Assembly (NCBI GenBank): GCA_002633115.1 | Contig: NWBJ01000085.1 | Coordinates: 1 to 49,459 of the forward strand | Direction: 5' to 3' | DNA length: 49,459 nt | Source: Muribaculaceae bacterium Zag1 | Lineage (GTDB): Bacteria > Bacteroidota > Bacteroidia > Bacteroidales > Muribaculaceae | In this document: positions 1 through 49,459 of the stretch, piece by piece | How positions within the stretch are numbered: position 1 is the stretch's first letter | How the letters are laid out: every line of letters starts with the position of its first letter | Made by a program: the position numbers and the translations under genes | The notes under the pieces: generated by a model | The model's database searches: none | Seen by the model: only the letters and a program-made list of their open reading frames with translations | What the model was told of the DNA's origin: nothing

Positions 1-26
1 TCGACTTTTTAAAGCGGACTCAATTT

Positions 27-1235
27 TTAATTGTATAGCAGGTATGGTTTGCGTTGCTGTTTGAAATTCTCTACATCGTCGGCCCAGGTGGCTTTGATCT
101 CGTCGGCGCTGCGGCCATCGATGATCATCTGGCGAATGTCGCCTCGGCCGATCAACTTCTCAAAAAACGAGGTGAAGAATTTCTCGCCCTTCACATCATT
201 GTATGCGTCGATCAGATAGGTGAGGTCGAGGCCGCGCTCGATGATTTCGTCATCGTCCATCGCGCTCAGGTCTACGCCGTGGCACAGGTTGCCGAGCTGC
301 GGCGGGTTGGTGGCTCCGGGACGGCTCTCGGGAGTGAAGTCAAACTGTCGATTCTTCATCTTGGGGTGGCCGTAGATCTGGAATGGCTTGTCGGTGCCTC
401 GGCCCAGGCTCACCGGGGTGGCCTCAAAGTAGCAGAGCGAGGGGTAGAGGTAGATTGATTTCATATTTGGCAGGTTGGGCGACGGCGGCACCGGCAGATC
501 GTAGCGGGTCGAGTGGGTGTAATTGGCGCAAGGCACCACGTGGAGCTGGGCTTGCTTGCCCGAGGGAAGCCAACCCTCGCCGTTGGCCATCAGCATCATT
601 TCGGCGAGTGTCAGGCCATGCACTACGGGTATGGGCAGACGGCCCACGCCGGAGGCGTACTGCATGTCGAGGATGGGCCCGTCGACATACATGCCGTTGG
701 GGTTGGGACGGTCGAGCACCCAGAAATCCTGGCCGCGCTCGGCGGCAGCGTCCATCAGCTCGAGCATGGTGCAATAATAGGTGTAGAATCTCAGGCCTAC
801 GTCCTGTATGTCGTTGACAATGGCGTCGATTGAGTCAAGAGTTTCGTTCATGGCCTTGCGGTGCCCGGGGCCGTAGAGCGATACGATGGGCAGCCCGGTG
901 GCGGGGTCGATGCTGCTTGAGACATGCTCGCCGGCATCGGCGTTGCCACGAAATCCGTGTTCGGGCGAGAACACTACCTTGACATCCACTCCGGCCTCGC
1001 GCAGGGCGTCGAGGGTGTGGCGCCCGTCGGGCAGGATGCCGGTGTGGTTGGAGAATAGGGCAACTCTCTTGCCTTGTAGCTGTGGAGCGTAGAGGTCGAC
1101 ACGTTCGGCGCCGACCATCAGCGCTGAGTCGGCAGCCTCGTCGGCATTGGCTCCTTGCTGGGCGCCTGACTTGCCGCTGCATGACATCGCTGCGGCCATT
1201 AGACCAGTGAAAAATAGAAATCTGACAATATTCAT
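27..1235 (-). CDS. DUF1343 family exo-beta-N-acetylmuramidase (NamZ-like) lipoprotein
   Basis: This 402-aa protein matches the DUF1343 / NamZ (GH171) family, whose members remove N-acetylmuramic acid from the non-reducing end of peptidoglycan fragments during cell-wall recycling. The family motif SPEHGFRG is present in the N-terminal third. The start is placed at the ATG ending at 1235 because it gives a clear lipoprotein signal (hydrophobic stretch, then AMSC with Cys19). The longer reading frame from 1271 would begin inside the promoter box at 1269-1276. The protein is probably anchored in the outer or inner membrane, facing the periplasm. It is monocistronic within the window. Family assignment is fairly sure; exact substrate is inferred. 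Confidence 0.85.
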   Translation of the reverse strand: MNIVRFLFFTGLMAAAMSCSGKSGAQQGANADEAADSALMVGAERVDLYAPQLQGKRVALFSNHTGILPDGRHTLDALREAGVDVKVVFSPEHGFRGNADAGEHVSSSIDPATGLPIVSLYGPGHRKAMNETLDSIDAIVNDIQDVGLRFYTYYCTMLELMDAAAERGQDFWVLDRPNPNGMYVDGPILDMQYASGVGRLPIPVVHGLTLAEMMLMANGEGWLPSGKQAQLHVVPCANYTHSTRYDLPVPPSPNLPNMKSIYLYPSLCYFEATPVSLGRGTDKPFQIYGHPKMKNRQFDFTPESRPGATNPPQLGNLCHGVDLSAMDDDEIIERGLDLTYLIDAYNDVKGEKFFTSFFEKLIGRGDIRQMIIDGRSADEIKATWADDVENFKQQRKPYLLYN

Positions 1236-1268
1236 AAGAATAGATTTAATAGTTACGCAATTGCAGTG

Positions 1269-1276
1269 CAAAGATA
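1269..1276 (-). promoter_or_regulatory. -7 promoter box for the NamZ-like gene
   Basis: The minus strand reads TATCTTTG, matching the Bacteroidetes -7 consensus TAnnTTTG, about 33 nt upstream of the chosen start codon. No good -33 TTTG is visible at the usual 20-nt spacing. Confidence 0.5.
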
Positions 1277-1340
1277 CGTAGTTAATTCTAAAAAATATGT
1301 TAAATGTTGCGTAAGTTCACAAAATTTCCCGTTTTTCCTA

Positions 1341-1370
1341 TTGTAGTTTTAAAAAAAGTGCCTAACTTTG
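1341..1370 (+). promoter_or_regulatory. Bacteroidetes promoter for the tRNA-Ala gene
   Basis: TTG at 1341-1343 is followed after 19 nt by TAACTTTG at 1363-1370, a good match to the -33/-7 promoter of this phylum. It lies 39 nt upstream of the tRNA. Confidence 0.65.
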
Positions 1371-1409
1371 CACCGTCGATGACCGAAAGGACATCGAGAC
1401 AATGGAAAA

Positions 1410-1483
1410 GGGGCACTAGCTCATCTGGCTAGAGCGCGACACTGGCAGTGTCGAGGTGAGCGGTTCGAGTCCGCTGTGCTCCA
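1410..1483 (+). tRNA. tRNA-Ala (anticodon GGC)
   Basis: The sequence folds as a complete cloverleaf. Acceptor GGGGCAC pairs with GTGCTCC, the D-stem is GCTC/GAGC, the anticodon stem is CGACA/TGTCG and the T-arm is AGCGG-TTCGAGT-CCGCT. The anticodon loop CTGGCAG puts GGC at 1444-1446. The third acceptor pair is G-T (G3-U70), the alanine identity element. The 3' CCA is not encoded. A promoter and a terminator flank it, so it is a single-gene transcription unit. Confidence 0.95.
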
Positions 1484-1497
1484 CATCGATAATTGAG

Positions 1498-1528
1498 CAG
1501 GTCGCTGGTAATCACAGCGACCTGTTTT
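1498..1528 (+). terminator. Rho-independent terminator after tRNA-Ala
   Basis: A perfect 10-bp stem (CAGGTCGCTG at 1498-1507, CAGCGACCTG at 1515-1524) with a 7-nt loop is followed by TTTT. Confidence 0.8.
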
Positions 1529-1633
1529 GTCATAAACCGCCAAGTACAGAGGGCCTAGCGCCTCGCTGGCCCCGGAATCAAAAGGATGCGTGATCTCCGT
1601 GTTTTAACATAAAATTAAATAGAAGAGTTGATT

Positions 1634-2185
1634 ATGGAAAAGATGCTCATAGTGGTGGATCCGCAGATGGATTTCATTGAGGGAGGCTCCCTGCCGGTGC
1701 CGGGCGCCCAACAGGCCATGAATGCCCTGGCACAATACCTGCTCGAGAATGGCCATCAGTACGCTTGCAAAGTCGTGACTTGCGACTGGCATCCCCATGA
1801 CCATAGTTCTTTCCAAGCCCAAGGCGGGGGTTGGCCCCTGCATTGCGTGCAGCACACCGTGGGCGCTGCCGTGTATCCGCCGATTGCCGATGCCCTCTAC
1901 GCCTCTGACGGCCCGGTCGAGATCCTCACTAAGGGCAATGAGCAGGGCAGGGAGGAGTATTCGATATTCCAAAACGCTGCCTCGGCCAAAAAAATCGATG
2001 AACTGGTCAAGAGATTCAAGATCGACTACATAGAGATATGCGGCCTGGCCGGCGATGTGTGCGTGCTCAACACCTACGACGACGCTTGCCGCATCTATGG
2101 CAAGCAGCATGTGGGCGTGCTGCAAGAGTTTTCTCCATCGCTCGACGGCGGAGCCAAATTGTCATCAAAACTGCAAGAGAAATGA
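1634..2185 (+). CDS. pncA: Nicotinamidase / isochorismatase-family hydrolase
   Basis: This 183-aa enzyme would hydrolyse nicotinamide to nicotinate in NAD salvage. The cysteine-hydrolase triad is visible as Asp9 (VVDPQMDF), Lys100 (ILTKG) and Cys143 (GDVCV). The metal-site pattern DWHPHDHSSF (Asp51, His53, His57) is that of PncA. The ATG at 1634 is preferred over an in-frame TTG at 1628. The stop overlaps the start of pncB as ATGA, so the two are translationally coupled. That neighbour makes the product of this reaction the direct substrate of the next gene and supports nicotinamidase over other isochorismatase-fold functions. Confidence 0.92.
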   Translation: MEKMLIVVDPQMDFIEGGSLPVPGAQQAMNALAQYLLENGHQYACKVVTCDWHPHDHSSFQAQGGGWPLHCVQHTVGAAVYPPIADALYASDGPVEILTKGNEQGREEYSIFQNAASAKKIDELVKRFKIDYIEICGLAGDVCVLNTYDDACRIYGKQHVGVLQEFSPSLDGGAKLSSKLQEK

Positions 2186-3387
2186 AACCCATCATCACAC
2201 ATTTCACCGACGACGACCTGTACAAGTTCACAATGTGCTGCGCCGTGATCGACAACTTCCCGCGCGCCCAGGTGAAATACGCCTTTACCGACCGCAACAA
2301 CCTGTGCTATCCCCAGGGATTCGCCAAGGCTCTGCAAGAGCAGATCGACTCGCTTCAGGACCTGCGCATCACTCCTGAGGAGATTGCCTTCATGCGTCGG
2401 CGCTGCTCGTACCTGCCATCGTGGATGGGCACGTATCTGCAGGGCTTTCGTTACGACAGCCGCTGGGTCAAGATTGAGCAGGATGCCTCAGGCCATCTGA
2501 GCATCGGCTTTGAGGGCAGCTGGGGCGACACCATTTTGCTCGAAGTCAAGGTGTTGGCCATAATATCAGAGCTCTATTACCGCATCACCGGGCAGCTCGA
2601 TAGGGTGGATTATGACGATTTCTACCATCGGTCGTACAAGAAAGGCGAACGTCTGCTCGGGGCCGGATGCACATTCAGCGACTTTGGCACTCGGCGGCGC
2701 GCATCGTTTGAGGCCGAGGATGTGCTGGTGCAAGCCATGAAGGATTGCAACGACTCGCGCCAGTGGCCCGGGCGATTCTCCGGCACCAGCAATGTGTACT
2801 TGGCTATGAAGCATGATGTCAAGCCCATCGGCACGATGGCCCACGAGTTTGTGGCTGCCATCGGCGGCATGTACGGTCCGCAGATGGCCAACCACATAGC
2901 TATGGACCTGTGGCGCCATACCTATCGCGGCGCCCTTGGCACTTTCCTCTACGACACGTATGGCTGGAAGATTTTCAGCCTGAATTTCTCGGAGGACTTT
3001 GCCAACCTGTTCAAGGGACTGCGTGTCGACAGCGGCGACAATCACGAGCAGCTGATGAAGATTGTCGACAAATACCGCTCACTCGGCATCGACCCGCTCA
3101 CCAAGCAGGTCATCTTCAGCAACGGCCTTAACACCGACGATGCCCTTGAGATTCAGAGCTATGCGCCCAAGTATTGCCAGCCCTCGTTTGGCATCGGCAC
3201 CCATTTCACCAACGATTTTCCGGGCATCAAGCCCATGAACATAGTGATCAAGCTGATTGCCGCCAAGATTACTGAATCGTGGACATTCTACAATGCCACT
3301 TGCAAGCTCAGCGAAGACGAGGGCAAGCACACCGGTGACTCAGCCGTGGTGCGCCGATTCATGGAGGCGCTGCACATGGGTGAGTAG
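2182..3387 (+). CDS. pncB: Nicotinate phosphoribosyltransferase
   Basis: This 401-aa protein has the length and motifs of PncB, which joins nicotinate to PRPP (with ATP hydrolysis) to form nicotinate mononucleotide in the Preiss-Handler pathway. The GTMAHE motif around residue 217 carries the His (H221) that is phosphorylated in the family. The DSGDN segment contributes to the phosphoribosyl site. The reading frame is open further upstream to 2038, but the ATG at 2182 gives the canonical N-terminus (MKPIITHFTDDDLYKFTM) and overlaps the pncA stop by 4 nt. A strong terminator follows. Confidence 0.95.
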   Translation: MKPIITHFTDDDLYKFTMCCAVIDNFPRAQVKYAFTDRNNLCYPQGFAKALQEQIDSLQDLRITPEEIAFMRRRCSYLPSWMGTYLQGFRYDSRWVKIEQDASGHLSIGFEGSWGDTILLEVKVLAIISELYYRITGQLDRVDYDDFYHRSYKKGERLLGAGCTFSDFGTRRRASFEAEDVLVQAMKDCNDSRQWPGRFSGTSNVYLAMKHDVKPIGTMAHEFVAAIGGMYGPQMANHIAMDLWRHTYRGALGTFLYDTYGWKIFSLNFSEDFANLFKGLRVDSGDNHEQLMKIVDKYRSLGIDPLTKQVIFSNGLNTDDALEIQSYAPKYCQPSFGIGTHFTNDFPGIKPMNIVIKLIAAKITESWTFYNATCKLSEDEGKHTGDSAVVRRFMEALHMGE

Positions 3388-3389
3388 GA

Positions 3390-3430
3390 ATCATAGGCAG
3401 CCTAATGGCAATAGGATTCATAGGCAGCCT
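3390..3430. repeat. Short direct repeat after pncB
   Basis: The string TCATAGGCAGCCTA occurs twice, near 3391-3404 and 3417-3430, just before the pncB terminator. It looks like decaying or slipped intergenic sequence; no function is evident. Confidence 0.5.
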
Positions 3431-3452
3431 AGGATTCCTAATCTGATAGCTA

Positions 3453-3481
3453 AAGCGTGGCGCTTGCGCCACGCTTTTTTC
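3453..3481 (+). terminator. Rho-independent terminator of pncAB
   Basis: A GC-rich 9-11 bp stem (AGCGTGGCG / CGCCACGCT) with a tiny loop is followed by a run of T. Confidence 0.88.
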
Positions 3482-3530
3482 TGCCAAAAAATATTTTATA
3501 AAGAGGTATAGGAAATTCAGAAATAATTTG

Positions 3531-3538
3531 TACCTTTG
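3531..3538 (+). promoter_or_regulatory. -7 promoter box (TACCTTTG) for the Na+/H+ antiporter gene
   Basis: TACCTTTG lies 29 nt upstream of the chosen ATG and matches TAnnTTTG. Together with flanking bases it also fits GTANNTTTGC (3530-3539), the core used by CTnDOT-type elements, so it could be an unused integration site. Confidence 0.5.
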
Positions 3539-3567
3539 CCGCAAATTTGCAAAGAAAGGAAAAAGTC

Positions 3568-4959
3568 ATGTTTGTCACTCTTGTTGCACTGTTTGCGCTC
3601 GGGTACCTTGCCATTGCCCTTGAGCATCCTATCAAAATTGACAAGTCGGCCAGCGCTTTGCTGCTGGGCATGGCCATGTGGGTGGTTTATGCCCTGGGTG
3701 CGGCCTCGATTCTGCCAGCGGTCAATCCTGACGGCTTGGCCAACTTCGTAGCCGAGCATGGGCTCGACGACATGCCTATTCATCATCAGTGCCTGCAGTA
3801 CATCCTCAACATCGACATCGTTGAGCATCTGGGCGACATCACCCAGACACTGTTCTTCTTGATCGGAGCCATGACGATAGTCGAACTGATTGATGTGCAT
3901 GAGGGTTTCTCTGTGCTCACCGACCATATCACCACGCGCAATAAGCGCGCCCTGTTGGTGGTGATCTGCATGGTTACTTTTATCCTCTCGGCTGTGCTCG
4001 ACAACCTCACCACCACCATCGTGATGCTGATGCTGCTGCGCAAGCTGGTGGCCGACAAGGACGAGCGTTGGATGTTTGCCGGCATGATCGTCATCGCCGC
4101 CAACACCGGCGGCGCTTGGTCGCCCATCGGCGATGTCACCACTATCATGCTATGGGTCAAGGGCAATGTCACCACTCAGGCCCTGATCAGCTATGTGCTG
4201 CTGCCGAGCTTGGCAGCCCTGTTTGTGCCTCTGGCAATCGTGCTGCCGAGGCTCAAAGGCAATCTGCCCCCGATGGAGCATCAGCAAGAGCGCAACTCAG
4301 AGACAACCCTTGGCGAACGCAAGCTGATACTCGGCTTGGGCGTGGCCGGATTGCTGTTTGTGCCTGTATTCAAGAGCATAACTCACCTGCCGCCGTTTGT
4401 TGGCATCTTGCTGTCGCTCGGCGTGCTGTGGGTATTCACCGAGGTTTTCTATAACCGCAAAAAGCTGGACAAGAGCAAGGAGCATCGCTTGGCCAAGGTG
4501 ATTTCGCGCATCGACATGAGCACGATCCTATTCTTCTTCGGCATCCTGATGGCTGTGGCCGTGCTGCAGAGCACGGGCATACTCGCCGCCGCAGCCCACT
4601 GGCTCGACCAAGCTGTGCACAATGTGTATGTGATCAACTCGATTCTGGGCGTGATGTCGTCGATTGTCGACAATGTGCCTCTTGTGGCTGCCGCCATGGG
4701 CATGTATCCGGTCGAACCGGTTACTGCTACCGGCTATGCCGCCAACTTCATGGTCGATGGCGTGTTCTGGGAGTTCCTGAGCTACTGCGCCGGCGTGGGC
4801 GGTTCGATTCTGATCATTGGTTCGGCTGCTGGCGTGATCGCTATGGGCATCGAGAAGATACCCTTTGGCTGGTATCTCAAGAAATTCTCGCTCCTGGCCC
4901 TGCTGGGCTATGCAGCCGGCGCCCTGGTCTACATCGGCGAGTGCACCCTACTGAAATAA
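3568..4959 (+). CDS. nhaD: NhaD-type Na+/H+ antiporter
   Basis: This 463-aa polytopic membrane protein resembles NhaD antiporters, which exchange cytoplasmic Na+ (or Li+) for external H+. Roughly a dozen hydrophobic helices are visible. The conserved segments VLDNLTTTIVMLMLLRKL and ANTGGAWSPIGDVTTIML are diagnostic of the NhaD/ion-transporter fold, and SSIVDNVPLVAAAMGMY is the second inverted-repeat half. The ATG at 3568 is chosen because an AGGA ribosome-binding motif lies about 8 nt upstream; an in-frame TTG at 3547 adds seven residues. It stands alone between a promoter and a long hairpin. Confidence 0.9.
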   Translation: MFVTLVALFALGYLAIALEHPIKIDKSASALLLGMAMWVVYALGAASILPAVNPDGLANFVAEHGLDDMPIHHQCLQYILNIDIVEHLGDITQTLFFLIGAMTIVELIDVHEGFSVLTDHITTRNKRALLVVICMVTFILSAVLDNLTTTIVMLMLLRKLVADKDERWMFAGMIVIAANTGGAWSPIGDVTTIMLWVKGNVTTQALISYVLLPSLAALFVPLAIVLPRLKGNLPPMEHQQERNSETTLGERKLILGLGVAGLLFVPVFKSITHLPPFVGILLSLGVLWVFTEVFYNRKKLDKSKEHRLAKVISRIDMSTILFFFGILMAVAVLQSTGILAAAAHWLDQAVHNVYVINSILGVMSSIVDNVPLVAAAMGMYPVEPVTATGYAANFMVDGVFWEFLSYCAGVGGSILIIGSAAGVIAMGIEKIPFGWYLKKFSLLALLGYAAGALVYIGECTLLK

Positions 4960-4960
4960 G

Positions 4961-5082
4961 GACCGTAAGGACATAAGGGACCGTAAGGACATAAGGGACC
5001 GTAAGGACATAAGAGACATAAGGACATAAGACTATCCTTTCCATCTTATGTCCTTATGTCTCTTATGTCCTTACGGTCCCTT
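4961..5082. repeat. Tandem 18-bp repeats folding into a 38-bp perfect hairpin
   Basis: The 18-bp unit GACCGTAAGGACATAAGG starts at 4961, 4979 and 4997 (the last copy diverges at its end). Bases 4993-5030 are perfectly complementary to 5045-5082, leaving a 14-nt loop. An A/T-rich tail follows, so it may stop transcription from nhaD. The arm is far longer than a terminator needs. Confidence 0.85.
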
Positions 5083-5152
5083 AAAATATTAAATTTGGCC
5101 ATGTTATAGAAATATTTTTGTCAAAAATAGAGAGAAATTGGGAGATAAGTGC

Positions 5153-5160
5153 TAACTTTG
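5153..5160 (+). promoter_or_regulatory. -7 promoter box (TAACTTTG) for the Na/Pi transporter
   Basis: TAACTTTG matches TAnnTTTG and lies 28 nt upstream of the start codon. No clear -33 element is seen at the usual spacing. Confidence 0.5.
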
Positions 5161-5188
5161 CGCATAAGATTCAATACGTATCTCATCG

Positions 5189-7009
5189 ATGAACTATAGC
5201 ATACTCGATCTATTGAGCCTCCTGGGAGCAGTCGGACTGTTTCTCTATGGCATGAAGGTGATGAGCGAAGGCTTACAGAAGGTGGCAGGCGACCGTCTGC
5301 GCAACATTCTGTCGGCTATGACGCGCAACAGATTTTCTGGTCTTATGACCGGTTTTGGCATCACAGCCCTAATCCAGAGCTCGTCGGCCTCGACGGTGAT
5401 GGTAGTCAGCTTTGTAAATGCCGGTCTTATGGCCTTGGCGCAGTCAATGGCGGTAATCATGGGTGCAAACGTCGGTACGACGTTCACGGCCTGGGTTATC
5501 GCTCTTTTTGGCTTTAAGGTCAATGTTTCGCTGTTTGTGCTGCCTCTGATCGGCCTGTCGGTGCCTCTGCTTTTTGCCAAGAAGGGCAAGACCAAGAGTA
5601 TCGGTGAGTTTATCATCGGTTTCTCGTTCCTCTTTATGGGCTTGGGCATGATTAGCCTCTATGTGCCTGACTTGCAGAGCAATCCCGAGGTGTTTGCCTA
5701 CCTGCGCCAGTATGCCTCGATGGGCATCGGCTCAATTATAATCTTCTTATTGGTCGGTCTCATCATCACTATCATCATCCAGAGCTCGGCAGCGACATTT
5801 GCCATCGTGCTGATTATGTGCTCAAAGGGCTGGATTACGTTCGATCTGGCTTGCGCCGTGGTGCTCGGCAGCAATATCGGTACCACCATCACCCCGTTGC
5901 TCGCATCAATGAGCGGTAATGTGGCGGCAAAGCGCACCGCTATGGGCCACTTGCTGTTCAACCTGCTGGGCACCATCTGGTGCGTGGCAGTGTTCATCCC
6001 CTTTGCCAACTTCAACTCTTGGCTCACCGAGGCTATCGGCCAAGGCGACCCCAACGCCCTGTACCAATTCGTAACCGACCTCGAGAAGACGGCCCCCGAG
6101 ATTTACAATCATCTATTTGACGACTCATTGCCCGCTGGCCACGATGCTGTCAAGCAGCTCGGCGAGATGCAGAGCAGCGTATCGTTTGGCTTGTCAATCT
6201 TCCATACCACGTTCAACATCGTGAATGTTCTGATTATGATATGGTTCTGCAACCTGTATGTCAAGATTGTCGAGAAGCTGGTACCGGCCAAGCACAAGGA
6301 GGGCGAGGAGGAGTTCACCCTCAAATACATCTCATCAGGTATGCTCAGCGCATCCGAACTCAACATCGCTCAGGCCGAAAAGGAGATTGGCGTTTATGCC
6401 GAGCGTGTGAGCCGCATGATCAAGATGGGCCAGGAATTGGTGCATACCAAGGAGGACAGCGAGGACTTCTCGCAGCTGCTGTCGCGCATCGAGAAGTATG
6501 AGGATATCAGCGACCGCATGGAGCTTGAGATTGCCAACTACCTCAACCGCGTGGCCCAGGGTCGCCTCTCTGACGAAGGCAAGCTGCGCGTGGCTGGCAT
6601 GCTCACCATAATCAGCGAAATCGAGAGCATCGCCGACTGCTGCTACGGCATCGGCAAGATCTTGACGCGCAAGATCCAGAGCAATGTGGTATTCAACGAG
6701 GAGATTTACACCAACCTCGACGTGCTGTTCAAGTATGTCGAACAGGCAGCCGACATGATGGTGCAAATGCTGCTCGATGTGGAGAATGTGCAGGAGCGCG
6801 CCCTCATCTCGAGCTACAACAAGGAGCGCGAAATCAACAATCTGCGCAACCAGTACCGCGCCGCCAACGTGCCTAACATCAACGACCAGCACTATGAATA
6901 TCAGGCTGGTATCTACTATATGGACCTTGTGAGCGACCTTGAGAAGACTGGCGACTACATCATCAACGTGGTCGACACCATCAAGGACCAATTCCACGTC
7001 AAACGATAA
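5189..7009 (+). CDS. Na/Pi cotransporter family protein with C-terminal PhoU-like domain
   Basis: This 606-aa protein is a PF02690 Na+/phosphate cotransporter. The two inverted repeat halves each carry the signature QSSSAS (around residue 63) and QSSAATF (around residue 195). About eight to ten membrane helices fill residues 1-360. The rest, from about 390 to 600, is a charged helical region of the PhoU type, thought to tie transport to phosphate signalling. The family takes up or exports inorganic phosphate with Na+; direction is not deducible here. The ATG at 5189 gives the usual N-terminus. Confidence 0.9.
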   Translation: MNYSILDLLSLLGAVGLFLYGMKVMSEGLQKVAGDRLRNILSAMTRNRFSGLMTGFGITALIQSSSASTVMVVSFVNAGLMALAQSMAVIMGANVGTTFTAWVIALFGFKVNVSLFVLPLIGLSVPLLFAKKGKTKSIGEFIIGFSFLFMGLGMISLYVPDLQSNPEVFAYLRQYASMGIGSIIIFLLVGLIITIIIQSSAATFAIVLIMCSKGWITFDLACAVVLGSNIGTTITPLLASMSGNVAAKRTAMGHLLFNLLGTIWCVAVFIPFANFNSWLTEAIGQGDPNALYQFVTDLEKTAPEIYNHLFDDSLPAGHDAVKQLGEMQSSVSFGLSIFHTTFNIVNVLIMIWFCNLYVKIVEKLVPAKHKEGEEEFTLKYISSGMLSASELNIAQAEKEIGVYAERVSRMIKMGQELVHTKEDSEDFSQLLSRIEKYEDISDRMELEIANYLNRVAQGRLSDEGKLRVAGMLTIISEIESIADCCYGIGKILTRKIQSNVVFNEEIYTNLDVLFKYVEQAADMMVQMLLDVENVQERALISSYNKEREINNLRNQYRAANVPNINDQHYEYQAGIYYMDLVSDLEKTGDYIINVVDTIKDQFHVKR

Positions 7010-7011
7010 TA

Positions 7012-7119
7012 AAAAATGAAAAATGAATAATGAAAAATGAAAAATGACCATCCGGATGGCCATTTTTCACTTTTCATTATTCACTTTTCATTTTTCATTT
7101 TTCATTATTCACTTTTCAT
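7012..7119. repeat. AT-rich inverted repeat built from AAAATGA units
   Basis: Left of a central CCATCCGGATGG palindrome near 7047-7058 lie repeats of AAAAATGA and AATAATGA. Right of it lie their complements (TCATTTTT, TCATTATT). The whole spacer between the transporter and the Fe-S protein can fold into one long imperfect hairpin. It may terminate the upstream transcript. No promoter with the usual consensus is visible before the next gene. Confidence 0.75.
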
Positions 7120-7122
7120 TAT

Positions 7123-8067
7123 ATGTATCGGCATCTCAAAAGAATCAGAGTGATAGGGTCGGTAGTGTTTTTGGCACTGCTGACCTACACTATTATTGAT
7201 GCCTCGTTTGCGCTGACGCGCATCGGCCAGATTGTGCTGAAGACGCAGCTGGTGCCATCTATTCTGGCTGGCGCGGCTATCTGGCTGGTGCTGTGGCTGT
7301 TGATTACTCTGACTTTTGGCCGAGTCTACTGCTCATCGGTGTGCCCGTTGGGCACGCTGCAGGATGCCGCGGCCCGGTGCGGCGTATGGTGCCGCAAGGG
7401 CACACGCAAATATTACCGCTATGCTGCGCCGCTCAACGCTCTGCGCATACCCATAGCGATTGCCGTGGGCGCCTGTCTGCTGTTTGGATTCACATTTGTG
7501 GTCACGCTCACCGACCCATTCACGCTCTACAGCCGCATTGTGATAGCCATAGCCAAGCCTATGGCCATTGGCTTGGGCAGCCTCGGGGCCGCTTGCATTG
7601 TGCTGGCGGCTGTGGGCTTGGTGGCATGGAAGCGCGGGCGACTGCTGTGCAACACTGTGTGTCCGCTTGGCGGCATGCTGGCGCTGATCAGCCGCGTGCC
7701 GGTGTATCGCATCGACATCAACACCGACAAGTGCATACATTGCGGCAAGTGCGAGGATGTGTGCAAGTCGGAATGTATCGACCTGCGCGGCGGCTGCGTG
7801 GTCGACAACACGCGATGCGTGATGTGCATGAATTGCACGGCCGTCTGCCCCAACGATGCCATCACGCTGCGCCGCGGCAAATACCGGCTCTCAACCCCGA
7901 TGATGCTTGCCACCGGCAATCAAGCCCAATGCCAAATGAAAAATGAGGTCCCGACCGAAGCCTCGATCACATCCCGATCGAGTGCCCTTGATCGCCTCGA
8001 TCGCCACGATTCTCACGATATTATCGATACTATCGATAATATCGATGCGCCTAATAAATCCCATTGA
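7123..8067 (+). CDS. Membrane-bound 4Fe-4S ferredoxin-type protein (NapH/CcoG-like)
   Basis: This 314-aa protein has four or five membrane helices in residues 8-170. Two CxxxCP motifs sit at membrane edges (Cys70/Cys74 in YCSSVCPLG, Cys176/Cys180 in LCNTVCPLG), as in the NapH/NosR/MauN electron-transfer family. Two classic [4Fe-4S] ferredoxin motifs follow: Cys204-207-210-214 and Cys232-235-238-242. It probably passes electrons across or along the inner membrane, but the partner is not encoded nearby. Residues from about 265 to the end are a low-complexity tail (Asp, Ile, His) encoded by repeat-like DNA and are probably not part of the fold. It ends just before thyA. Confidence 0.8.
8016..8044. 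repeat. 29-bp near-perfect palindrome inside the Fe-S gene's 3' end
   Basis: The 14-nt arms CGATATTATCGATA (8016-8029) and TATCGATAATATCG (8031-8044) are exactly complementary around one base. It lies 25 bp before thyA and encodes the DI-rich tail of the preceding protein. Confidence 0.85.
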
Positions 8068-8069
8068 TC

Positions 8070-8864
8070 ATGAAACAATACCTCGATTTGCTCCAGCATA
8101 TTCTACGCGACGGTGTCGACAAGGCTGACCGCACCGGCACCGGCACTCGCTCTGTATTTGGCTATCAGATGCGTTTTGACCTAAGCAAGGGTTTCCCCTT
8201 GCTTACCACCAAGAAATTGCATCTCAAGTCAATCATCTATGAGCTGTTGTGGTTTCTGCGTGGCGACACCAATGTGCATTATCTGCAGGAGCATGGGGTG
8301 CGCATCTGGAATGAGTGGGCTGGACCCGATGGCGACCTGGGGCCCATCTACGGCTATCAGTGGCGCTCATGGCCTGACTACAATGGGGGCCATATCGACC
8401 AGATATCCGAGGTGATACGCCAGATCAAGGAGAATCCCGATTCGCGCCGCATCATCGTCAGCGCCTGGAATGTCGGCGACCTGGAGGCCATGCACTTGCC
8501 TCCTTGCCATCTGCTGTTTCAATTCTATGTGGCTCAGGGCAAGCTGAGCCTGCAGTTATATCAGCGCAGCGCCGACACATTTCTCGGCGTGCCTTTCAAT
8601 ATCGCCTCTTATGCCTTGCTGCTGATGATGGTGGCGCAGGTCACGGGACTTGAGCCCGGCGAGTTTATCCACACCACGGGCGACACTCATCTCTACCTCA
8701 ACCATCTCCCACAGGCCGAGCTCCAGCTCACTCGCGAACCTCGGCCGCTGCCTCGCATGCTCATCAACCCCGACGTCAAGAGCATCTTCGATTTCAAATA
8801 CGAGGATTTCCAACTCGTCGACTACGACCCCCATCCCCACATCCCCGCTACCGTATCGGTATGA
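8070..8864 (+). CDS. thyA: Thymidylate synthase
   Basis: This 264-aa protein has the exact length of E. coli ThyA, which methylates dUMP to dTMP using methylenetetrahydrofolate. The nucleophile is Cys146 in [10 protein letters not shown]. The phosphate-binding Arg in DRTGTGT, the [14 protein letters not shown] segment and the C-terminal IPATVSV (family end IKAPVAI) are all in place. The ATG at 8070 is preferred to an in-frame TTG at 8064. It overlaps folA by ATGA, the usual pairing since ThyA produces the dihydrofolate that FolA recycles. Confidence 0.97.
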
Positions 8865-9340
8865 AGATAATTGCTGCTATAACTAAGGATAGGGCGCTTG
8901 GGCGCGGCGGGGATATGCTGTACCATATCTCTGAGGATTTGAAGCGGTTTAAGGCGCTGACGATGGGGCACCCCATTGTGATGGGGCGCAAGACGTTTGA
9001 GTCTTTTCCCAAGGGGCCGCTGCCGGGGCGGCGCAATCTGGTGATTACTCGCAATGCGGGGTATCAGCGCGAGGGAATTGAGGTGTACCCATCTCTTGAG
9101 GCTGCCTTGGCAGCTTGCGGCGAGGCCGAGCCATACATCATCGGCGGTGGCGAAATCTACGCCCAGGCCCTCCCCCTGGCCTCTGAACTCGACATCACCG
9201 AGATCGACGCCCTCGCCCCCGATGCCGACACCTTTTTCCCCGAAATCTCTCCCTCCTCCTGGCTCCCAACCTCCGCCTCCCCTTGGCTCTCTACCCCCTC
9301 CGGCCTCCGCTACCGCTTCCTCACCTACACCAAAATTTAG
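8861..9340 (+). CDS. folA: Dihydrofolate reductase
   Basis: This 159-aa enzyme reduces dihydrofolate to tetrahydrofolate with NADPH. Recognisable pieces are the N-terminal [13 protein letters not shown], the catalytic acid (Asp26 in ISEDLKRF), [11 protein letters not shown], the NADPH-binding [10 protein letters not shown], and [12 protein letters not shown]. The active-site Trp common in other DHFRs is Tyr21 here. The last 30 codons are unusually rich in Ser/Pro and C, and the stop codon abuts a fragment identical to the porin gene 3' end (9339-9357). It is coupled to thyA by a 4-nt overlap. Confidence 0.95.
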
Positions 9341-9357
9341 AATACGATTTGGAGGCG
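9339..9357. repeat. 19-bp direct repeat, left copy (porin 3'-end fragment)
   Basis: The 19 bases from 9339 are identical to 10878-10896, the last codons of the porin gene. On the minus strand this copy would also encode ...QIVF-stop. The two copies bracket the ATPase gene with its own promoter and terminator-like hairpin. Confidence 0.8.
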
Positions 9358-9390
9358 TGAAAAATTGTTCCGAGTACGGTACAAAATTGT

Positions 9391-9445
9391 AAATTGTTCC
9401 GACAAAAATCTTTTTCGGTATTTTGTTCTTTTGTCGGAACAATTT
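9391..9445 (-). terminator. 17-bp inverted repeat downstream of the ATPase gene
   Basis: AAATTGTTCCGACAAAA at 9391-9407 is perfectly complementary to 9429-9445 around a 21-nt T-rich loop. A further partial copy (AAAATTGTTCCG) lies at 9361-9372. It sits 10 bp past the ATPase stop codon and could end its transcript. It may equally be the end of a mobile cassette. Confidence 0.6.
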
Positions 9446-9454
9446 GTTTTCGGG

Positions 9455-10777
9455 TTATACCTGGGGTAGCAGGGCTCTTAGCCAGTCGGCGAGGTAGAGG
9501 GGGATGTTGAGGAGGTTGCCGGTGTGGTCGAGGTTTTTCATCGAAAAGCGAATGCGAAGGTCGGGATGATAGCGGCAATCAAATTCGGCAAAGCTCTTGC
9601 CGCTGATGCGTGTGTCAGCCTTAACCTCTATGGGTAGGAGCTTTAGACCATCCCCTACGAGAAAATCCACTTCAGCCTTGTTGCCTGAGAGAGTCCAATA
9701 ATTGGGCTTGTCGTAGCCATTGGCCAGCAATGACGACAGTACTGAGTTTTCTGCCAAGGCGCCCTTAAATTCTATAAACAATTCATTGGGAGAAAGCAGC
9801 ATTTCGGCTGGTAACCGCGACAAGCGCCTCAGCAAGCCTACATCCAACATATAGACCTTAAAGCTGGTAGTGTCTTCGTAAAACGACAATGGTATGGCTG
9901 GTTTTTCTGAAACAGCAATCTTATATATCATGCCAGCCGTAACGAGCCACTCCAATGCCAATTCATATTCGCGCGCGCGAGCTCCTTCGCGCACTACACG
10001 GAATATGAATTTCTTGTTCTCTCGGGATAATTGAGAGGGAATGGATTTCCAAATCTCTTGTATCCTGATCACATCCCTTGGTTCAACATGCTTGCTGAAA
10101 TCAGTGCTATATGATAGAAGCATCTCATCCAGTCGTGCATCGATGATGTCAGAGCCTTCGCCCTCGAGCATCGCACGAGTCACATACGGGAGGCCTCCGC
10201 AGATTTGATATCTCACGTAATGCTCACGCATCTGGTTGCAAAAGATTTCGGGTAAGGCTTCTATTTTACCTATACTATCGGCATATTGGCTCAGGGTTGG
10301 ATCAGCTGCTCTCAGGTACTCTTTAAATGTGACAGGATGCATGTTGAGCATATTCACTTTTCCCACCGGGAAAGACAATCCCTTATGGTTTATAGCTACG
10401 CCAAGTAGCGAACCGGCTGCGATGACATGATACTCGGGAGCGTCTTCTTCAAAATATTTAAGAGCAGCCAGGGCCTGAGGGCATTCCTGAATCTCATCAA
10501 AGAATATCAGGGTTTCTCCAGGATTACATGGGACTTTTGCCAGCAGCGGTAACTGTTGGAGTATGCGCGACACATCTTTGGTTGAGGCAAACAATTGGCG
10601 TGCCTCTTCGTTTTTGTCAAAATTTATCTCGGCCACATATTGATAATGAGCCTCGCCGAAATCACGAATGCTCGTGGTTTTGCCAATCTGCCTTGCTCCT
10701 TGCAATATCAAGGGCTTTCTATCCTCCTGGCCTTTCCAAGAGGCGAGCTTTTGTAATATGTCTCTCTTTATTTTCAT
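9455..10777 (-). CDS. AAA+ ATPase with DUF4143-type C-terminal domain
   Basis: This 440-aa protein belongs to the large AAA-14/DUF4143 group of bacterial ATPases of unknown role. The Walker A is GARQIGKT at residues 27-34 and the Walker B is TLIFFDEIQ with Asp94-Glu95. AAGSLLG (sensor region) and KVNMLNMHPVTFKEYL are typical. The C-terminal third contains VDFLVGDGLKLLPIEVKA, a PD-(D/E)xK-like stretch seen in DUF4143, though nuclease activity is not established. It has its own consensus promoter and begins its transcript inside a 56-bp palindrome. The unit is bracketed by 19-bp direct repeats, suggesting acquisition as a cassette. Confidence 0.88.
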   Translation of the reverse strand: MKIKRDILQKLASWKGQEDRKPLILQGARQIGKTTSIRDFGEAHYQYVAEINFDKNEEARQLFASTKDVSRILQQLPLLAKVPCNPGETLIFFDEIQECPQALAALKYFEEDAPEYHVIAAGSLLGVAINHKGLSFPVGKVNMLNMHPVTFKEYLRAADPTLSQYADSIGKIEALPEIFCNQMREHYVRYQICGGLPYVTRAMLEGEGSDIIDARLDEMLLSYSTDFSKHVEPRDVIRIQEIWKSIPSQLSRENKKFIFRVVREGARAREYELALEWLVTAGMIYKIAVSEKPAIPLSFYEDTTSFKVYMLDVGLLRRLSRLPAEMLLSPNELFIEFKGALAENSVLSSLLANGYDKPNYWTLSGNKAEVDFLVGDGLKLLPIEVKADTRISGKSFAEFDCRYHPDLRIRFSMKNLDHTGNLLNIPLYLADWLRALLPQV

Positions 10778-10784
10778 ATAAAAT

Positions 10785-10840
10785 CACCATCTATCCAATA
10801 AAAATGTGAGAATTCTCACATTTTTATTGGATAGATGGTG
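10785..10840. repeat. 56-bp perfect palindrome in the ATPase gene's 5' untranslated region
   Basis: Bases 10785-10812 and 10813-10840 are exact reverse complements with no loop, centred on GAGAATTCTC. The palindrome begins right after the -7 promoter box and ends 7 bp before the start codon. It would therefore be an operator in DNA or, once transcribed, a long hairpin covering the ribosome-binding region. Confidence 0.92.
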
Positions 10841-10872
10841 CAAAGATAAGAAAATCCTGTGGATTTTCCAAA
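10841..10872 (-). promoter_or_regulatory. Consensus promoter of the ATPase gene
   Basis: On the minus strand TTTG (10872-10869), 20 nt, and TATCTTTG (10848-10841) form a perfect Bacteroidetes promoter reading toward the ATPase gene. Confidence 0.75.
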
Positions 10873-10875
10873 TCC

Positions 10876-12060
10876 TCAGAATACGATTTGGAGGCGGGTC
10901 TGGAAGATGTTGATGGTTGTTGTGGGGAGGGAGGTTGCGCCCCAGCGGTGGGCGTAGACGTAGTTGAGGCGCAGTAGGATGTATTTGTTGACGTAGTAGG
11001 TGGCGGTGGCCGAAATGGTGTTGACGCGGCCGCCGTAGACGCCCGTGACGATTGAGCCATCCTCGCCCAATTGCTGCGCATGGCGGTCGTTGAGGCATGT
11101 GTAGTTGTACATGCCAGTGATTTCGAGCGAGCCAGCTGCTGGCGCAGCTATGCCGCCATCGGCCCAGGCATAGCGGTAATGGTCGCCGCGCACCAAGCCG
11201 CGCACCTGCACGTAGCCTCCCTGGCCAGTGAAATTGTGCATGTTCTCCTTCATATTCACGCGGTTGTAGAAATACTGCGCCTCGATGGCCACCGGGCCGC
11301 GAGCCAAGAGGAGCTCTGGGGTGAATTTCCACATATAGCGGGTATGGGTCAGTTCGGCCTCAGCCGCTACCACCTTTACCACGCGAGTGGGGAAAATGCC
11401 AGCCATCGTGAAGCCAGCCTGAGGCATTTCGTCGTCATGGCTCTGAGGGGTGGTGAAGGCTCCAGAGATGCCAAGCTGGAAGAAGGTGCCATCGTCAGTG
11501 ATCACTGGGCGCCATACCTGGCGAGTGATGAAGCCGTAGCCCTCGCGGTCGAGTTCGTCGGGGGTCTTTTTGATTGAGTTGGGTTCGCCGTGGGCTGAGA
11601 ATGTAGCCAGATACCTCGGGGCGTTGTACTCGCCCATGATGCCGAGTTGGCGCGAGGCGTTGAAGACGGTGTTGCTGAGCGGCTCGTCAAAACTGGCTTT
11701 CATGGATGAACTCGTTGCCGACTGCAATCCGTATTGGTGCACAAAGTTGCCTATCCTCAGGAAATATCGGGGATTGGGATTATACTGGATATAGATATCC
11801 TTGAGGCCGAGCTTTTGCATGGCATAGCCGATATCGATCTTGGCGTTCCATCGGCCATAGACGGCCTTTACGCCCATGCGCACATCAGGGACAGCCACGC
11901 CATTGTCAAACATTTCGTGGCCCTGCCCGGCATACAGGGCGCCATCGATGAAGATGCGCCCGGTGGGCGTCACCTTGATTTGCGGCTCATCGCTCTGTGC
12001 CACAGCAGCGCACGCGACAGCCATCGCCAATATCAGTAGAGAGATGCGTCTATTCAACAT
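10876..12060 (-). CDS. OprP-like outer-membrane porin
   Basis: This 394-aa protein has a signal peptide (cleavage probably after AAVAQ) and alternating aromatic/polar strands typical of a 16-18 strand porin of the phosphate-selective porin O/P group. It ends with a C-terminal Phe (LQIVF), the recognition signal for outer-membrane barrel assembly. Blocks such as LKDIYIQYNPNPRYFLRIGN and RQLGIMGEY resemble this family. Substrate specificity cannot be told. Its 3' end is the source, or the sibling, of the 19-bp repeat downstream of folA. Confidence 0.75.
   Translation of the reverse strand: MLNRRISLLILAMAVACAAVAQSDEPQIKVTPTGRIFIDGALYAGQGHEMFDNGVAVPDVRMGVKAVYGRWNAKIDIGYAMQKLGLKDIYIQYNPNPRYFLRIGNFVHQYGLQSATSSSMKASFDEPLSNTVFNASRQLGIMGEYNAPRYLATFSAHGEPNSIKKTPDELDREGYGFITRQVWRPVITDDGTFFQLGISGAFTTPQSHDDEMPQAGFTMAGIFPTRVVKVVAAEAELTHTRYMWKFTPELLLARGPVAIEAQYFYNRVNMKENMHNFTGQGGYVQVRGLVRGDHYRYAWADGGIAAPAAGSLEITGMYNYTCLNDRHAQQLGEDGSIVTGVYGGRVNTISATATYYVNKYILLRLNYVYAHRWGATSLPTTTINIFQTRLQIVF
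10878..10896. repeat. 19-bp direct repeat, right copy (true porin 3' end)
   Basis: Identical to 9339-9357. Here it encodes the last codons of the intact porin gene. Confidence 0.8.
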
Positions 12061-12112
12061 AGCTTGAAATGGTTATTATACACGTCTATATAATAAAACC
12101 CACCTCACCCTT

Positions 12113-12144
12113 TTTGGTTCATTCAGGAAAAAGTCGTATATTTG
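12113..12144 (+). promoter_or_regulatory. Consensus promoter with no evident gene
   Basis: TTTG (12113-12116), a 20-nt spacer and TATATTTG (12137-12144) match the promoter consensus exactly. Reading rightward, no convincing open frame follows before the antisense transposase. The stretch 12145-12393 holds REP-like hairpins only. It may drive a small RNA or be left over from a disrupted gene. Confidence 0.45.
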
Positions 12145-12288
12145 TATTGCGTGATCAAGCGTTCGAGATAGAGGTTCCCTAAGAGACGCATCGCCTCGGG
12201 GAGTATATTAATTTGAGAATAGGCATAGAGCCATATAAATATGGAGCCTCTGCTGATGGAGACTCGGATGGTGATGCGTATCATCGGA

Positions 12289-12385
12289 GTGCCCAAAGGG
12301 CACGTGCTAGGCGTAACCCCGCACGACCAGAGGGAGTGCGGGGTTAGAGGCGACGGCACCCACCCACAGAGCCCCCAAAGGGGGC
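12289..12385. repeat. REP-like hairpin cluster next to the transposase
   Basis: Three GC-rich hairpins follow one another: GTGCCC-aaa-GGGCAC at 12289-12303, AACCCCGCAC/GTGCGGGGTT at 12315-12345, and GCCCCC-aaa-GGGGGC at 12371-12385. They lie just past the stop of the Y1 transposase. Such hairpins are the substrates of REP-associated (RAYT) or IS200-type transposases. Confidence 0.65.
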
Positions 12386-12393
12386 GAGCTAGA

Positions 12394-12864
12394 CTACATA
12401 TTCCTATCGAGATATGTCTGGTCGTCGATGCCGTTCTCGCTGAGCCATCTCAGCAGCTCGCACCGGGTGTCCTCGTGCTTGTGATGCTCCGACTGATTCT
12501 TTATATAGGCTTCCACCTTGGGGATATCCCAGTGGCTCACAGTGAAAGCAGCGTATCCCTTGTTCCATCCCTTGAACAAGGGGAAGTTGGGATGCCCTAA
12601 GAAGGCTCCGCTGCTCACGGCCTTCACCTCTTGCGCCACCCAAGCGACAGTCAGCGTCGCTGGGACATCGACCAGCAGATGCACATGGTCGAGGTGCATG
12701 TTCACTTCGCGCAGAAACAGCTTGTAGCTCTGGCAGAGCGTGTTGAGGTATTTCTGCATCTCGATCTTATAGGTCTCGGGGATAGATGGCTCACTGCAGT
12801 AGGTGTGGCGAATAAAGTGAAATGGCGTAAATGAGAGAGGAAATTTATAAGCAAGTGCAAACAA
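12394..12864 (-). CDS. IS200/RAYT-type Y1 (HUH) transposase
   Basis: This 156-aa protein is a single-strand DNA transposase of the IS200/IS605 or REP-associated type. The metal-binding HUH motif is His60-Val-His62 (LDHVHLLV). The nucleophile is Tyr120 in YIKNQSEHH, and the FKGWNKGYAAFTVS block is characteristic. The first 18 residues are only loosely like the family N-terminus, so the start is uncertain. The adjacent 12289-12385 hairpins favour a domesticated RAYT or a full IS200-like element. It lies on the chromosomal side of the ICE left end. Confidence 0.85.
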   Translation of the reverse strand: MFALAYKFPLSFTPFHFIRHTYCSEPSIPETYKIEMQKYLNTLCQSYKLFLREVNMHLDHVHLLVDVPATLTVAWVAQEVKAVSSGAFLGHPNFPLFKGWNKGYAAFTVSHWDIPKVEAYIKNQSEHHKHEDTRCELLRWLSENGIDDQTYLDRNM

Positions 12865-12989
12865 AAGCCTTTATTTATAAGGCATTGCATAGAAGCGATT
12901 TTGATTTGTTTTTGGTGGGGTATAGGTTATTTTTTTGTTATTTCTGCTATTTATGTTACTTTTTTGTTAGTCGTTATGAGCTATTTTTT

Positions 12990-12999
12990 GTACCTTTGC
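12990..12999 (+). other. Candidate ICE left attachment core, overlapping the integrase promoter
   Basis: GTACCTTTGC matches GTANNTTTGC, the core recognised by IntDOT-type recombinases of Bacteroides conjugative transposons. It lies 26 bp before the first integrase gene. The same bases contain a TACCTTTG promoter box (12991-12998). Its partner at the right end could not be fixed: similar strings occur at 43366-43375 and 44562-44571, and the true end may lie beyond the window. Confidence 0.4.
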
Positions 13000-13024
13000 A
13001 TACGAAATAAAGCATTGGCAGAGA

Positions 13025-14155
13025 ATGGCAAGAACAAAAAAATCAGAATCGGTACCTGTCCGCATCCGCTTCAAGCAGCTTAAGGACGGCAACCAATCCA
13101 TATATCTGGATATCTATACCGACCGCAAACGCAGATATGAGTTTCTTAAACTCTTCCTTGTCCCTGAAATATCACAGGAGGCAAAGGAGAGGAATGCCAA
13201 CACGCTCAAGGCTGCCAATGCCATCAAGGCACAGCGTATTCTTGACATCACCAACAAGAAGCCGGCGACAATCCTTTCGGACAAAGCCCGGACACCGCTG
13301 ATAGAATGGCTCGATGAATACGCTGAGTCCGGAGAGAAAAAAGGGCGCAGAGCCCTTGTCGATCATGTACACGCAGTATCAGTGTGCCTGAAGGCTTATA
13401 ATCCGCGGATAAGATTGTATGAGGTCGATAAGGACTTTCTTCAGGGATTTATAGAATATCTCGGCACCCGGATGACGAGATTGACAAAAAAGCCGCTGGC
13501 AAAGAAAACCATATCCGGTTACTGCGGATATATACGGGCGGCCCTCAACTATGCCGTGGATCTGGAAATTCTTGGCGACAATCCTTTATTGTCATTCGAC
13601 TGGGCTTCCATACAGGGGGAACGCAAAAAACGCGAGTATCTGACCATTGAAGAGGTGCAGACGCTTATTGACACTCCATGTAGGAGTCCAAGGGTGAAGA
13701 CGGCGTTTCTTTTTTCTTGTTTTTGCGGGCTACGTTACAGTGATGTCAAAGGACTGCGTTGGAAAGACGTAATCGAGGAAAACGGCAAGACTCATTTGGA
13801 ATTGCGTCAGCAAAAGACGGGGAAGGTAATCTACCTGCCTTTGAGCCTACAGGCGCAGAAGTTCATGCCGGGAGAGAAAGGCAATCCTGACGATGCCGTC
13901 TTTGATGTCCCCACGCTGAGCGATTGCGACCATGTGCTGAAAACGTGGACTTCCAAGGCCGGCATTACCAAACGGGTGTCCTATCACGTGAGCCGTCACG
14001 CCTTTGCGACGATGACGCTGACAATGGGCGCAGACCTCTATACCACCAGCCAGTTGCTCGGACACTCGGATGTGGAAACGACCCAGGTTTACGCAAAAAT
14101 CGTGGACAAAAAGAAGGTGGATGCAGTTTATTTGATTGACAGACTATTTGATTAA
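13025..14155 (+). CDS. Tyrosine recombinase (ICE integrase 1)
   Basis: This 376-aa integrase would cut and rejoin DNA at the attachment sites. The catalytic set is complete: Arg237 (CGLRYSD), His321-x-x-Arg324 (HVSRH), His347 (LLGHSD) and Tyr356 (QVYAK). Residues 10-60 form an arm-binding domain and about 90-185 the core-binding SAM-like domain. It is followed after 5 bp by a paralogous integrase, a tandem arrangement common at one end of Bacteroides mobile elements. Its promoter overlaps the candidate attachment core, so excision could remove or change its expression. Confidence 0.93.
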   Translation: MARTKKSESVPVRIRFKQLKDGNQSIYLDIYTDRKRRYEFLKLFLVPEISQEAKERNANTLKAANAIKAQRILDITNKKPATILSDKARTPLIEWLDEYAESGEKKGRRALVDHVHAVSVCLKAYNPRIRLYEVDKDFLQGFIEYLGTRMTRLTKKPLAKKTISGYCGYIRAALNYAVDLEILGDNPLLSFDWASIQGERKKREYLTIEEVQTLIDTPCRSPRVKTAFLFSCFCGLRYSDVKGLRWKDVIEENGKTHLELRQQKTGKVIYLPLSLQAQKFMPGEKGNPDDAVFDVPTLSDCDHVLKTWTSKAGITKRVSYHVSRHAFATMTLTMGADLYTTSQLLGHSDVETTQVYAKIVDKKKVDAVYLIDRLFD

Positions 14156-14160
14156 GAGAT

Positions 14161-15306
14161 ATGGGCAGACAGAAGAAGCAGGTAGTAATGAAGGAGCCGA
14201 TAAGGCTCCGGGAGCAGGTGCTGAAAAACGGCAACCGTTCGTTATATCTGGATATATACCACAACGGCAAGCGGACTTACAAGTTCCTCAAGCTGTACCT
14301 CGTTCCAGAGACCGACACACCGTCGAAAATCATGAATGCCAACACGCTGGCACAGGCGAACGCCATCAAGGAGGAAATGATACTTGACCTTACCAACCGT
14401 ATCGCGGGCATAAAGGACAAATCACACAAGGCCCGGATGCCGTTCTGCGCATGGATGGGCATCTATGCCAAGAATGCGAAGAAAAGCTGTGCGCAATCAT
14501 CAAAAGCGTGGATAGACAGGACGGTCAAAGAGATCACGGATTATGATTCAGAGACTACACTTGCCGATGTGGACAAGGAATACCTTACGAGGTTTATGGA
14601 ATACCTTGTCAGCCGTTCCGCACATAATACAGACCGGAAGAAAATGACAAAAAGCACCGTATTCCTGTATTTATGCTATGTCAGAGCCGCTCTTAACTAT
14701 GCGGTGCGTGAAAGCGTGATACCCAAAAGCCCGTTCAAGGGAATAACCAGAGCCTCGCTGTCCATCAAGGAGCACAAGCGCGAGTATCTGACCGTAGAGG
14801 AAATAAAACGGCTTATCGCTGCTCCCTGCTACCGTGAGGACATCAAGGGTGCGTTCCTGTTCTCCTGTTTCAGCGGGCTGCGCATCTATGACATCATGAA
14901 TCTCCGTTGGAAAGACATTGTGAGAACCGCTACCCACTGGCAGGTTGAGATAATCCAGTATAAAACCGGTGTCGAGCTGTTCCTGCCGCTGAACATGAAC
15001 GCCCGGAAATGGCTGCCGGAAAAGCCGGAGGACGCCACGGCGGAGGACAGGGTGTTTCCCCGGCTGACAAGGAACTACGGGCAGAGCCTCGGAACATGGA
15101 TGGAGAATGCCGGAATCACGAAAGACATCACTTTTCACGCGGCGAGGCACAGCTTCGCAACGCTCTGTCTTACAGCGGGTATAGACATTTACACCACCAG
15201 TCAGTTGCTCGGACATACCACTATCCGGCACACCCAGCGTTACGCCCGGATCATCAATACGAAGAAAGACGAAGCCGTCTCGTTGTTTGACGGTGTATTT
15301 GAATGA
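14161..15306 (+). CDS. Tyrosine recombinase (ICE integrase 2)
   Basis: This 381-aa protein is clearly paralogous to the preceding integrase; LKNGNRSLYLDIY here matches LKDGNQSIYLDIY there. Catalytic residues are Arg241 (SGLRIYD), His326-x-x-Arg329 (HAARH), His352 (LLGHTT) and Tyr361 (QRYAR). The gene starts 5 bp after integrase 1 ends, so the pair is one transcript. Paired recombinases may act together or one may handle excision; this cannot be told from sequence. Confidence 0.92.
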   Translation: MGRQKKQVVMKEPIRLREQVLKNGNRSLYLDIYHNGKRTYKFLKLYLVPETDTPSKIMNANTLAQANAIKEEMILDLTNRIAGIKDKSHKARMPFCAWMGIYAKNAKKSCAQSSKAWIDRTVKEITDYDSETTLADVDKEYLTRFMEYLVSRSAHNTDRKKMTKSTVFLYLCYVRAALNYAVRESVIPKSPFKGITRASLSIKEHKREYLTVEEIKRLIAAPCYREDIKGAFLFSCFSGLRIYDIMNLRWKDIVRTATHWQVEIIQYKTGVELFLPLNMNARKWLPEKPEDATAEDRVFPRLTRNYGQSLGTWMENAGITKDITFHAARHSFATLCLTAGIDIYTTSQLLGHTTIRHTQRYARIINTKKDEAVSLFDGVFE

Positions 15307-15328
15307 TTAATTAAGTCAGTTGGTCAGA

Positions 15329-15409
15329 GGGTGTATATATTTAGAGTGACTAACCAAAATTTTGCAGGCGGGCTATCAAGGTCAGTCAGTCAAGGGGTGT
15401 ATATATTTA
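15329..15409 (+). repeat. 15-bp direct repeat in the space after the integrases
   Basis: GGGTGTATATATTTA occurs at 15329-15343 and 15395-15409, each preceded by GTCAG-type bases. The 300-bp stretch 15307-15606 has no convincing gene. These repeats could bind an excision or regulatory protein. Confidence 0.6.
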
Positions 15410-15606
15410 TACCGACCAACCTGTTCGTTCTCCTATTGCAGATACTCCTGTCAGGACATGGCGTTGCCTGTATGTTGTTCTGTCATGCTTCACCTAACTT
15501 CCATAGATTCGATTTTCTCATGGATATAATAAGACGGTTCTTTTATACAAGAACCGATTTTGTTATATCCTTAAAACATAAATTACTCATTAACAACATC
15601 CGAAGT

Positions 15607-16420
15607 ATGGAAGTAAATCCATTCATCCGAAAACTTATTCCTTTTTTTTACAGGGAAGTTTTCACCCCGGCCCGTAAATGGTGATGCAGGACTGGACCAC
15701 CTGCGCCAACTGTTGCTGGAAGCGCACAGAGAGTATCAGGATTATGTAGCCACAGGCGTAATGACGCTACGGGTGTTCGCCCTGCAGTTTATCGACGGTC
15801 ATCATTATGCCGAAGATGAAGATGCTGCGGGCAAGAACATCCACCGCAAGGCGTTGGGTGCGATCGGCATCCTCCTGTTGGAGCGGACAGGCCTTGTAAA
15901 ACGATTCTTCACCCGGCCTTCACTGGAAGCCCCGGACATGGATGAGGTGATATTCCTTGTCTATACGGAACGTCGTGATGACGGAAAGCAAAATCCGGGA
16001 ACATCCGGAACCGCCTCCGTGAACCGGGTGCAGGAACAAAGACTCTCGTGTGCAATCCGAGCCGAGGATATGCCACTGCTTGCTGACTGCGCCAATGACG
16101 CAGGCTTCTTCCAGAAGAAAATCACAGTCCAGGAAATGAACGGCCTGATGCACGGTACACTCACCACTCCGTTGGTGGCAGTAAATCTTATGGGCATCGC
16201 CTATTTCTTTGACTGTCTGAGTGCCATGAACCTTGTCAGCCGCTGCTGGCAGACCGTCCTTGAGCGTAGCGGCTCCATCCTGCTGCAAGGGAAGAACAAG
16301 CCGCAGGCACGTTCCAATTTCTCGTCCGCGCTCAACCGTGCAAGGAGCAACGGCATCTTCAGCTACAAGAACGACATAGACATTCTGATGAAGCATATAC
16401 GTGAGAAATATGTCCGATAG
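15607..16420 (+). pseudogene. Conserved-looking ICE protein broken by a T8 frameshift
   Basis: An ATG at 15607 opens a frame (MEVNPFIRKLIPFF) that runs into a stop at 15684. The downstream frame, open to 16420, carries the long conserved-looking body (LDHLRQLLLEAHREYQDYV onward, about 240 aa). Removing one T from the eight-T run near 15642-15649 joins the two into one protein of about 267 residues. So the gene is frameshifted, slip-variable, or affected by a sequencing error. If no slippage occurs, a TTG start at 15713 could still give 235 aa. I do not recognise the family. Its position between integrases and excisionase-like genes suggests an element-maintenance role. Confidence 0.55.
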
Positions 16421-16448
16421 ACGGCCAAAATCCTGAGTGACAGTGCTA

Positions 16449-16481
16449 TTTTGAGTGATACTTTGCAAGTGTCACTCAAAA
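16449..16481. repeat. 10-bp inverted repeat upstream of the excisionase-like genes
   Basis: TTTTGAGTGA (16449-16458) and TCACTCAAAA (16472-16481) flank a 13-nt spacer containing ACTTTGC. A further GAGTGACA lies just upstream. The arrangement fits an operator over a promoter region for the downstream helix-turn-helix genes. Confidence 0.5.
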
Positions 16482-16582
16482 TATTGCTTTCAATGCCCTG
16501 TCTCATTGTTACTTTGCAGCCGAAAGCTTTCAAGACACGGGGCGACGGCTCTGAAAGTTGAATCAAAAAAAACAGAGTAACA

Positions 16583-16918
16583 ATGAATGAACAACAGATC
16601 ATTACAGATACCCAATGGGGAGAACGGTGTTCCGTCAAGCTCGACAAGTTGCTGTCGCGCGTTGATCAGCTCATCGGCATGCTTTTCCATCTGAAAGGCA
16701 CGTTCACGGTCGAGGATGCAGCCCTGTATCTCGGCATTACCACAAGCCACCTGTACAAGCTGGTGCGCAAGTATGACATCCCTCACAGCCGTCCTACCAA
16801 CGGGCGTATCTTCTTCAATAAGGAGGAACTTGACAAATGGATAAGGTCACGTATGGTCATCGAGCCGGAAACAGGTATGCCCAATGGGTCGGAGCAACCG
16901 CATGAATGCTATTATTAA
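16583..16918 (+). CDS. Helix-turn-helix (excisionase-like) DNA-binding protein 1
   Basis: This 111-aa protein has a MerR/Xis-type winged helix at about residues 40-90. The pattern FTVEDAALYLGITTSHLYKLVRK, then RPTNGRIFFNKEELDKWI, is the standard fold of the excisionase family found behind Bacteroides integrases. It likely bends DNA for excision or controls transfer genes. The N-terminal 35 residues look helical. It is followed by a second protein with the same fold. Confidence 0.85.
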   Translation: MNEQQIITDTQWGERCSVKLDKLLSRVDQLIGMLFHLKGTFTVEDAALYLGITTSHLYKLVRKYDIPHSRPTNGRIFFNKEELDKWIRSRMVIEPETGMPNGSEQPHECYY

Positions 16919-16933
16919 CAAAAAGGACAGATT

Positions 16934-17386
16934 ATGACATCAGAATTTATAGCCACCCTCCAGCGGGTGGAGAACGTGAGCCACCTGCTCTCCAAAATGG
17001 GAGAAAGCACGGTTGACGAGGCGGTGCAACGCATCGAGTCCATCTGTGCCTTCATGGAGCGATACGGCGACCTCGGCGAGATATTCGAACATTTCAAGGA
17101 ACTGGAGTCGAAGCTCTTCATGTGCCGTGAGATGCTGACCGTCGAAGAGGCGGCGGAATATATAGGGGTATCGAAGAGCCAGATATACCTTATGACTTCC
17201 AACCGGGAGATTACCCATTTCAAGCCCCGCGGAAAGTTCATATACATAGAACGTAAGGAACTTGATGACGTGCTGCGCCGCAATGTCATCTACTCCAAGC
17301 ATGAGATGAGCCGCAGGGCGGCGGCCGAGACCATGATGGAGCCTCCCAAGGGAAACCGTAAGACAAGGAAAGGAGCGGAGAAATGA
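16934..17386 (+). CDS. Helix-turn-helix (excisionase-like) DNA-binding protein 2
   Basis: This 150-aa protein repeats the design of its neighbour: a helical N-terminal part (residues 1-65) and an excisionase-type winged helix (LTVEEAAEYIGVSKSQIYLM, then KPRGKFIYIERKELDDVL, about 68-120). A basic tail follows. Its stop overlaps the next start by ATGA, which places it in an operon with the ATPase and primase. Confidence 0.85.
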   Translation: MTSEFIATLQRVENVSHLLSKMGESTVDEAVQRIESICAFMERYGDLGEIFEHFKELESKLFMCREMLTVEEAAEYIGVSKSQIYLMTSNREITHFKPRGKFIYIERKELDDVLRRNVIYSKHEMSRRAAAETMMEPPKGNRKTRKGAEK

Positions 17387-18486
17387 AGATAGAAGAAATT
17401 CCGTTCGACAGGATATTTCCGGCACCGCAGGAGCTTACGCCGCAGGAAAAGGCCAACCGGGAGAAATTCAAGAAGTTCCTCGAGTATGTCAAAATCCGTG
17501 CCACCGACCGCTATGTGTTTCCGCCGGAGATACTGACGGTCGATGAGATCACGGTGGCGACAGTGGGTAATTTCAGCGCATCCGTAGGCAAACCGAAATC
17601 GAGAAAGACATTTAATGTAAGTGCGATAGTTGCCGCATTGCTTTCTGGGAAAGAGGTGCTGCATTATCGCGCCAAGCTGCCCGACGGCAAGACCAAGGTG
17701 CTGTATATAGACACCGAGCAGAGCCGCGTGCATTGTTTCAAGGTGCTTCACCGCATACTGAAGATGGCGGGACTGCCGTCCGACTGTGAGGTGTCATCGC
17801 TGGATTTCCTTATGCTCAGGGAGTTCACACCACAACAACGCAGGAATATCATCGACTCCGCACTGGAAGTTGACAACAAAATCGGCTTCGTCGTCATTGA
17901 CGGCATCCGCGACCTTATCAACGACATCAACTCTCCCGGAGAATCCGTAGAGATAATCAACGACCTCATGCGGTGGACCAATATGTACAACATACACATC
18001 CATACCGTGCTGCACCTGAACAAGAGCGATGACAACACGAGAGGCCACATCGGCACGGAACTGAACAACAAGGCGGAGACCGTGATGAAAATCATCAAAA
18101 GCGAGCTGAATCCCGAAGTGAGCGAGGTCCGCCCGATGATAACCAGGGAAAAGGAGTTCTCGAACTTTGCCTTCCGCATCAACGAGGACGGCGTGCCGGA
18201 AGACATTCCCGGTTTCAGCAGCGATGAAGAGGAACGGGTGACATTTGAGAATATCACCGTGACGCAGCACAAGGAGATTCTTGACAAAGTGTTTGCCGGA
18301 GGAACGGTAAAGGGCTACAACACGCTTGTTGCCAAACTGCGTGAACAGTATGCGGAGACCGGCTACAAGCGAGGGCGCACCTCGTTCGTGATGTGGCTCA
18401 AGCATCTTATGGCAAAGGGTATCGTCGTCAAGGACGGCAGGGAATACAGGTATGACAGGGACAAACTAACGGATTTGAGAAATTGA
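17383..18486 (+). CDS. RepA-like RecA-fold ATPase
   Basis: This 367-aa protein resembles the RepA/AAA-25 hexameric ATPases found on mobile elements. The Walker A-like segment is GKPKSRKTF around residue 69, with Arg in place of the usual Gly before Lys. The Walker B is FVVIDGIRDLI around residue 170. HTVLHLNK and GHIGTELNNKAE are further family blocks. A winged-helix-like C-terminus (about 300-367) follows. With the primase next door it may support autonomous replication of the excised circle. It overlaps both neighbours, so coupling is tight. Confidence 0.8.
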   Translation: MKIEEIPFDRIFPAPQELTPQEKANREKFKKFLEYVKIRATDRYVFPPEILTVDEITVATVGNFSASVGKPKSRKTFNVSAIVAALLSGKEVLHYRAKLPDGKTKVLYIDTEQSRVHCFKVLHRILKMAGLPSDCEVSSLDFLMLREFTPQQRRNIIDSALEVDNKIGFVVIDGIRDLINDINSPGESVEIINDLMRWTNMYNIHIHTVLHLNKSDDNTRGHIGTELNNKAETVMKIIKSELNPEVSEVRPMITREKEFSNFAFRINEDGVPEDIPGFSSDEEERVTFENITVTQHKEILDKVFAGGTVKGYNTLVAKLREQYAETGYKRGRTSFVMWLKHLMAKGIVVKDGREYRYDRDKLTDLRN

Positions 18487-18488
18487 AC

Positions 18489-19376
18489 ATGGCAGTGAAT
18501 TTCGGGGAAATCAAGCGAATCGACATTATCGGTTATCTTGAAAGGATTGGCATCCGTCCGGTGCGCAATTACCAGACCTACGCGCTTTACCATGCTCCAT
18601 ACCGGGAGGACAGGCATCCGTCGTTCAAGGTTAGCCGTAAGAAAAACCGTTGGTACGACCTTGCCACGATGGAAAGCGGCGACATCATCGACCTCGGCAA
18701 GATGATGTACAACACCAGCGACATCATGGAAGTTATCCGACATATTCAGAACTACACCACGGCGGAGCTTGTCATCAGGGAACGTCTGCCGTCCGAACTG
18801 CAGGGTGAACGCACCGGCACATTCCATAATGTGACCGTGAGACCGCTTTCCAACGAGAAACTGCTGGCATACCTCGGATCCAGAGGCATAGACCGCACCG
18901 TTGCGGCGGAGTTCTGCCGTGAGATACACTTCTCGCTCGGATGCCGCCATTACTACGGCATCGGGTTCGGGAATGTCCAGGGCGGCTATGAGGTGAGGAA
19001 TCCGTTCTTCAAGGGAACGGTCGGACAAAAGGATGTATCGCTCATACAGATGGGCAGCCACAATGACCTGTGTACCGTCTTTGAGGGATTCATGGATTTC
19101 CTGTCCTACATGACCTTATGCCGCCGGTCGGATTTCACGCCGTTTGCCGAGACGATGGATTTCGTGGTGCTGAACTCCGTTTCCAATCTCCGCAAGGCGA
19201 TGAAATGGCTCGCGCCTTATACAACCGTCACCTGCTGCCTCGACAATGACGATGCCGGGCGCAGGGCTGTGGACGCGCTTAACGAAGCCCGTGACGGAAT
19301 ACATGACGCATCGGGTGTCTATGAAGGTTACAAAGACCTTAACGATTTCCTCCGTGGCAAGCGTTTTTGTCCCTGA
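18489..19376 (+). CDS. TOPRIM-domain DNA primase-like protein
   Basis: This roughly 295-aa protein has an N-terminal CHC2-type zinc-finger region in which the first Cys is absent (YALYHAPYREDRHPSF). A TOPRIM domain follows around residues 185-290, with the acidic FEGFMDFLS and CCLDNDDAGRRA motifs. It would lay down primers for replication of the transferred strand. The ATG at 18489 is preferred; a TTG two codons earlier overlaps the previous stop. In related elements mobilisation (mob) genes usually follow here, but this element turns directly to a convergent gene. Confidence 0.82.
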   Translation: MAVNFGEIKRIDIIGYLERIGIRPVRNYQTYALYHAPYREDRHPSFKVSRKKNRWYDLATMESGDIIDLGKMMYNTSDIMEVIRHIQNYTTAELVIRERLPSELQGERTGTFHNVTVRPLSNEKLLAYLGSRGIDRTVAAEFCREIHFSLGCRHYYGIGFGNVQGGYEVRNPFFKGTVGQKDVSLIQMGSHNDLCTVFEGFMDFLSYMTLCRRSDFTPFAETMDFVVLNSVSNLRKAMKWLAPYTTVTCCLDNDDAGRRAVDALNEARDGIHDASGVYEGYKDLNDFLRGKRFCP

Positions 19377-19393
19377 CTTTGGCTTACGACAAA

Positions 19394-20638
19394 CTAATTA
19401 TAATACGGATGGTCATCAAGGGAAAGCTCATATTCTGTCGGCCCACGATGACTGTCCGCTTCTATGATTTTATCAAGATGCCGCATTATATATTCCGCTT
19501 CCTTTTTCTCCGCAGGAATGTGGACAGCCGTATAGTACGGCCGTTTTCCGGGAATGGAATGCCGGTAGCAGAATGTCATGCTGGAATCATCATAAATTAA
19601 CGTGCGGTCAGGTATCTGTTCGACGGTATCATTCTCATACCTCTTTTTCGTCCTGTGCCGCTTTTCCGTGTTATCGTCTTCCTCTTTCCTGTCCGTCAGA
19701 TGTCTGTCACAGCGGGCTGAAGTCTCTGTGATGCCTTGTCCATGCGTTACAGGCATATCGCAGGTGTTACGGGGTGGCACATCGTCACCGGCGATTTCTT
19801 CGGAAAGAGCCGTGAGAAAAGTCATTGCTTTTCCCGGCATGGAAAAAGTACCAGCGAAGAAAACCGCTCCCGACACATGGCCGCCCGCTGCCTCGATTTG
19901 CTTTCTTAACTGCCGGAGGCTCTTGCCGGAGGTAATGACATCATCCACCACGATGACATCCTTGCCTGTCAAATCGCAGCGGATCTCAAAGTTCCGTTCA
20001 ATGACGGCATCGGAACGGTTTTTCTGAAGATGCAGGCTGTCCCTTTCTCCAAGATAAGTGTAATAATCAAAGCCGTTTTCAAGTTGCGGACACCGTCGGT
20101 CGATGTAACCGGCAATATGCCGGAACCTGACCCAATACTTCCACCACGCGCTGCAGGGCATGAACATCACGACTGTCCCCTCATGGGGTTTCAGACAATC
20201 AATGCCTTTCCGGAAGAAATCTATGCCGTCGTTCATGCCATCCTTGAACGCCAGGACGCTTCGGGTGAAATCCTCTTGTGTCACGCTCAAATGCTTCCTG
20301 TATCTTGCGGGAAAATAGAAACCGGAAAAGACACATGGTATCTTTTTTATTTTGAAGGCAGTCAGAGGACGCCGGTCAGAGAATGAAGCCGGAGAAGAAA
20401 AGATATACAGCAAACGGGAATCCGTATTGCCGGCCAAAACTCCTTTTCGGGCATACCACGCCCTAATATCATCGGATGGCGCAAATTTAGCGGCGGCATA
20501 AAAAGCCTGCCCAGCTTTTCTACGCCAGAAACGGACACACACAATGAGAATAAGCACCGACATCAATCCTGACAGGAGCAATATGGCCTTGAGACCATAT
20601 AAGTCCCATGCAATAAGATTTATGGTTGTCGATACCAT
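19394..20638 (-). CDS. Membrane-anchored phosphoribosyltransferase-domain protein
   Basis: This 414-aa protein begins with one or two membrane helices (about residues 8-37), followed by a basic stretch. Around residues 150-260 it has a type I phosphoribosyltransferase fold: the PRPP-binding loop VIVVDDVITSGKS spans 228-240 with acidic pair Asp232-Asp233. FMPCSAWWKYWVRF precedes it, reminiscent of ComFC-like proteins. The C-terminal 140 residues are polar, with no fold I recognise. It is convergent to the primase and divergent in style from the conjugation genes. A role in DNA uptake or nucleotide metabolism is possible but not shown. Confidence 0.65.
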   Translation of the reverse strand: MVSTTINLIAWDLYGLKAILLLSGLMSVLILIVCVRFWRRKAGQAFYAAAKFAPSDDIRAWYARKGVLAGNTDSRLLYIFSSPASFSDRRPLTAFKIKKIPCVFSGFYFPARYRKHLSVTQEDFTRSVLAFKDGMNDGIDFFRKGIDCLKPHEGTVVMFMPCSAWWKYWVRFRHIAGYIDRRCPQLENGFDYYTYLGERDSLHLQKNRSDAVIERNFEIRCDLTGKDVIVVDDVITSGKSLRQLRKQIEAAGGHVSGAVFFAGTFSMPGKAMTFLTALSEEIAGDDVPPRNTCDMPVTHGQGITETSARCDRHLTDRKEEDDNTEKRHRTKKRYENDTVEQIPDRTLIYDDSSMTFCYRHSIPGKRPYYTAVHIPAEKKEAEYIMRHLDKIIEADSHRGPTEYELSLDDHPYYN

Positions 20639-20723
20639 CTCTATTTATATCTGAATTGAGTCGGGGCAATTCGGGGCAATGAATGGGGCAAAAAACGGGG
20701 CAGTTTGGGGAACTTCAGGGAAC

Positions 20724-20750
20724 TTTTGGGAACCGCAGCGGTTCCCAAAA
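20724..20750. terminator. Hairpin between the phosphoribosyltransferase and AlbA-family genes
   Basis: TTTTGGGAACCGC (20724-20736) is perfectly complementary to 20738-20750, with A tracts on one side and T tracts on the other. On the minus strand it could end the AlbA-family transcript. The neighbouring 20655-20720 is full of GGGGCAA and GGGAACTT repeats. Confidence 0.6.
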
Positions 20751-20805
20751 ATCCGATTTCGTAATCTAATTATAGAACCCCGATACAATTTAAGCCATAC
20801 ACCCA

Positions 20806-22269
20806 TTATTGTTGCAGCAGTCCCTTCCCTTTGTCGGTTAGACGGTATTTTTGCCGTGGGTGATTCGGTTTATCAGGATACAGGGGGACTATCAATCCTT
20901 GTCTGATTGCGGGATAAAGGTAAAGTTCCAATAAATTACCCTTGTCCTTTAAGCCGATTAAATTCATGATTTCCTTTGCGGAAAGTGTCTTATCGGCTAT
21001 TGTATCCACTATTTTTTCTACTTGTTCGCTAACTGTTGGGTAACTGTTGGGTAACTGTTGGGTAACTGTTGGGTAACTGTTGGAAACCAAATCCGTTGCC
21101 CCGTTCTCGATACTGTAATTCAGATTATAGAGCGTCAGCGTGAAATCATAGCTGTCGGAATAGAATTTCGGATGCAGTTCTTCCCGATAGTTGGGCTGCA
21201 GACTGTAGTCCTGACAGATTTTCTTGAAACCGCTGCCCCGGCGCTCCATATATTTGAGACGGCTGAAAATGTCGGCAAGCACGGGGTTACGACGGCGCGA
21301 CTTGATGCTCATGATGTCGCAATCCTGAACAGGCTTGTTCTCGTACATTCCTCCGGGAGAAGAAATCTCTATGCGGTTGTCGAAGATGTCAATATGTACC
21401 TCGCCGCCGATTTCAATGTAAGACCTGTGTATCAGAGCGTTTACCAATCCCTCAAGAATGCTGTCTTCGGGATATCCGGGCAATTCCACACGTCCGTCCG
21501 GGGTCTTGTACCACATCTTTTTTGAATTGCGGCGGCAAAAATCCAGTCCCTCCTGCAATAAAATGACGAGACTGCCGGAGACCTCCATGTCATCGAGGGC
21601 ATCCATAATGCCGTGTGCCTGGTCAAGACCGTTCCAGCGGGTACAGAATATCCGCGAATGCCTGACAGGACTTTCGTCTGCCAGCAGCGCACCTGCGTTT
21701 GTTAACCTCCCGTCCGCGCTTACGATGCCCCAAGATTCGTAATCGTCATCGGTAAACTCCTTGCCTGTCCGGGCATGAAAAACGGAACGCAGTTTGGTGA
21801 AGGCGTAATTCTCAAACTTATAACCTGACAACAGGCTGTCATACGACTGGTGGGTTCCCCGGAGTACAAGTTCTCTGAGCATATTGGCGGTCGCAGGGAC
21901 ACTCTCGTTACCGATACGGCAGAAAGCAATCTGCTGTCCGTCGCCCATATAATAATACGGGGTTATGGTTCCCGGCTCGATACGGACAATCATCAGTGTT
22001 TTTCCGTCCACATTCTCGAAGGATAGTGAGAACTCAGGCACCGGATCCAGTTTACCTTTGACTATTTCGCTGAATTTTTCGGAAACGTACTTCGGATCCT
22101 CCAATCCAATCACGGTGTCATCATCAGCCACGCCAAAAATCAGAGAGCCGCCCCGCCCGTTTGCAAAGGCGGAAACACTCTTGCACCAGCTCTTCGGCTT
22201 GTTTACTTCAAGCTGCTGCTTCTTGTCGTAATCGGTTGTCTCTCCGATTATATGTACGAGGTCTGTCAT
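20806..22269 (-). CDS. AlbA/Schlafen-domain ATP-binding regulator
   Basis: This 487-aa protein has an N-terminal AlbA_2/Schlafen domain (KSVSAFANGRGGSLIFGV, residues about 30-140). A GHKL-like ATP-binding segment follows (LVNALIHRSY...ISSPGGM, about 285-370). The C-terminus is a winged helix (LSAKEIMNLIGLKDKG onward). Such proteins are putative transcriptional regulators or defence factors. The start at 22269 is supported by the promoter box at 22291-22298; a longer frame to 22302 would begin inside it. The linker before the winged helix is encoded by an 11-bp tandem repeat, so slippage would change the reading frame. Confidence 0.82.
   Translation of the reverse strand: MTDLVHIIGETTDYDKKQQLEVNKPKSWCKSVSAFANGRGGSLIFGVADDDTVIGLEDPKYVSEKFSEIVKGKLDPVPEFSLSFENVDGKTLMIVRIEPGTITPYYYMGDGQQIAFCRIGNESVPATANMLRELVLRGTHQSYDSLLSGYKFENYAFTKLRSVFHARTGKEFTDDDYESWGIVSADGRLTNAGALLADESPVRHSRIFCTRWNGLDQAHGIMDALDDMEVSGSLVILLQEGLDFCRRNSKKMWYKTPDGRVELPGYPEDSILEGLVNALIHRSYIEIGGEVHIDIFDNRIEISSPGGMYENKPVQDCDIMSIKSRRRNPVLADIFSRLKYMERRGSGFKKICQDYSLQPNYREELHPKFYSDSYDFTLTLYNLNYSIENGATDLVSNSYPTVTQQLPNSYPTVSEQVEKIVDTIADKTLSAKEIMNLIGLKDKGNLLELYLYPAIRQGLIVPLYPDKPNHPRQKYRLTDKGKGLLQQ
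21030..21083. repeat. 11-bp tandem repeat inside the AlbA-family gene
   Basis: TAACTGTTGGG occurs four times in full (21030, 21041, 21052, 21063) and once to 10 of 11 bases (21074-21083). Eleven is not a multiple of three, so gain or loss of one unit would shift the frame and remove the C-terminal winged helix. Three units restore the frame, which is why the protein shows NSYPTV twice. Confidence 0.92.
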
Positions 22270-22290
22270 CTTTTTATGAGAATTTGGGTG

Positions 22291-22298
22291 CAAAGTTA
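22291..22298 (-). promoter_or_regulatory. -7 promoter box (TAACTTTG) of the AlbA-family gene
   Basis: The minus strand reads TAACTTTG 21 nt upstream of the chosen start codon. Confidence 0.55.
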
Positions 22299-22302
22299 GC
22301 AA

Positions 22303-22797
22303 AAATAATCCACAAGACCTTGATTCATAGAATCAAATTGATGATTTAGACATCAATATGTTTATTTGAGTCCCCAATCAGTAATAATTTTCTTGCAAAA
22401 TCAGCACTGAAATAAATTGTAGCCCAATCTTTCACCGATAAAATCCCTTTCAGAAAGTGAAATACGTTTTTTGACAAAACGGAATAAGCAGGAGTCGTTT
22501 TACCTGTTACTTTACTTTATGCGTATCCTATATACGCCCGGAATAAAATAAAACGATGAGTTGTCTTTTATGAGGACAAATATTGCTTAAAGCAACATAT
22601 AATCATACTGTGGTATTTTCATACTTACTTTTCACACAAAACAGTGTTCAGAGTATGAAAGTGAGTTTGAAATCAGTGCTTTATACTAATTGTCGTTAAG
22701 AAACAGGGATTTTTCTGAATATAATTTCACGGCTTGCAATAATCGACATTACTTTGCACGAAAAATAAAACTCAAACCCAAATTAACGCAAACGACA
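22303..22797. other. AT-rich spacer before the conjugation operon with several inverted repeats
   Basis: No gene is supported here. Visible structures are TTGATTC-ata-GAATCAA at 22320-22336, ATTGATG/CATCAAT at 22337-22357, and TTTCATACT/AGTATGAAA (22617-22625 and 22652-22660). TTACTTTG at 22749-22756, about 40 nt before the first transfer gene, is a near match to the -7 promoter box. The stretch is a plausible home for the transfer-operon promoter, its operators and possibly oriT, but none is proven. Confidence 0.4.
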
Positions 22798-23223
22798 ATG
22801 ACTCCGTATGTAATATTTGTCATCGTGCTGACAGTAGCCTACATCATCTATTACGGCTACCATATCAGCAAAGACCTTTACGGCAAGAAAAACGAGAAAG
22901 ACACCCCGGTCGAGGAATTTGATGTCAGCGGGATGCAGGATGATGTTGTCGCCACACCCGTGAGGGAAAGCGGCGACGGATTCTCCATCGGGGAAGAGAC
23001 AGACAGGGGAAGCGACAGCCCGAGTGTTTCGGAACCGGAAGAGGAAGCACCCGCCGGGAACGGCAAGGGGCGTTTCGATGACCTGACAGAAAACATGGAC
23101 GAGACCGACGTGACAAGCGAGGGAGGCGTCTCGTATGACGAACTTGAACAGATGTTGTATGACAAGAAACCAGACATTGCATTCCGTAAATCCACAGTCA
23201 GCCATACCCGTGAGACATACTGA
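22798..23223 (+). CDS. Small single-pass membrane protein, first gene of the conjugation operon
   Basis: This 141-aa protein has one membrane helix at about residues 3-20 (YVIFVIVLTVAYIIYYGY), then a long acidic, Ser/Pro-rich cytoplasmic or periplasmic region. The ATG at 22798 is chosen over an open extension to 22690 because it follows the likely promoter and starts right at the helix. Its end overlaps the next gene. Position suggests a TraB/TraD-like accessory of the transfer apparatus, but I see no diagnostic motif. Confidence 0.7.
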   Translation: MTPYVIFVIVLTVAYIIYYGYHISKDLYGKKNEKDTPVEEFDVSGMQDDVVATPVRESGDGFSIGEETDRGSDSPSVSEPEEEAPAGNGKGRFDDLTENMDETDVTSEGGVSYDELEQMLYDKKPDIAFRKSTVSHTRETY

Positions 23224-23545
23224 CCTTGCACGTGCGGCACTGACGGTGGCACTTGCCGTCTGCTGCCAGTCCGCGTTCGCCAAATGCGGCGGAGTGGATT
23301 ACAGCTGGGGCGCGGACGGACTGGCGAAAGCCCACGACTTTGTGATAACGATGTTACTGTACGTGGTCTATGTCTGCTATGCCGTGGCCGGCATCGTGTC
23401 CGTCATCGCAAGCCTGCAGATTTACTTCAAGATAAACGCCGGAGAGGAAGGCTGGAAGAAAGAGATAATGATGGTGGTGGGAGCCATCCTGTTCATCATC
23501 GGGGCTACCATCGTGTTCCCCGCCTTCTTCGGCTACCGTGTATAA
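23159..23545 (+). CDS. traE: Conjugal transfer protein TraE (DUF4134), copy 1
   Basis: This is a DUF4134 protein, the small membrane TraE of Bacteroides conjugative elements, likely the VirB2/VirB3-class component of the type IV secretion channel. A signal-like segment ending in SAFA precedes KCGGVDYSWGADGLAKAHDF. Two further membrane helices follow, the last ending in PAFFGYRV. The start is uncertain: ATG at 23159 is used here, while GTG at 23210 would give a tighter 112-aa form. It overlaps the preceding gene. A second DUF4134 gene follows. Confidence 0.82.
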   Translation: MTRNQTLHSVNPQSAIPVRHTDLARAALTVALAVCCQSAFAKCGGVDYSWGADGLAKAHDFVITMLLYVVYVCYAVAGIVSVIASLQIYFKINAGEEGWKKEIMMVVGAILFIIGATIVFPAFFGYRV

Positions 23546-23606
23546 ACAGACTCAAATGCGCAAATGAGAAATAAGAGAACCGTTAAACAATTTTGAAACG
23601 AAACAG

Positions 23607-23975
23607 ATGAACAAATTACAGAAAATCAAGAACTCCATCAGGAAATTCGTCACATCCCCGCGATTCAGCTCGCTGGCACTCATGCTGCTTGTCGGCACCG
23701 TCGCCTGCCTCGCCCAGAACACCGCCGGAAACTATGAGGCGGGCACATCGGCCCTGACCACGGTCACGGAGGAAATCGCCAAGTATGTGCCCATCGTTGT
23801 CAAGCTCTGCTACGCCATCGCCGGCGTCGTGGCCGTCGTGGGCGCGATCAGCGTCTATATCGCCATGAACAACGAGGAGCAGGACGTGAAGAAAAAAATA
23901 ATGATGGTGGTTGGAGCCTGCATCTTCCTGATTGCAGCAGCCCAGGCACTGCCCCTGTTCTTCGGTATCTCCTGA
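23607..23975 (+). CDS. traE: Conjugal transfer protein TraE (DUF4134), copy 2
   Basis: This 122-aa protein has the same plan as the preceding gene: signal peptide ending near CLAQN, then two membrane helices with the shared KKKIMMVVGACIFLI...PLFFGIS pattern. Low similarity outside the second helix shows the copies diverged long ago, so they probably form distinct subunits. It precedes traF by 4 bp. Confidence 0.85.
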   Translation: MNKLQKIKNSIRKFVTSPRFSSLALMLLVGTVACLAQNTAGNYEAGTSALTTVTEEIAKYVPIVVKLCYAIAGVVAVVGAISVYIAMNNEEQDVKKKIMMVVGACIFLIAAAQALPLFFGIS

Positions 23976-23979
23976 CCTT

Positions 23980-24279
23980 ATGGCAGAGAACGCAGACAAC
24001 GGCTATACCGCTTACCCGGTTTTCAAGGGGCTTCAGAAGCCTCTTGAATTCCTGGGTATTCAAGGTAGATACATCTACTGGGCGGCCGGAACCGCCGGCG
24101 GTGCGATAGTCGGATTCATCATCGGCTACTGTGTGCTGGGCTTCCTCACCGGACTTGTCATACTGGTTATGGCGGTCGGTACGGGAGCCGGTTTCATCAT
24201 GGTGAAACAGCGCAGGGGGCTTCATTCCAAGAAGACCGACAAAGGGATATTCGTTTACACCAGTTCAAAAAAGATTTGA
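23980..24279 (+). CDS. traF: Conjugal transfer protein TraF (DUF4133)
   Basis: This 99-aa protein matches the DUF4133/TraF pattern: a soluble N-terminus (YPVFKGLQKPLEFLGIQGRY), two close membrane helices around residues 30-70, and a C-terminus of short beta-type residues. It corresponds to the VirB3-like inner-membrane piece that works with the TraG ATPase. The ATG at 23980 is chosen over an upstream TTG that overlaps traE. Confidence 0.88.
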   Translation: MAENADNGYTAYPVFKGLQKPLEFLGIQGRYIYWAAGTAGGAIVGFIIGYCVLGFLTGLVILVMAVGTGAGFIMVKQRRGLHSKKTDKGIFVYTSSKKI

Positions 24280-24283
24280 AAAC

Positions 24284-25750
24284 ATGAGAAATTTCGGATT
24301 GATAATGTTGCTTGCCCTGCTGCTTGCCGGCTGTTCCGGGAACACCCGCAACGGGGATGCCCTGTCAGCGCACCATACGGCGGAAAAGGTGAAGGACGGC
24401 TGGTCGAAGATGTCCAAGCCCCTTGAGATAGAGGTGTCGGGACGGACAACGGCCGAGCTGGAAGCGATAGGCTCGCTGGCCGTATGGCTTGACGGCATGG
24501 AGGACGGCAAGGCCGTGGAATTCCGTTTCGACGGCAAGGTGTTCAAGCCCTCGGTTCCCGTCATGGCGGACAGCACGGCTTCGCCCCTTGTCTGCTATCC
24601 GTTCCTTCCGTCACTGCATCCGGCCGACACCGTCGCGGTGAGCCATCCGCTCGGCGAGAAACTTGCCGGACAGATACAATCCGTGACACAGACAAACGAC
24701 AAAACAAAGATTACAATGAAATTAGAAGAACTTACCGCCCTGCTGCGTCTGATACTGAAAAGCGACAATATCAGCGACATTATGCAGATTCTGGAGATAC
24801 AGGGGGACTGTGTGGCAACCGCAGGCTTCCTGATTCCGCTCAAGGGGATGCTGGACGGCAGACGCTCCGATACCGACCGGGTGTGCTCGGTGCTTTCGGA
24901 CTGCCTGCTGAACAACGGCATCCCGCACGATTTCAACCTCATTCCTACGGAGGATTCCGGGGAGATACACATCACTCTCAAGGTCAACGGGAAGAAACTG
25001 TCCGTCTCCACCACGCTGCCACCGCTGCGGAGAGGAAGCATCACCGAGTTGCGTCTGCAAGTCAGCGACGGCAGGCTGTCGTTGGGCAGCAGTTGGGTCG
25101 ATACCCGTCATCCTTTCGAGAAACCGCCTGTCGCCGCCACCGATTCGGTCAAGACCGGATATTTCCTGCAGAAGGACGGCACCATCTCTCCCAAGCTCGA
25201 CGAAAACAGCCTTGCCTGGGTCATAAAGACTGACGGGCGTCACGGAAAGGCCGTCGCTCTGGACGACAACAGCACGTGCAACTGGTTCGGGAAGCGGTCT
25301 TTCCGCACCGGCCATGTGTTCGAGACGGCGGACGGCAAGCTCCGTGAGGGATATTTCGGTCAGCCGCAGGAGGAAGAGGACCACATCGTGTTCAGTCCCC
25401 GCATCAGATATCCGGGCAGTTGCGCATTGGGATCTGACGACGGGGCAGCACTCACGCAGGCTATACTCTGTAATGCGACCGGACACGACCTGAAGAACTT
25501 TCAGGACAAACGGGTGCTGCCGTCCGCCTACATCCCGTCATTGGCGGAAATGGCCCGGCTTGCCCACCATCTTGAAAAGCATAAGGACAGCCTGCCCTCA
25601 TTCTTCAAGATACCGGAAGGCACCTATGCCACCTCCTGCGAATCGGGCGCGGACACCTTCTACTCCATCGACATGAGCAGATGGTTCATCACCGCCTACA
25701 ATTCCAAGGAGCACAGCGACATGAAAACAAGACTCTTTTATCTATTCTGA
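24284..25750 (+). CDS. Lipoprotein within the conjugation operon
   Basis: This 488-aa protein has a clear lipoprotein signal (LLALLLAGC, Cys17). The mature part starts with a helical segment and continues as a mixed beta-rich domain. I do not recognise a family. An acidic patch with Asp/Glu repeats lies around residue 365. It sits between traF and traG, where canonical CTnDOT-type operons usually have no insert, so it may be an element-specific surface, exclusion or channel-accessory lipoprotein. Confidence 0.75.
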   Translation: MRNFGLIMLLALLLAGCSGNTRNGDALSAHHTAEKVKDGWSKMSKPLEIEVSGRTTAELEAIGSLAVWLDGMEDGKAVEFRFDGKVFKPSVPVMADSTASPLVCYPFLPSLHPADTVAVSHPLGEKLAGQIQSVTQTNDKTKITMKLEELTALLRLILKSDNISDIMQILEIQGDCVATAGFLIPLKGMLDGRRSDTDRVCSVLSDCLLNNGIPHDFNLIPTEDSGEIHITLKVNGKKLSVSTTLPPLRRGSITELRLQVSDGRLSLGSSWVDTRHPFEKPPVAATDSVKTGYFLQKDGTISPKLDENSLAWVIKTDGRHGKAVALDDNSTCNWFGKRSFRTGHVFETADGKLREGYFGQPQEEEDHIVFSPRIRYPGSCALGSDDGAALTQAILCNATGHDLKNFQDKRVLPSAYIPSLAEMARLAHHLEKHKDSLPSFFKIPEGTYATSCESGADTFYSIDMSRWFITAYNSKEHSDMKTRLFYLF

Positions 25751-25755
25751 CCGTC

Positions 25756-28317
25756 ATGACCTGGTATGTGATACTGTTTTTCGCGGCTACCCTGACAGGG
25801 ATGGCGATCTCGGTGGCCGTATTCGGCACGGGAGGCAAACGCAAGCGCGTCTTCCGTGACATCTATTTCTCTGTGGAGGACAACGACGGCATCGGTGTCA
25901 TATACACCAAGACCGGCGAGTATTCCGCCGTGCTTGAGATGGAGAATCCCGTGCAGAAGTATTCCGCCGACGCCGACCGCTACTACGATTTCTGCCACCT
26001 GCTGACGGCTGTGGCGCAGACCCTCGGCGAAGGATATGCCATACACAAGCAGGACGTGTTCTCCCGCAGGCGTTTCTCGCAGGCGGACGCGAAGGACAAG
26101 GAGTTCCTGTCACGTTCCTATTTCGCCTACTTTGAAGGCCGTCCCTATACCGACACGCGCACTTATCTTGTCATCACGCAGGAATCGAAGAAAGGGAAGC
26201 TGTATTCCTTCGACATGAAGAAATGGAAGGACTTTCTCGTGAAGATCCGCAAGGTGAAGGATCAACTGCGCGACGGCGGCCTGAAGGTGCGCTTCCTGAC
26301 TGCCGGGGAATGCGACAACTATGTTGACCGCTATTTTGCGATGGACTTCGACAGTCCGGTCGTCACCATGAACAACTTTAAGGTGGATGACGAGAGCATC
26401 GGCATGGGCGACCGCAAGTGCCGCGTGTTCTCGCTTGTCGATGTGGACTGTGCGGGACTGCCGTCCCTTGTCCGTCCTTTCGCCAACGTGGAGGTGAATA
26501 ACACAGGAATGCCCCTTGACCTCATGTCAGCCATCGACAGCATCCCGGAGGCGGAGACCGTCATCTACAACCAGATGATTTTCATCCCCAACCAGAAACG
26601 GGAGCTTTCGTCCCTTGAGAAAAAGAAGAACCGCCATGCCTCTATCCCCAATCCGAGCAACCAGATTGCCGTGGAGGACATCAGGCAGGTGCAGGAAGTG
26701 GTGGCACGCGAGGGGAAGCAGCTTGTCTATACGCACTTCAACCTCGTCGTGTGCTGCCCCCGCAACGTGGATATGCAGAAGCCCGTGAACCACCTTGAAA
26801 ATATGTTCGGGCGCATGGGCATCCACATCTCCAAGCGTGCCTACAACCAGCTTGAACTGTTCGTGAACTCGTTTCCGGGAAACTGCTACGGCATGAATCC
26901 CGAATATGATCGTTTCCTTACCCTGTCGGATGCCGCCGCCTGCCTGATGTACAAGGAGCACGTGCAACACAGCGAGGACACCCCGCTGAAGATATACTAC
27001 ACCGACCGTAAAGGGATGCCGGTAGCCATCGACATCACCGGCAAGGAGGGAAAGGTCAAGATGACCGACAACAGCAATTTCTTCTGCCTGGGGCCTTCGG
27101 GCAGCGGCAAGAGCTTCCACATGAACAGCGTGGTGCGCCAGTTGCACGAGCAGGGAACGGACGTGGTAATGGTCGATACCGGTAACTCCTACGAGGGACT
27201 TTGCGAGTACCTCGGCGGCAAGTATATCTCCTACACCGAGGAGAAGCCCATCACCATGAACCCGTTTAAGATTACCAAGGAAGAGATAAACATCGAGAAA
27301 ATCAATTTCCTGAAAAATCTTATCCTGCAGATTTGGAAAGGCTCGGAGGGTGTCGTGACGAAGACCGAGGACAGGCTTATCGGCCAGACCATCGAGGAAT
27401 ACTACCGCAGCTACTTTACGGGTAAAATAGATGCGCCGTTGTCGTTCAACTCGTTCTTCGACTTCGCCGTGGCCCGCATACCGGAGATTATCAGTGAGAA
27501 CGAGCTGAAAGGCATCAACACGGCCGACCTCAATTACCAGCTGCGTGACTTTTACAAGGGAGGCAGCCACGAGACCACGCTGAACGAGAATATGGACAGC
27601 ACGCTGTTTGACGAAACTTTTATTGTGTTCGAGATTGACGCAATCAAGGATGACGCCACGCTGTTCCCGATAGTCACGCTGATTATCATGGATGTGTTCC
27701 TGCAGAAGATGCGTCTGAAAAAGAACCGTAAAGTCCTTGTCATCGAGGAGGCATGGAAAGCCATCGCCACCCCGCTCATGGCCGAGTATATCAAGTATTT
27801 ATACAAAACGGCCCGTAAGTTTTGGGCATCGGTCGGCGTCGTGACGCAGGAGATACAGGACATCATCGGCAGCGAGATTGTGAAGGAGGCCATCATCAAC
27901 AATTCCGACGTGGTGATGCTGCTCGACCAGAGCAAGTTCCGTGAACGCTTCGACAACATCAAGGCCATCCTCGGACTTACCGATGTGGACTGCAAGAAGA
28001 TATTCACCATCAACCGGCTTGACAACAAGGACGGCCGCTCCTTCTTCCGTGAGGTGTTCATCCGCAGAGGCTCGACGAGCAGCGTGTACGGTGTGGAGGA
28101 ATCGCACGAGTGCTACATGACCTATACCACGGAGCGTGCGGAAAAGGACGCACTCAAGCTATACAAGGCGGAACTGGGGTGCAGCCATCAGGAGGCTATC
28201 GAGAGGTATTGCAGGGACTGGGACAACTCCGGCATCGGTGCCCCGCTGGAATTTGCCCGACGGGTGCAGAAAGCCGGCCATGTGCTGAACCTGCCCGCAA
28301 GGAACGATACAAAGTAA
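25756..28317 (+). CDS. traG: Conjugation ATPase TraG (VirB4-like)
   Basis: This 853-aa protein is the VirB4-class ATPase that powers assembly and substrate handling of the conjugative channel. An N-terminal hydrophobic stretch (TWYVILFFAATLTGM) anchors it. The Walker A is GPSGSGKSFHMN at about residues 445-456. The Walker B is KVLVIEEAWKAI around residue 660, followed by SVGVVTQEIQDI. The start is placed at 25756, 5 bp after the lipoprotein stop, rather than at an overlapping upstream ATG. The name follows Bacteroides tra usage. Confidence 0.94.
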   Translation: MTWYVILFFAATLTGMAISVAVFGTGGKRKRVFRDIYFSVEDNDGIGVIYTKTGEYSAVLEMENPVQKYSADADRYYDFCHLLTAVAQTLGEGYAIHKQDVFSRRRFSQADAKDKEFLSRSYFAYFEGRPYTDTRTYLVITQESKKGKLYSFDMKKWKDFLVKIRKVKDQLRDGGLKVRFLTAGECDNYVDRYFAMDFDSPVVTMNNFKVDDESIGMGDRKCRVFSLVDVDCAGLPSLVRPFANVEVNNTGMPLDLMSAIDSIPEAETVIYNQMIFIPNQKRELSSLEKKKNRHASIPNPSNQIAVEDIRQVQEVVAREGKQLVYTHFNLVVCCPRNVDMQKPVNHLENMFGRMGIHISKRAYNQLELFVNSFPGNCYGMNPEYDRFLTLSDAAACLMYKEHVQHSEDTPLKIYYTDRKGMPVAIDITGKEGKVKMTDNSNFFCLGPSGSGKSFHMNSVVRQLHEQGTDVVMVDTGNSYEGLCEYLGGKYISYTEEKPITMNPFKITKEEINIEKINFLKNLILQIWKGSEGVVTKTEDRLIGQTIEEYYRSYFTGKIDAPLSFNSFFDFAVARIPEIISENELKGINTADLNYQLRDFYKGGSHETTLNENMDSTLFDETFIVFEIDAIKDDATLFPIVTLIIMDVFLQKMRLKKNRKVLVIEEAWKAIATPLMAEYIKYLYKTARKFWASVGVVTQEIQDIIGSEIVKEAIINNSDVVMLLDQSKFRERFDNIKAILGLTDVDCKKIFTINRLDNKDGRSFFREVFIRRGSTSSVYGVEESHECYMTYTTERAEKDALKLYKAELGCSHQEAIERYCRDWDNSGIGAPLEFARRVQKAGHVLNLPARNDTK

Positions 28318-28338
28318 AACCATAAACAAAAGCCCATT

Positions 28339-28641
28339 ATGAACGAGAACAAACTGATAGAGGAATTTTGGCGCGACTGCGACAACAACAATTTCAGCAA
28401 GGAAGCCACCGTGCTGTTCTATTACCTGCTTTACCGCTACAGGCGTGACCGCCAGGAGACCATCAGCATCAATCCGGCCGCATTGCTCAGTCTTGTCAGC
28501 GGTTACAGCGTCACGGCGATGAAAGCCGCCAGTGAAGAACTGCAGTCACGCGGATATGTGGAGTACACACCCGCCAACGACGGCTGCACTTCCGGCAAAT
28601 ACCGCTTCCTCAAGACAGGGACGGTGAAGAAAGGGAAATAA
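28339..28641 (+). CDS. Small winged-helix-like protein
   Basis: This 100-aa protein resembles the N-terminal winged helix of replication-initiator or DnaD-like proteins: residues 20-50 form two helices (EATVLFYYLLYRYRR), and INPAALLSLVSGYSVTAMKAASEELQSRGYVEY is a typical recognition helix and wing. It might regulate transfer or plasmid-like functions of the element. It sits inside the operon 22 bp after traG. Confidence 0.65.
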   Translation: MNENKLIEEFWRDCDNNNFSKEATVLFYYLLYRYRRDRQETISINPAALLSLVSGYSVTAMKAASEELQSRGYVEYTPANDGCTSGKYRFLKTGTVKKGK

Positions 28642-28662
28642 AACGACAAACTGACTGCAAGC

Positions 28663-31197
28663 ATGAACCGCCTCCTGATCATATTGACCGTACTGCTGAC
28701 CGTAGCGTCCGACGCTGCGGCCTCGGTGTGGTATTCCGTCAACTACGACAAGAAAACGGTGGCCGCCATGACCGCCGCTTTCGGCACGGAGACGGCCACG
28801 GAAATGTATTACAGCGAACAGGTCAGGAAGATACTCGACCGTTACAGCGCGGCGGAAGTCGCCACGGCCGGCATCTTCATGTCCAAGTATCTTGACCGCA
28901 AGGCGTTGACCGACCTCGGCATCTGGAGCAGTGCCACGGAAAACTATTACTACCGCCGCATCTATTCACTGGTGAGCGCGAAGATCATGCCGAAGATATG
29001 GACTGTCGCGGGCATGATGCTCCGTTCGCCCCAGACCGCGCTCTACTGGGGCAGCTACCTGTTCAAGGTCTGCCATGAGGTGGAGACGCTCTGCATGCAG
29101 TTCGAGTCCATCGTTACCAACAGCTCGCTGTCTTTCCGTGACGTGGTGTTCCTGCAGCTCGCCCCTCAGTTCCAGCCCCTGTTCGACCTTGCCGACGGCG
29201 GCAGCGTGGACTGGCGCAGGTTCTTCGACGACCTCGGCAGTATTCCCAACCATTTCAACAAGGAAAATCTCAAATCCGATGTAAACACCCTGTACGACAT
29301 GGGAGTCAGCATAGCCGGTGCGGGAGCCGAGAACATGATGGAGGCACTGCTCGGCGGCAGTTCGTTCAATGACATCGCCAAGGGGAACGTCACCGCCATC
29401 GTGAACGCTGCGGAGAGCAGCTACGGATTCTACAAGGCACTTGAGCATGACCTCGGCGGCACCCTGCTCTCGATGGTCGGCGGCCCGGAAAACGTGGCCC
29501 GGCTGTTCAGTATAGACAGCTACAACATGACCTCGTGGATGACCGACTATCTCCGTGAGACGATGGGACAGTATTACATCCAGCGTTGGTATATCTACCG
29601 CCGTGACAGCGGCAGCGAGACACTTTGTGACTACATGCCTCCCACGGATGACAACAGCATCCTTTACGGCGGCGCGTGGACACGCGTCAATACCACCGAC
29701 GCGGACTTCTACCCCTCGTCGGCACAGACGGAGCAGATACTCTCCAACTCGGAGAGCTACGCCGGATGGTCGAGAAATAAGGTCAGGCAGATGAACGCAT
29801 CGGGCGACGGCTTCCATTATTCCATCTCCTATTCCCGCTACGCATACATACTGTCAAAGAAGAACAGGCAGTACGCCAAGTCCTACGCCTATTCCATCCG
29901 TGTCACCAAGAGCTGGAACCGGACGGAAGAGATATATGAGGATGTGTTCGATTCCTATTCGATGGATCTGGGCACCTTCCAACGGCAGATGCAGGCCCGG
30001 CTGTCGGAGTTCAACGACAACGAGGAAGGATATGTCTATTACATCGGTTCGGATGCCAAGAACTATTACCAGGCGACCGACGAAGCCAAGATGAAAGGCA
30101 CGGAGAGCGTGATTATCTCCGTGACCTGCCATGACGGGTTCACCATATCGCAGGGAAACACGCAGTACAAGTGCCGTAGCTGCGGCGGTTCGCTCAACGG
30201 CCACTCCAAGGAGTGCGCCATGCAGACCACGCTGACGGACAACAGCCTCGACCTGTCGGAGTTTGACCGTCTGGAAACGGAATACAACAACCGCATTGCG
30301 GAGCTTCAGGCACAGATAGACATCTTGAATGCCGAGAACCGGTCGCTGATAAGCCGGATAGCCAATGCCACCGTGGAGGAAGCGGCGGTACTGCGCCAGC
30401 AGTACAACGCCAACAAGAGCCGGATAGAGGAACTGACACGCCAGCAGGAGGGCTTCAGACAGAAACTCATTGACCTGCGGGCTGCGCGTGAGGAAGCCGC
30501 CGGTGGCGAGGACGTGCCCACCGATGACTACTACCGCATCCCCGCCATCATGAACGACTGCAAGACCGCCTTCGACCTCACCTGGCAGGGAGAGGGACAC
30601 TGGGAGGGCTACACCTATGTGCGCACCGCCACCTCCGGGAGCATGGACGCCGTGATTACGTTCAAGGCCACGCTGAGCATCGCCCGCAAGCCGAAATATT
30701 TCCTCGGCATCAAGATACACAGGGCCATCATGCAGATAGAATGGACGCTGACGGCGGATTACAGCGACACGCAGGTAGTGGACGTGCTGCAGCTCGACCC
30801 GGACAAGAGCGACAGGGAGAACGCCGCCACAGTGAACGCCCGCATCTCGGAGATAGCGAGGGACTATCCCTCCTGTACCGTCAGCACCGAATATATCAGG
30901 AACGAGCCGGTGGAGCAGGACAACAGCGGCGACACCTACCACCTGCTGTGGTCTTCGGACAGACTGGAGATAGCGCGTGAGGTGGACAGCCGCCTGACAC
31001 GCATCTATGCCGACCTCGTGTGCCTTGAGAAGATGATGCACTACAAGCTGTCCATCATCGACGTGCTGAAAAATGCCGCCCCCTACATCAACGACGAGCA
31101 GGGACGCAGGCGCACGATTCTTGACGAGAGCTTCGCCCGTTGGATGAACGGTGCCGGAAGCCGCAATTACAGATATATGGAGGAACCGACCGAATGA
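28663..31197 (+). CDS. Large secreted conjugation-operon protein with coiled coil and Cys cluster
   Basis: This 844-aa protein starts with a signal peptide (cleaved near AAAS). An alpha-helical N-terminal half is followed by a small Cys-rich knot around residues 505-520 (CRSCGG...HSKEC). A coiled coil spans about 530-615 (repeated Glu/Ile/Leu heptads). A beta-type region and a C-terminal helical segment complete it. I do not recognise a family. Its length and place after traG suggest a periplasmic or surface component, for example for channel stability or mating contact. It overlaps the next gene by ATGA. Confidence 0.7.
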   Translation: MNRLLIILTVLLTVASDAAASVWYSVNYDKKTVAAMTAAFGTETATEMYYSEQVRKILDRYSAAEVATAGIFMSKYLDRKALTDLGIWSSATENYYYRRIYSLVSAKIMPKIWTVAGMMLRSPQTALYWGSYLFKVCHEVETLCMQFESIVTNSSLSFRDVVFLQLAPQFQPLFDLADGGSVDWRRFFDDLGSIPNHFNKENLKSDVNTLYDMGVSIAGAGAENMMEALLGGSSFNDIAKGNVTAIVNAAESSYGFYKALEHDLGGTLLSMVGGPENVARLFSIDSYNMTSWMTDYLRETMGQYYIQRWYIYRRDSGSETLCDYMPPTDDNSILYGGAWTRVNTTDADFYPSSAQTEQILSNSESYAGWSRNKVRQMNASGDGFHYSISYSRYAYILSKKNRQYAKSYAYSIRVTKSWNRTEEIYEDVFDSYSMDLGTFQRQMQARLSEFNDNEEGYVYYIGSDAKNYYQATDEAKMKGTESVIISVTCHDGFTISQGNTQYKCRSCGGSLNGHSKECAMQTTLTDNSLDLSEFDRLETEYNNRIAELQAQIDILNAENRSLISRIANATVEEAAVLRQQYNANKSRIEELTRQQEGFRQKLIDLRAAREEAAGGEDVPTDDYYRIPAIMNDCKTAFDLTWQGEGHWEGYTYVRTATSGSMDAVITFKATLSIARKPKYFLGIKIHRAIMQIEWTLTADYSDTQVVDVLQLDPDKSDRENAATVNARISEIARDYPSCTVSTEYIRNEPVEQDNSGDTYHLLWSSDRLEIAREVDSRLTRIYADLVCLEKMMHYKLSIIDVLKNAAPYINDEQGRRRTILDESFARWMNGAGSRNYRYMEEPTE

Positions 31198-31934
31198 AAA
31201 TGCAAATCCACATACTGCTTACGCTGATGATGCTGGCAATGCCGGCTGTCGTCAGGGCGCAATGGGGCTTCGACGTGGCCTCCGTGGAAGCGTATATCGC
31301 CGACCACAAGAACCAGCGCAGCCTGCTTCTCGCCCGTGCCACGCTGGAACAGAGCAACAACCTGCTGCACGAGTACAGCGCGAAAGCGGCGGAAGACTAC
31401 AAGGTGCTGAACTTCGACCTTGACAAATACACCAGGGCTTTCGATGTGATAGACGTGCTGTACCAGTCGCTCCGCACCTCCATGAACGTGTATTCCACCT
31501 ATCAGACGGTGAGCGACCGCATCGGCGACTACAAGAAACTGCTCGAAGACTACAACTCCAAGGTGCTGAAACGCAACAGGCTCGCCCTGCAGGACACCGT
31601 CATCATACGGATAAGCCTGAGGTGCATCGACCGCATATCGGCCGAGGGCAAGGGGCTGTACCGCTCGGTCAGTGACCTTGTGCTGTACGCCACGGGAGCC
31701 GCCGCGTGCTCGACATCCGACCTCATGCTTGTGCTGGAGAGCATCAACACGAGCCTTGACAACATCAAGAAACTGCTCAATGCCGCCTATTTCGACACAT
31801 GGAGATACATTCAAGTTCGGATAGGCTATTGGAAAGAAAGTATTTACACACCCCGTTCACGGTCGCTCATCATAGAGGACGCCTTCGGGCGGTGGCGGCA
31901 GAGCGGGCTTAACCCATACAGGAACAGGAAATGA
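31194..31934 (+). CDS. Periplasmic helical protein of the conjugation operon
   Basis: This 246-aa protein has a signal peptide (MKMQIHILLTLMMLAMPAVV, then RAQ) and a mature part that is almost wholly alpha-helical. It contains heptad-like stretches (LLARATLEQSNNLLHEYSAK) and resembles the TraI (VirB5-like, DUF4141) place in Bacteroides operons by position and style, but lacks a clear motif match. The ATG at 31194 overlaps the previous stop; the longer frame from 31140 is discarded because it lacks the signal. Confidence 0.65.
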   Translation: MKMQIHILLTLMMLAMPAVVRAQWGFDVASVEAYIADHKNQRSLLLARATLEQSNNLLHEYSAKAAEDYKVLNFDLDKYTRAFDVIDVLYQSLRTSMNVYSTYQTVSDRIGDYKKLLEDYNSKVLKRNRLALQDTVIIRISLRCIDRISAEGKGLYRSVSDLVLYATGAAACSTSDLMLVLESINTSLDNIKKLLNAAYFDTWRYIQVRIGYWKESIYTPRSRSLIIEDAFGRWRQSGLNPYRNRK

Positions 31935-32662
31935 GACTACTGATGCTATATCTGATGACAGGGATGTGCGTGGCTTCGGCCACGGCACAGAACGTGACCT
32001 ACAACCATGATTCCGCCAAGCAGAACCAGTTTACCGTAGCGGAAATCGGCTCAGGCTCCCTTACGCCGGACCTGTATTACACCCTCCTGCACAACAGTTA
32101 CCGGAAGACCGCCTCGGCGAAGAACAAGCTGTCGTTCCGCACCACGGCGGGAATCGCCGGATACTGGCAGGTGGACGATGCGGAGAAACTGGACTCCGCC
32201 ATGACGAAACGCGCCGAGATAGAGGCGTTGAACGTGGCCGACCGCACAGGCGGCGCACTGGATGTGGCATGGCTGGCGGAGGGAGACAAGCTCAACTCCA
32301 AGATGGCGGACTTCAAGAAAAACATCGACCGCATCCTGCAGCTCGGCGGTTCCCCCGGTCAGCAGACGGTGTGGAAGGAATACTACAATGTGTTCAAGTC
32401 GGCCATCAAAGCGACACAGGATGCGTATATGCCCAACTCGCAGCGCAAGAAGCAGTATTTGAGCATCTATGCCGACGTGTCGCGCAAGAACGAGGAACTG
32501 GTGCGCTATCTCGTCTATCTGGCCAACAGCAAGACGACCGCCTCGCTGCTGGCATCAAGCTATGAAAGGGAAAACAAAAACGCCGTGTATGCGGCGGAGG
32601 CACTTGCCCGGTGGCGCGATGCGTGCTGGAGCGCGACAGGAAACAGTGTCAACCAGCCATAA
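31931..32662 (+). CDS. Secreted helical protein of the conjugation operon
   Basis: This 243-aa protein has a signal peptide cleaved near ASATAQ and a helical mature part with many Lys/Asp. It shares the style of the preceding protein, and their 4-nt ATGA overlap implies stoichiometric production. Both probably lie in the periplasm along the channel. No family is recognised. Confidence 0.65.
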   Translation: MRLLMLYLMTGMCVASATAQNVTYNHDSAKQNQFTVAEIGSGSLTPDLYYTLLHNSYRKTASAKNKLSFRTTAGIAGYWQVDDAEKLDSAMTKRAEIEALNVADRTGGALDVAWLAEGDKLNSKMADFKKNIDRILQLGGSPGQQTVWKEYYNVFKSAIKATQDAYMPNSQRKKQYLSIYADVSRKNEELVRYLVYLANSKTTASLLASSYERENKNAVYAAEALARWRDACWSATGNSVNQP

Positions 32663-32707
32663 GGGCGACAGATTCAGAAATAAATAACGACTAATAAACA
32701 AAATTCA

Positions 32708-33838
32708 ATGGCAGACAATATTCTTAGCGATTTTGGTATCAACCTGCTTGAAGAAGAGGTGGATGACGTGATTTTTCAGACCAACGAGTTCTTGTGCGAC
32801 GCTACTTTTACCGGTTCACAAGGCCCGTTCTGGTGGATTCTTCAGATGTGCATGGCACTGGCGGCACTCTTCGCCATCATCATGGCGGCAGGCATGGCGT
32901 ACAAGATGATGGTGAAGAACGAGCCACTTGATGTGATGAAGCTGTTCCGTCCCTTGGCGGTGGCCATCGTCATGACATGGTGGTATCCTCCTGCGGACAC
33001 GGGGATGCACAACAGCGGCAGCAGCTGGTGTGTGCTTGATTTCCTTTCGTACATCCCCAATGCCATCGGCTCATACACCCATGACCTGTATCAGGCGGAA
33101 GCCGCCCAGATTGGGGATAAGTTCGAGGAAGTGCAGCAGCTCATCTTCGTCCGTGACACGCTCTATACCAGCCTTCAGGCACAGGCGGACGTAGCCCGTG
33201 CCGGTACGATGGACCCCGCCCTGATAGAATCGACGATGGAGCAGACCGGAGTCGATGAAGTCACCAATATGGAGAAGGATGCCAGCAAGCTGTGGTTCAC
33301 CAGTCTTGTCTCAGGCGCGACCGTCTGCATAGACAAAATCGTGATGGTTATTGCGCTGATTGTCTTTAGAATAGGTTGGTGGGCTACGATCTATTGCCAG
33401 CAAATCCTACTTGGGATGCTGACGATTTTCGGCCCGATACAGTGGGCTTTCAGCCTCTTGCCTAAATGGGAAGGAGCCTGGGCGAAATGGATGATACGCT
33501 ATCTGACGGTGCATTTCTACGGAGCCATGTTGTACTTCGTGGGCTTTTACGTGCTGCTCCTGTTCGACATCGTGCTGTGCATACAGGTGGAGAACCTGAC
33601 GGCGATAACCGCCAGTGAGCAGACGATGGCAGCCTATCTGCAAAACTCGTTCTTCTCGGCAGGCTATCTGATGGCTGCAAGTATCGTGGCATTGAAGTGT
33701 CTAAACCTCGTGCCGGACTTGGCAGCATGGATGATACCTGAAGGCGATACGGCTTTCTCTACGCGAAACTTCGGCGAGGGTGTGGCACAGCAGGCGAAGA
33801 TGTCAACGACCGGCGCGATTTCATCCATGATGCGATAA
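32708..33838 (+). CDS. traJ: Conjugal transfer protein TraJ (VirB6/TrbL-like)
   Basis: This 376-aa polytopic protein has about seven membrane helices and the TraJ features of Bacteroides elements: an N-terminal soluble lead, IIMAAGMAYKMMVKNEPLDVMKLFRP, and a large central loop (about residues 130-200). Its C-terminal helices include ILLGMLTIFGPIQWAFS. It would form the inner-membrane channel of the type IV secretion system. The gene follows a 45-bp gap with no strong stop signal. Confidence 0.9.
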   Translation: MADNILSDFGINLLEEEVDDVIFQTNEFLCDATFTGSQGPFWWILQMCMALAALFAIIMAAGMAYKMMVKNEPLDVMKLFRPLAVAIVMTWWYPPADTGMHNSGSSWCVLDFLSYIPNAIGSYTHDLYQAEAAQIGDKFEEVQQLIFVRDTLYTSLQAQADVARAGTMDPALIESTMEQTGVDEVTNMEKDASKLWFTSLVSGATVCIDKIVMVIALIVFRIGWWATIYCQQILLGMLTIFGPIQWAFSLLPKWEGAWAKWMIRYLTVHFYGAMLYFVGFYVLLLFDIVLCIQVENLTAITASEQTMAAYLQNSFFSAGYLMAASIVALKCLNLVPDLAAWMIPEGDTAFSTRNFGEGVAQQAKMSTTGAISSMMR

Positions 33839-33880
33839 TATATAATAAGGTGTAGGAATCCTATAAAATAATATAAAACA

Positions 33881-34495
33881 ATGGTCATAAAGAATTTGGA
33901 AAACAAGATCAAGCTCGTGATGATAATCTGCGCCCTGTTCCTTGCCGGGTGCATCGTAATCAGCCTATCGAGCATCTGGACGGCCCGTTCCATGGTGGTG
34001 GACGCCCAGCAGAAAATCTATGTACTGGACGGCAATGTGCCCATCCTTGTGCAACGCACCACCATGGAGGAGACCCTCGATGTGGAAGCCAAGAGCCATG
34101 TGGAAATGTTCCACCACTACTTCTTCACGCTCGCTCCTGATGACAAATACATCAAATACACGCTTGACAAAGCCATGTATCTGGTGGACGAGACGGGACT
34201 TGCCCAATACAACACCCTGAAGGAAAAAGGATTCTACAACAATATCATGGGCACCTCTGCGGTGTTCTCGATATTCTGTGACAGCATCAACTTCAACAAA
34301 GAAAAGATGGAGTTCACCTACTACGGCAGGCAGCGCATCGAACGCCGCACCTCCATCCTTACCAGGGAACTGGTGACAGCCGGACAGCTGAAGCGTGTTC
34401 CCCGTACCGACAACAACCCCCACGGGCTGCTTATCGTGAACTGGCGTACCCTGCTTAACAAGGACATCGAACAGAGAACCAAAAACAGCTACTGA
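33881..34495 (+). CDS. traK: Conjugal transfer protein TraK (VirB8-like)
   Basis: This 204-aa protein has a short cytoplasmic N-terminus, one membrane helix at about residues 13-31 and a periplasmic VirB8/NTF2-like domain (SHVEMFHHYFFTLAPDDKYI, then MEFTYYGRQRIERRTS). It acts as a scaffold of the inner-membrane complex. It begins 42 bp after traJ and ends 2 bp before the next gene. Confidence 0.9.
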   Translation: MVIKNLENKIKLVMIICALFLAGCIVISLSSIWTARSMVVDAQQKIYVLDGNVPILVQRTTMEETLDVEAKSHVEMFHHYFFTLAPDDKYIKYTLDKAMYLVDETGLAQYNTLKEKGFYNNIMGTSAVFSIFCDSINFNKEKMEFTYYGRQRIERRTSILTRELVTAGQLKRVPRTDNNPHGLLIVNWRTLLNKDIEQRTKNSY

Positions 34496-34497
34496 TT

Positions 34498-34869
34498 ATG
34501 GGATGGAAGAAACTTATACTCGGAGAGAGGATGCCGGACAAAAACGACCCCAGATATGCCGAAAGGTACGAGAAGGAGGTCAGTGCAGGACGCAAGTGGG
34601 CCAGGTTGCTGAAAATAGACAAAGCCGCCGGATATGCGCAGTGCTTCGCCTGCCAGCATCCCAAGATGTTCCTCACGCTGGTGTTCGGCATCGTCATCGG
34701 TTGCCTGACGCTGAACATCTGCCGCATGGTGGAGATATACAACCGTCCGAAGACCGAGCAGACGGTCACAGCCACGCAGCATCAGGAAGAGCTGCTGAGA
34801 CAGAAACGTAATAAACCAATCATAAAAACAGAGAGCAATGACCCTGAAAGAACTTACAAGCAGGATTGA
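34498..34869 (+). CDS. Small single-pass protein in the TraL position
   Basis: This 123-aa protein has a basic N-terminal part (LILGERMPDKNDPRYAERYEKEV) and one membrane helix around residues 60-75 (MFLTLVFGIVIGCLTLNI). It lies between traK and traM, where TraL sits in related elements. Its end overlaps the traM start by 32 nt, which suggests coupled translation. Confidence 0.75.
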   Translation: MGWKKLILGERMPDKNDPRYAERYEKEVSAGRKWARLLKIDKAAGYAQCFACQHPKMFLTLVFGIVIGCLTLNICRMVEIYNRPKTEQTVTATQHQEELLRQKRNKPIIKTESNDPERTYKQD

Positions 34870-36061
34870 CTGGCGTGCGCCGAAATACATGCTCCCGGCC
34901 ATCCTTTACCCCCTGTTGCTGGGAGCCGGCTACCTCATCTTCGATGTCTTCGACGTGAAGCTGGCGGAGAAGCCGTCCGGCATGCAGACCACGGAGTACC
35001 TGAACCCGGAACTGCCGCAGGCGCAGCTCCGCACCGACGAGATAGGCGGGAAGTATGAGAACATGGCAAAGTCCTACGGCAAGATACAGGACTACTCGGC
35101 CGTGGAGAACATTGACAGGGAGCAGGGAGCCGGAACGGAGGCATACGACTCCAAGTACACGGAACAGGACCTCGCCCTGCTCGACGAAGAGGCGGAACGC
35201 CGGCTTCAGGAGATGCAGTCCCGCCTCGACATGAGCCGGGAGCGCGGCATGGCGATGGCAAACGACTCCGTTACGGAACCCATGAGCGAGGATGAACGCC
35301 TCCGGCGCGGCGCACAACGCCAGCAGGAAGCCCTCGACGAGCTGAACAAGGCACTTGCCGAAGCCCGCCTGAACGGTCAGAAAGGCATGGAGGATGTGCA
35401 GCAACCGCAACCGGCCGCCAATGACACGCTCAGGACGGCAGGCACGGTCACGGAGAACGAGGATGCCGTCACCCAGCCGCCCGAAGATGCCGCCACACAG
35501 ACCGTGGTGAAAGCCAAGAAGCCCAACTCCGCCTATTTCAACACCCTTGCCGAGAACGAGCCGGAGCCGAACCTTATCAAGGCGATCATCGACGAGGATG
35601 TGAAAGCCGTTGACGGCTCGCGTGTAAGGCTGCGCCTGCTCGATGAAGTGGAGATAAACGGTGTCATCCTCGCAAAAGGCTCGTACATGTACGCCACCAT
35701 GAGCGGATTCGGGCAGCAGCGCGTGAAGGGCACCGTCAAGAGCCTGATGGTGGATGACGAACTCCTGAAGGTGAGCCTGACGCTCTATGATACCGACGGC
35801 ATGGAGGGGCTTTATGTGCCCAATTCCTCTTTCCGAGAGACCACCAAGGATATCGCGTCCGGGGCTATGAGCAGCAACATGAGCATCAACAACGGCAGCT
35901 ACGGCAACAACGTGGCGCAGTGGGGCATGCAAGCCATACAGAACGCCTACCAGCAGACCACCGGGGCCATAGCGAAAGCCATACGCAAGAACAAGGTGAA
36001 GCTCAAGTACGGCACATTCGTCTATCTGGTAAACAGCAGGGAAAACAATAAAAGCAGGTAG
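34838..36061 (+). CDS. traM: Conjugal transfer protein TraM (VirB10-like)
   Basis: This 407-aa protein spans the inner membrane once (residues 18-37) and has a long acidic/Gln-rich periplasmic stretch (about 60-230). Its VirB10-like C-terminal domain contains LLDEVEINGVILAKGSYMYATMSGFGQQRVKG. It probably links inner and outer membrane parts of the channel. The overlap with the preceding gene is 32 nt. Confidence 0.9.
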   Translation: MTLKELTSRIDWRAPKYMLPAILYPLLLGAGYLIFDVFDVKLAEKPSGMQTTEYLNPELPQAQLRTDEIGGKYENMAKSYGKIQDYSAVENIDREQGAGTEAYDSKYTEQDLALLDEEAERRLQEMQSRLDMSRERGMAMANDSVTEPMSEDERLRRGAQRQQEALDELNKALAEARLNGQKGMEDVQQPQPAANDTLRTAGTVTENEDAVTQPPEDAATQTVVKAKKPNSAYFNTLAENEPEPNLIKAIIDEDVKAVDGSRVRLRLLDEVEINGVILAKGSYMYATMSGFGQQRVKGTVKSLMVDDELLKVSLTLYDTDGMEGLYVPNSSFRETTKDIASGAMSSNMSINNGSYGNNVAQWGMQAIQNAYQQTTGAIAKAIRKNKVKLKYGTFVYLVNSRENNKSR

Positions 36062-36065
36062 GACG

Positions 36066-36872
36066 ATGATACGCATTGACGAAATATACAACGAGGACTG
36101 CCTGGAAGGGATGAAACGGATTGCCGACAGGAGCGTCGATGCTGTCGTGTGCGACCTGCCATACGGCATCCTGAACCGCAGGAACCGGGAAGCCCGTTGG
36201 GACAGGCCAATACCGCTTGCCCCCTTGTGGGAACAGTACCGGCGCATCATCAAGCCGGACAGTCCCGTCATCCTGTTCGGGCAGGGAATGTTCACGGCCA
36301 GACTGCTCATGTCCCAGCCCCGATTGTGGCGATACAACCTTGTCTGGTACAAGGACAGGGCCAGCGGTCATCTGAACGCCAACCGTATGCCGCTAAGGAA
36401 GCATGAGGACATCCTTGTGTTTTACGAGCACCTGCCCGTGTACCATCCGCAGATGATACCCTGCGACAAATCGCAACGCAACCACGGACGGCGCACCAGC
36501 CAGACATTCACCAACCGGTGCTATGGCAGCATGAGGATGACCGACGTGCGTATTGCCGATGACAAATATCCGACTTCCGTCATACAGATAGCGAAGGAAC
36601 ACAAGACCGGTGCCTTTTATCATCCCACGCAGAAGCCCGTCGCTCTTGTGGAGTACCTGATAAGGACATACACCGACGAGGGGGACGTGGTGCTTGACAA
36701 CTGCATGGGGTCAGGAACTACAGCTATAGCCGCCATCCGAAGCGGACGGCACTATATCGGTTTCGAGACCGATGCCGCTTACTGCCGGATAGCCGGGGAT
36801 AGGATAAAAGCAGAGAAACTCACGGAAACAGAAAACGAAAACAACAATATCAACAATGAGAACAACGCTTAA
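36066..36872 (+). CDS. Orphan DNA methyltransferase (N6-adenine or N4-cytosine type)
   Basis: This 268-aa protein has the two amino-methyltransferase motifs in beta-class order: the catalytic CDLPYG at about residues 29-34 first, and the S-adenosylmethionine site DNCMGSGTTAIAA near residue 222 later. TQKPVALVEYLIRTY lies just before it. No restriction enzyme is adjacent, so it likely protects the transferred DNA from host restriction or marks it. The gene is wedged between traM and traN and overlaps traN by 17 nt. Confidence 0.88.
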   Translation: MIRIDEIYNEDCLEGMKRIADRSVDAVVCDLPYGILNRRNREARWDRPIPLAPLWEQYRRIIKPDSPVILFGQGMFTARLLMSQPRLWRYNLVWYKDRASGHLNANRMPLRKHEDILVFYEHLPVYHPQMIPCDKSQRNHGRRTSQTFTNRCYGSMRMTDVRIADDKYPTSVIQIAKEHKTGAFYHPTQKPVALVEYLIRTYTDEGDVVLDNCMGSGTTAIAAIRSGRHYIGFETDAAYCRIAGDRIKAEKLTETENENNNINNENNA

Positions 36873-37704
36873 AAAGATTCTTGCGGCCGTCATGCTTACT
36901 GCCGCATTCCACTCCGTCCAGGCGCAGACCACCTGCCGGGAAATGGAGCAGCTTACCGTCAACGAACAGGTGACGACCGTCATCACCGCCTCCGAGCCGA
37001 TACGCTTTGTGGACATATCCACAGACCTGGTGGCCGGCGACCAGCCCATCAACAACACCGTCCGCCTGAAGCCGAAGGAGGCCGGGCATGAGGACGGCGA
37101 GGTGCTTGCCATTGTCACCATCGTCACGGAACGCTACCGCACCCAGTACGCCCTGCAATATACTACACGGCTGACGGAGGCCGTCACCAGCAAGGAGGTG
37201 GAGCTGTCGGAGCGTACCGCCTACCACAATCCTGCCGTGTCGATGTCCACGGAGGATATGTACCGTTATGCGCGTCAGATATGGACGTCACCCGCGCGGT
37301 TCCGCAACGTGGGCAGCAAGAAGCACCGCATGAACATGAGGCTGAACAACATCTATTCCGCCGGGGACTACTTCTTCCTTGACTTCTCCGTGGAGAACCG
37401 CACCAACATACGCTTCGACATCGACGAGGTACGTCTCAAACTTTCCGACAAAAAGGTGTCGAAAGCCACGAACTCGCAGGTCGTGGAGCTGAAGCCGGAG
37501 CTGATACTGGAGCAGACCCGGTCGTTCCTGCACGGCTACCGCAACGTGATTGTGGTGAAGAAACTGACCTTTCCCAATGACAAGGTGCTGACGGTGGAGC
37601 TGACGGAGAAGCAGATTTCCGGACGCACCATATCCCTGAACATAGACTATGAGGACGTGCTGTCGGCCGACGGATTCAGCAACGCATTACTGACGGAGGA
37701 ATAA
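36856..37704 (+). CDS. traN: Conjugal transfer protein TraN (VirB9-like, DUF4138)
   Basis: This 282-aa protein has a signal peptide (LAAVMLTAAFHSVQAQ) and the beta-rich, mostly periplasmic body of TraN: HRMNMRLNNIYSAGDYFFLD and SFLHGYRNVIVVKKLTF are recognisable. It would form the outer-membrane ring with TraO. The start overlaps the methyltransferase. Confidence 0.9.
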   Translation: MRTTLKKILAAVMLTAAFHSVQAQTTCREMEQLTVNEQVTTVITASEPIRFVDISTDLVAGDQPINNTVRLKPKEAGHEDGEVLAIVTIVTERYRTQYALQYTTRLTEAVTSKEVELSERTAYHNPAVSMSTEDMYRYARQIWTSPARFRNVGSKKHRMNMRLNNIYSAGDYFFLDFSVENRTNIRFDIDEVRLKLSDKKVSKATNSQVVELKPELILEQTRSFLHGYRNVIVVKKLTFPNDKVLTVELTEKQISGRTISLNIDYEDVLSADGFSNALLTEE

Positions 37705-37707
37705 GCC

Positions 37708-38214
37708 ATGAAGAAGATACTGATGATTCTTGCCGCTGTGATTGCCATGTCATCCACAGCGTTTGCCGGAGACCGAGACGGGCGTGTGTCCTTTGGTATC
37801 GGCCTCCTGTATGAGAACGGACTTGACGCCACGATCAGCTATGAGCGTGAGAACGCCTACCACAACGCATGGGAGTTTTTTGCCAACGGCTACCTCAAGT
37901 GGGACGAATGCGCCACCTGCGGCCATGTATGCCCGGACTCGTTCTGGAAGAACTACCGCTCGTGGAGCATCGGTGCCGCCTATAAGCCGTGCGTGGTCAG
38001 AGGACGCAACCATTACGGCAGCTTCCGTTTCGGAGGCTCGCTGGGTTCGGACACCCACAAGGTGCTGGGAGGCATACATGCCGGCTACGAGCACAATTAC
38101 CGTCTGCGCGGCGGCTGGCAGCTGTACTGGCAGGTGAAGTCAGACCTGATGATAAAGGGGAAAGACCTGTTCCGCACAGGCATCGTGTTAGGCGTGAAAC
38201 TACCTGTAAAATAA
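37708..38214 (+). CDS. traO: Conjugal transfer protein TraO (outer-membrane beta barrel)
   Basis: This 168-aa protein has a signal peptide (SSTAFAG) and alternating aromatic strands. CATCGHVCPDSFWKN is a Cys pair region (three Cys within 7 residues), and WSIGAAYKPCVVRGRNHYGSFRFGGSLG is typical of TraO. It ends in LGVKLPVK. It likely sits in the outer membrane near TraN. The gap to traN is 3 bp. Confidence 0.88.
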   Translation: MKKILMILAAVIAMSSTAFAGDRDGRVSFGIGLLYENGLDATISYERENAYHNAWEFFANGYLKWDECATCGHVCPDSFWKNYRSWSIGAAYKPCVVRGRNHYGSFRFGGSLGSDTHKVLGGIHAGYEHNYRLRGGWQLYWQVKSDLMIKGKDLFRTGIVLGVKLPVK

Positions 38215-38220
38215 GAAGTC

Positions 38221-39009
38221 ATGAAAACCAATTATGTGAAAATACTGAACCGTATGAACAAGATTATCAACCGTGTCAACGCCCGCAGACAGACGGATAT
38301 ACGTTCCAAAAACAAAGGGCTGAAAGTGAAATGGCGCAGGACATGGAAAATGCTGAAGTGCAACTACTTCGGCCTGTTTGCCCTTGCGCTGACAGTGGCT
38401 CTCGCGTCATGCGACGGGCATCACGAGTTTCCCGACACCTCTATGAAGGTGGGCCATGTGCTCTGCACCGACGGCCGTGTCATGGCATTGGAAGAATGTG
38501 ACCGCCTGGGCAAGGAGCCTATAGCCGTGGTGTTCCATCTCAACAATGATGAAAAGATGGAAGGGAACGGATATGCCGTGTACCTCCGAGACCTGCCCGA
38601 TGAAGCTTTTGCCGACAGTGTCGGTGTGGCACAGGGAACATCCGCCGACCTGCACGCGCATGACGGCAACGCCAACACCTATGAGATGTATGCCAACAGC
38701 GGCTGCGGTTCGCCGGCGGCCAATGCCGTGTTCTCCATGTGGCGTTACGGCCAGAGTGCCTATATCCCTTCTGTGGCACAGATGCGGTTGCTGTATGTAG
38801 CCAAGCCGTACATCAACAGTGTCATAGAAAAATGCGGCGGCGACCCGTTGCCCGACGAGGCGGACGAGGTATGGTACTGGACATCCACGGAGGTAGCCGG
38901 TCAGGAGACCTCGAAAGCCTGGCTCTACTCGCTCGGCAGCGGTGCCGTGCAGGAGACGCCCAAGCTCCAATCCCACAAAGTGAGACCCATTGTAACATTG
39001 AACGATTGA
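38221..39009 (+). CDS. Lipoprotein with long N-terminal extension in the tra operon
   Basis: This 262-aa reading frame starts at 38221 after a usable ribosome-binding site. Its lipoprotein signal (LFALALTVALASC) begins only around residue 50, so translation might start at the ATG at 38350 (M44). The mature part has a SMKVGHVLCTDGRVM beginning and a DUF1566-like WYWTSTE...GSGAVQ...SHKVRPIV end. Surface lipoproteins of this kind may aid mating contact; function is unknown. Confidence 0.7.
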   Translation: MKTNYVKILNRMNKIINRVNARRQTDIRSKNKGLKVKWRRTWKMLKCNYFGLFALALTVALASCDGHHEFPDTSMKVGHVLCTDGRVMALEECDRLGKEPIAVVFHLNNDEKMEGNGYAVYLRDLPDEAFADSVGVAQGTSADLHAHDGNANTYEMYANSGCGSPAANAVFSMWRYGQSAYIPSVAQMRLLYVAKPYINSVIEKCGGDPLPDEADEVWYWTSTEVAGQETSKAWLYSLGSGAVQETPKLQSHKVRPIVTLND

Positions 39010-39010
39010 A

Positions 39011-39784
39011 ATGAAGAACAACATGAACATTATACATATCCTTTTCGGCATCGTGCTGATATTGCTGGTGCTGATACAGACCTATAACTCCGTGAAGGCG
39101 GAATCCCACCGTCAGGAACTGCAGCAGCTCTGTGACTTCCTGCAATCACGGAAAGACACTATGGATTCCCTGCTCAACCGCTTTGACGGCATCCTCGGCG
39201 ACCTGGCATCCGACAACGAGAGAAACGCCGTCCTGAAAAACCACGCGATAGAGCTGGACAAACTTGTCAAAGGACTCAGATATGAACAGGATTGTCTTGA
39301 ATCCGGGAACCGGTCAATGAAATCTACCCGGAAAAGGCTGTTGACCATCAAAGGAAAACTTATAAACGAGACCAACGAAATCAGGGAAAAGATACGGCAG
39401 AGAAAGGGCACGATAGCGCAGCTTGAAATCCGGATTGACTCGCTGAAGAGAATCAAGGCCGGGCTGGACATCGACACGGGGCAAACACAGGCGGAAGAGG
39501 CAAGCAATCTCTCGGAGCCGGTGACGGTTCTGAATATTCCGCCGTCAGTCAAGTTTATTCTGGAAGACCAGGGCGTCACGTGCATCGGTGAGCTGGCCTG
39601 TCTTGACAGGGATTACCTGCAAGGTATCAGCGGTATCGGCCCGGTAAGCGTCGAGCGTATAGATGCAGCCCTGCAGGAAAAAGGAGCATACCTCGGCATG
39701 GAAGCGGTCAAGGTCAACGACCGCTGGTACAGGTTTGGAGCAGAGGAGGCAGAAGAACAGACACAGGAACAGACAACAGAGTGA
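39011..39784 (+). CDS. Membrane protein with coiled coil and alpha-CTD-like (helix-hairpin-helix) domain
   Basis: This 257-aa protein has one membrane helix (residues 7-25), a long coiled coil (about 30-150) and a C-terminal domain at about 173-229. The domain (LEDQGVTCIGEL...QGISGIGPVSVERIDAAL) closely follows the RNA polymerase alpha C-terminal domain, with its two helix-hairpin-helix elements. That domain binds DNA or proteins in other contexts. With the coupling protein next door, a DNA-docking role at the membrane is a sensible inference. Confidence 0.7.
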   Translation: MKNNMNIIHILFGIVLILLVLIQTYNSVKAESHRQELQQLCDFLQSRKDTMDSLLNRFDGILGDLASDNERNAVLKNHAIELDKLVKGLRYEQDCLESGNRSMKSTRKRLLTIKGKLINETNEIREKIRQRKGTIAQLEIRIDSLKRIKAGLDIDTGQTQAEEASNLSEPVTVLNIPPSVKFILEDQGVTCIGELACLDRDYLQGISGIGPVSVERIDAALQEKGAYLGMEAVKVNDRWYRFGAEEAEEQTQEQTTE

Positions 39785-39787
39785 CCT

Positions 39788-41974
39788 ATGGAAGAAACAA
39801 AAGAGATACAGGGACTTTACAAGATATTCCGTGCGGCGGTCTATGTGTCGCTGCTGCTTGAATTTTTCGAGTATGCCGTAGATCCGGAGACCCTCGACCA
39901 CTGGAACGGCGTGCTCGTGGACATCCATGACAGAATCAAGACATGGTTTATCTACCATGACGGCAACCTGATATATGCGAAGGTTACAACTTTCCTGCTC
40001 ATCTGCATCACCTGTGTGGGGACGCGCAACAAGAAGCACCTTGAGATGGATGCGCAGAAGCAGGTGCTCTATCCGTTGCTCGGCGGTGTCGGGCTGGTTG
40101 CCGTGTCCGTGTGGCTCTTCGGTTTCTCCATCATGCCGCGTATCTACACGCTGAAAGTCAATATCTGGCTCTACATGATACTGTCCGTTGTTGGTGCCGT
40201 GCTTATCCATGTAGCCCTCGACAATATATCAAAGTTCCTGAAGGACGGGTTGCTCAAAGACCGCTTCAACTTTGAAAACGAGAGCTTCGAGCAGGCCACC
40301 GAAGCGGTGGAGAACAAGTATTCCGTGAACATCCCCATGCGCTTCTATTACAAGGGGAAATTCCGCCGGGGGTGCGTGTCGGTGTCCAATCCGTTCCGAG
40401 GCACCTGGGTCGTGGGTACTCCCGGTTCGGGTAAGACTTTCAGCATCACCGAGCCGTTCATCCGGCAGCACTCCGCAAAGGGCTTCGCTATGGTTGTATA
40501 TGATTACAAGTTCCCTACCTTAGCCACCAAACTATACTACCATTATTTGAAAAACAGGCGATTGGGCAAGACGCCGCCGAACTGCCAGTTCAACATCATC
40601 AACTTCGTCGATGTGGAATACAGCCGGCGTGTGAACCCTATACAGGCGAAATACATCCCGAACCTTGCCGCTGCCAGCGAGACCGCAGAGACCTTGCTGG
40701 AATCCCTGCAGAAAGGCAAGAAAGAGGGAGGTGGCGGTTCCGACCAGTTCTTTCAGACCTCGGCCGTGAACTTCCTCGCCGCCTGTATCTATTTCTTCGT
40801 GAACTATGAGAAAGAGCCGTATGATGCTTCCGGCAGACAGCTCTATGCCGACAAGGTGCAAGACCCGGTGACGAGGATATGGAAACCTACCGGCATCGTG
40901 CGTGAATACAAGGACGGCCCGGTGACGGAACCGGCCTACTGGCTCGGCAAGTACAGCGACATGCCGCATATCCTCTCGTTCCTGAACCAGAGCTATCAGA
41001 CCATCTTCGACGTGCTGCAGACCGACAACGAGGTCGCGCCGTTGCTCGGCCCGTTCCAAACCGCCTTGCAGAATAAGGCGATGGAGCAGTTGGAGGGTAT
41101 GATAGGCACACTCCGTGTCTATACCTCACGACTTGCCACCAAGGAATCGTACTGGATATTCCATCGTGACGGCGACGACTTCGACCTGAAGGTCAGCGAC
41201 CCGAAGAACCCGTCGTACCTGCTGATTGCAAACGACCCCGAAATGGAAAGCATCATAGGCGCGTTGAACGCCCTTATCCTGAACCGCCTTGTCACGCGCG
41301 TGAACACCGGACAGGGAAAGAACATACCTGTGTCAATCATCGTCGATGAGCTGCCGACATTGTATTTCCATAAAATAGACCGACTGATAGGCACAGCCCG
41401 AAGCAATAAAGTGAGCGTGACGCTCGGTTTTCAGGAACTGCCGCAGTTGGAGGCCGACTACGGAAAGGTGGGCATGCAGAAAATCATCACGACCGTAGGC
41501 AATGTGGTAGGCGGTTCGGCAAGAAGCAAGGAGACATTGGAATGGCTATCCAACGACATCTTCGGCAAGGTGGTACAGCTTAAGAAAGGTGTCACCATAG
41601 ACCGGGATAAGACGAGTATCAATTTGAACGAAAATATGGACAGCCTCGTTCCGGCTTCCAAAATATCCGATATGCCGACAGGCTGGATATGCGGACAGAC
41701 AGCACGTGATTTCGTCAAGACCAAGACCGGGCGCGGCGACAGCATGAACATACACGAGTCGGAAGAGTTCCAGACCACCAAGTTCTTCTGCAAGACGGAT
41801 TTCGACATGGCGGAGATAGCCAGGGAGGAAGCCGGGTATGTGGAACTGCCCAAGTTCTACACCTTCCCGTCTAAAGAAGAAAGGGAGCGTGTGCTGTACA
41901 AGAACTTTTTGCGTGTGGGAATCGAGGTGAAAACGATGATAGCGGAAATACAGCGGAGAGCCCATGCGAAATAA
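39788..41974 (+). CDS. Type IV coupling protein (VirD4/TraD-like, MobC in Bacteroides usage)
   Basis: This 728-aa protein has about four N-terminal membrane helices (residues 10-170) and a VirD4-type ATPase. The Walker A is GTPGSGKT at about 210-217, the Walker B region VSIIVDELPTLYF is near 515, and VTLGFQELPQLEADYG follows. It brings relaxosome DNA to the channel. In CTnDOT-like elements it lies next to mobA/mobB; here it ends the tra operon with no relaxase beside it. Confidence 0.93.
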   Translation: MEETKEIQGLYKIFRAAVYVSLLLEFFEYAVDPETLDHWNGVLVDIHDRIKTWFIYHDGNLIYAKVTTFLLICITCVGTRNKKHLEMDAQKQVLYPLLGGVGLVAVSVWLFGFSIMPRIYTLKVNIWLYMILSVVGAVLIHVALDNISKFLKDGLLKDRFNFENESFEQATEAVENKYSVNIPMRFYYKGKFRRGCVSVSNPFRGTWVVGTPGSGKTFSITEPFIRQHSAKGFAMVVYDYKFPTLATKLYYHYLKNRRLGKTPPNCQFNIINFVDVEYSRRVNPIQAKYIPNLAAASETAETLLESLQKGKKEGGGGSDQFFQTSAVNFLAACIYFFVNYEKEPYDASGRQLYADKVQDPVTRIWKPTGIVREYKDGPVTEPAYWLGKYSDMPHILSFLNQSYQTIFDVLQTDNEVAPLLGPFQTALQNKAMEQLEGMIGTLRVYTSRLATKESYWIFHRDGDDFDLKVSDPKNPSYLLIANDPEMESIIGALNALILNRLVTRVNTGQGKNIPVSIIVDELPTLYFHKIDRLIGTARSNKVSVTLGFQELPQLEADYGKVGMQKIITTVGNVVGGSARSKETLEWLSNDIFGKVVQLKKGVTIDRDKTSINLNENMDSLVPASKISDMPTGWICGQTARDFVKTKTGRGDSMNIHESEEFQTTKFFCKTDFDMAEIAREEAGYVELPKFYTFPSKEERERVLYKNFLRVGIEVKTMIAEIQRRAHAK

Positions 41975-42488
41975 ACTCAGAACCATTGTCTGCATCTTGT
42001 TTGCCTGTGTGTGCATCGTCACCAACGCCGCTTCGCCATCTGTGGAGCGGCTTATGGAACTGCCGCCGTTTGAACGTGCCGTGCTGATCATCAAACATTA
42101 CGAGACGCTCCATCGACCGAAGCACTGGCCGACCATCGGCTACGGTCATGTGGTGCAGCCGGGTGAGCCTTACGGGAAGGGTGTCCGTCTGACCGAAAGA
42201 CAGGCCGACGCTCTTCTTCGGAAAGACCTGAGAAAATTCTGTGCTATGTTTCGCAAGTACGATGCCGACAGCCTTTTGTTGGCCTGTCTGAGTTATAACT
42301 GCGGGCCGTACCGCATTCTCGGCAACGGCAGGGATATCCCCAAAAGCCGTCTGCTGCGTAGGATAGAAGCAGGTGACAGAAATATCTTGGCCGACTATCT
42401 TTCATTCTGTCATTACAAGGGCAAACATCATTCCGGGATTTGGCGTCGCCGATGGATAGAGTATCAACTGCTGTACAAAACAGGATAA
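41964..42488 (+). CDS. GH24 lysozyme of the conjugation operon
   Basis: This 174-aa protein has a signal peptide (ILFACVCIVTNAA) and the phage-type lysozyme core, with catalytic Glu47 in KHYETLHRPKHWPTIGYGH and LTERQADALLRKDL. It likely opens peptidoglycan locally for channel assembly. It overlaps the coupling-protein end by 11 nt and is the last gene of the operon. Confidence 0.9.
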   Translation: MRNKLRTIVCILFACVCIVTNAASPSVERLMELPPFERAVLIIKHYETLHRPKHWPTIGYGHVVQPGEPYGKGVRLTERQADALLRKDLRKFCAMFRKYDADSLLLACLSYNCGPYRILGNGRDIPKSRLLRRIEAGDRNILADYLSFCHYKGKHHSGIWRRRWIEYQLLYKTG

Positions 42489-42519
42489 TGATTGTTATCT
42501 TTATTTAATCATCCCATTA

Positions 42520-42588
42520 TTAGATATAACACTTGTTGCAGAAACAAAATGAGTGGCCACTTAATATGCCCAGCAAAAACTTCCACAT
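42520..42588 (-). CDS. Putative 22-codon small ORF opposite the cargo module
   Basis: The frame MWKFLLGILSGHSFCFCNKCYI starts in the 20-nt inverted repeat that also starts the small ORF at 44622. A promoter-like TACCTTTG (minus strand, 42662-42655) lies about 67 nt upstream. It may be a leader peptide, a small RNA or nothing more than repeat sequence. Confidence 0.25.
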   Translation of the reverse strand: MWKFLLGILSGHSFCFCNKCYI

Positions 42589-42594
42589 TTTCAC
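42575..42594 (-). repeat. 20-nt inverted repeat, left arm
   Basis: The minus strand reads GTGAAAATGTGGAAGTTTTT, identical to the plus strand at 44616-44635. GCTGGG follows in both arms (2 nt further on the right). Confidence 0.75.
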
Positions 42595-42654
42595 AGCCAT
42601 ATCTTGTGAACCACTCAAATATATTAAATGGATGTATATCGTTATGTTTTTCTA

Positions 42655-42662
42655 CAAAGGTA
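42655..42662 (-). promoter_or_regulatory. Leftward -7 promoter box
   Basis: TACCTTTG on the minus strand faces away from the TetR gene and would transcribe the left inverted-repeat arm. Confidence 0.4.
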
Positions 42663-42670
42663 CGAAATAA

Positions 42671-42702
42671 TTTGCTAACCACGTGTTATTTTTGTAATTT
42701 TG
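42671..42702 (+). promoter_or_regulatory. Consensus promoter of the first TetR gene
   Basis: TTTG at 42671-42674, a 20-nt spacer and TAATTTTG at 42695-42702 fit the phylum consensus exactly, 24 nt before the start codon. Confidence 0.8.
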
Positions 42703-42726
42703 TAGCCTGATGATATCATTTCCAAT

Positions 42727-43332
42727 ATGAACAAGAACAATAGAAAGGATCATTTGTATGCTGTAGCATTTAAGTTGTTCCTTACAAAACATTACGACGC
42801 TGTCAGTATATCTGACATCGAGAACGAGTCGGGTATGACTCGTGGTGCAATTACTTATTATGGCAAAGACAAACGGGGATTATTTTATGATGTTGTACGC
42901 CATTATTTGATTGATTCGCAAAATCTTGATTTCAAACTAAAAAAGACAGATTTTGTAAGCCTCAGTGATTTTATTGAAGAATACGTGCGCGGTAGTCAAG
43001 AAACAATGGCAAGATTTCATCAAATAGACTCCAAGGTCGAGAATGGAAGCAGGGCATATATGGCTCTGATATTGCAGATTTGTGATTTTTTCCCGGATTT
43101 ACATGAGCAGTATCTTGAAAATCGGAACAAAGAACTGTTAAAATGGATAGAAATAATTCAAAAAGCTGTCGGGAATAAAGAAATCAGGGCAGGTATTGAT
43201 GTGATTACTACTGCAAAACTGTTTATGAACGTATTTTATGGTCAATCGTATCTTGATGCGTTGAGTGCTGGTCTTAATACGGTGGAATTAAGACTGCAAT
43301 TCCAAAATATCTACAGATTTATTAAAAATTGA
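42727..43332 (+). CDS. TetR-family regulator 1
   Basis: This 201-aa protein has the TetR DNA-binding domain at residues 8-55 (ISDIENESGMTRGAITYYGKDKRGLF) and an all-helical ligand domain behind. The family usually represses nearby genes until a small molecule binds. It has its own consensus promoter and lies upstream of the ketoacyl synthase in the same direction. The region is much more AT-rich than the conjugation operon, suggesting a different origin. Confidence 0.9.
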   Translation: MNKNNRKDHLYAVAFKLFLTKHYDAVSISDIENESGMTRGAITYYGKDKRGLFYDVVRHYLIDSQNLDFKLKKTDFVSLSDFIEEYVRGSQETMARFHQIDSKVENGSRAYMALILQICDFFPDLHEQYLENRNKELLKWIEIIQKAVGNKEIRAGIDVITTAKLFMNVFYGQSYLDALSAGLNTVELRLQFQNIYRFIKN

Positions 43333-43366
43333 TAGCAAAATTCTTCTGTAAATGGATGTTTTGTTG

Positions 43367-43374
43367 TACTTTTG
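43367..43374 (+). promoter_or_regulatory. -7 promoter box (TACTTTTG) before the ketoacyl synthase gene
   Basis: TACTTTTG fits TAnnTTTG, 29 nt upstream of the start. The surrounding 43366-43375 also fits GTANNTTTGC, the integration core. Confidence 0.5.
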
Positions 43375-43402
43375 CAAAAAGATAACATTCATTATGTAAT
43401 TT

Positions 43403-44539
43403 ATGATTTCATCCGTTTACTTAAACAGAATCGCCTCGTTCTTACCAAACTCTCCTGTCAATAATGACGAAATGGAGTTGTACTTAGGGCTTGTTAATGG
43501 AAAAGCGTCCAGGGTAAAACCAATTATTCTTCGCCAAAATGGTATCAAGACACGATATTATGCTCTGACGAAAGACCAGCAAATCACACATACCAATGTT
43601 GATTTAGCAAAGTGTGCTATTGACGGACTTGGATTGCCCAAGGATAAGCTTAATAGTATTCAATTTCTATCGTGCGGAACATCCATGCCGGACCAATATA
43701 TGCCATCCCATGCCGCGATGGTTCATGGAGCCGTTTTTAATCACCCGATGGAGATAGCCTCACTTGCCGGTGTCTGCATGTCCGGGTTGATGGCATTGAA
43801 AACTGCTTTCATGTCAATAGCTTCCAGAAATTCAGAGAATGCCGTCTGTGTTGCTTCAGAATTGATTTCACCCACCATGCTCTCCAAATTCTTCAATGAA
43901 GAGGTAGAGCATAGGAAATTGATAGAGGAGAACCCGTATATCGCTTTTGAGAAAGATTTCCTCCGTTTCATGCTGTCAGACGGTGCCGCCGCATTGTATC
44001 TGAGCAATACTCCCGAAGAGGATTTCTGTTTCAGCATCGAATGGATGCGGACTTTCTCATACGCGAACAAGCAGCCGGCATGTATGTATATGTGGGCAGA
44101 AAAGGAAGCTGACGGAAGTCTTCAAGGATGGAAGACATTTAGTGCAAAAGAACTGGAGCAAAAATCTGTTTGGGCACTCAAACAGGATGTGCGTCAGTTG
44201 AACACATACGGTATGTCCCTGTTCGTGGATGCCGTTGAGACATCCTTGAAACAGGCAAAGATTGATACAGACGACATTACATACGTAATACCGCATCTGT
44301 CATCCATGTATTTCTACAATATCCTTGAGCAGGAGTTTAAGCAGAGGAAGATAGACTTGCCGACAACAAAATGGTATACCAATCTTACCAGTGTCGGCAA
44401 TATGGGTTCTGCCTCACCTTTTGTCGCGCTGAACGGCTTGATAGAAACAGGATGCCTGAAAAAAGGTGATACCATATTGTTGATAGTACCCGAAAGTGGT
44501 CGTTTTTCATGCGGAACGGCTTTATTAAGGTGTATTTAG
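43403..44539 (+). CDS. Stand-alone beta-ketoacyl-ACP synthase III (KAS III) family enzyme
   Basis: This 378-aa protein has the thiolase-type KAS III fold and full catalytic triad: Cys125 (LAGVCMSG), His298 (VIPHLSS) and Asn333 (SVGNMGSAS). FMLSDGAAALYLS and ESGRFSCGTALLR are family blocks. KAS III enzymes join an acyl-CoA or acyl-ACP with malonyl-ACP, or condense two beta-keto units in resorcinol and pyrone formation. No carrier protein, reductase or other fatty-acid gene is near, which argues against housekeeping FabH. Flanked by two TetR genes, it may make a small signal or specialised lipid. It resembles synthases of dialkylresorcinol-type clusters, an inference only. Confidence 0.85.
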   Translation: MISSVYLNRIASFLPNSPVNNDEMELYLGLVNGKASRVKPIILRQNGIKTRYYALTKDQQITHTNVDLAKCAIDGLGLPKDKLNSIQFLSCGTSMPDQYMPSHAAMVHGAVFNHPMEIASLAGVCMSGLMALKTAFMSIASRNSENAVCVASELISPTMLSKFFNEEVEHRKLIEENPYIAFEKDFLRFMLSDGAAALYLSNTPEEDFCFSIEWMRTFSYANKQPACMYMWAEKEADGSLQGWKTFSAKELEQKSVWALKQDVRQLNTYGMSLFVDAVETSLKQAKIDTDDITYVIPHLSSMYFYNILEQEFKQRKIDLPTTKWYTNLTSVGNMGSASPFVALNGLIETGCLKKGDTILLIVPESGRFSCGTALLRCI

Positions 44540-44570
44540 TTGTGTATTTGGAGAATATGTAGTACCTTTG
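44540..44570 (+). promoter_or_regulatory. Promoter for the small ORF and second TetR gene
   Basis: TTG at 44540-44542, 20 nt, then TACCTTTG at 44563-44570. It starts right at the end of the ketoacyl synthase gene. Bases 44562-44571 also fit the CTnDOT-type core. Confidence 0.6.
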
Positions 44571-44615
44571 CAACAGAAATAAAAATTAAATAGGATTTCA
44601 TATTTGTCTTTCGCC

Positions 44616-44635
44616 GTGAAAATGTGGAAGTTTTT
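44616..44635 (+). repeat. 20-nt inverted repeat, right arm
   Basis: GTGAAAATGTGGAAGTTTTT, the inverted copy of 42575-42594. The two arms lie near the edges of the TetR1-KAS III module, about 2.0 kb apart. Confidence 0.75.
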
Positions 44636-44756
44636 AGGCTGGGAACAGATGGATATGACGCTAATGCCGTATATGGGTACGGGGTTGTCATGTCTTTTCC
44701 AGCGGGTCTTCCACAACTTTCACAGCGAGACATGTGACCTCGTACCTTTTACATGA
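44622..44756 (+). CDS. Putative 44-aa small ORF coupled to the second TetR gene
   Basis: The frame starts MWKFLGWEQMDMTLM and ends VPFT. Its stop overlaps the TetR2 start as ATGA. It lies behind a good promoter with a 5' leader of about 50 nt. It has no recognised domain. Translational coupling argues for a real leader or regulatory peptide, while the shared repeat at its start argues for caution. Confidence 0.35.
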   Translation: MWKFLGWEQMDMTLMPYMGTGLSCLFQRVFHNFHSETCDLVPFT

Positions 44757-45289
44757 ACAAGCCACGGCCACAAACTCAACAGAACCGAATAGACATCCTG
44801 AAGCAATGTTATCGCCTAATGGCCCAGGGCACATGGGATGCCATATCAGTCACTGAACTGGAAAAGAATATCTCTCAAACGAGAGGTGCGATATTCTATT
44901 TCAATAAGAACAAGAAAAATTTGTTCTTGAATATGATTGACGAATTGTTTTTTCCTGTATTTGTTTTATCAGATGATGAGAAAGCGAGACTGTCTGTATG
45001 TTCCGAGGCTCAATTTCATACGACCTATAAAACATCATTTGACAGGGTTAAAGAAGACTTGGAGAACAATTATAATTTACCGAATGCAGCACAAGCAGTA
45101 TTCAACATAATCATGCAGGCCCAAAAACATTACACCGGTTTTGATAATATTTTAAAGACAGCTATAAATCGTGAATCTAATTTTATTACGGAACTGACGA
45201 GGCATAATGGTTTTGAACAGTTTTGCTATAATAGTTTTCTAAGTCGAAGTATTGGTGATTTATTTGTAAAATCATTACAGCTTTCATAA
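44753..45289 (+). CDS. TetR-family regulator 2
   Basis: This 178-aa protein has the TetR helix-turn-helix at about residues 13-60 (ISVTELEKNISQTRGAIFYFNKNKKNLF) and a shorter helical C-terminal domain. It is a distant paralogue of regulator 1: TRGAITYYGKDKRGLF there, TRGAIFYFNKNKKNLF here. It is convergent with the RiPP export operon, separated by a terminator-like hairpin. Confidence 0.88.
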   Translation: MNKPRPQTQQNRIDILKQCYRLMAQGTWDAISVTELEKNISQTRGAIFYFNKNKKNLFLNMIDELFFPVFVLSDDEKARLSVCSEAQFHTTYKTSFDRVKEDLENNYNLPNAAQAVFNIIMQAQKHYTGFDNILKTAINRESNFITELTRHNGFEQFCYNSFLSRSIGDLFVKSLQLS

Positions 45290-45363
45290 GGATGGAATTT
45301 AATAATAATGAATTAGTATTCTGAAAATTTATGCTGTCTTTTTCATGTTTATGATGTCATAGA

Positions 45364-45400
45364 GGGCAAAAAAATGCGCAGAACGAAATCTACGCATTTT
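45364..45400 (-). terminator. Terminator hairpin between TetR2 and the RiPP operon
   Basis: AAAATGCG (45371-45378) pairs with CGCATTTT (45393-45400), and AGA/TCT extends the stem inward. On the minus strand a run of seven T follows, so it ends the RiPP operon. The A-rich flank on the other strand may let it work both ways. Confidence 0.75.
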
Positions 45401-45414
45401 CAAAAAATAGATGT

Positions 45415-47607
45415 TTAACATCCTAATTCCAATTGATCTCTTACCAAGTTAAAATATGCTCCTTTGCTTTTAATTAAATCTGAGTGTGTTCCCATTTCAA
45501 TAATTCGTCCTTTATCTAAAAATACAATATTATCAGCATTTTTTACCGTACTCAATCTGTGGGCTATTATTATAACAGTTCTACCCTTGTAAAACTCAAA
45601 GAGATTCCCCATTATTTGTTTTTCGTTAGTTGCATCAAGAGAAGATGTCGCTTCATCGAAAAATATGTACTCAGGTTTATTGAAGATTGCTCGCGCAATA
45701 AGAATGCGCTGAATTTGTCCACCGCTTAATCCTATTCCATTATTCCCGATTCGAGTATTGTATCCGCGAGGAAGGTTCATGATAAAGTCATGAGCACAAG
45801 CCAATTTTGCTGCGCATATAACATCATCACAGTCTGCTCCAGAGTATGCTAATGCGATATTTTCAGCAACAGTTCCACTATAGATATATCCTGTCTGCAT
45901 CACGACTCCACACTTTTTACGCCATAAATCTGTATTGCAGGAATCTAAGCTAACATTTCCCAATGTAATGCAACCGTGGGTAGGTTTGTAAAAACTCAAT
46001 ATCAATTTCATCAATGTTGTTTTTCCACTTCCGCTGGCACCAACAATGGCAGTTATTTTCCCCTTGGGAATAATAAGGTTAATATCATGTAGAACTAATG
46101 GATTGTATGATCCCTCATATTTGAATGATAGATTTTTACATACAATATTCCCATAATTTTCCTGACTTTTAGCATTATGAAGATTATTCTCGTCATTACG
46201 ACGATATACCTCGTTAACTCGTTCTATCGCAATTTTTGTTTCAACGACCTCACGCGACAAACTAATGACAACATTTGTTGCATTTGTCAACTGACCGATT
46301 ATATATGTGACTGTCATCATCACACCAATTGTAATTTCTTCCTGTATGACAGAATAGGCAGCAATAACTAAAATCGTCAACTGGGTAAATTGTGTTATGA
46401 AATTTATGCCTGATGACATATATAAAGAATTGAAGAGTGCCTTTAGAGAAATTTTGTTGATTTTAGTCTGGACCTTCTCCCAATCTGCGACCTTTTTATC
46501 ATGGGCATTATTTATTTTGATTTCGGGCATACCGCTGACGAGCTCATAATTCAAATTTTTGATTTCTGTGTCAAGAGAGAATTTTGAATAATTTAGGACT
46601 CTAAGTCTATCAAGATAAATTTTAGATACGAATATGGACAACATATTAAATGCGATAAATATGGCAAATATGCGCCAATCGTAATAAGTCAAAATGATTG
46701 AAAAGACAAAGAAATTAATCAGAGCTAATGATGTTGATTGTAATTGATTTGTCAAAAGGTTCTGAATTCTGCGTAAATCCTCCATCCGTTGAAGCAAATC
46801 CGTGTTAAGCCTCGTGTCGAAAAAAGACAGTGGTAATCGGATTATTTTATGAAGGAATTTGGTTAACAGGTCAATACTTACGTTAAAACCTATCTTCGTA
46901 AGGATTACATTGTTAATCGCACCAGCAATACTATATCCAAGGAAACAGAGCAACTGGCCAGACATAAGCATAATAACGAGGGATAGGTCTTTGTTCCCAA
47001 TACCTAAATCAACAGCCTTTTGTAGAAAGAAAGGCATACACCAATTGGCAATTAATACAAAAACCGATAAGATTGCTACCCAATAAAAGTGTTTATGATA
47101 TTTTTTCACAGACTCTAATAAAGGAGACAGTAACGCTTTTGAAATTTCTTTGTATGATTGTTTTTCTGATTCTATTTCATAAAAATTTTCAGTAGGTTCA
47201 ATAAGTATGGCATAGCCTTTAGCTTCAGTTCCGCGCCAGTTCTCCAAAAATTCAGGCTCAGACATAACAATTTTTCCATACTGTGGATCGGCAATATAAT
47301 ACAACCTTCCTTTTCGAGTTTCTTTTATATTGTATAATACAACAAAATGATTTTGCCTCCAATGTATAATTGTTGGCAATGGGAGGATTTTAATTTTTTC
47401 CTGATCCACCATACATGGGATTGCGGTTAGCTTTAATCCCTGACATCCAGACACTATGTCGTCACCACAAACTCCGAGTCTTGTTACATTACATAAGTCT
47501 CTTAGTTTATATATTGAGACACGTTTACCGTAATAGAAGGAGACCATTTGGATACATGCTGGTCCGCAATCCATGCCTTCAAGTTGTCGAAATACTTTAA
47601 ATCCCAT
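45415..47607 (-). CDS. Peptidase-containing ABC transporter (C39 peptidase, RiPP exporter)
   Basis: This 730-aa protein has an N-terminal C39 cysteine peptidase (residues 1-130): Gln8, Cys14 (GMDCGPACIQM), His87 (QNHFVVLY) and Asp107 (IADPQYG) are all present. A six-helix ABC exporter domain follows (about 165-450). The ATPase domain has Walker A GASGSGKTT (near 530), signature LSGGQ (near 635) and Walker B YIFFDEAT. Such proteins cut peptide precursors after a double Gly and export the product. Its start overlaps the maturase stop by one base (TAATG), so the genes are coupled. The precursor upstream has the expected Gly-Gly. Confidence 0.95.
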   Translation of the reverse strand: MGFKVFRQLEGMDCGPACIQMVSFYYGKRVSIYKLRDLCNVTRLGVCGDDIVSGCQGLKLTAIPCMVDQEKIKILPLPTIIHWRQNHFVVLYNIKETRKGRLYYIADPQYGKIVMSEPEFLENWRGTEAKGYAILIEPTENFYEIESEKQSYKEISKALLSPLLESVKKYHKHFYWVAILSVFVLIANWCMPFFLQKAVDLGIGNKDLSLVIMLMSGQLLCFLGYSIAGAINNVILTKIGFNVSIDLLTKFLHKIIRLPLSFFDTRLNTDLLQRMEDLRRIQNLLTNQLQSTSLALINFFVFSIILTYYDWRIFAIFIAFNMLSIFVSKIYLDRLRVLNYSKFSLDTEIKNLNYELVSGMPEIKINNAHDKKVADWEKVQTKINKISLKALFNSLYMSSGINFITQFTQLTILVIAAYSVIQEEITIGVMMTVTYIIGQLTNATNVVISLSREVVETKIAIERVNEVYRRNDENNLHNAKSQENYGNIVCKNLSFKYEGSYNPLVLHDINLIIPKGKITAIVGASGSGKTTLMKLILSFYKPTHGCITLGNVSLDSCNTDLWRKKCGVVMQTGYIYSGTVAENIALAYSGADCDDVICAAKLACAHDFIMNLPRGYNTRIGNNGIGLSGGQIQRILIARAIFNKPEYIFFDEATSSLDATNEKQIMGNLFEFYKGRTVIIIAHRLSTVKNADNIVFLDKGRIIEMGTHSDLIKSKGAYFNLVRDQLELGC

Positions 47608-48950
47608 TACATTTTAGTTAGTGACACCAGTCTTTTGACGGCTTCAAGTTTTGATTTTTCATCAAAACGATATAAACAATACTCTTCGTTGAAATCTTTG
47701 AATGTTTGGACACATCCTCCACCACAAACAGGAAAAAGAATACACTCTTTGCATACGTGATTGAAATCAGTTCGCTTTCTGAAGATTCTGCTATTAAGGT
47801 CATCCTTCCATTCAATAGTACCATCTGTCTTAAGTATCCCTTCTCGATTATCGTCATTAAATGCCCTTGCACAACACTTAAATACATCCCCATTATAATT
47901 AATTGAAGCAGCATTTACATAAGAATGTTTGCATGGATTTCTGACCGAGTCAATTGAATTTATCGGCATAACGTTCATTCCTAATGAAGCTGCATATTTT
48001 ATAGACTCGTTACTTTTTGCAGTAACAATACAGTCCGATTTATTTATCGAGATATTGTCACAGGCTCTTTTCGTAACGGCATTTGTTGCATCTTGCCAAA
48101 TACGTACTGGAGTGTATATTATACGTTTACGCTCTTCCTCGCTGCAATCTTTGAACTCATCTAATATTCTTATCAAATCTTCCGCATTTTTATGAGTATA
48201 ATTTACTCGGACCGTTACGAATATCTCTTTTTCAAGAAGTTTTTTCACATTCTTAATTAGAAGTTGATATGACTTAGGATGTATTTTGCTGAATCTGGAC
48301 TTGTTATGATTATCACCATATCCGTCAAATGTTATTTGGAAAGCTGTAAATATGCCACAATTCTTAAAAAAAGAAAGCATTTCATCATTCAAGAGTGCAC
48401 CATTTGTAGTTATTTGAACGGTTCTGAAGATATCTCTGCCTTTTGTTTTCTCTGAAAATGCTTTTAGAACCGGCTTTATCACCTCATTAAATTTCAAGAG
48501 CGGTTCTCCTCCGAAAAAATAAAGATGGAATCGTTTCAATTGAGGGTTTTTACATAAAATATTGTCAATAAGGGATATTGTTGATTTTATGGTCCTGGGA
48601 GACATTTCTGAATCTTTTACTTTCGATTCATAACAATACCAGCAATGAAAATTGCAGTCCAAAGTTGGATTTATGGTTAAATGGTATTGCGAAGGATCAG
48701 CCAAACTATCCAATCTCAACTGTTCTACGGCTTCTATCTCGTCAACATTATTATGAATGACAAATCCACCATCAACAAGAGCTTTAAAAAAACTCGGATG
48801 AAGAGAGGATAAGTCATCAATGCATGTGTCGTATTCAGATAATATCTCTGCAAGTTCTGAACTTAAATACAGAGTCTGGCAGGTATAGGTATTATAGAGA
48901 ATATATCCCGATTCTTGAGAATATATTACATTGTATCTGCTTGTTTTCAT
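47607..48950 (-). CDS. Radical SAM/SPASM peptide maturase
   Basis: This 447-aa enzyme carries the radical SAM cluster motif CNFHCWYC (Cys99, 103, 106), the SAM-binding FFGGEP (145-150), and a full SPASM domain: Cys340, Cys359, Cys400-x2-Cys403-x5-Cys409-x3-Cys413 and Cys425. SPASM maturases of this size install thioether or carbon-carbon links in ribosomal peptides. The first 85 residues resemble a leader-binding (RRE-like) region. The 77-aa Cys-rich peptide encoded just upstream on the same strand is the evident substrate. Crosslink type cannot be told from sequence. Confidence 0.93.
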   Translation of the reverse strand: MKTSRYNVIYSQESGYILYNTYTCQTLYLSSELAEILSEYDTCIDDLSSLHPSFFKALVDGGFVIHNNVDEIEAVEQLRLDSLADPSQYHLTINPTLDCNFHCWYCYESKVKDSEMSPRTIKSTISLIDNILCKNPQLKRFHLYFFGGEPLLKFNEVIKPVLKAFSEKTKGRDIFRTVQITTNGALLNDEMLSFFKNCGIFTAFQITFDGYGDNHNKSRFSKIHPKSYQLLIKNVKKLLEKEIFVTVRVNYTHKNAEDLIRILDEFKDCSEEERKRIIYTPVRIWQDATNAVTKRACDNISINKSDCIVTAKSNESIKYAASLGMNVMPINSIDSVRNPCKHSYVNAASINYNGDVFKCCARAFNDDNREGILKTDGTIEWKDDLNSRIFRKRTDFNHVCKECILFPVCGGGCVQTFKDFNEEYCLYRFDEKSKLEAVKRLVSLTKM

Positions 48951-48967
48951 AAATAGAATGTTTTACA

Positions 48968-49024
48968 GGTGCCATAGCCCGAAGGCTATGACACCCTACG
49001 TAATACCTGAAATAAAAATTCAGG
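48968..49024 (-). promoter_or_regulatory. Two hairpins between precursor and maturase genes
   Basis: On the minus strand a 12-bp stem with one mismatch (48968-48979 with 48984-48995) is capped by a UUCG tetraloop closed by C-G, an exceptionally stable form. Before it, CCTGAA (49006-49011) pairs with TTCAGG (49019-49024). Such structures after a precursor gene stabilise its 3' end or let only a share of transcripts continue, giving more precursor than enzyme. Confidence 0.7.
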
Positions 49025-49031
49025 GATTGAT

Positions 49032-49265
49032 TTAACATGCGCACTGACAATTACAAGCACAGGCATAACCAAGAACGCCGACCAATACCGAGTTCATAAT
49101 CATGGTCTGTAATTGTGACTGCTGTTGCTGTACCTGAAGTTGGTTCTGACCAACTTGATCCTGACCGCCAAAAGGAGCAAATCCTCCGGTCATTGTCCCT
49201 GCGTTGTCTTTACGGAGAGGTTCTATCTCCTTCAGAATGTCTGAAAAATTAGATTTCTTTTTCAT
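49032..49265 (-). CDS. RiPP precursor peptide with double-Gly leader and C-terminal CxC repeats
   Basis: This 77-aa peptide has a charged leader (residues 1-28) ending in TMTGG, the processing signal of C39 peptidases. Cleavage after Gly28 gives a 49-residue core starting FAPFGG; a second GG at 33-34 is an alternative. The core has a Gln-rich part (35-53), a hydrophobic stretch (MIMNSVLVGVLGYA) and ends with five alternating cysteines, Cys69-71-73-75-77. Maturase and exporter genes follow on the same strand. I know no family with this exact layout. Cysteines every second residue suggest thioether links or metal binding. Confidence 0.85.
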   Translation of the reverse strand: MKKKSNFSDILKEIEPLRKDNAGTMTGGFAPFGGQDQVGQNQLQVQQQQSQLQTMIMNSVLVGVLGYACACNCQCAC

Positions 49266-49320
49266 TGTGACAAATGTTTAAAGGTTTTACAATATGTTTA
49301 CTATTTTCCGGAAAATCAAT

Positions 49321-49459
49321 TCATATTCTAACTTGCATTGAAAGCATTATGTTCCGACCGCGTATGCGATACATATAGTCTGTTTCACTAAGTAAGCCAT
49401 AGCTGGCATAACGATATTCTTTTTTATTTAATATGTAGGGTGTCCAAAATTTTGTGACA
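49321..49459 (-). CDS. C-terminal end of an outer-membrane beta-barrel protein (partial)
   Basis: A minus-strand frame enters at the window edge and ends with a stop at 49321-49323 after 45 codons. It reads FWTPYILNKKEYRYASYG at its start and RGRNIMLSMQVRI at its end: alternating polar and hydrophobic residues closing a barrel, as in TonB-dependent receptors or OMP_b-brl families of Bacteroidetes. It is 55 bp upstream of the RiPP precursor in the same direction, so the operon promoter is probably outside the window. It might carry the product across, or take it up through, the outer membrane. Confidence 0.6.
   Translation of the reverse strand, partial: VTKFWTPYILNKKEYRYASYGLLSETDYMYRIRGRNIMLSMQVRI

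Follow-up and report, generated by a model that had tools for sequence, protein, structure and literature searches.

What does the short run of minus-strand genes at the end of this contig make, and is everything needed to make it present? In the window (the whole stretch of 49,459 nucleotides analysed), the genes for a precursor peptide, an enzyme and an exporter are open and adjacent on the minus strand between 49265 and 45415. The features are as follows.

45415..47607, minus strand: C39 peptidase-containing ABC exporter (PCAT), 730 aa, with Q8, C14, H87 and D107
47607..48950, minus strand: radical SAM/SPASM peptide maturase, 447 aa, with three plus seven cluster cysteines
48967..48996, minus strand: strong RNA hairpin with a 13-bp stem and a UUCG loop, within the 81 nt that separate the precursor and rSAM genes
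49032..49265, minus strand: RiPP precursor, 77 aa (leader 1–28, core 29–77)
49321..49435, minus strand: 3' remnant of the gene preceding that of the precursor, about 38 codons long and called a barrel by synteny only
49436..49459, no strand assigned: apparent, inferred insertion-sequence end (TAGGGTGTCC...)

Our main reading, to which we give a probability of roughly 0.7, is that a RiPP operon belonging to the CxC-tail subtype of a broad, unnamed Bacteroidota family makes and exports a crosslinked, Cys-tailed peptide. The initial annotation had proposed a RiPP operon, and the leader residues, the maturase and the C39 exporter were all found.

The precursor, borne out as a 77-aa peptide at 49265–49032, has Gly-Gly pairs at residues 27–28 and 33–34, with F29 following the first. 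Gly-Gly leaders carry hydrophobic residues at −4, −7, −12 and −15; here these positions relative to Gly28 are M, A, L and I, which places the peptide among Gly-Gly-leader precursors. Cleavage after Gly28 would give a predicted mature core of 49 residues, the product length first suggested. This core contains V60, V62 and V64 and ends in CACNCQCAC, with the five alternating terminal cysteines originally described at C69, C71, C73, C75 and C77 (p = 3.5e-6 for spacing all by two when five Cys are placed at random in 77 positions). The reading frame is supported by a 42% identical precursor, L044, which immediately precedes a related enzyme in a genome from the same order but another family. The AlphaFold model of the precursor is of low confidence (pLDDT 50). 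The TIGR04149 and FibroRumin TIGR04135 precursors are alike in being Gly-Gly-leader or Cys-rich targets of rSAM enzymes, and neither model matched the window precursor at E 10; the L045 and L044 precursors scored only 10.2/25 and 15.9/45 bits against them.

The rSAM domain of the maturase was found with PF04055 (E 1.6e-14), and its CX3CX2C motif (C99-x3-C103-x2-C106) is invariant in 34/34 aligned sequences, window included. The same is true of seven SPASM cysteines (C340, C359, C400, C403, C409, C413 and C425), in keeping with the earlier statement that all of them are present, with the Pfam SPASM model itself sub-threshold at 15.5 bits against a cut-off of 21.5. In the AlphaFold model (pLDDT 87), residues ~1–85 form a predicted N-terminal domain of three strands (7–12, 15–20, 25–29) and three helices (31–39, 44–50, 52–60), a block with pLDDT 86–96. 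The closest folds, all peptide maturases, were 8vpo (TigE) and 5wgg/5why, which we take to be CteB. The top overall fold match was 8vpo, and the maturase profile aligns with it over positions 4–401, therefore taking in the N-terminal domain; against 5wgg the profile gave E 4e-31. The enzyme resembles ranthipeptide and sactipeptide maturases (CteB, 5wgg; SkfB, 6efn) in combining radical SAM and SPASM parts with an N-terminal domain and a Cys-rich substrate, at 16–18% identity in fold alignments. The best NCBIfam models were TIGR04463 'rSAM_vs_C_rich' (148 bits) and CefB NF038107 (139 bits), whose names refer to Cys-rich or Cys-repeat targets; the maturase lies outside both because their cut-offs are 525 and 600 bits. 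Radical SAM and SPASM parts are also shared with Clo7bot TIGR04334 and PapB NF047865, at scores far below the cut-offs (134/600 and 122/340 bits). PapB substrates have Cx3D spacing, which differs from the C-x-C of the window precursor.

The exporter contains a Peptidase_C39 domain (E 2.4e-27) together with ABC membrane and ATPase domains in Pfam, the composition of a C39 PCAT, and matches 4ry2, 'ABC-type bacteriocin transporter', over residues 6–722. Walker A and LSGGQ are in place, as are Q8, C14, H87 and D107, which we take to be the C39 Gln, Cys, His and Asp and which agree with the catalytic residues initially reported. A Gly-Gly leader and a C39 exporter would by themselves be enough for a plain class II bacteriocin that is left unmodified and has an rSAM gene next to it by chance, the way bacteroidetocins are described in PMC10352776. 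We regard this as very improbable, since the rSAM gene is repeatedly paired with such precursors and its stop has one base in common with the start of the exporter gene. A scan of the 7 proteins encoded at 42.7–49.5 kb revealed no recognisable immunity gene.

This pairing was seen among relatives of the maturase in Bacteroidota (26–41% identity), which form an enzyme family widespread across the phylum, plasmids included; viral contigs searched with the enzyme gave no relative. The related loci examined were the stronger matches rather than a random sample. By a fixed rule, a small, Cys-containing ORF with a Gly-Gly leader lay beside 29/37 related enzymes vs 24/153 control genes (Fisher p 6e-13), the rule being unspecific because the control rate reaches 16%. 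Counted by eye the figure was 32/37. Of the five exceptions, L052 has a fragment lacking the leader, L053 and L086 have short ORFs that depart from the pattern, and no candidate precursor was seen at L062 and L088. The expectation that the enzyme always sits beside such a precursor thus holds for most loci and fails as a strict rule. A same-strand PCAT was present within 6 kb in 25/36 loci (at L045 two enzymes have one in common) and a full-length barrel in 16/36, with barrel queries drawn from 4 of these 16; PF14905 genes also lie beside relatives. Because small ORFs, exporters and barrels recur in this way, the operon is assigned to a broad, unnamed RiPP family.

To call the operon new was nevertheless too strong. 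Bacteroidales clusters of an rSAM enzyme, a Gly-Gly precursor and a PCAT, some with an OMP and without an MFP, are already described in PMC10352776, and the window operon is close to them. It has the rSAM maturase, Gly-Gly leader, C39 PCAT and host order of BGC1, 2 and 6–8 as given there. BGC6–8 have an OMP (likely here by synteny only) without an MFP, and also carry YcaO; unlike the window, BGC2 has an MFP and BGC1 exports by PCAT only. A CxC-tail array is not mentioned in the portion of that text at hand. In the literature the general kind is known, and no study was found of a Cys-tailed version or its chemistry.

Five precursors (window, L043, L044, L045 and L105) make up the CxC-tail subtype, with the common layout of a GGF site, a V/I-rich stretch, a short turn and alternating cysteines. 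The natural variants have two (L043), three (L045 and L105), four (L044) and five cysteines. GGF itself occurs in 16/45 hand-picked precursors. An exporter lies within 6 kb in four of the five loci (window, L043, L045 and L105); L044 yielded no more than a partial exporter match, ~7 kb upstream. On a tree of 36 enzymes the window groups with L045 and L105 at moderate support (87/72, below the starred level), L044 and L043 fall in another group, and the CxC-tail label needs two changes; the subtype may yet have a single origin. A precursor search matched 46/397 family genomes at E ≤ 1, own genome included, and one of five other loci inspected (L063, L065, L066, L071 and L081), L065, has a family precursor without the CxC tail. 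A search of 223 genomes with a precursor profile recovered four of the five sequences that built it, plus 11 weaker matches (E 0.012–0.1); four of the latter were inspected, and none of these four had a Gly-Gly leader; plasmids searched with the L044 or L105 precursor gave no new CxC-tail precursor.

Two family-wide motifs were considered and rejected using 37 cores (44 minus 7 near-duplicates, four of L035 and three of L051). CxC occurred in 13/37, with no excess over shuffles (14.6). Asn three residues before Cys was frequent in the pooled cores (64 seen vs 25.2 expected, z 8.8), but per core the count was 23/37 vs 17.8, reached by 34/1000 shuffles; the pattern was dropped as weak per core, inflated by repeats and absent from L043, L044 and L045, in a test that left out L105.

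According to our main reading, the N-terminal domain of the SPASM enzyme would bind the 28-residue leader, and the enzyme, with its Fe-S clusters and SAM, would install crosslinks in the core. Crosslinking of the Cys tail appears most likely, with thioethers from the alternating cysteines the most likely product. The C39 exporter would then cut after Gly28 and export the 49-residue peptide, and an outer-membrane barrel would be expected to complete export or serve as a receptor. A microcin-like, antagonistic role is our guess. Thiopeptide-like azoles from Cys were rejected because a Pfam scan of 17 window proteins gave no YcaO match.

The enzyme may act on non-Cys residues, for example V-x-V-x-V, with the cysteines staying free, disulfide-bonded or oxidised after export. 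V64 is invariant across the five aligned CxC-tail precursors. L044, L045 and L105 show a clear V-x-V-x-V, and in them the V-x-V alternation is beyond chance (64, 166 and 72 of 5000 shuffles, respectively); in the window and L043 it is not (1633 and 4283 of 5000). TigE is the top fold match, and a SPASM enzyme that cyclopropanates valine has been published, TvgA being a TVGG repeat and TvgB making cyclopropylglycine from Val (PMC9062424). However, cores of the wider family have Cys, not Val, in common (in precursors chosen for Cys), and the sequence-profile comparison favours 5wgg, whose title names a thioether enzyme. We think such modification of non-Cys residues unlikely. To our knowledge, the TigE and TvgB substrates have no Cys array.

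A specific geometry for thioethers, which we hold to be rather doubtful, is a beta-hairpin zipped in the CxC-tail precursors by one enzyme through a ladder of cross-strand Val-Cys links. The pairs would be V64-C69, V62-C71 and V60-C73, to which the window may add N58-C75 and I56-C77. With a similar register, the three Cys of L045 and L105 would face V,V,V across a turn of five, the four of L044 would face V,V,V,N across a turn of four (the turn length of the window), and the two of L043 would face I,I across a turn of two. Because V-x-V in the window is not beyond chance, the idea rests on the relatives and a low-confidence model. Such an i, i+2 beta-ladder would be distinct from the sactipeptide and ranthipeptide topologies known to us.

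In other proteins, CxCxC arrays are ligands for soft metals, and the Cys tail could be a metal-binding module, making the peptide a metallophore or metal carrier and the barrel its receptor. Barrels with a TonB-receptor plug match do occur near two loci, L049 and L043. This is distinctly improbable, given that the scan of the 7 proteins of 42.7–49.5 kb produced no match to a metal transporter, sensor or reductase, and that in many family cores the Cys are scattered through an Asn/Gly-rich sequence. As a separate observation, a sub-threshold copper-transport (MctB) match lies ~25 kb away at 19394–20638.

The upstream end bears on whether the operon is intact. The contig ends at 49459 with an open end of 45 residues, the first 23 bases of which are part of the apparent IS end, a sequence also present at many other contig ends of the same genome. 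At E 1, neither NCBIfam nor Pfam gave a model matching this open end, and when it was compared by phmmer with 15 large proteins encoded next to related loci, the best match was not significant (E 0.069). An upstream barrel gene is likely, judged by synteny alone. The outer-membrane barrel of the initial annotation is thereby reduced to the ~38-codon remnant, and the assertion that every part needed is present went too far. The IS end may have taken away a promoter or disrupted the barrel, in which case this strain might not express the operon. A stronger version, a decaying passenger that lost its upstream gene and promoter to IS insertion and makes no product here, is in our view somewhat unlikely. 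The IS end lies 170 bp before the precursor start codon, next to the remnant, and the L043 barrel query found no relative in this genome; however, a single query is a weak test of absence, and the three remaining genes are open with their catalytic residues kept. The neighbours are those of a conjugative transposon (two tyrosine integrases, TraG ATPase, TraM, DUF4138 and a coupling protein), and G+C is much lower in this setting (35.0% vs 53.0%), as the AT-richness and nearby conjugation genes first noted would have it. In this gut-type bacterium the gene set looks like part of a transferable DNA element.

The gap between the precursor and enzyme genes holds the RNA hairpin (z −7.8). Hairpins with z ≤ −3 precede the enzyme gene in 17/29 loci vs 4/90 sampled controls, and those of relatives at the same gap differ in sequence. 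The hairpin would probably keep precursor mRNA in excess over enzyme mRNA, and its position before the enzyme gene could help in finding further such clusters. If the chemistry is confirmed, the system would offer a compact substrate in which one enzyme meets up to five evenly spaced cysteines, and a way to ask how a single SPASM enzyme picks its crosslink partners.

The operon lies on the minus strand at the end of the window, which is the entire contig C85 of its own genome, and comprises the following features.

49458-49321, minus strand: 45-residue open end, the first ORF from the contig end
49265-49032, minus strand: precursor ORF, 77 residues, with Gly-Gly at residues 27-28
48950-47607, minus strand: radical SAM gene, 447 residues, with CX3CX2C and seven SPASM cysteines
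47607-45415, minus strand: C39 exporter gene, 730 residues, with Q8, C14, H87, D107, Walker A and LSGGQ

The initial annotation had claimed a Gly-Gly leader end followed by five alternating terminal cysteines, and both are present in the 77-residue ORF, whose only cysteines are 69, 71, 73, 75 and 77, the last being the final residue. The claimed SPASM set is also complete: CX3CX2C and all seven SPASM cysteines are each invariant in 34 aligned sequences, the window among them. The catalytic residues expected of a C39 exporter are in place, and the protein aligns over 6-722 with the solved bacteriocin transporter 4ry2.

It had been asked if a precursor always sits beside this maturase. The surroundings of 37 enzyme genes were inspected, a subset consisting of the stronger matches (G002:C36, G048:C41 and G069:C1 are among the relatives outside it). 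A fixed rule accepted ORFs of 45-125 codons with a Gly-Gly starting at 13-46 and at least two cysteines after it, within a distance limit of 1 kb on the upstream and 0.6 kb on the downstream side of the enzyme. Such an ORF was found at 29/37 enzyme loci vs 24/153 other large ORFs of the same loci (Fisher p = 6e-13), and inspection by eye raised the count to 32/37 by adding L047, L048 and L049, where the leader ends in GS or AG. The pairing thus holds mostly, not always, as no candidate precursor was seen around the enzyme gene in L062 or L088. L052 has a leaderless Cys-rich ORF; downstream in L053 is a 42-residue ORF with a C-terminal CGCP and no Gly-Gly; and in L086 a 131-residue ORF with Gly-Gly and two cysteines (8585-8980) lies 1.3 kb downstream of the enzyme, outside the rule. 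The leader of this ORF is long and acidic, and may represent another leader type within the family. Because the 44 precursors compiled were hand-picked for GG-like ends and cysteines (L018, L020 and L022 coming from weaker matches outside the 37), their composition is not independent evidence. In L089 the precursor is downstream of the enzyme gene, which is overlapped by a glycosyltransferase protein (2609-5008) whose LanC-like part scores below threshold. L044 contains a second precursor-like ORF (5418-5648, minus strand), whose leader we take to resemble class I lanthipeptide leaders (LNKETIANL).

Relatives of the enzyme (own genome included in each count) were found in 77/146 close genomes at E ≤ 0.001, many of these being distant SPASM proteins that match over the core only, in 18/393 genomes of the order at 1e-30, in 5/395 of the class at 1e-40 and in 2/395 of the phylum at 1e-50. 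The own genome has two more copies, on contigs C27 and C57, at ~30% identity. In both of these loci (L056 and L057) a near-identical, secreted-looking 126-residue protein lies upstream of the precursor, and small ORFs resembling it occur in L061, L062, L018 and L020. Plasmid-borne relatives were seen in Flammeovirga, Rhizosphaericola and Parabacteroides; the Rhizosphaericola plasmid, typed mobilizable, carries five tandem precursors (L035 1944-3466).

Five precursors align: those of the window, L044 (42% identity to the window), L045, L105 and L043. Invariant among them, in window numbering, are G27, G28, F29, V64, C69 and C71. In L044, L045 and L105, V-x-V-x-V leads through a four- or five-residue turn to three or four cysteines in alternation; the window has V-L-V-G-V, L-G-Y-A and its five cysteines, and L043 has I-N-I, Y-Q and two. 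The alternation was above shuffles in L044, L045 and L105, and not in the window or L043. CxC also occurs in other layouts in the family precursors L050, L051, L091 and L008. The subtype looks rare, since across 223 genomes a profile of the five recovered four of these precursors and otherwise only weak matches (4/11 of which were inspected). A 36-enzyme tree places the window with L045 and L105 (support 87/72) and puts L044 and L043 in a separate group.

The 81-nt gap between precursor and enzyme genes in the window folds into a 13-bp stem with a UUCG loop (z = -7.8). Of 15 such gaps folded, 13 had z ≤ -2.7; the two without a strong fold were L043 (+0.6, the gap being longer and represented by its first 150 nt) and L056 (-1.4). 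When a uniform 100-nt stretch before the enzyme start was used, z ≤ -3 was reached in 17/29 loci vs 4/90 in a random sample of the other large ORFs at these loci, 8/37 loci having been dropped beforehand for a precursor that was downstream or not present upstream. Among the 12 misses are L044 and L034, with the hairpin further up the gap, and L087, where the two genes abut. The structure recurs and the sequence varies among loci. In bacteriocin operons a hairpin keeps the precursor in excess, and by analogy the simplest reading is that this one would do the same; a literature search on its role returned nothing useful.

An outer-membrane barrel had also been claimed upstream of the precursor, and this was not confirmed: only a remnant of ~38 codons is present, with no significant match in NCBIfam, Pfam or the large proteins beside related loci. 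The contig's 24 terminal bases (49436-49459) occur elsewhere in the own genome too: the matches listed include 20 other copies of 22-39 bp, at least 12 of them at or within one base of a contig end. Their flanks differ among the eight pieces inspected, and one copy is continuous with an ORF for a charged coiled coil, perhaps the start of a candidate transposase. The most economical interpretation places an insertion sequence at the contig end, ~38 codons from the 3' end of the upstream gene. The recurrence of this apparent end at many contig ends may reflect a high-copy element fragmenting the assembly. Synteny keeps a barrel the leading candidate for the upstream gene, because one precedes the precursor and enzyme genes in L045 and L034 (PF14905, immediately upstream), L050 (recognised by phmmer only) and L105 (two adjoining ORFs, the nearer matching PF14905 and the other nothing). 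Upstream of the L105 barrel ORFs is a 610-residue protein that matches aminotransferase class I/II (10232-12064, minus strand); aminotransferase genes are listed for BGC7 and BGC8 in the accessible part of PMC10352776.

The AT-rich composition and conjugation-gene neighbours proposed earlier were both found. The 13-42 kb region holds two tyrosine integrases (in tandem at 13025-15306, preceding the conjugation genes), a TraG ATPase, TraM, a DUF4138 protein and a coupling protein, a content we likened to that of Bacteroidales conjugative transposons. Parts of the window match Bacteroides, Phocaeicola and Parabacteroides records at ~79% DNA identity. The genes beyond 42.5 kb, the operon among them, have a G+C content of 35.0-38.5% vs 53.0%, which suggests that they are putative, separately acquired cargo; third-position G+C is 29% in the enzyme vs 72% in the coupling protein. 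Adjoining the operon (42727-45289) is a DarB-type ketosynthase flanked by two TetR-like regulators; it scored 483 of 550 bits for DarB and 473 of 450 for StlD/DarB, and no partner enzyme was seen among the scanned ORFs of that interval.

An AlphaFold model of the enzyme from 31 sequences (pLDDT 87) was ranked by Foldseek closest to TigE (8vpo) and 5why/5wgg (thioether bond formation; presumably CteB), with SuiB and SkfB next. The enzyme profile matches 5wgg (E = 4e-31) and covers positions 4-401 in its match to 8vpo, so the predicted N-terminal domain is common to a solved maturase; we take its three strands and helices to resemble a RiPP recognition element. Judging by the gene set and by what is established for SPASM maturases and PCATs, the maturase would recognise the leader and modify the core by radical chemistry, and the exporter would cleave after Gly28 and export the product. 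That product probably carries thioethers at the Cys tail (about 0.55), as suggested by the Cys-rich substrates and by the solved relatives nearest to the enzyme. An antiparallel hairpin ladder, in which V64, V62 and V60 face C69, C71 and C73, is an unlikely arrangement; its alignment comprises five sequences, too few to lean on. The precursor model, of low confidence (pLDDT 50, tail residues mostly <50), predicts strands at 60-65 and 68-73 that would be compatible with the ladder register.

The accessible text of PMC10352776 reports 1,340 areas of interest, mostly radical SAM, from 1,136 Bacteroidales genomes, associates PCATs with GG precursors, and notes some clusters with an OMP and no MFP. 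That of PMC9062424 covers 22 unexplored SPASM pathways; for the ones it describes, the motifs are Aro-x-x-Asn, Asp-Cys, H(Y)NR and His-Xaa-Ser, with no CxC array among them. A literature search for a C-terminal CxC in precursor peptides of radical SAM enzymes returned one paper, on SkfB, and the subtype was not found in titles and abstract openings, a scope with figures and most subscription papers outside it. The combination of radical SAM enzyme, GG precursor and PCAT is a known kind, of which CxC-tail precursors are a variant. The window operon is a real RiPP operon, and its precursor subtype is rare and definable within a broad family.
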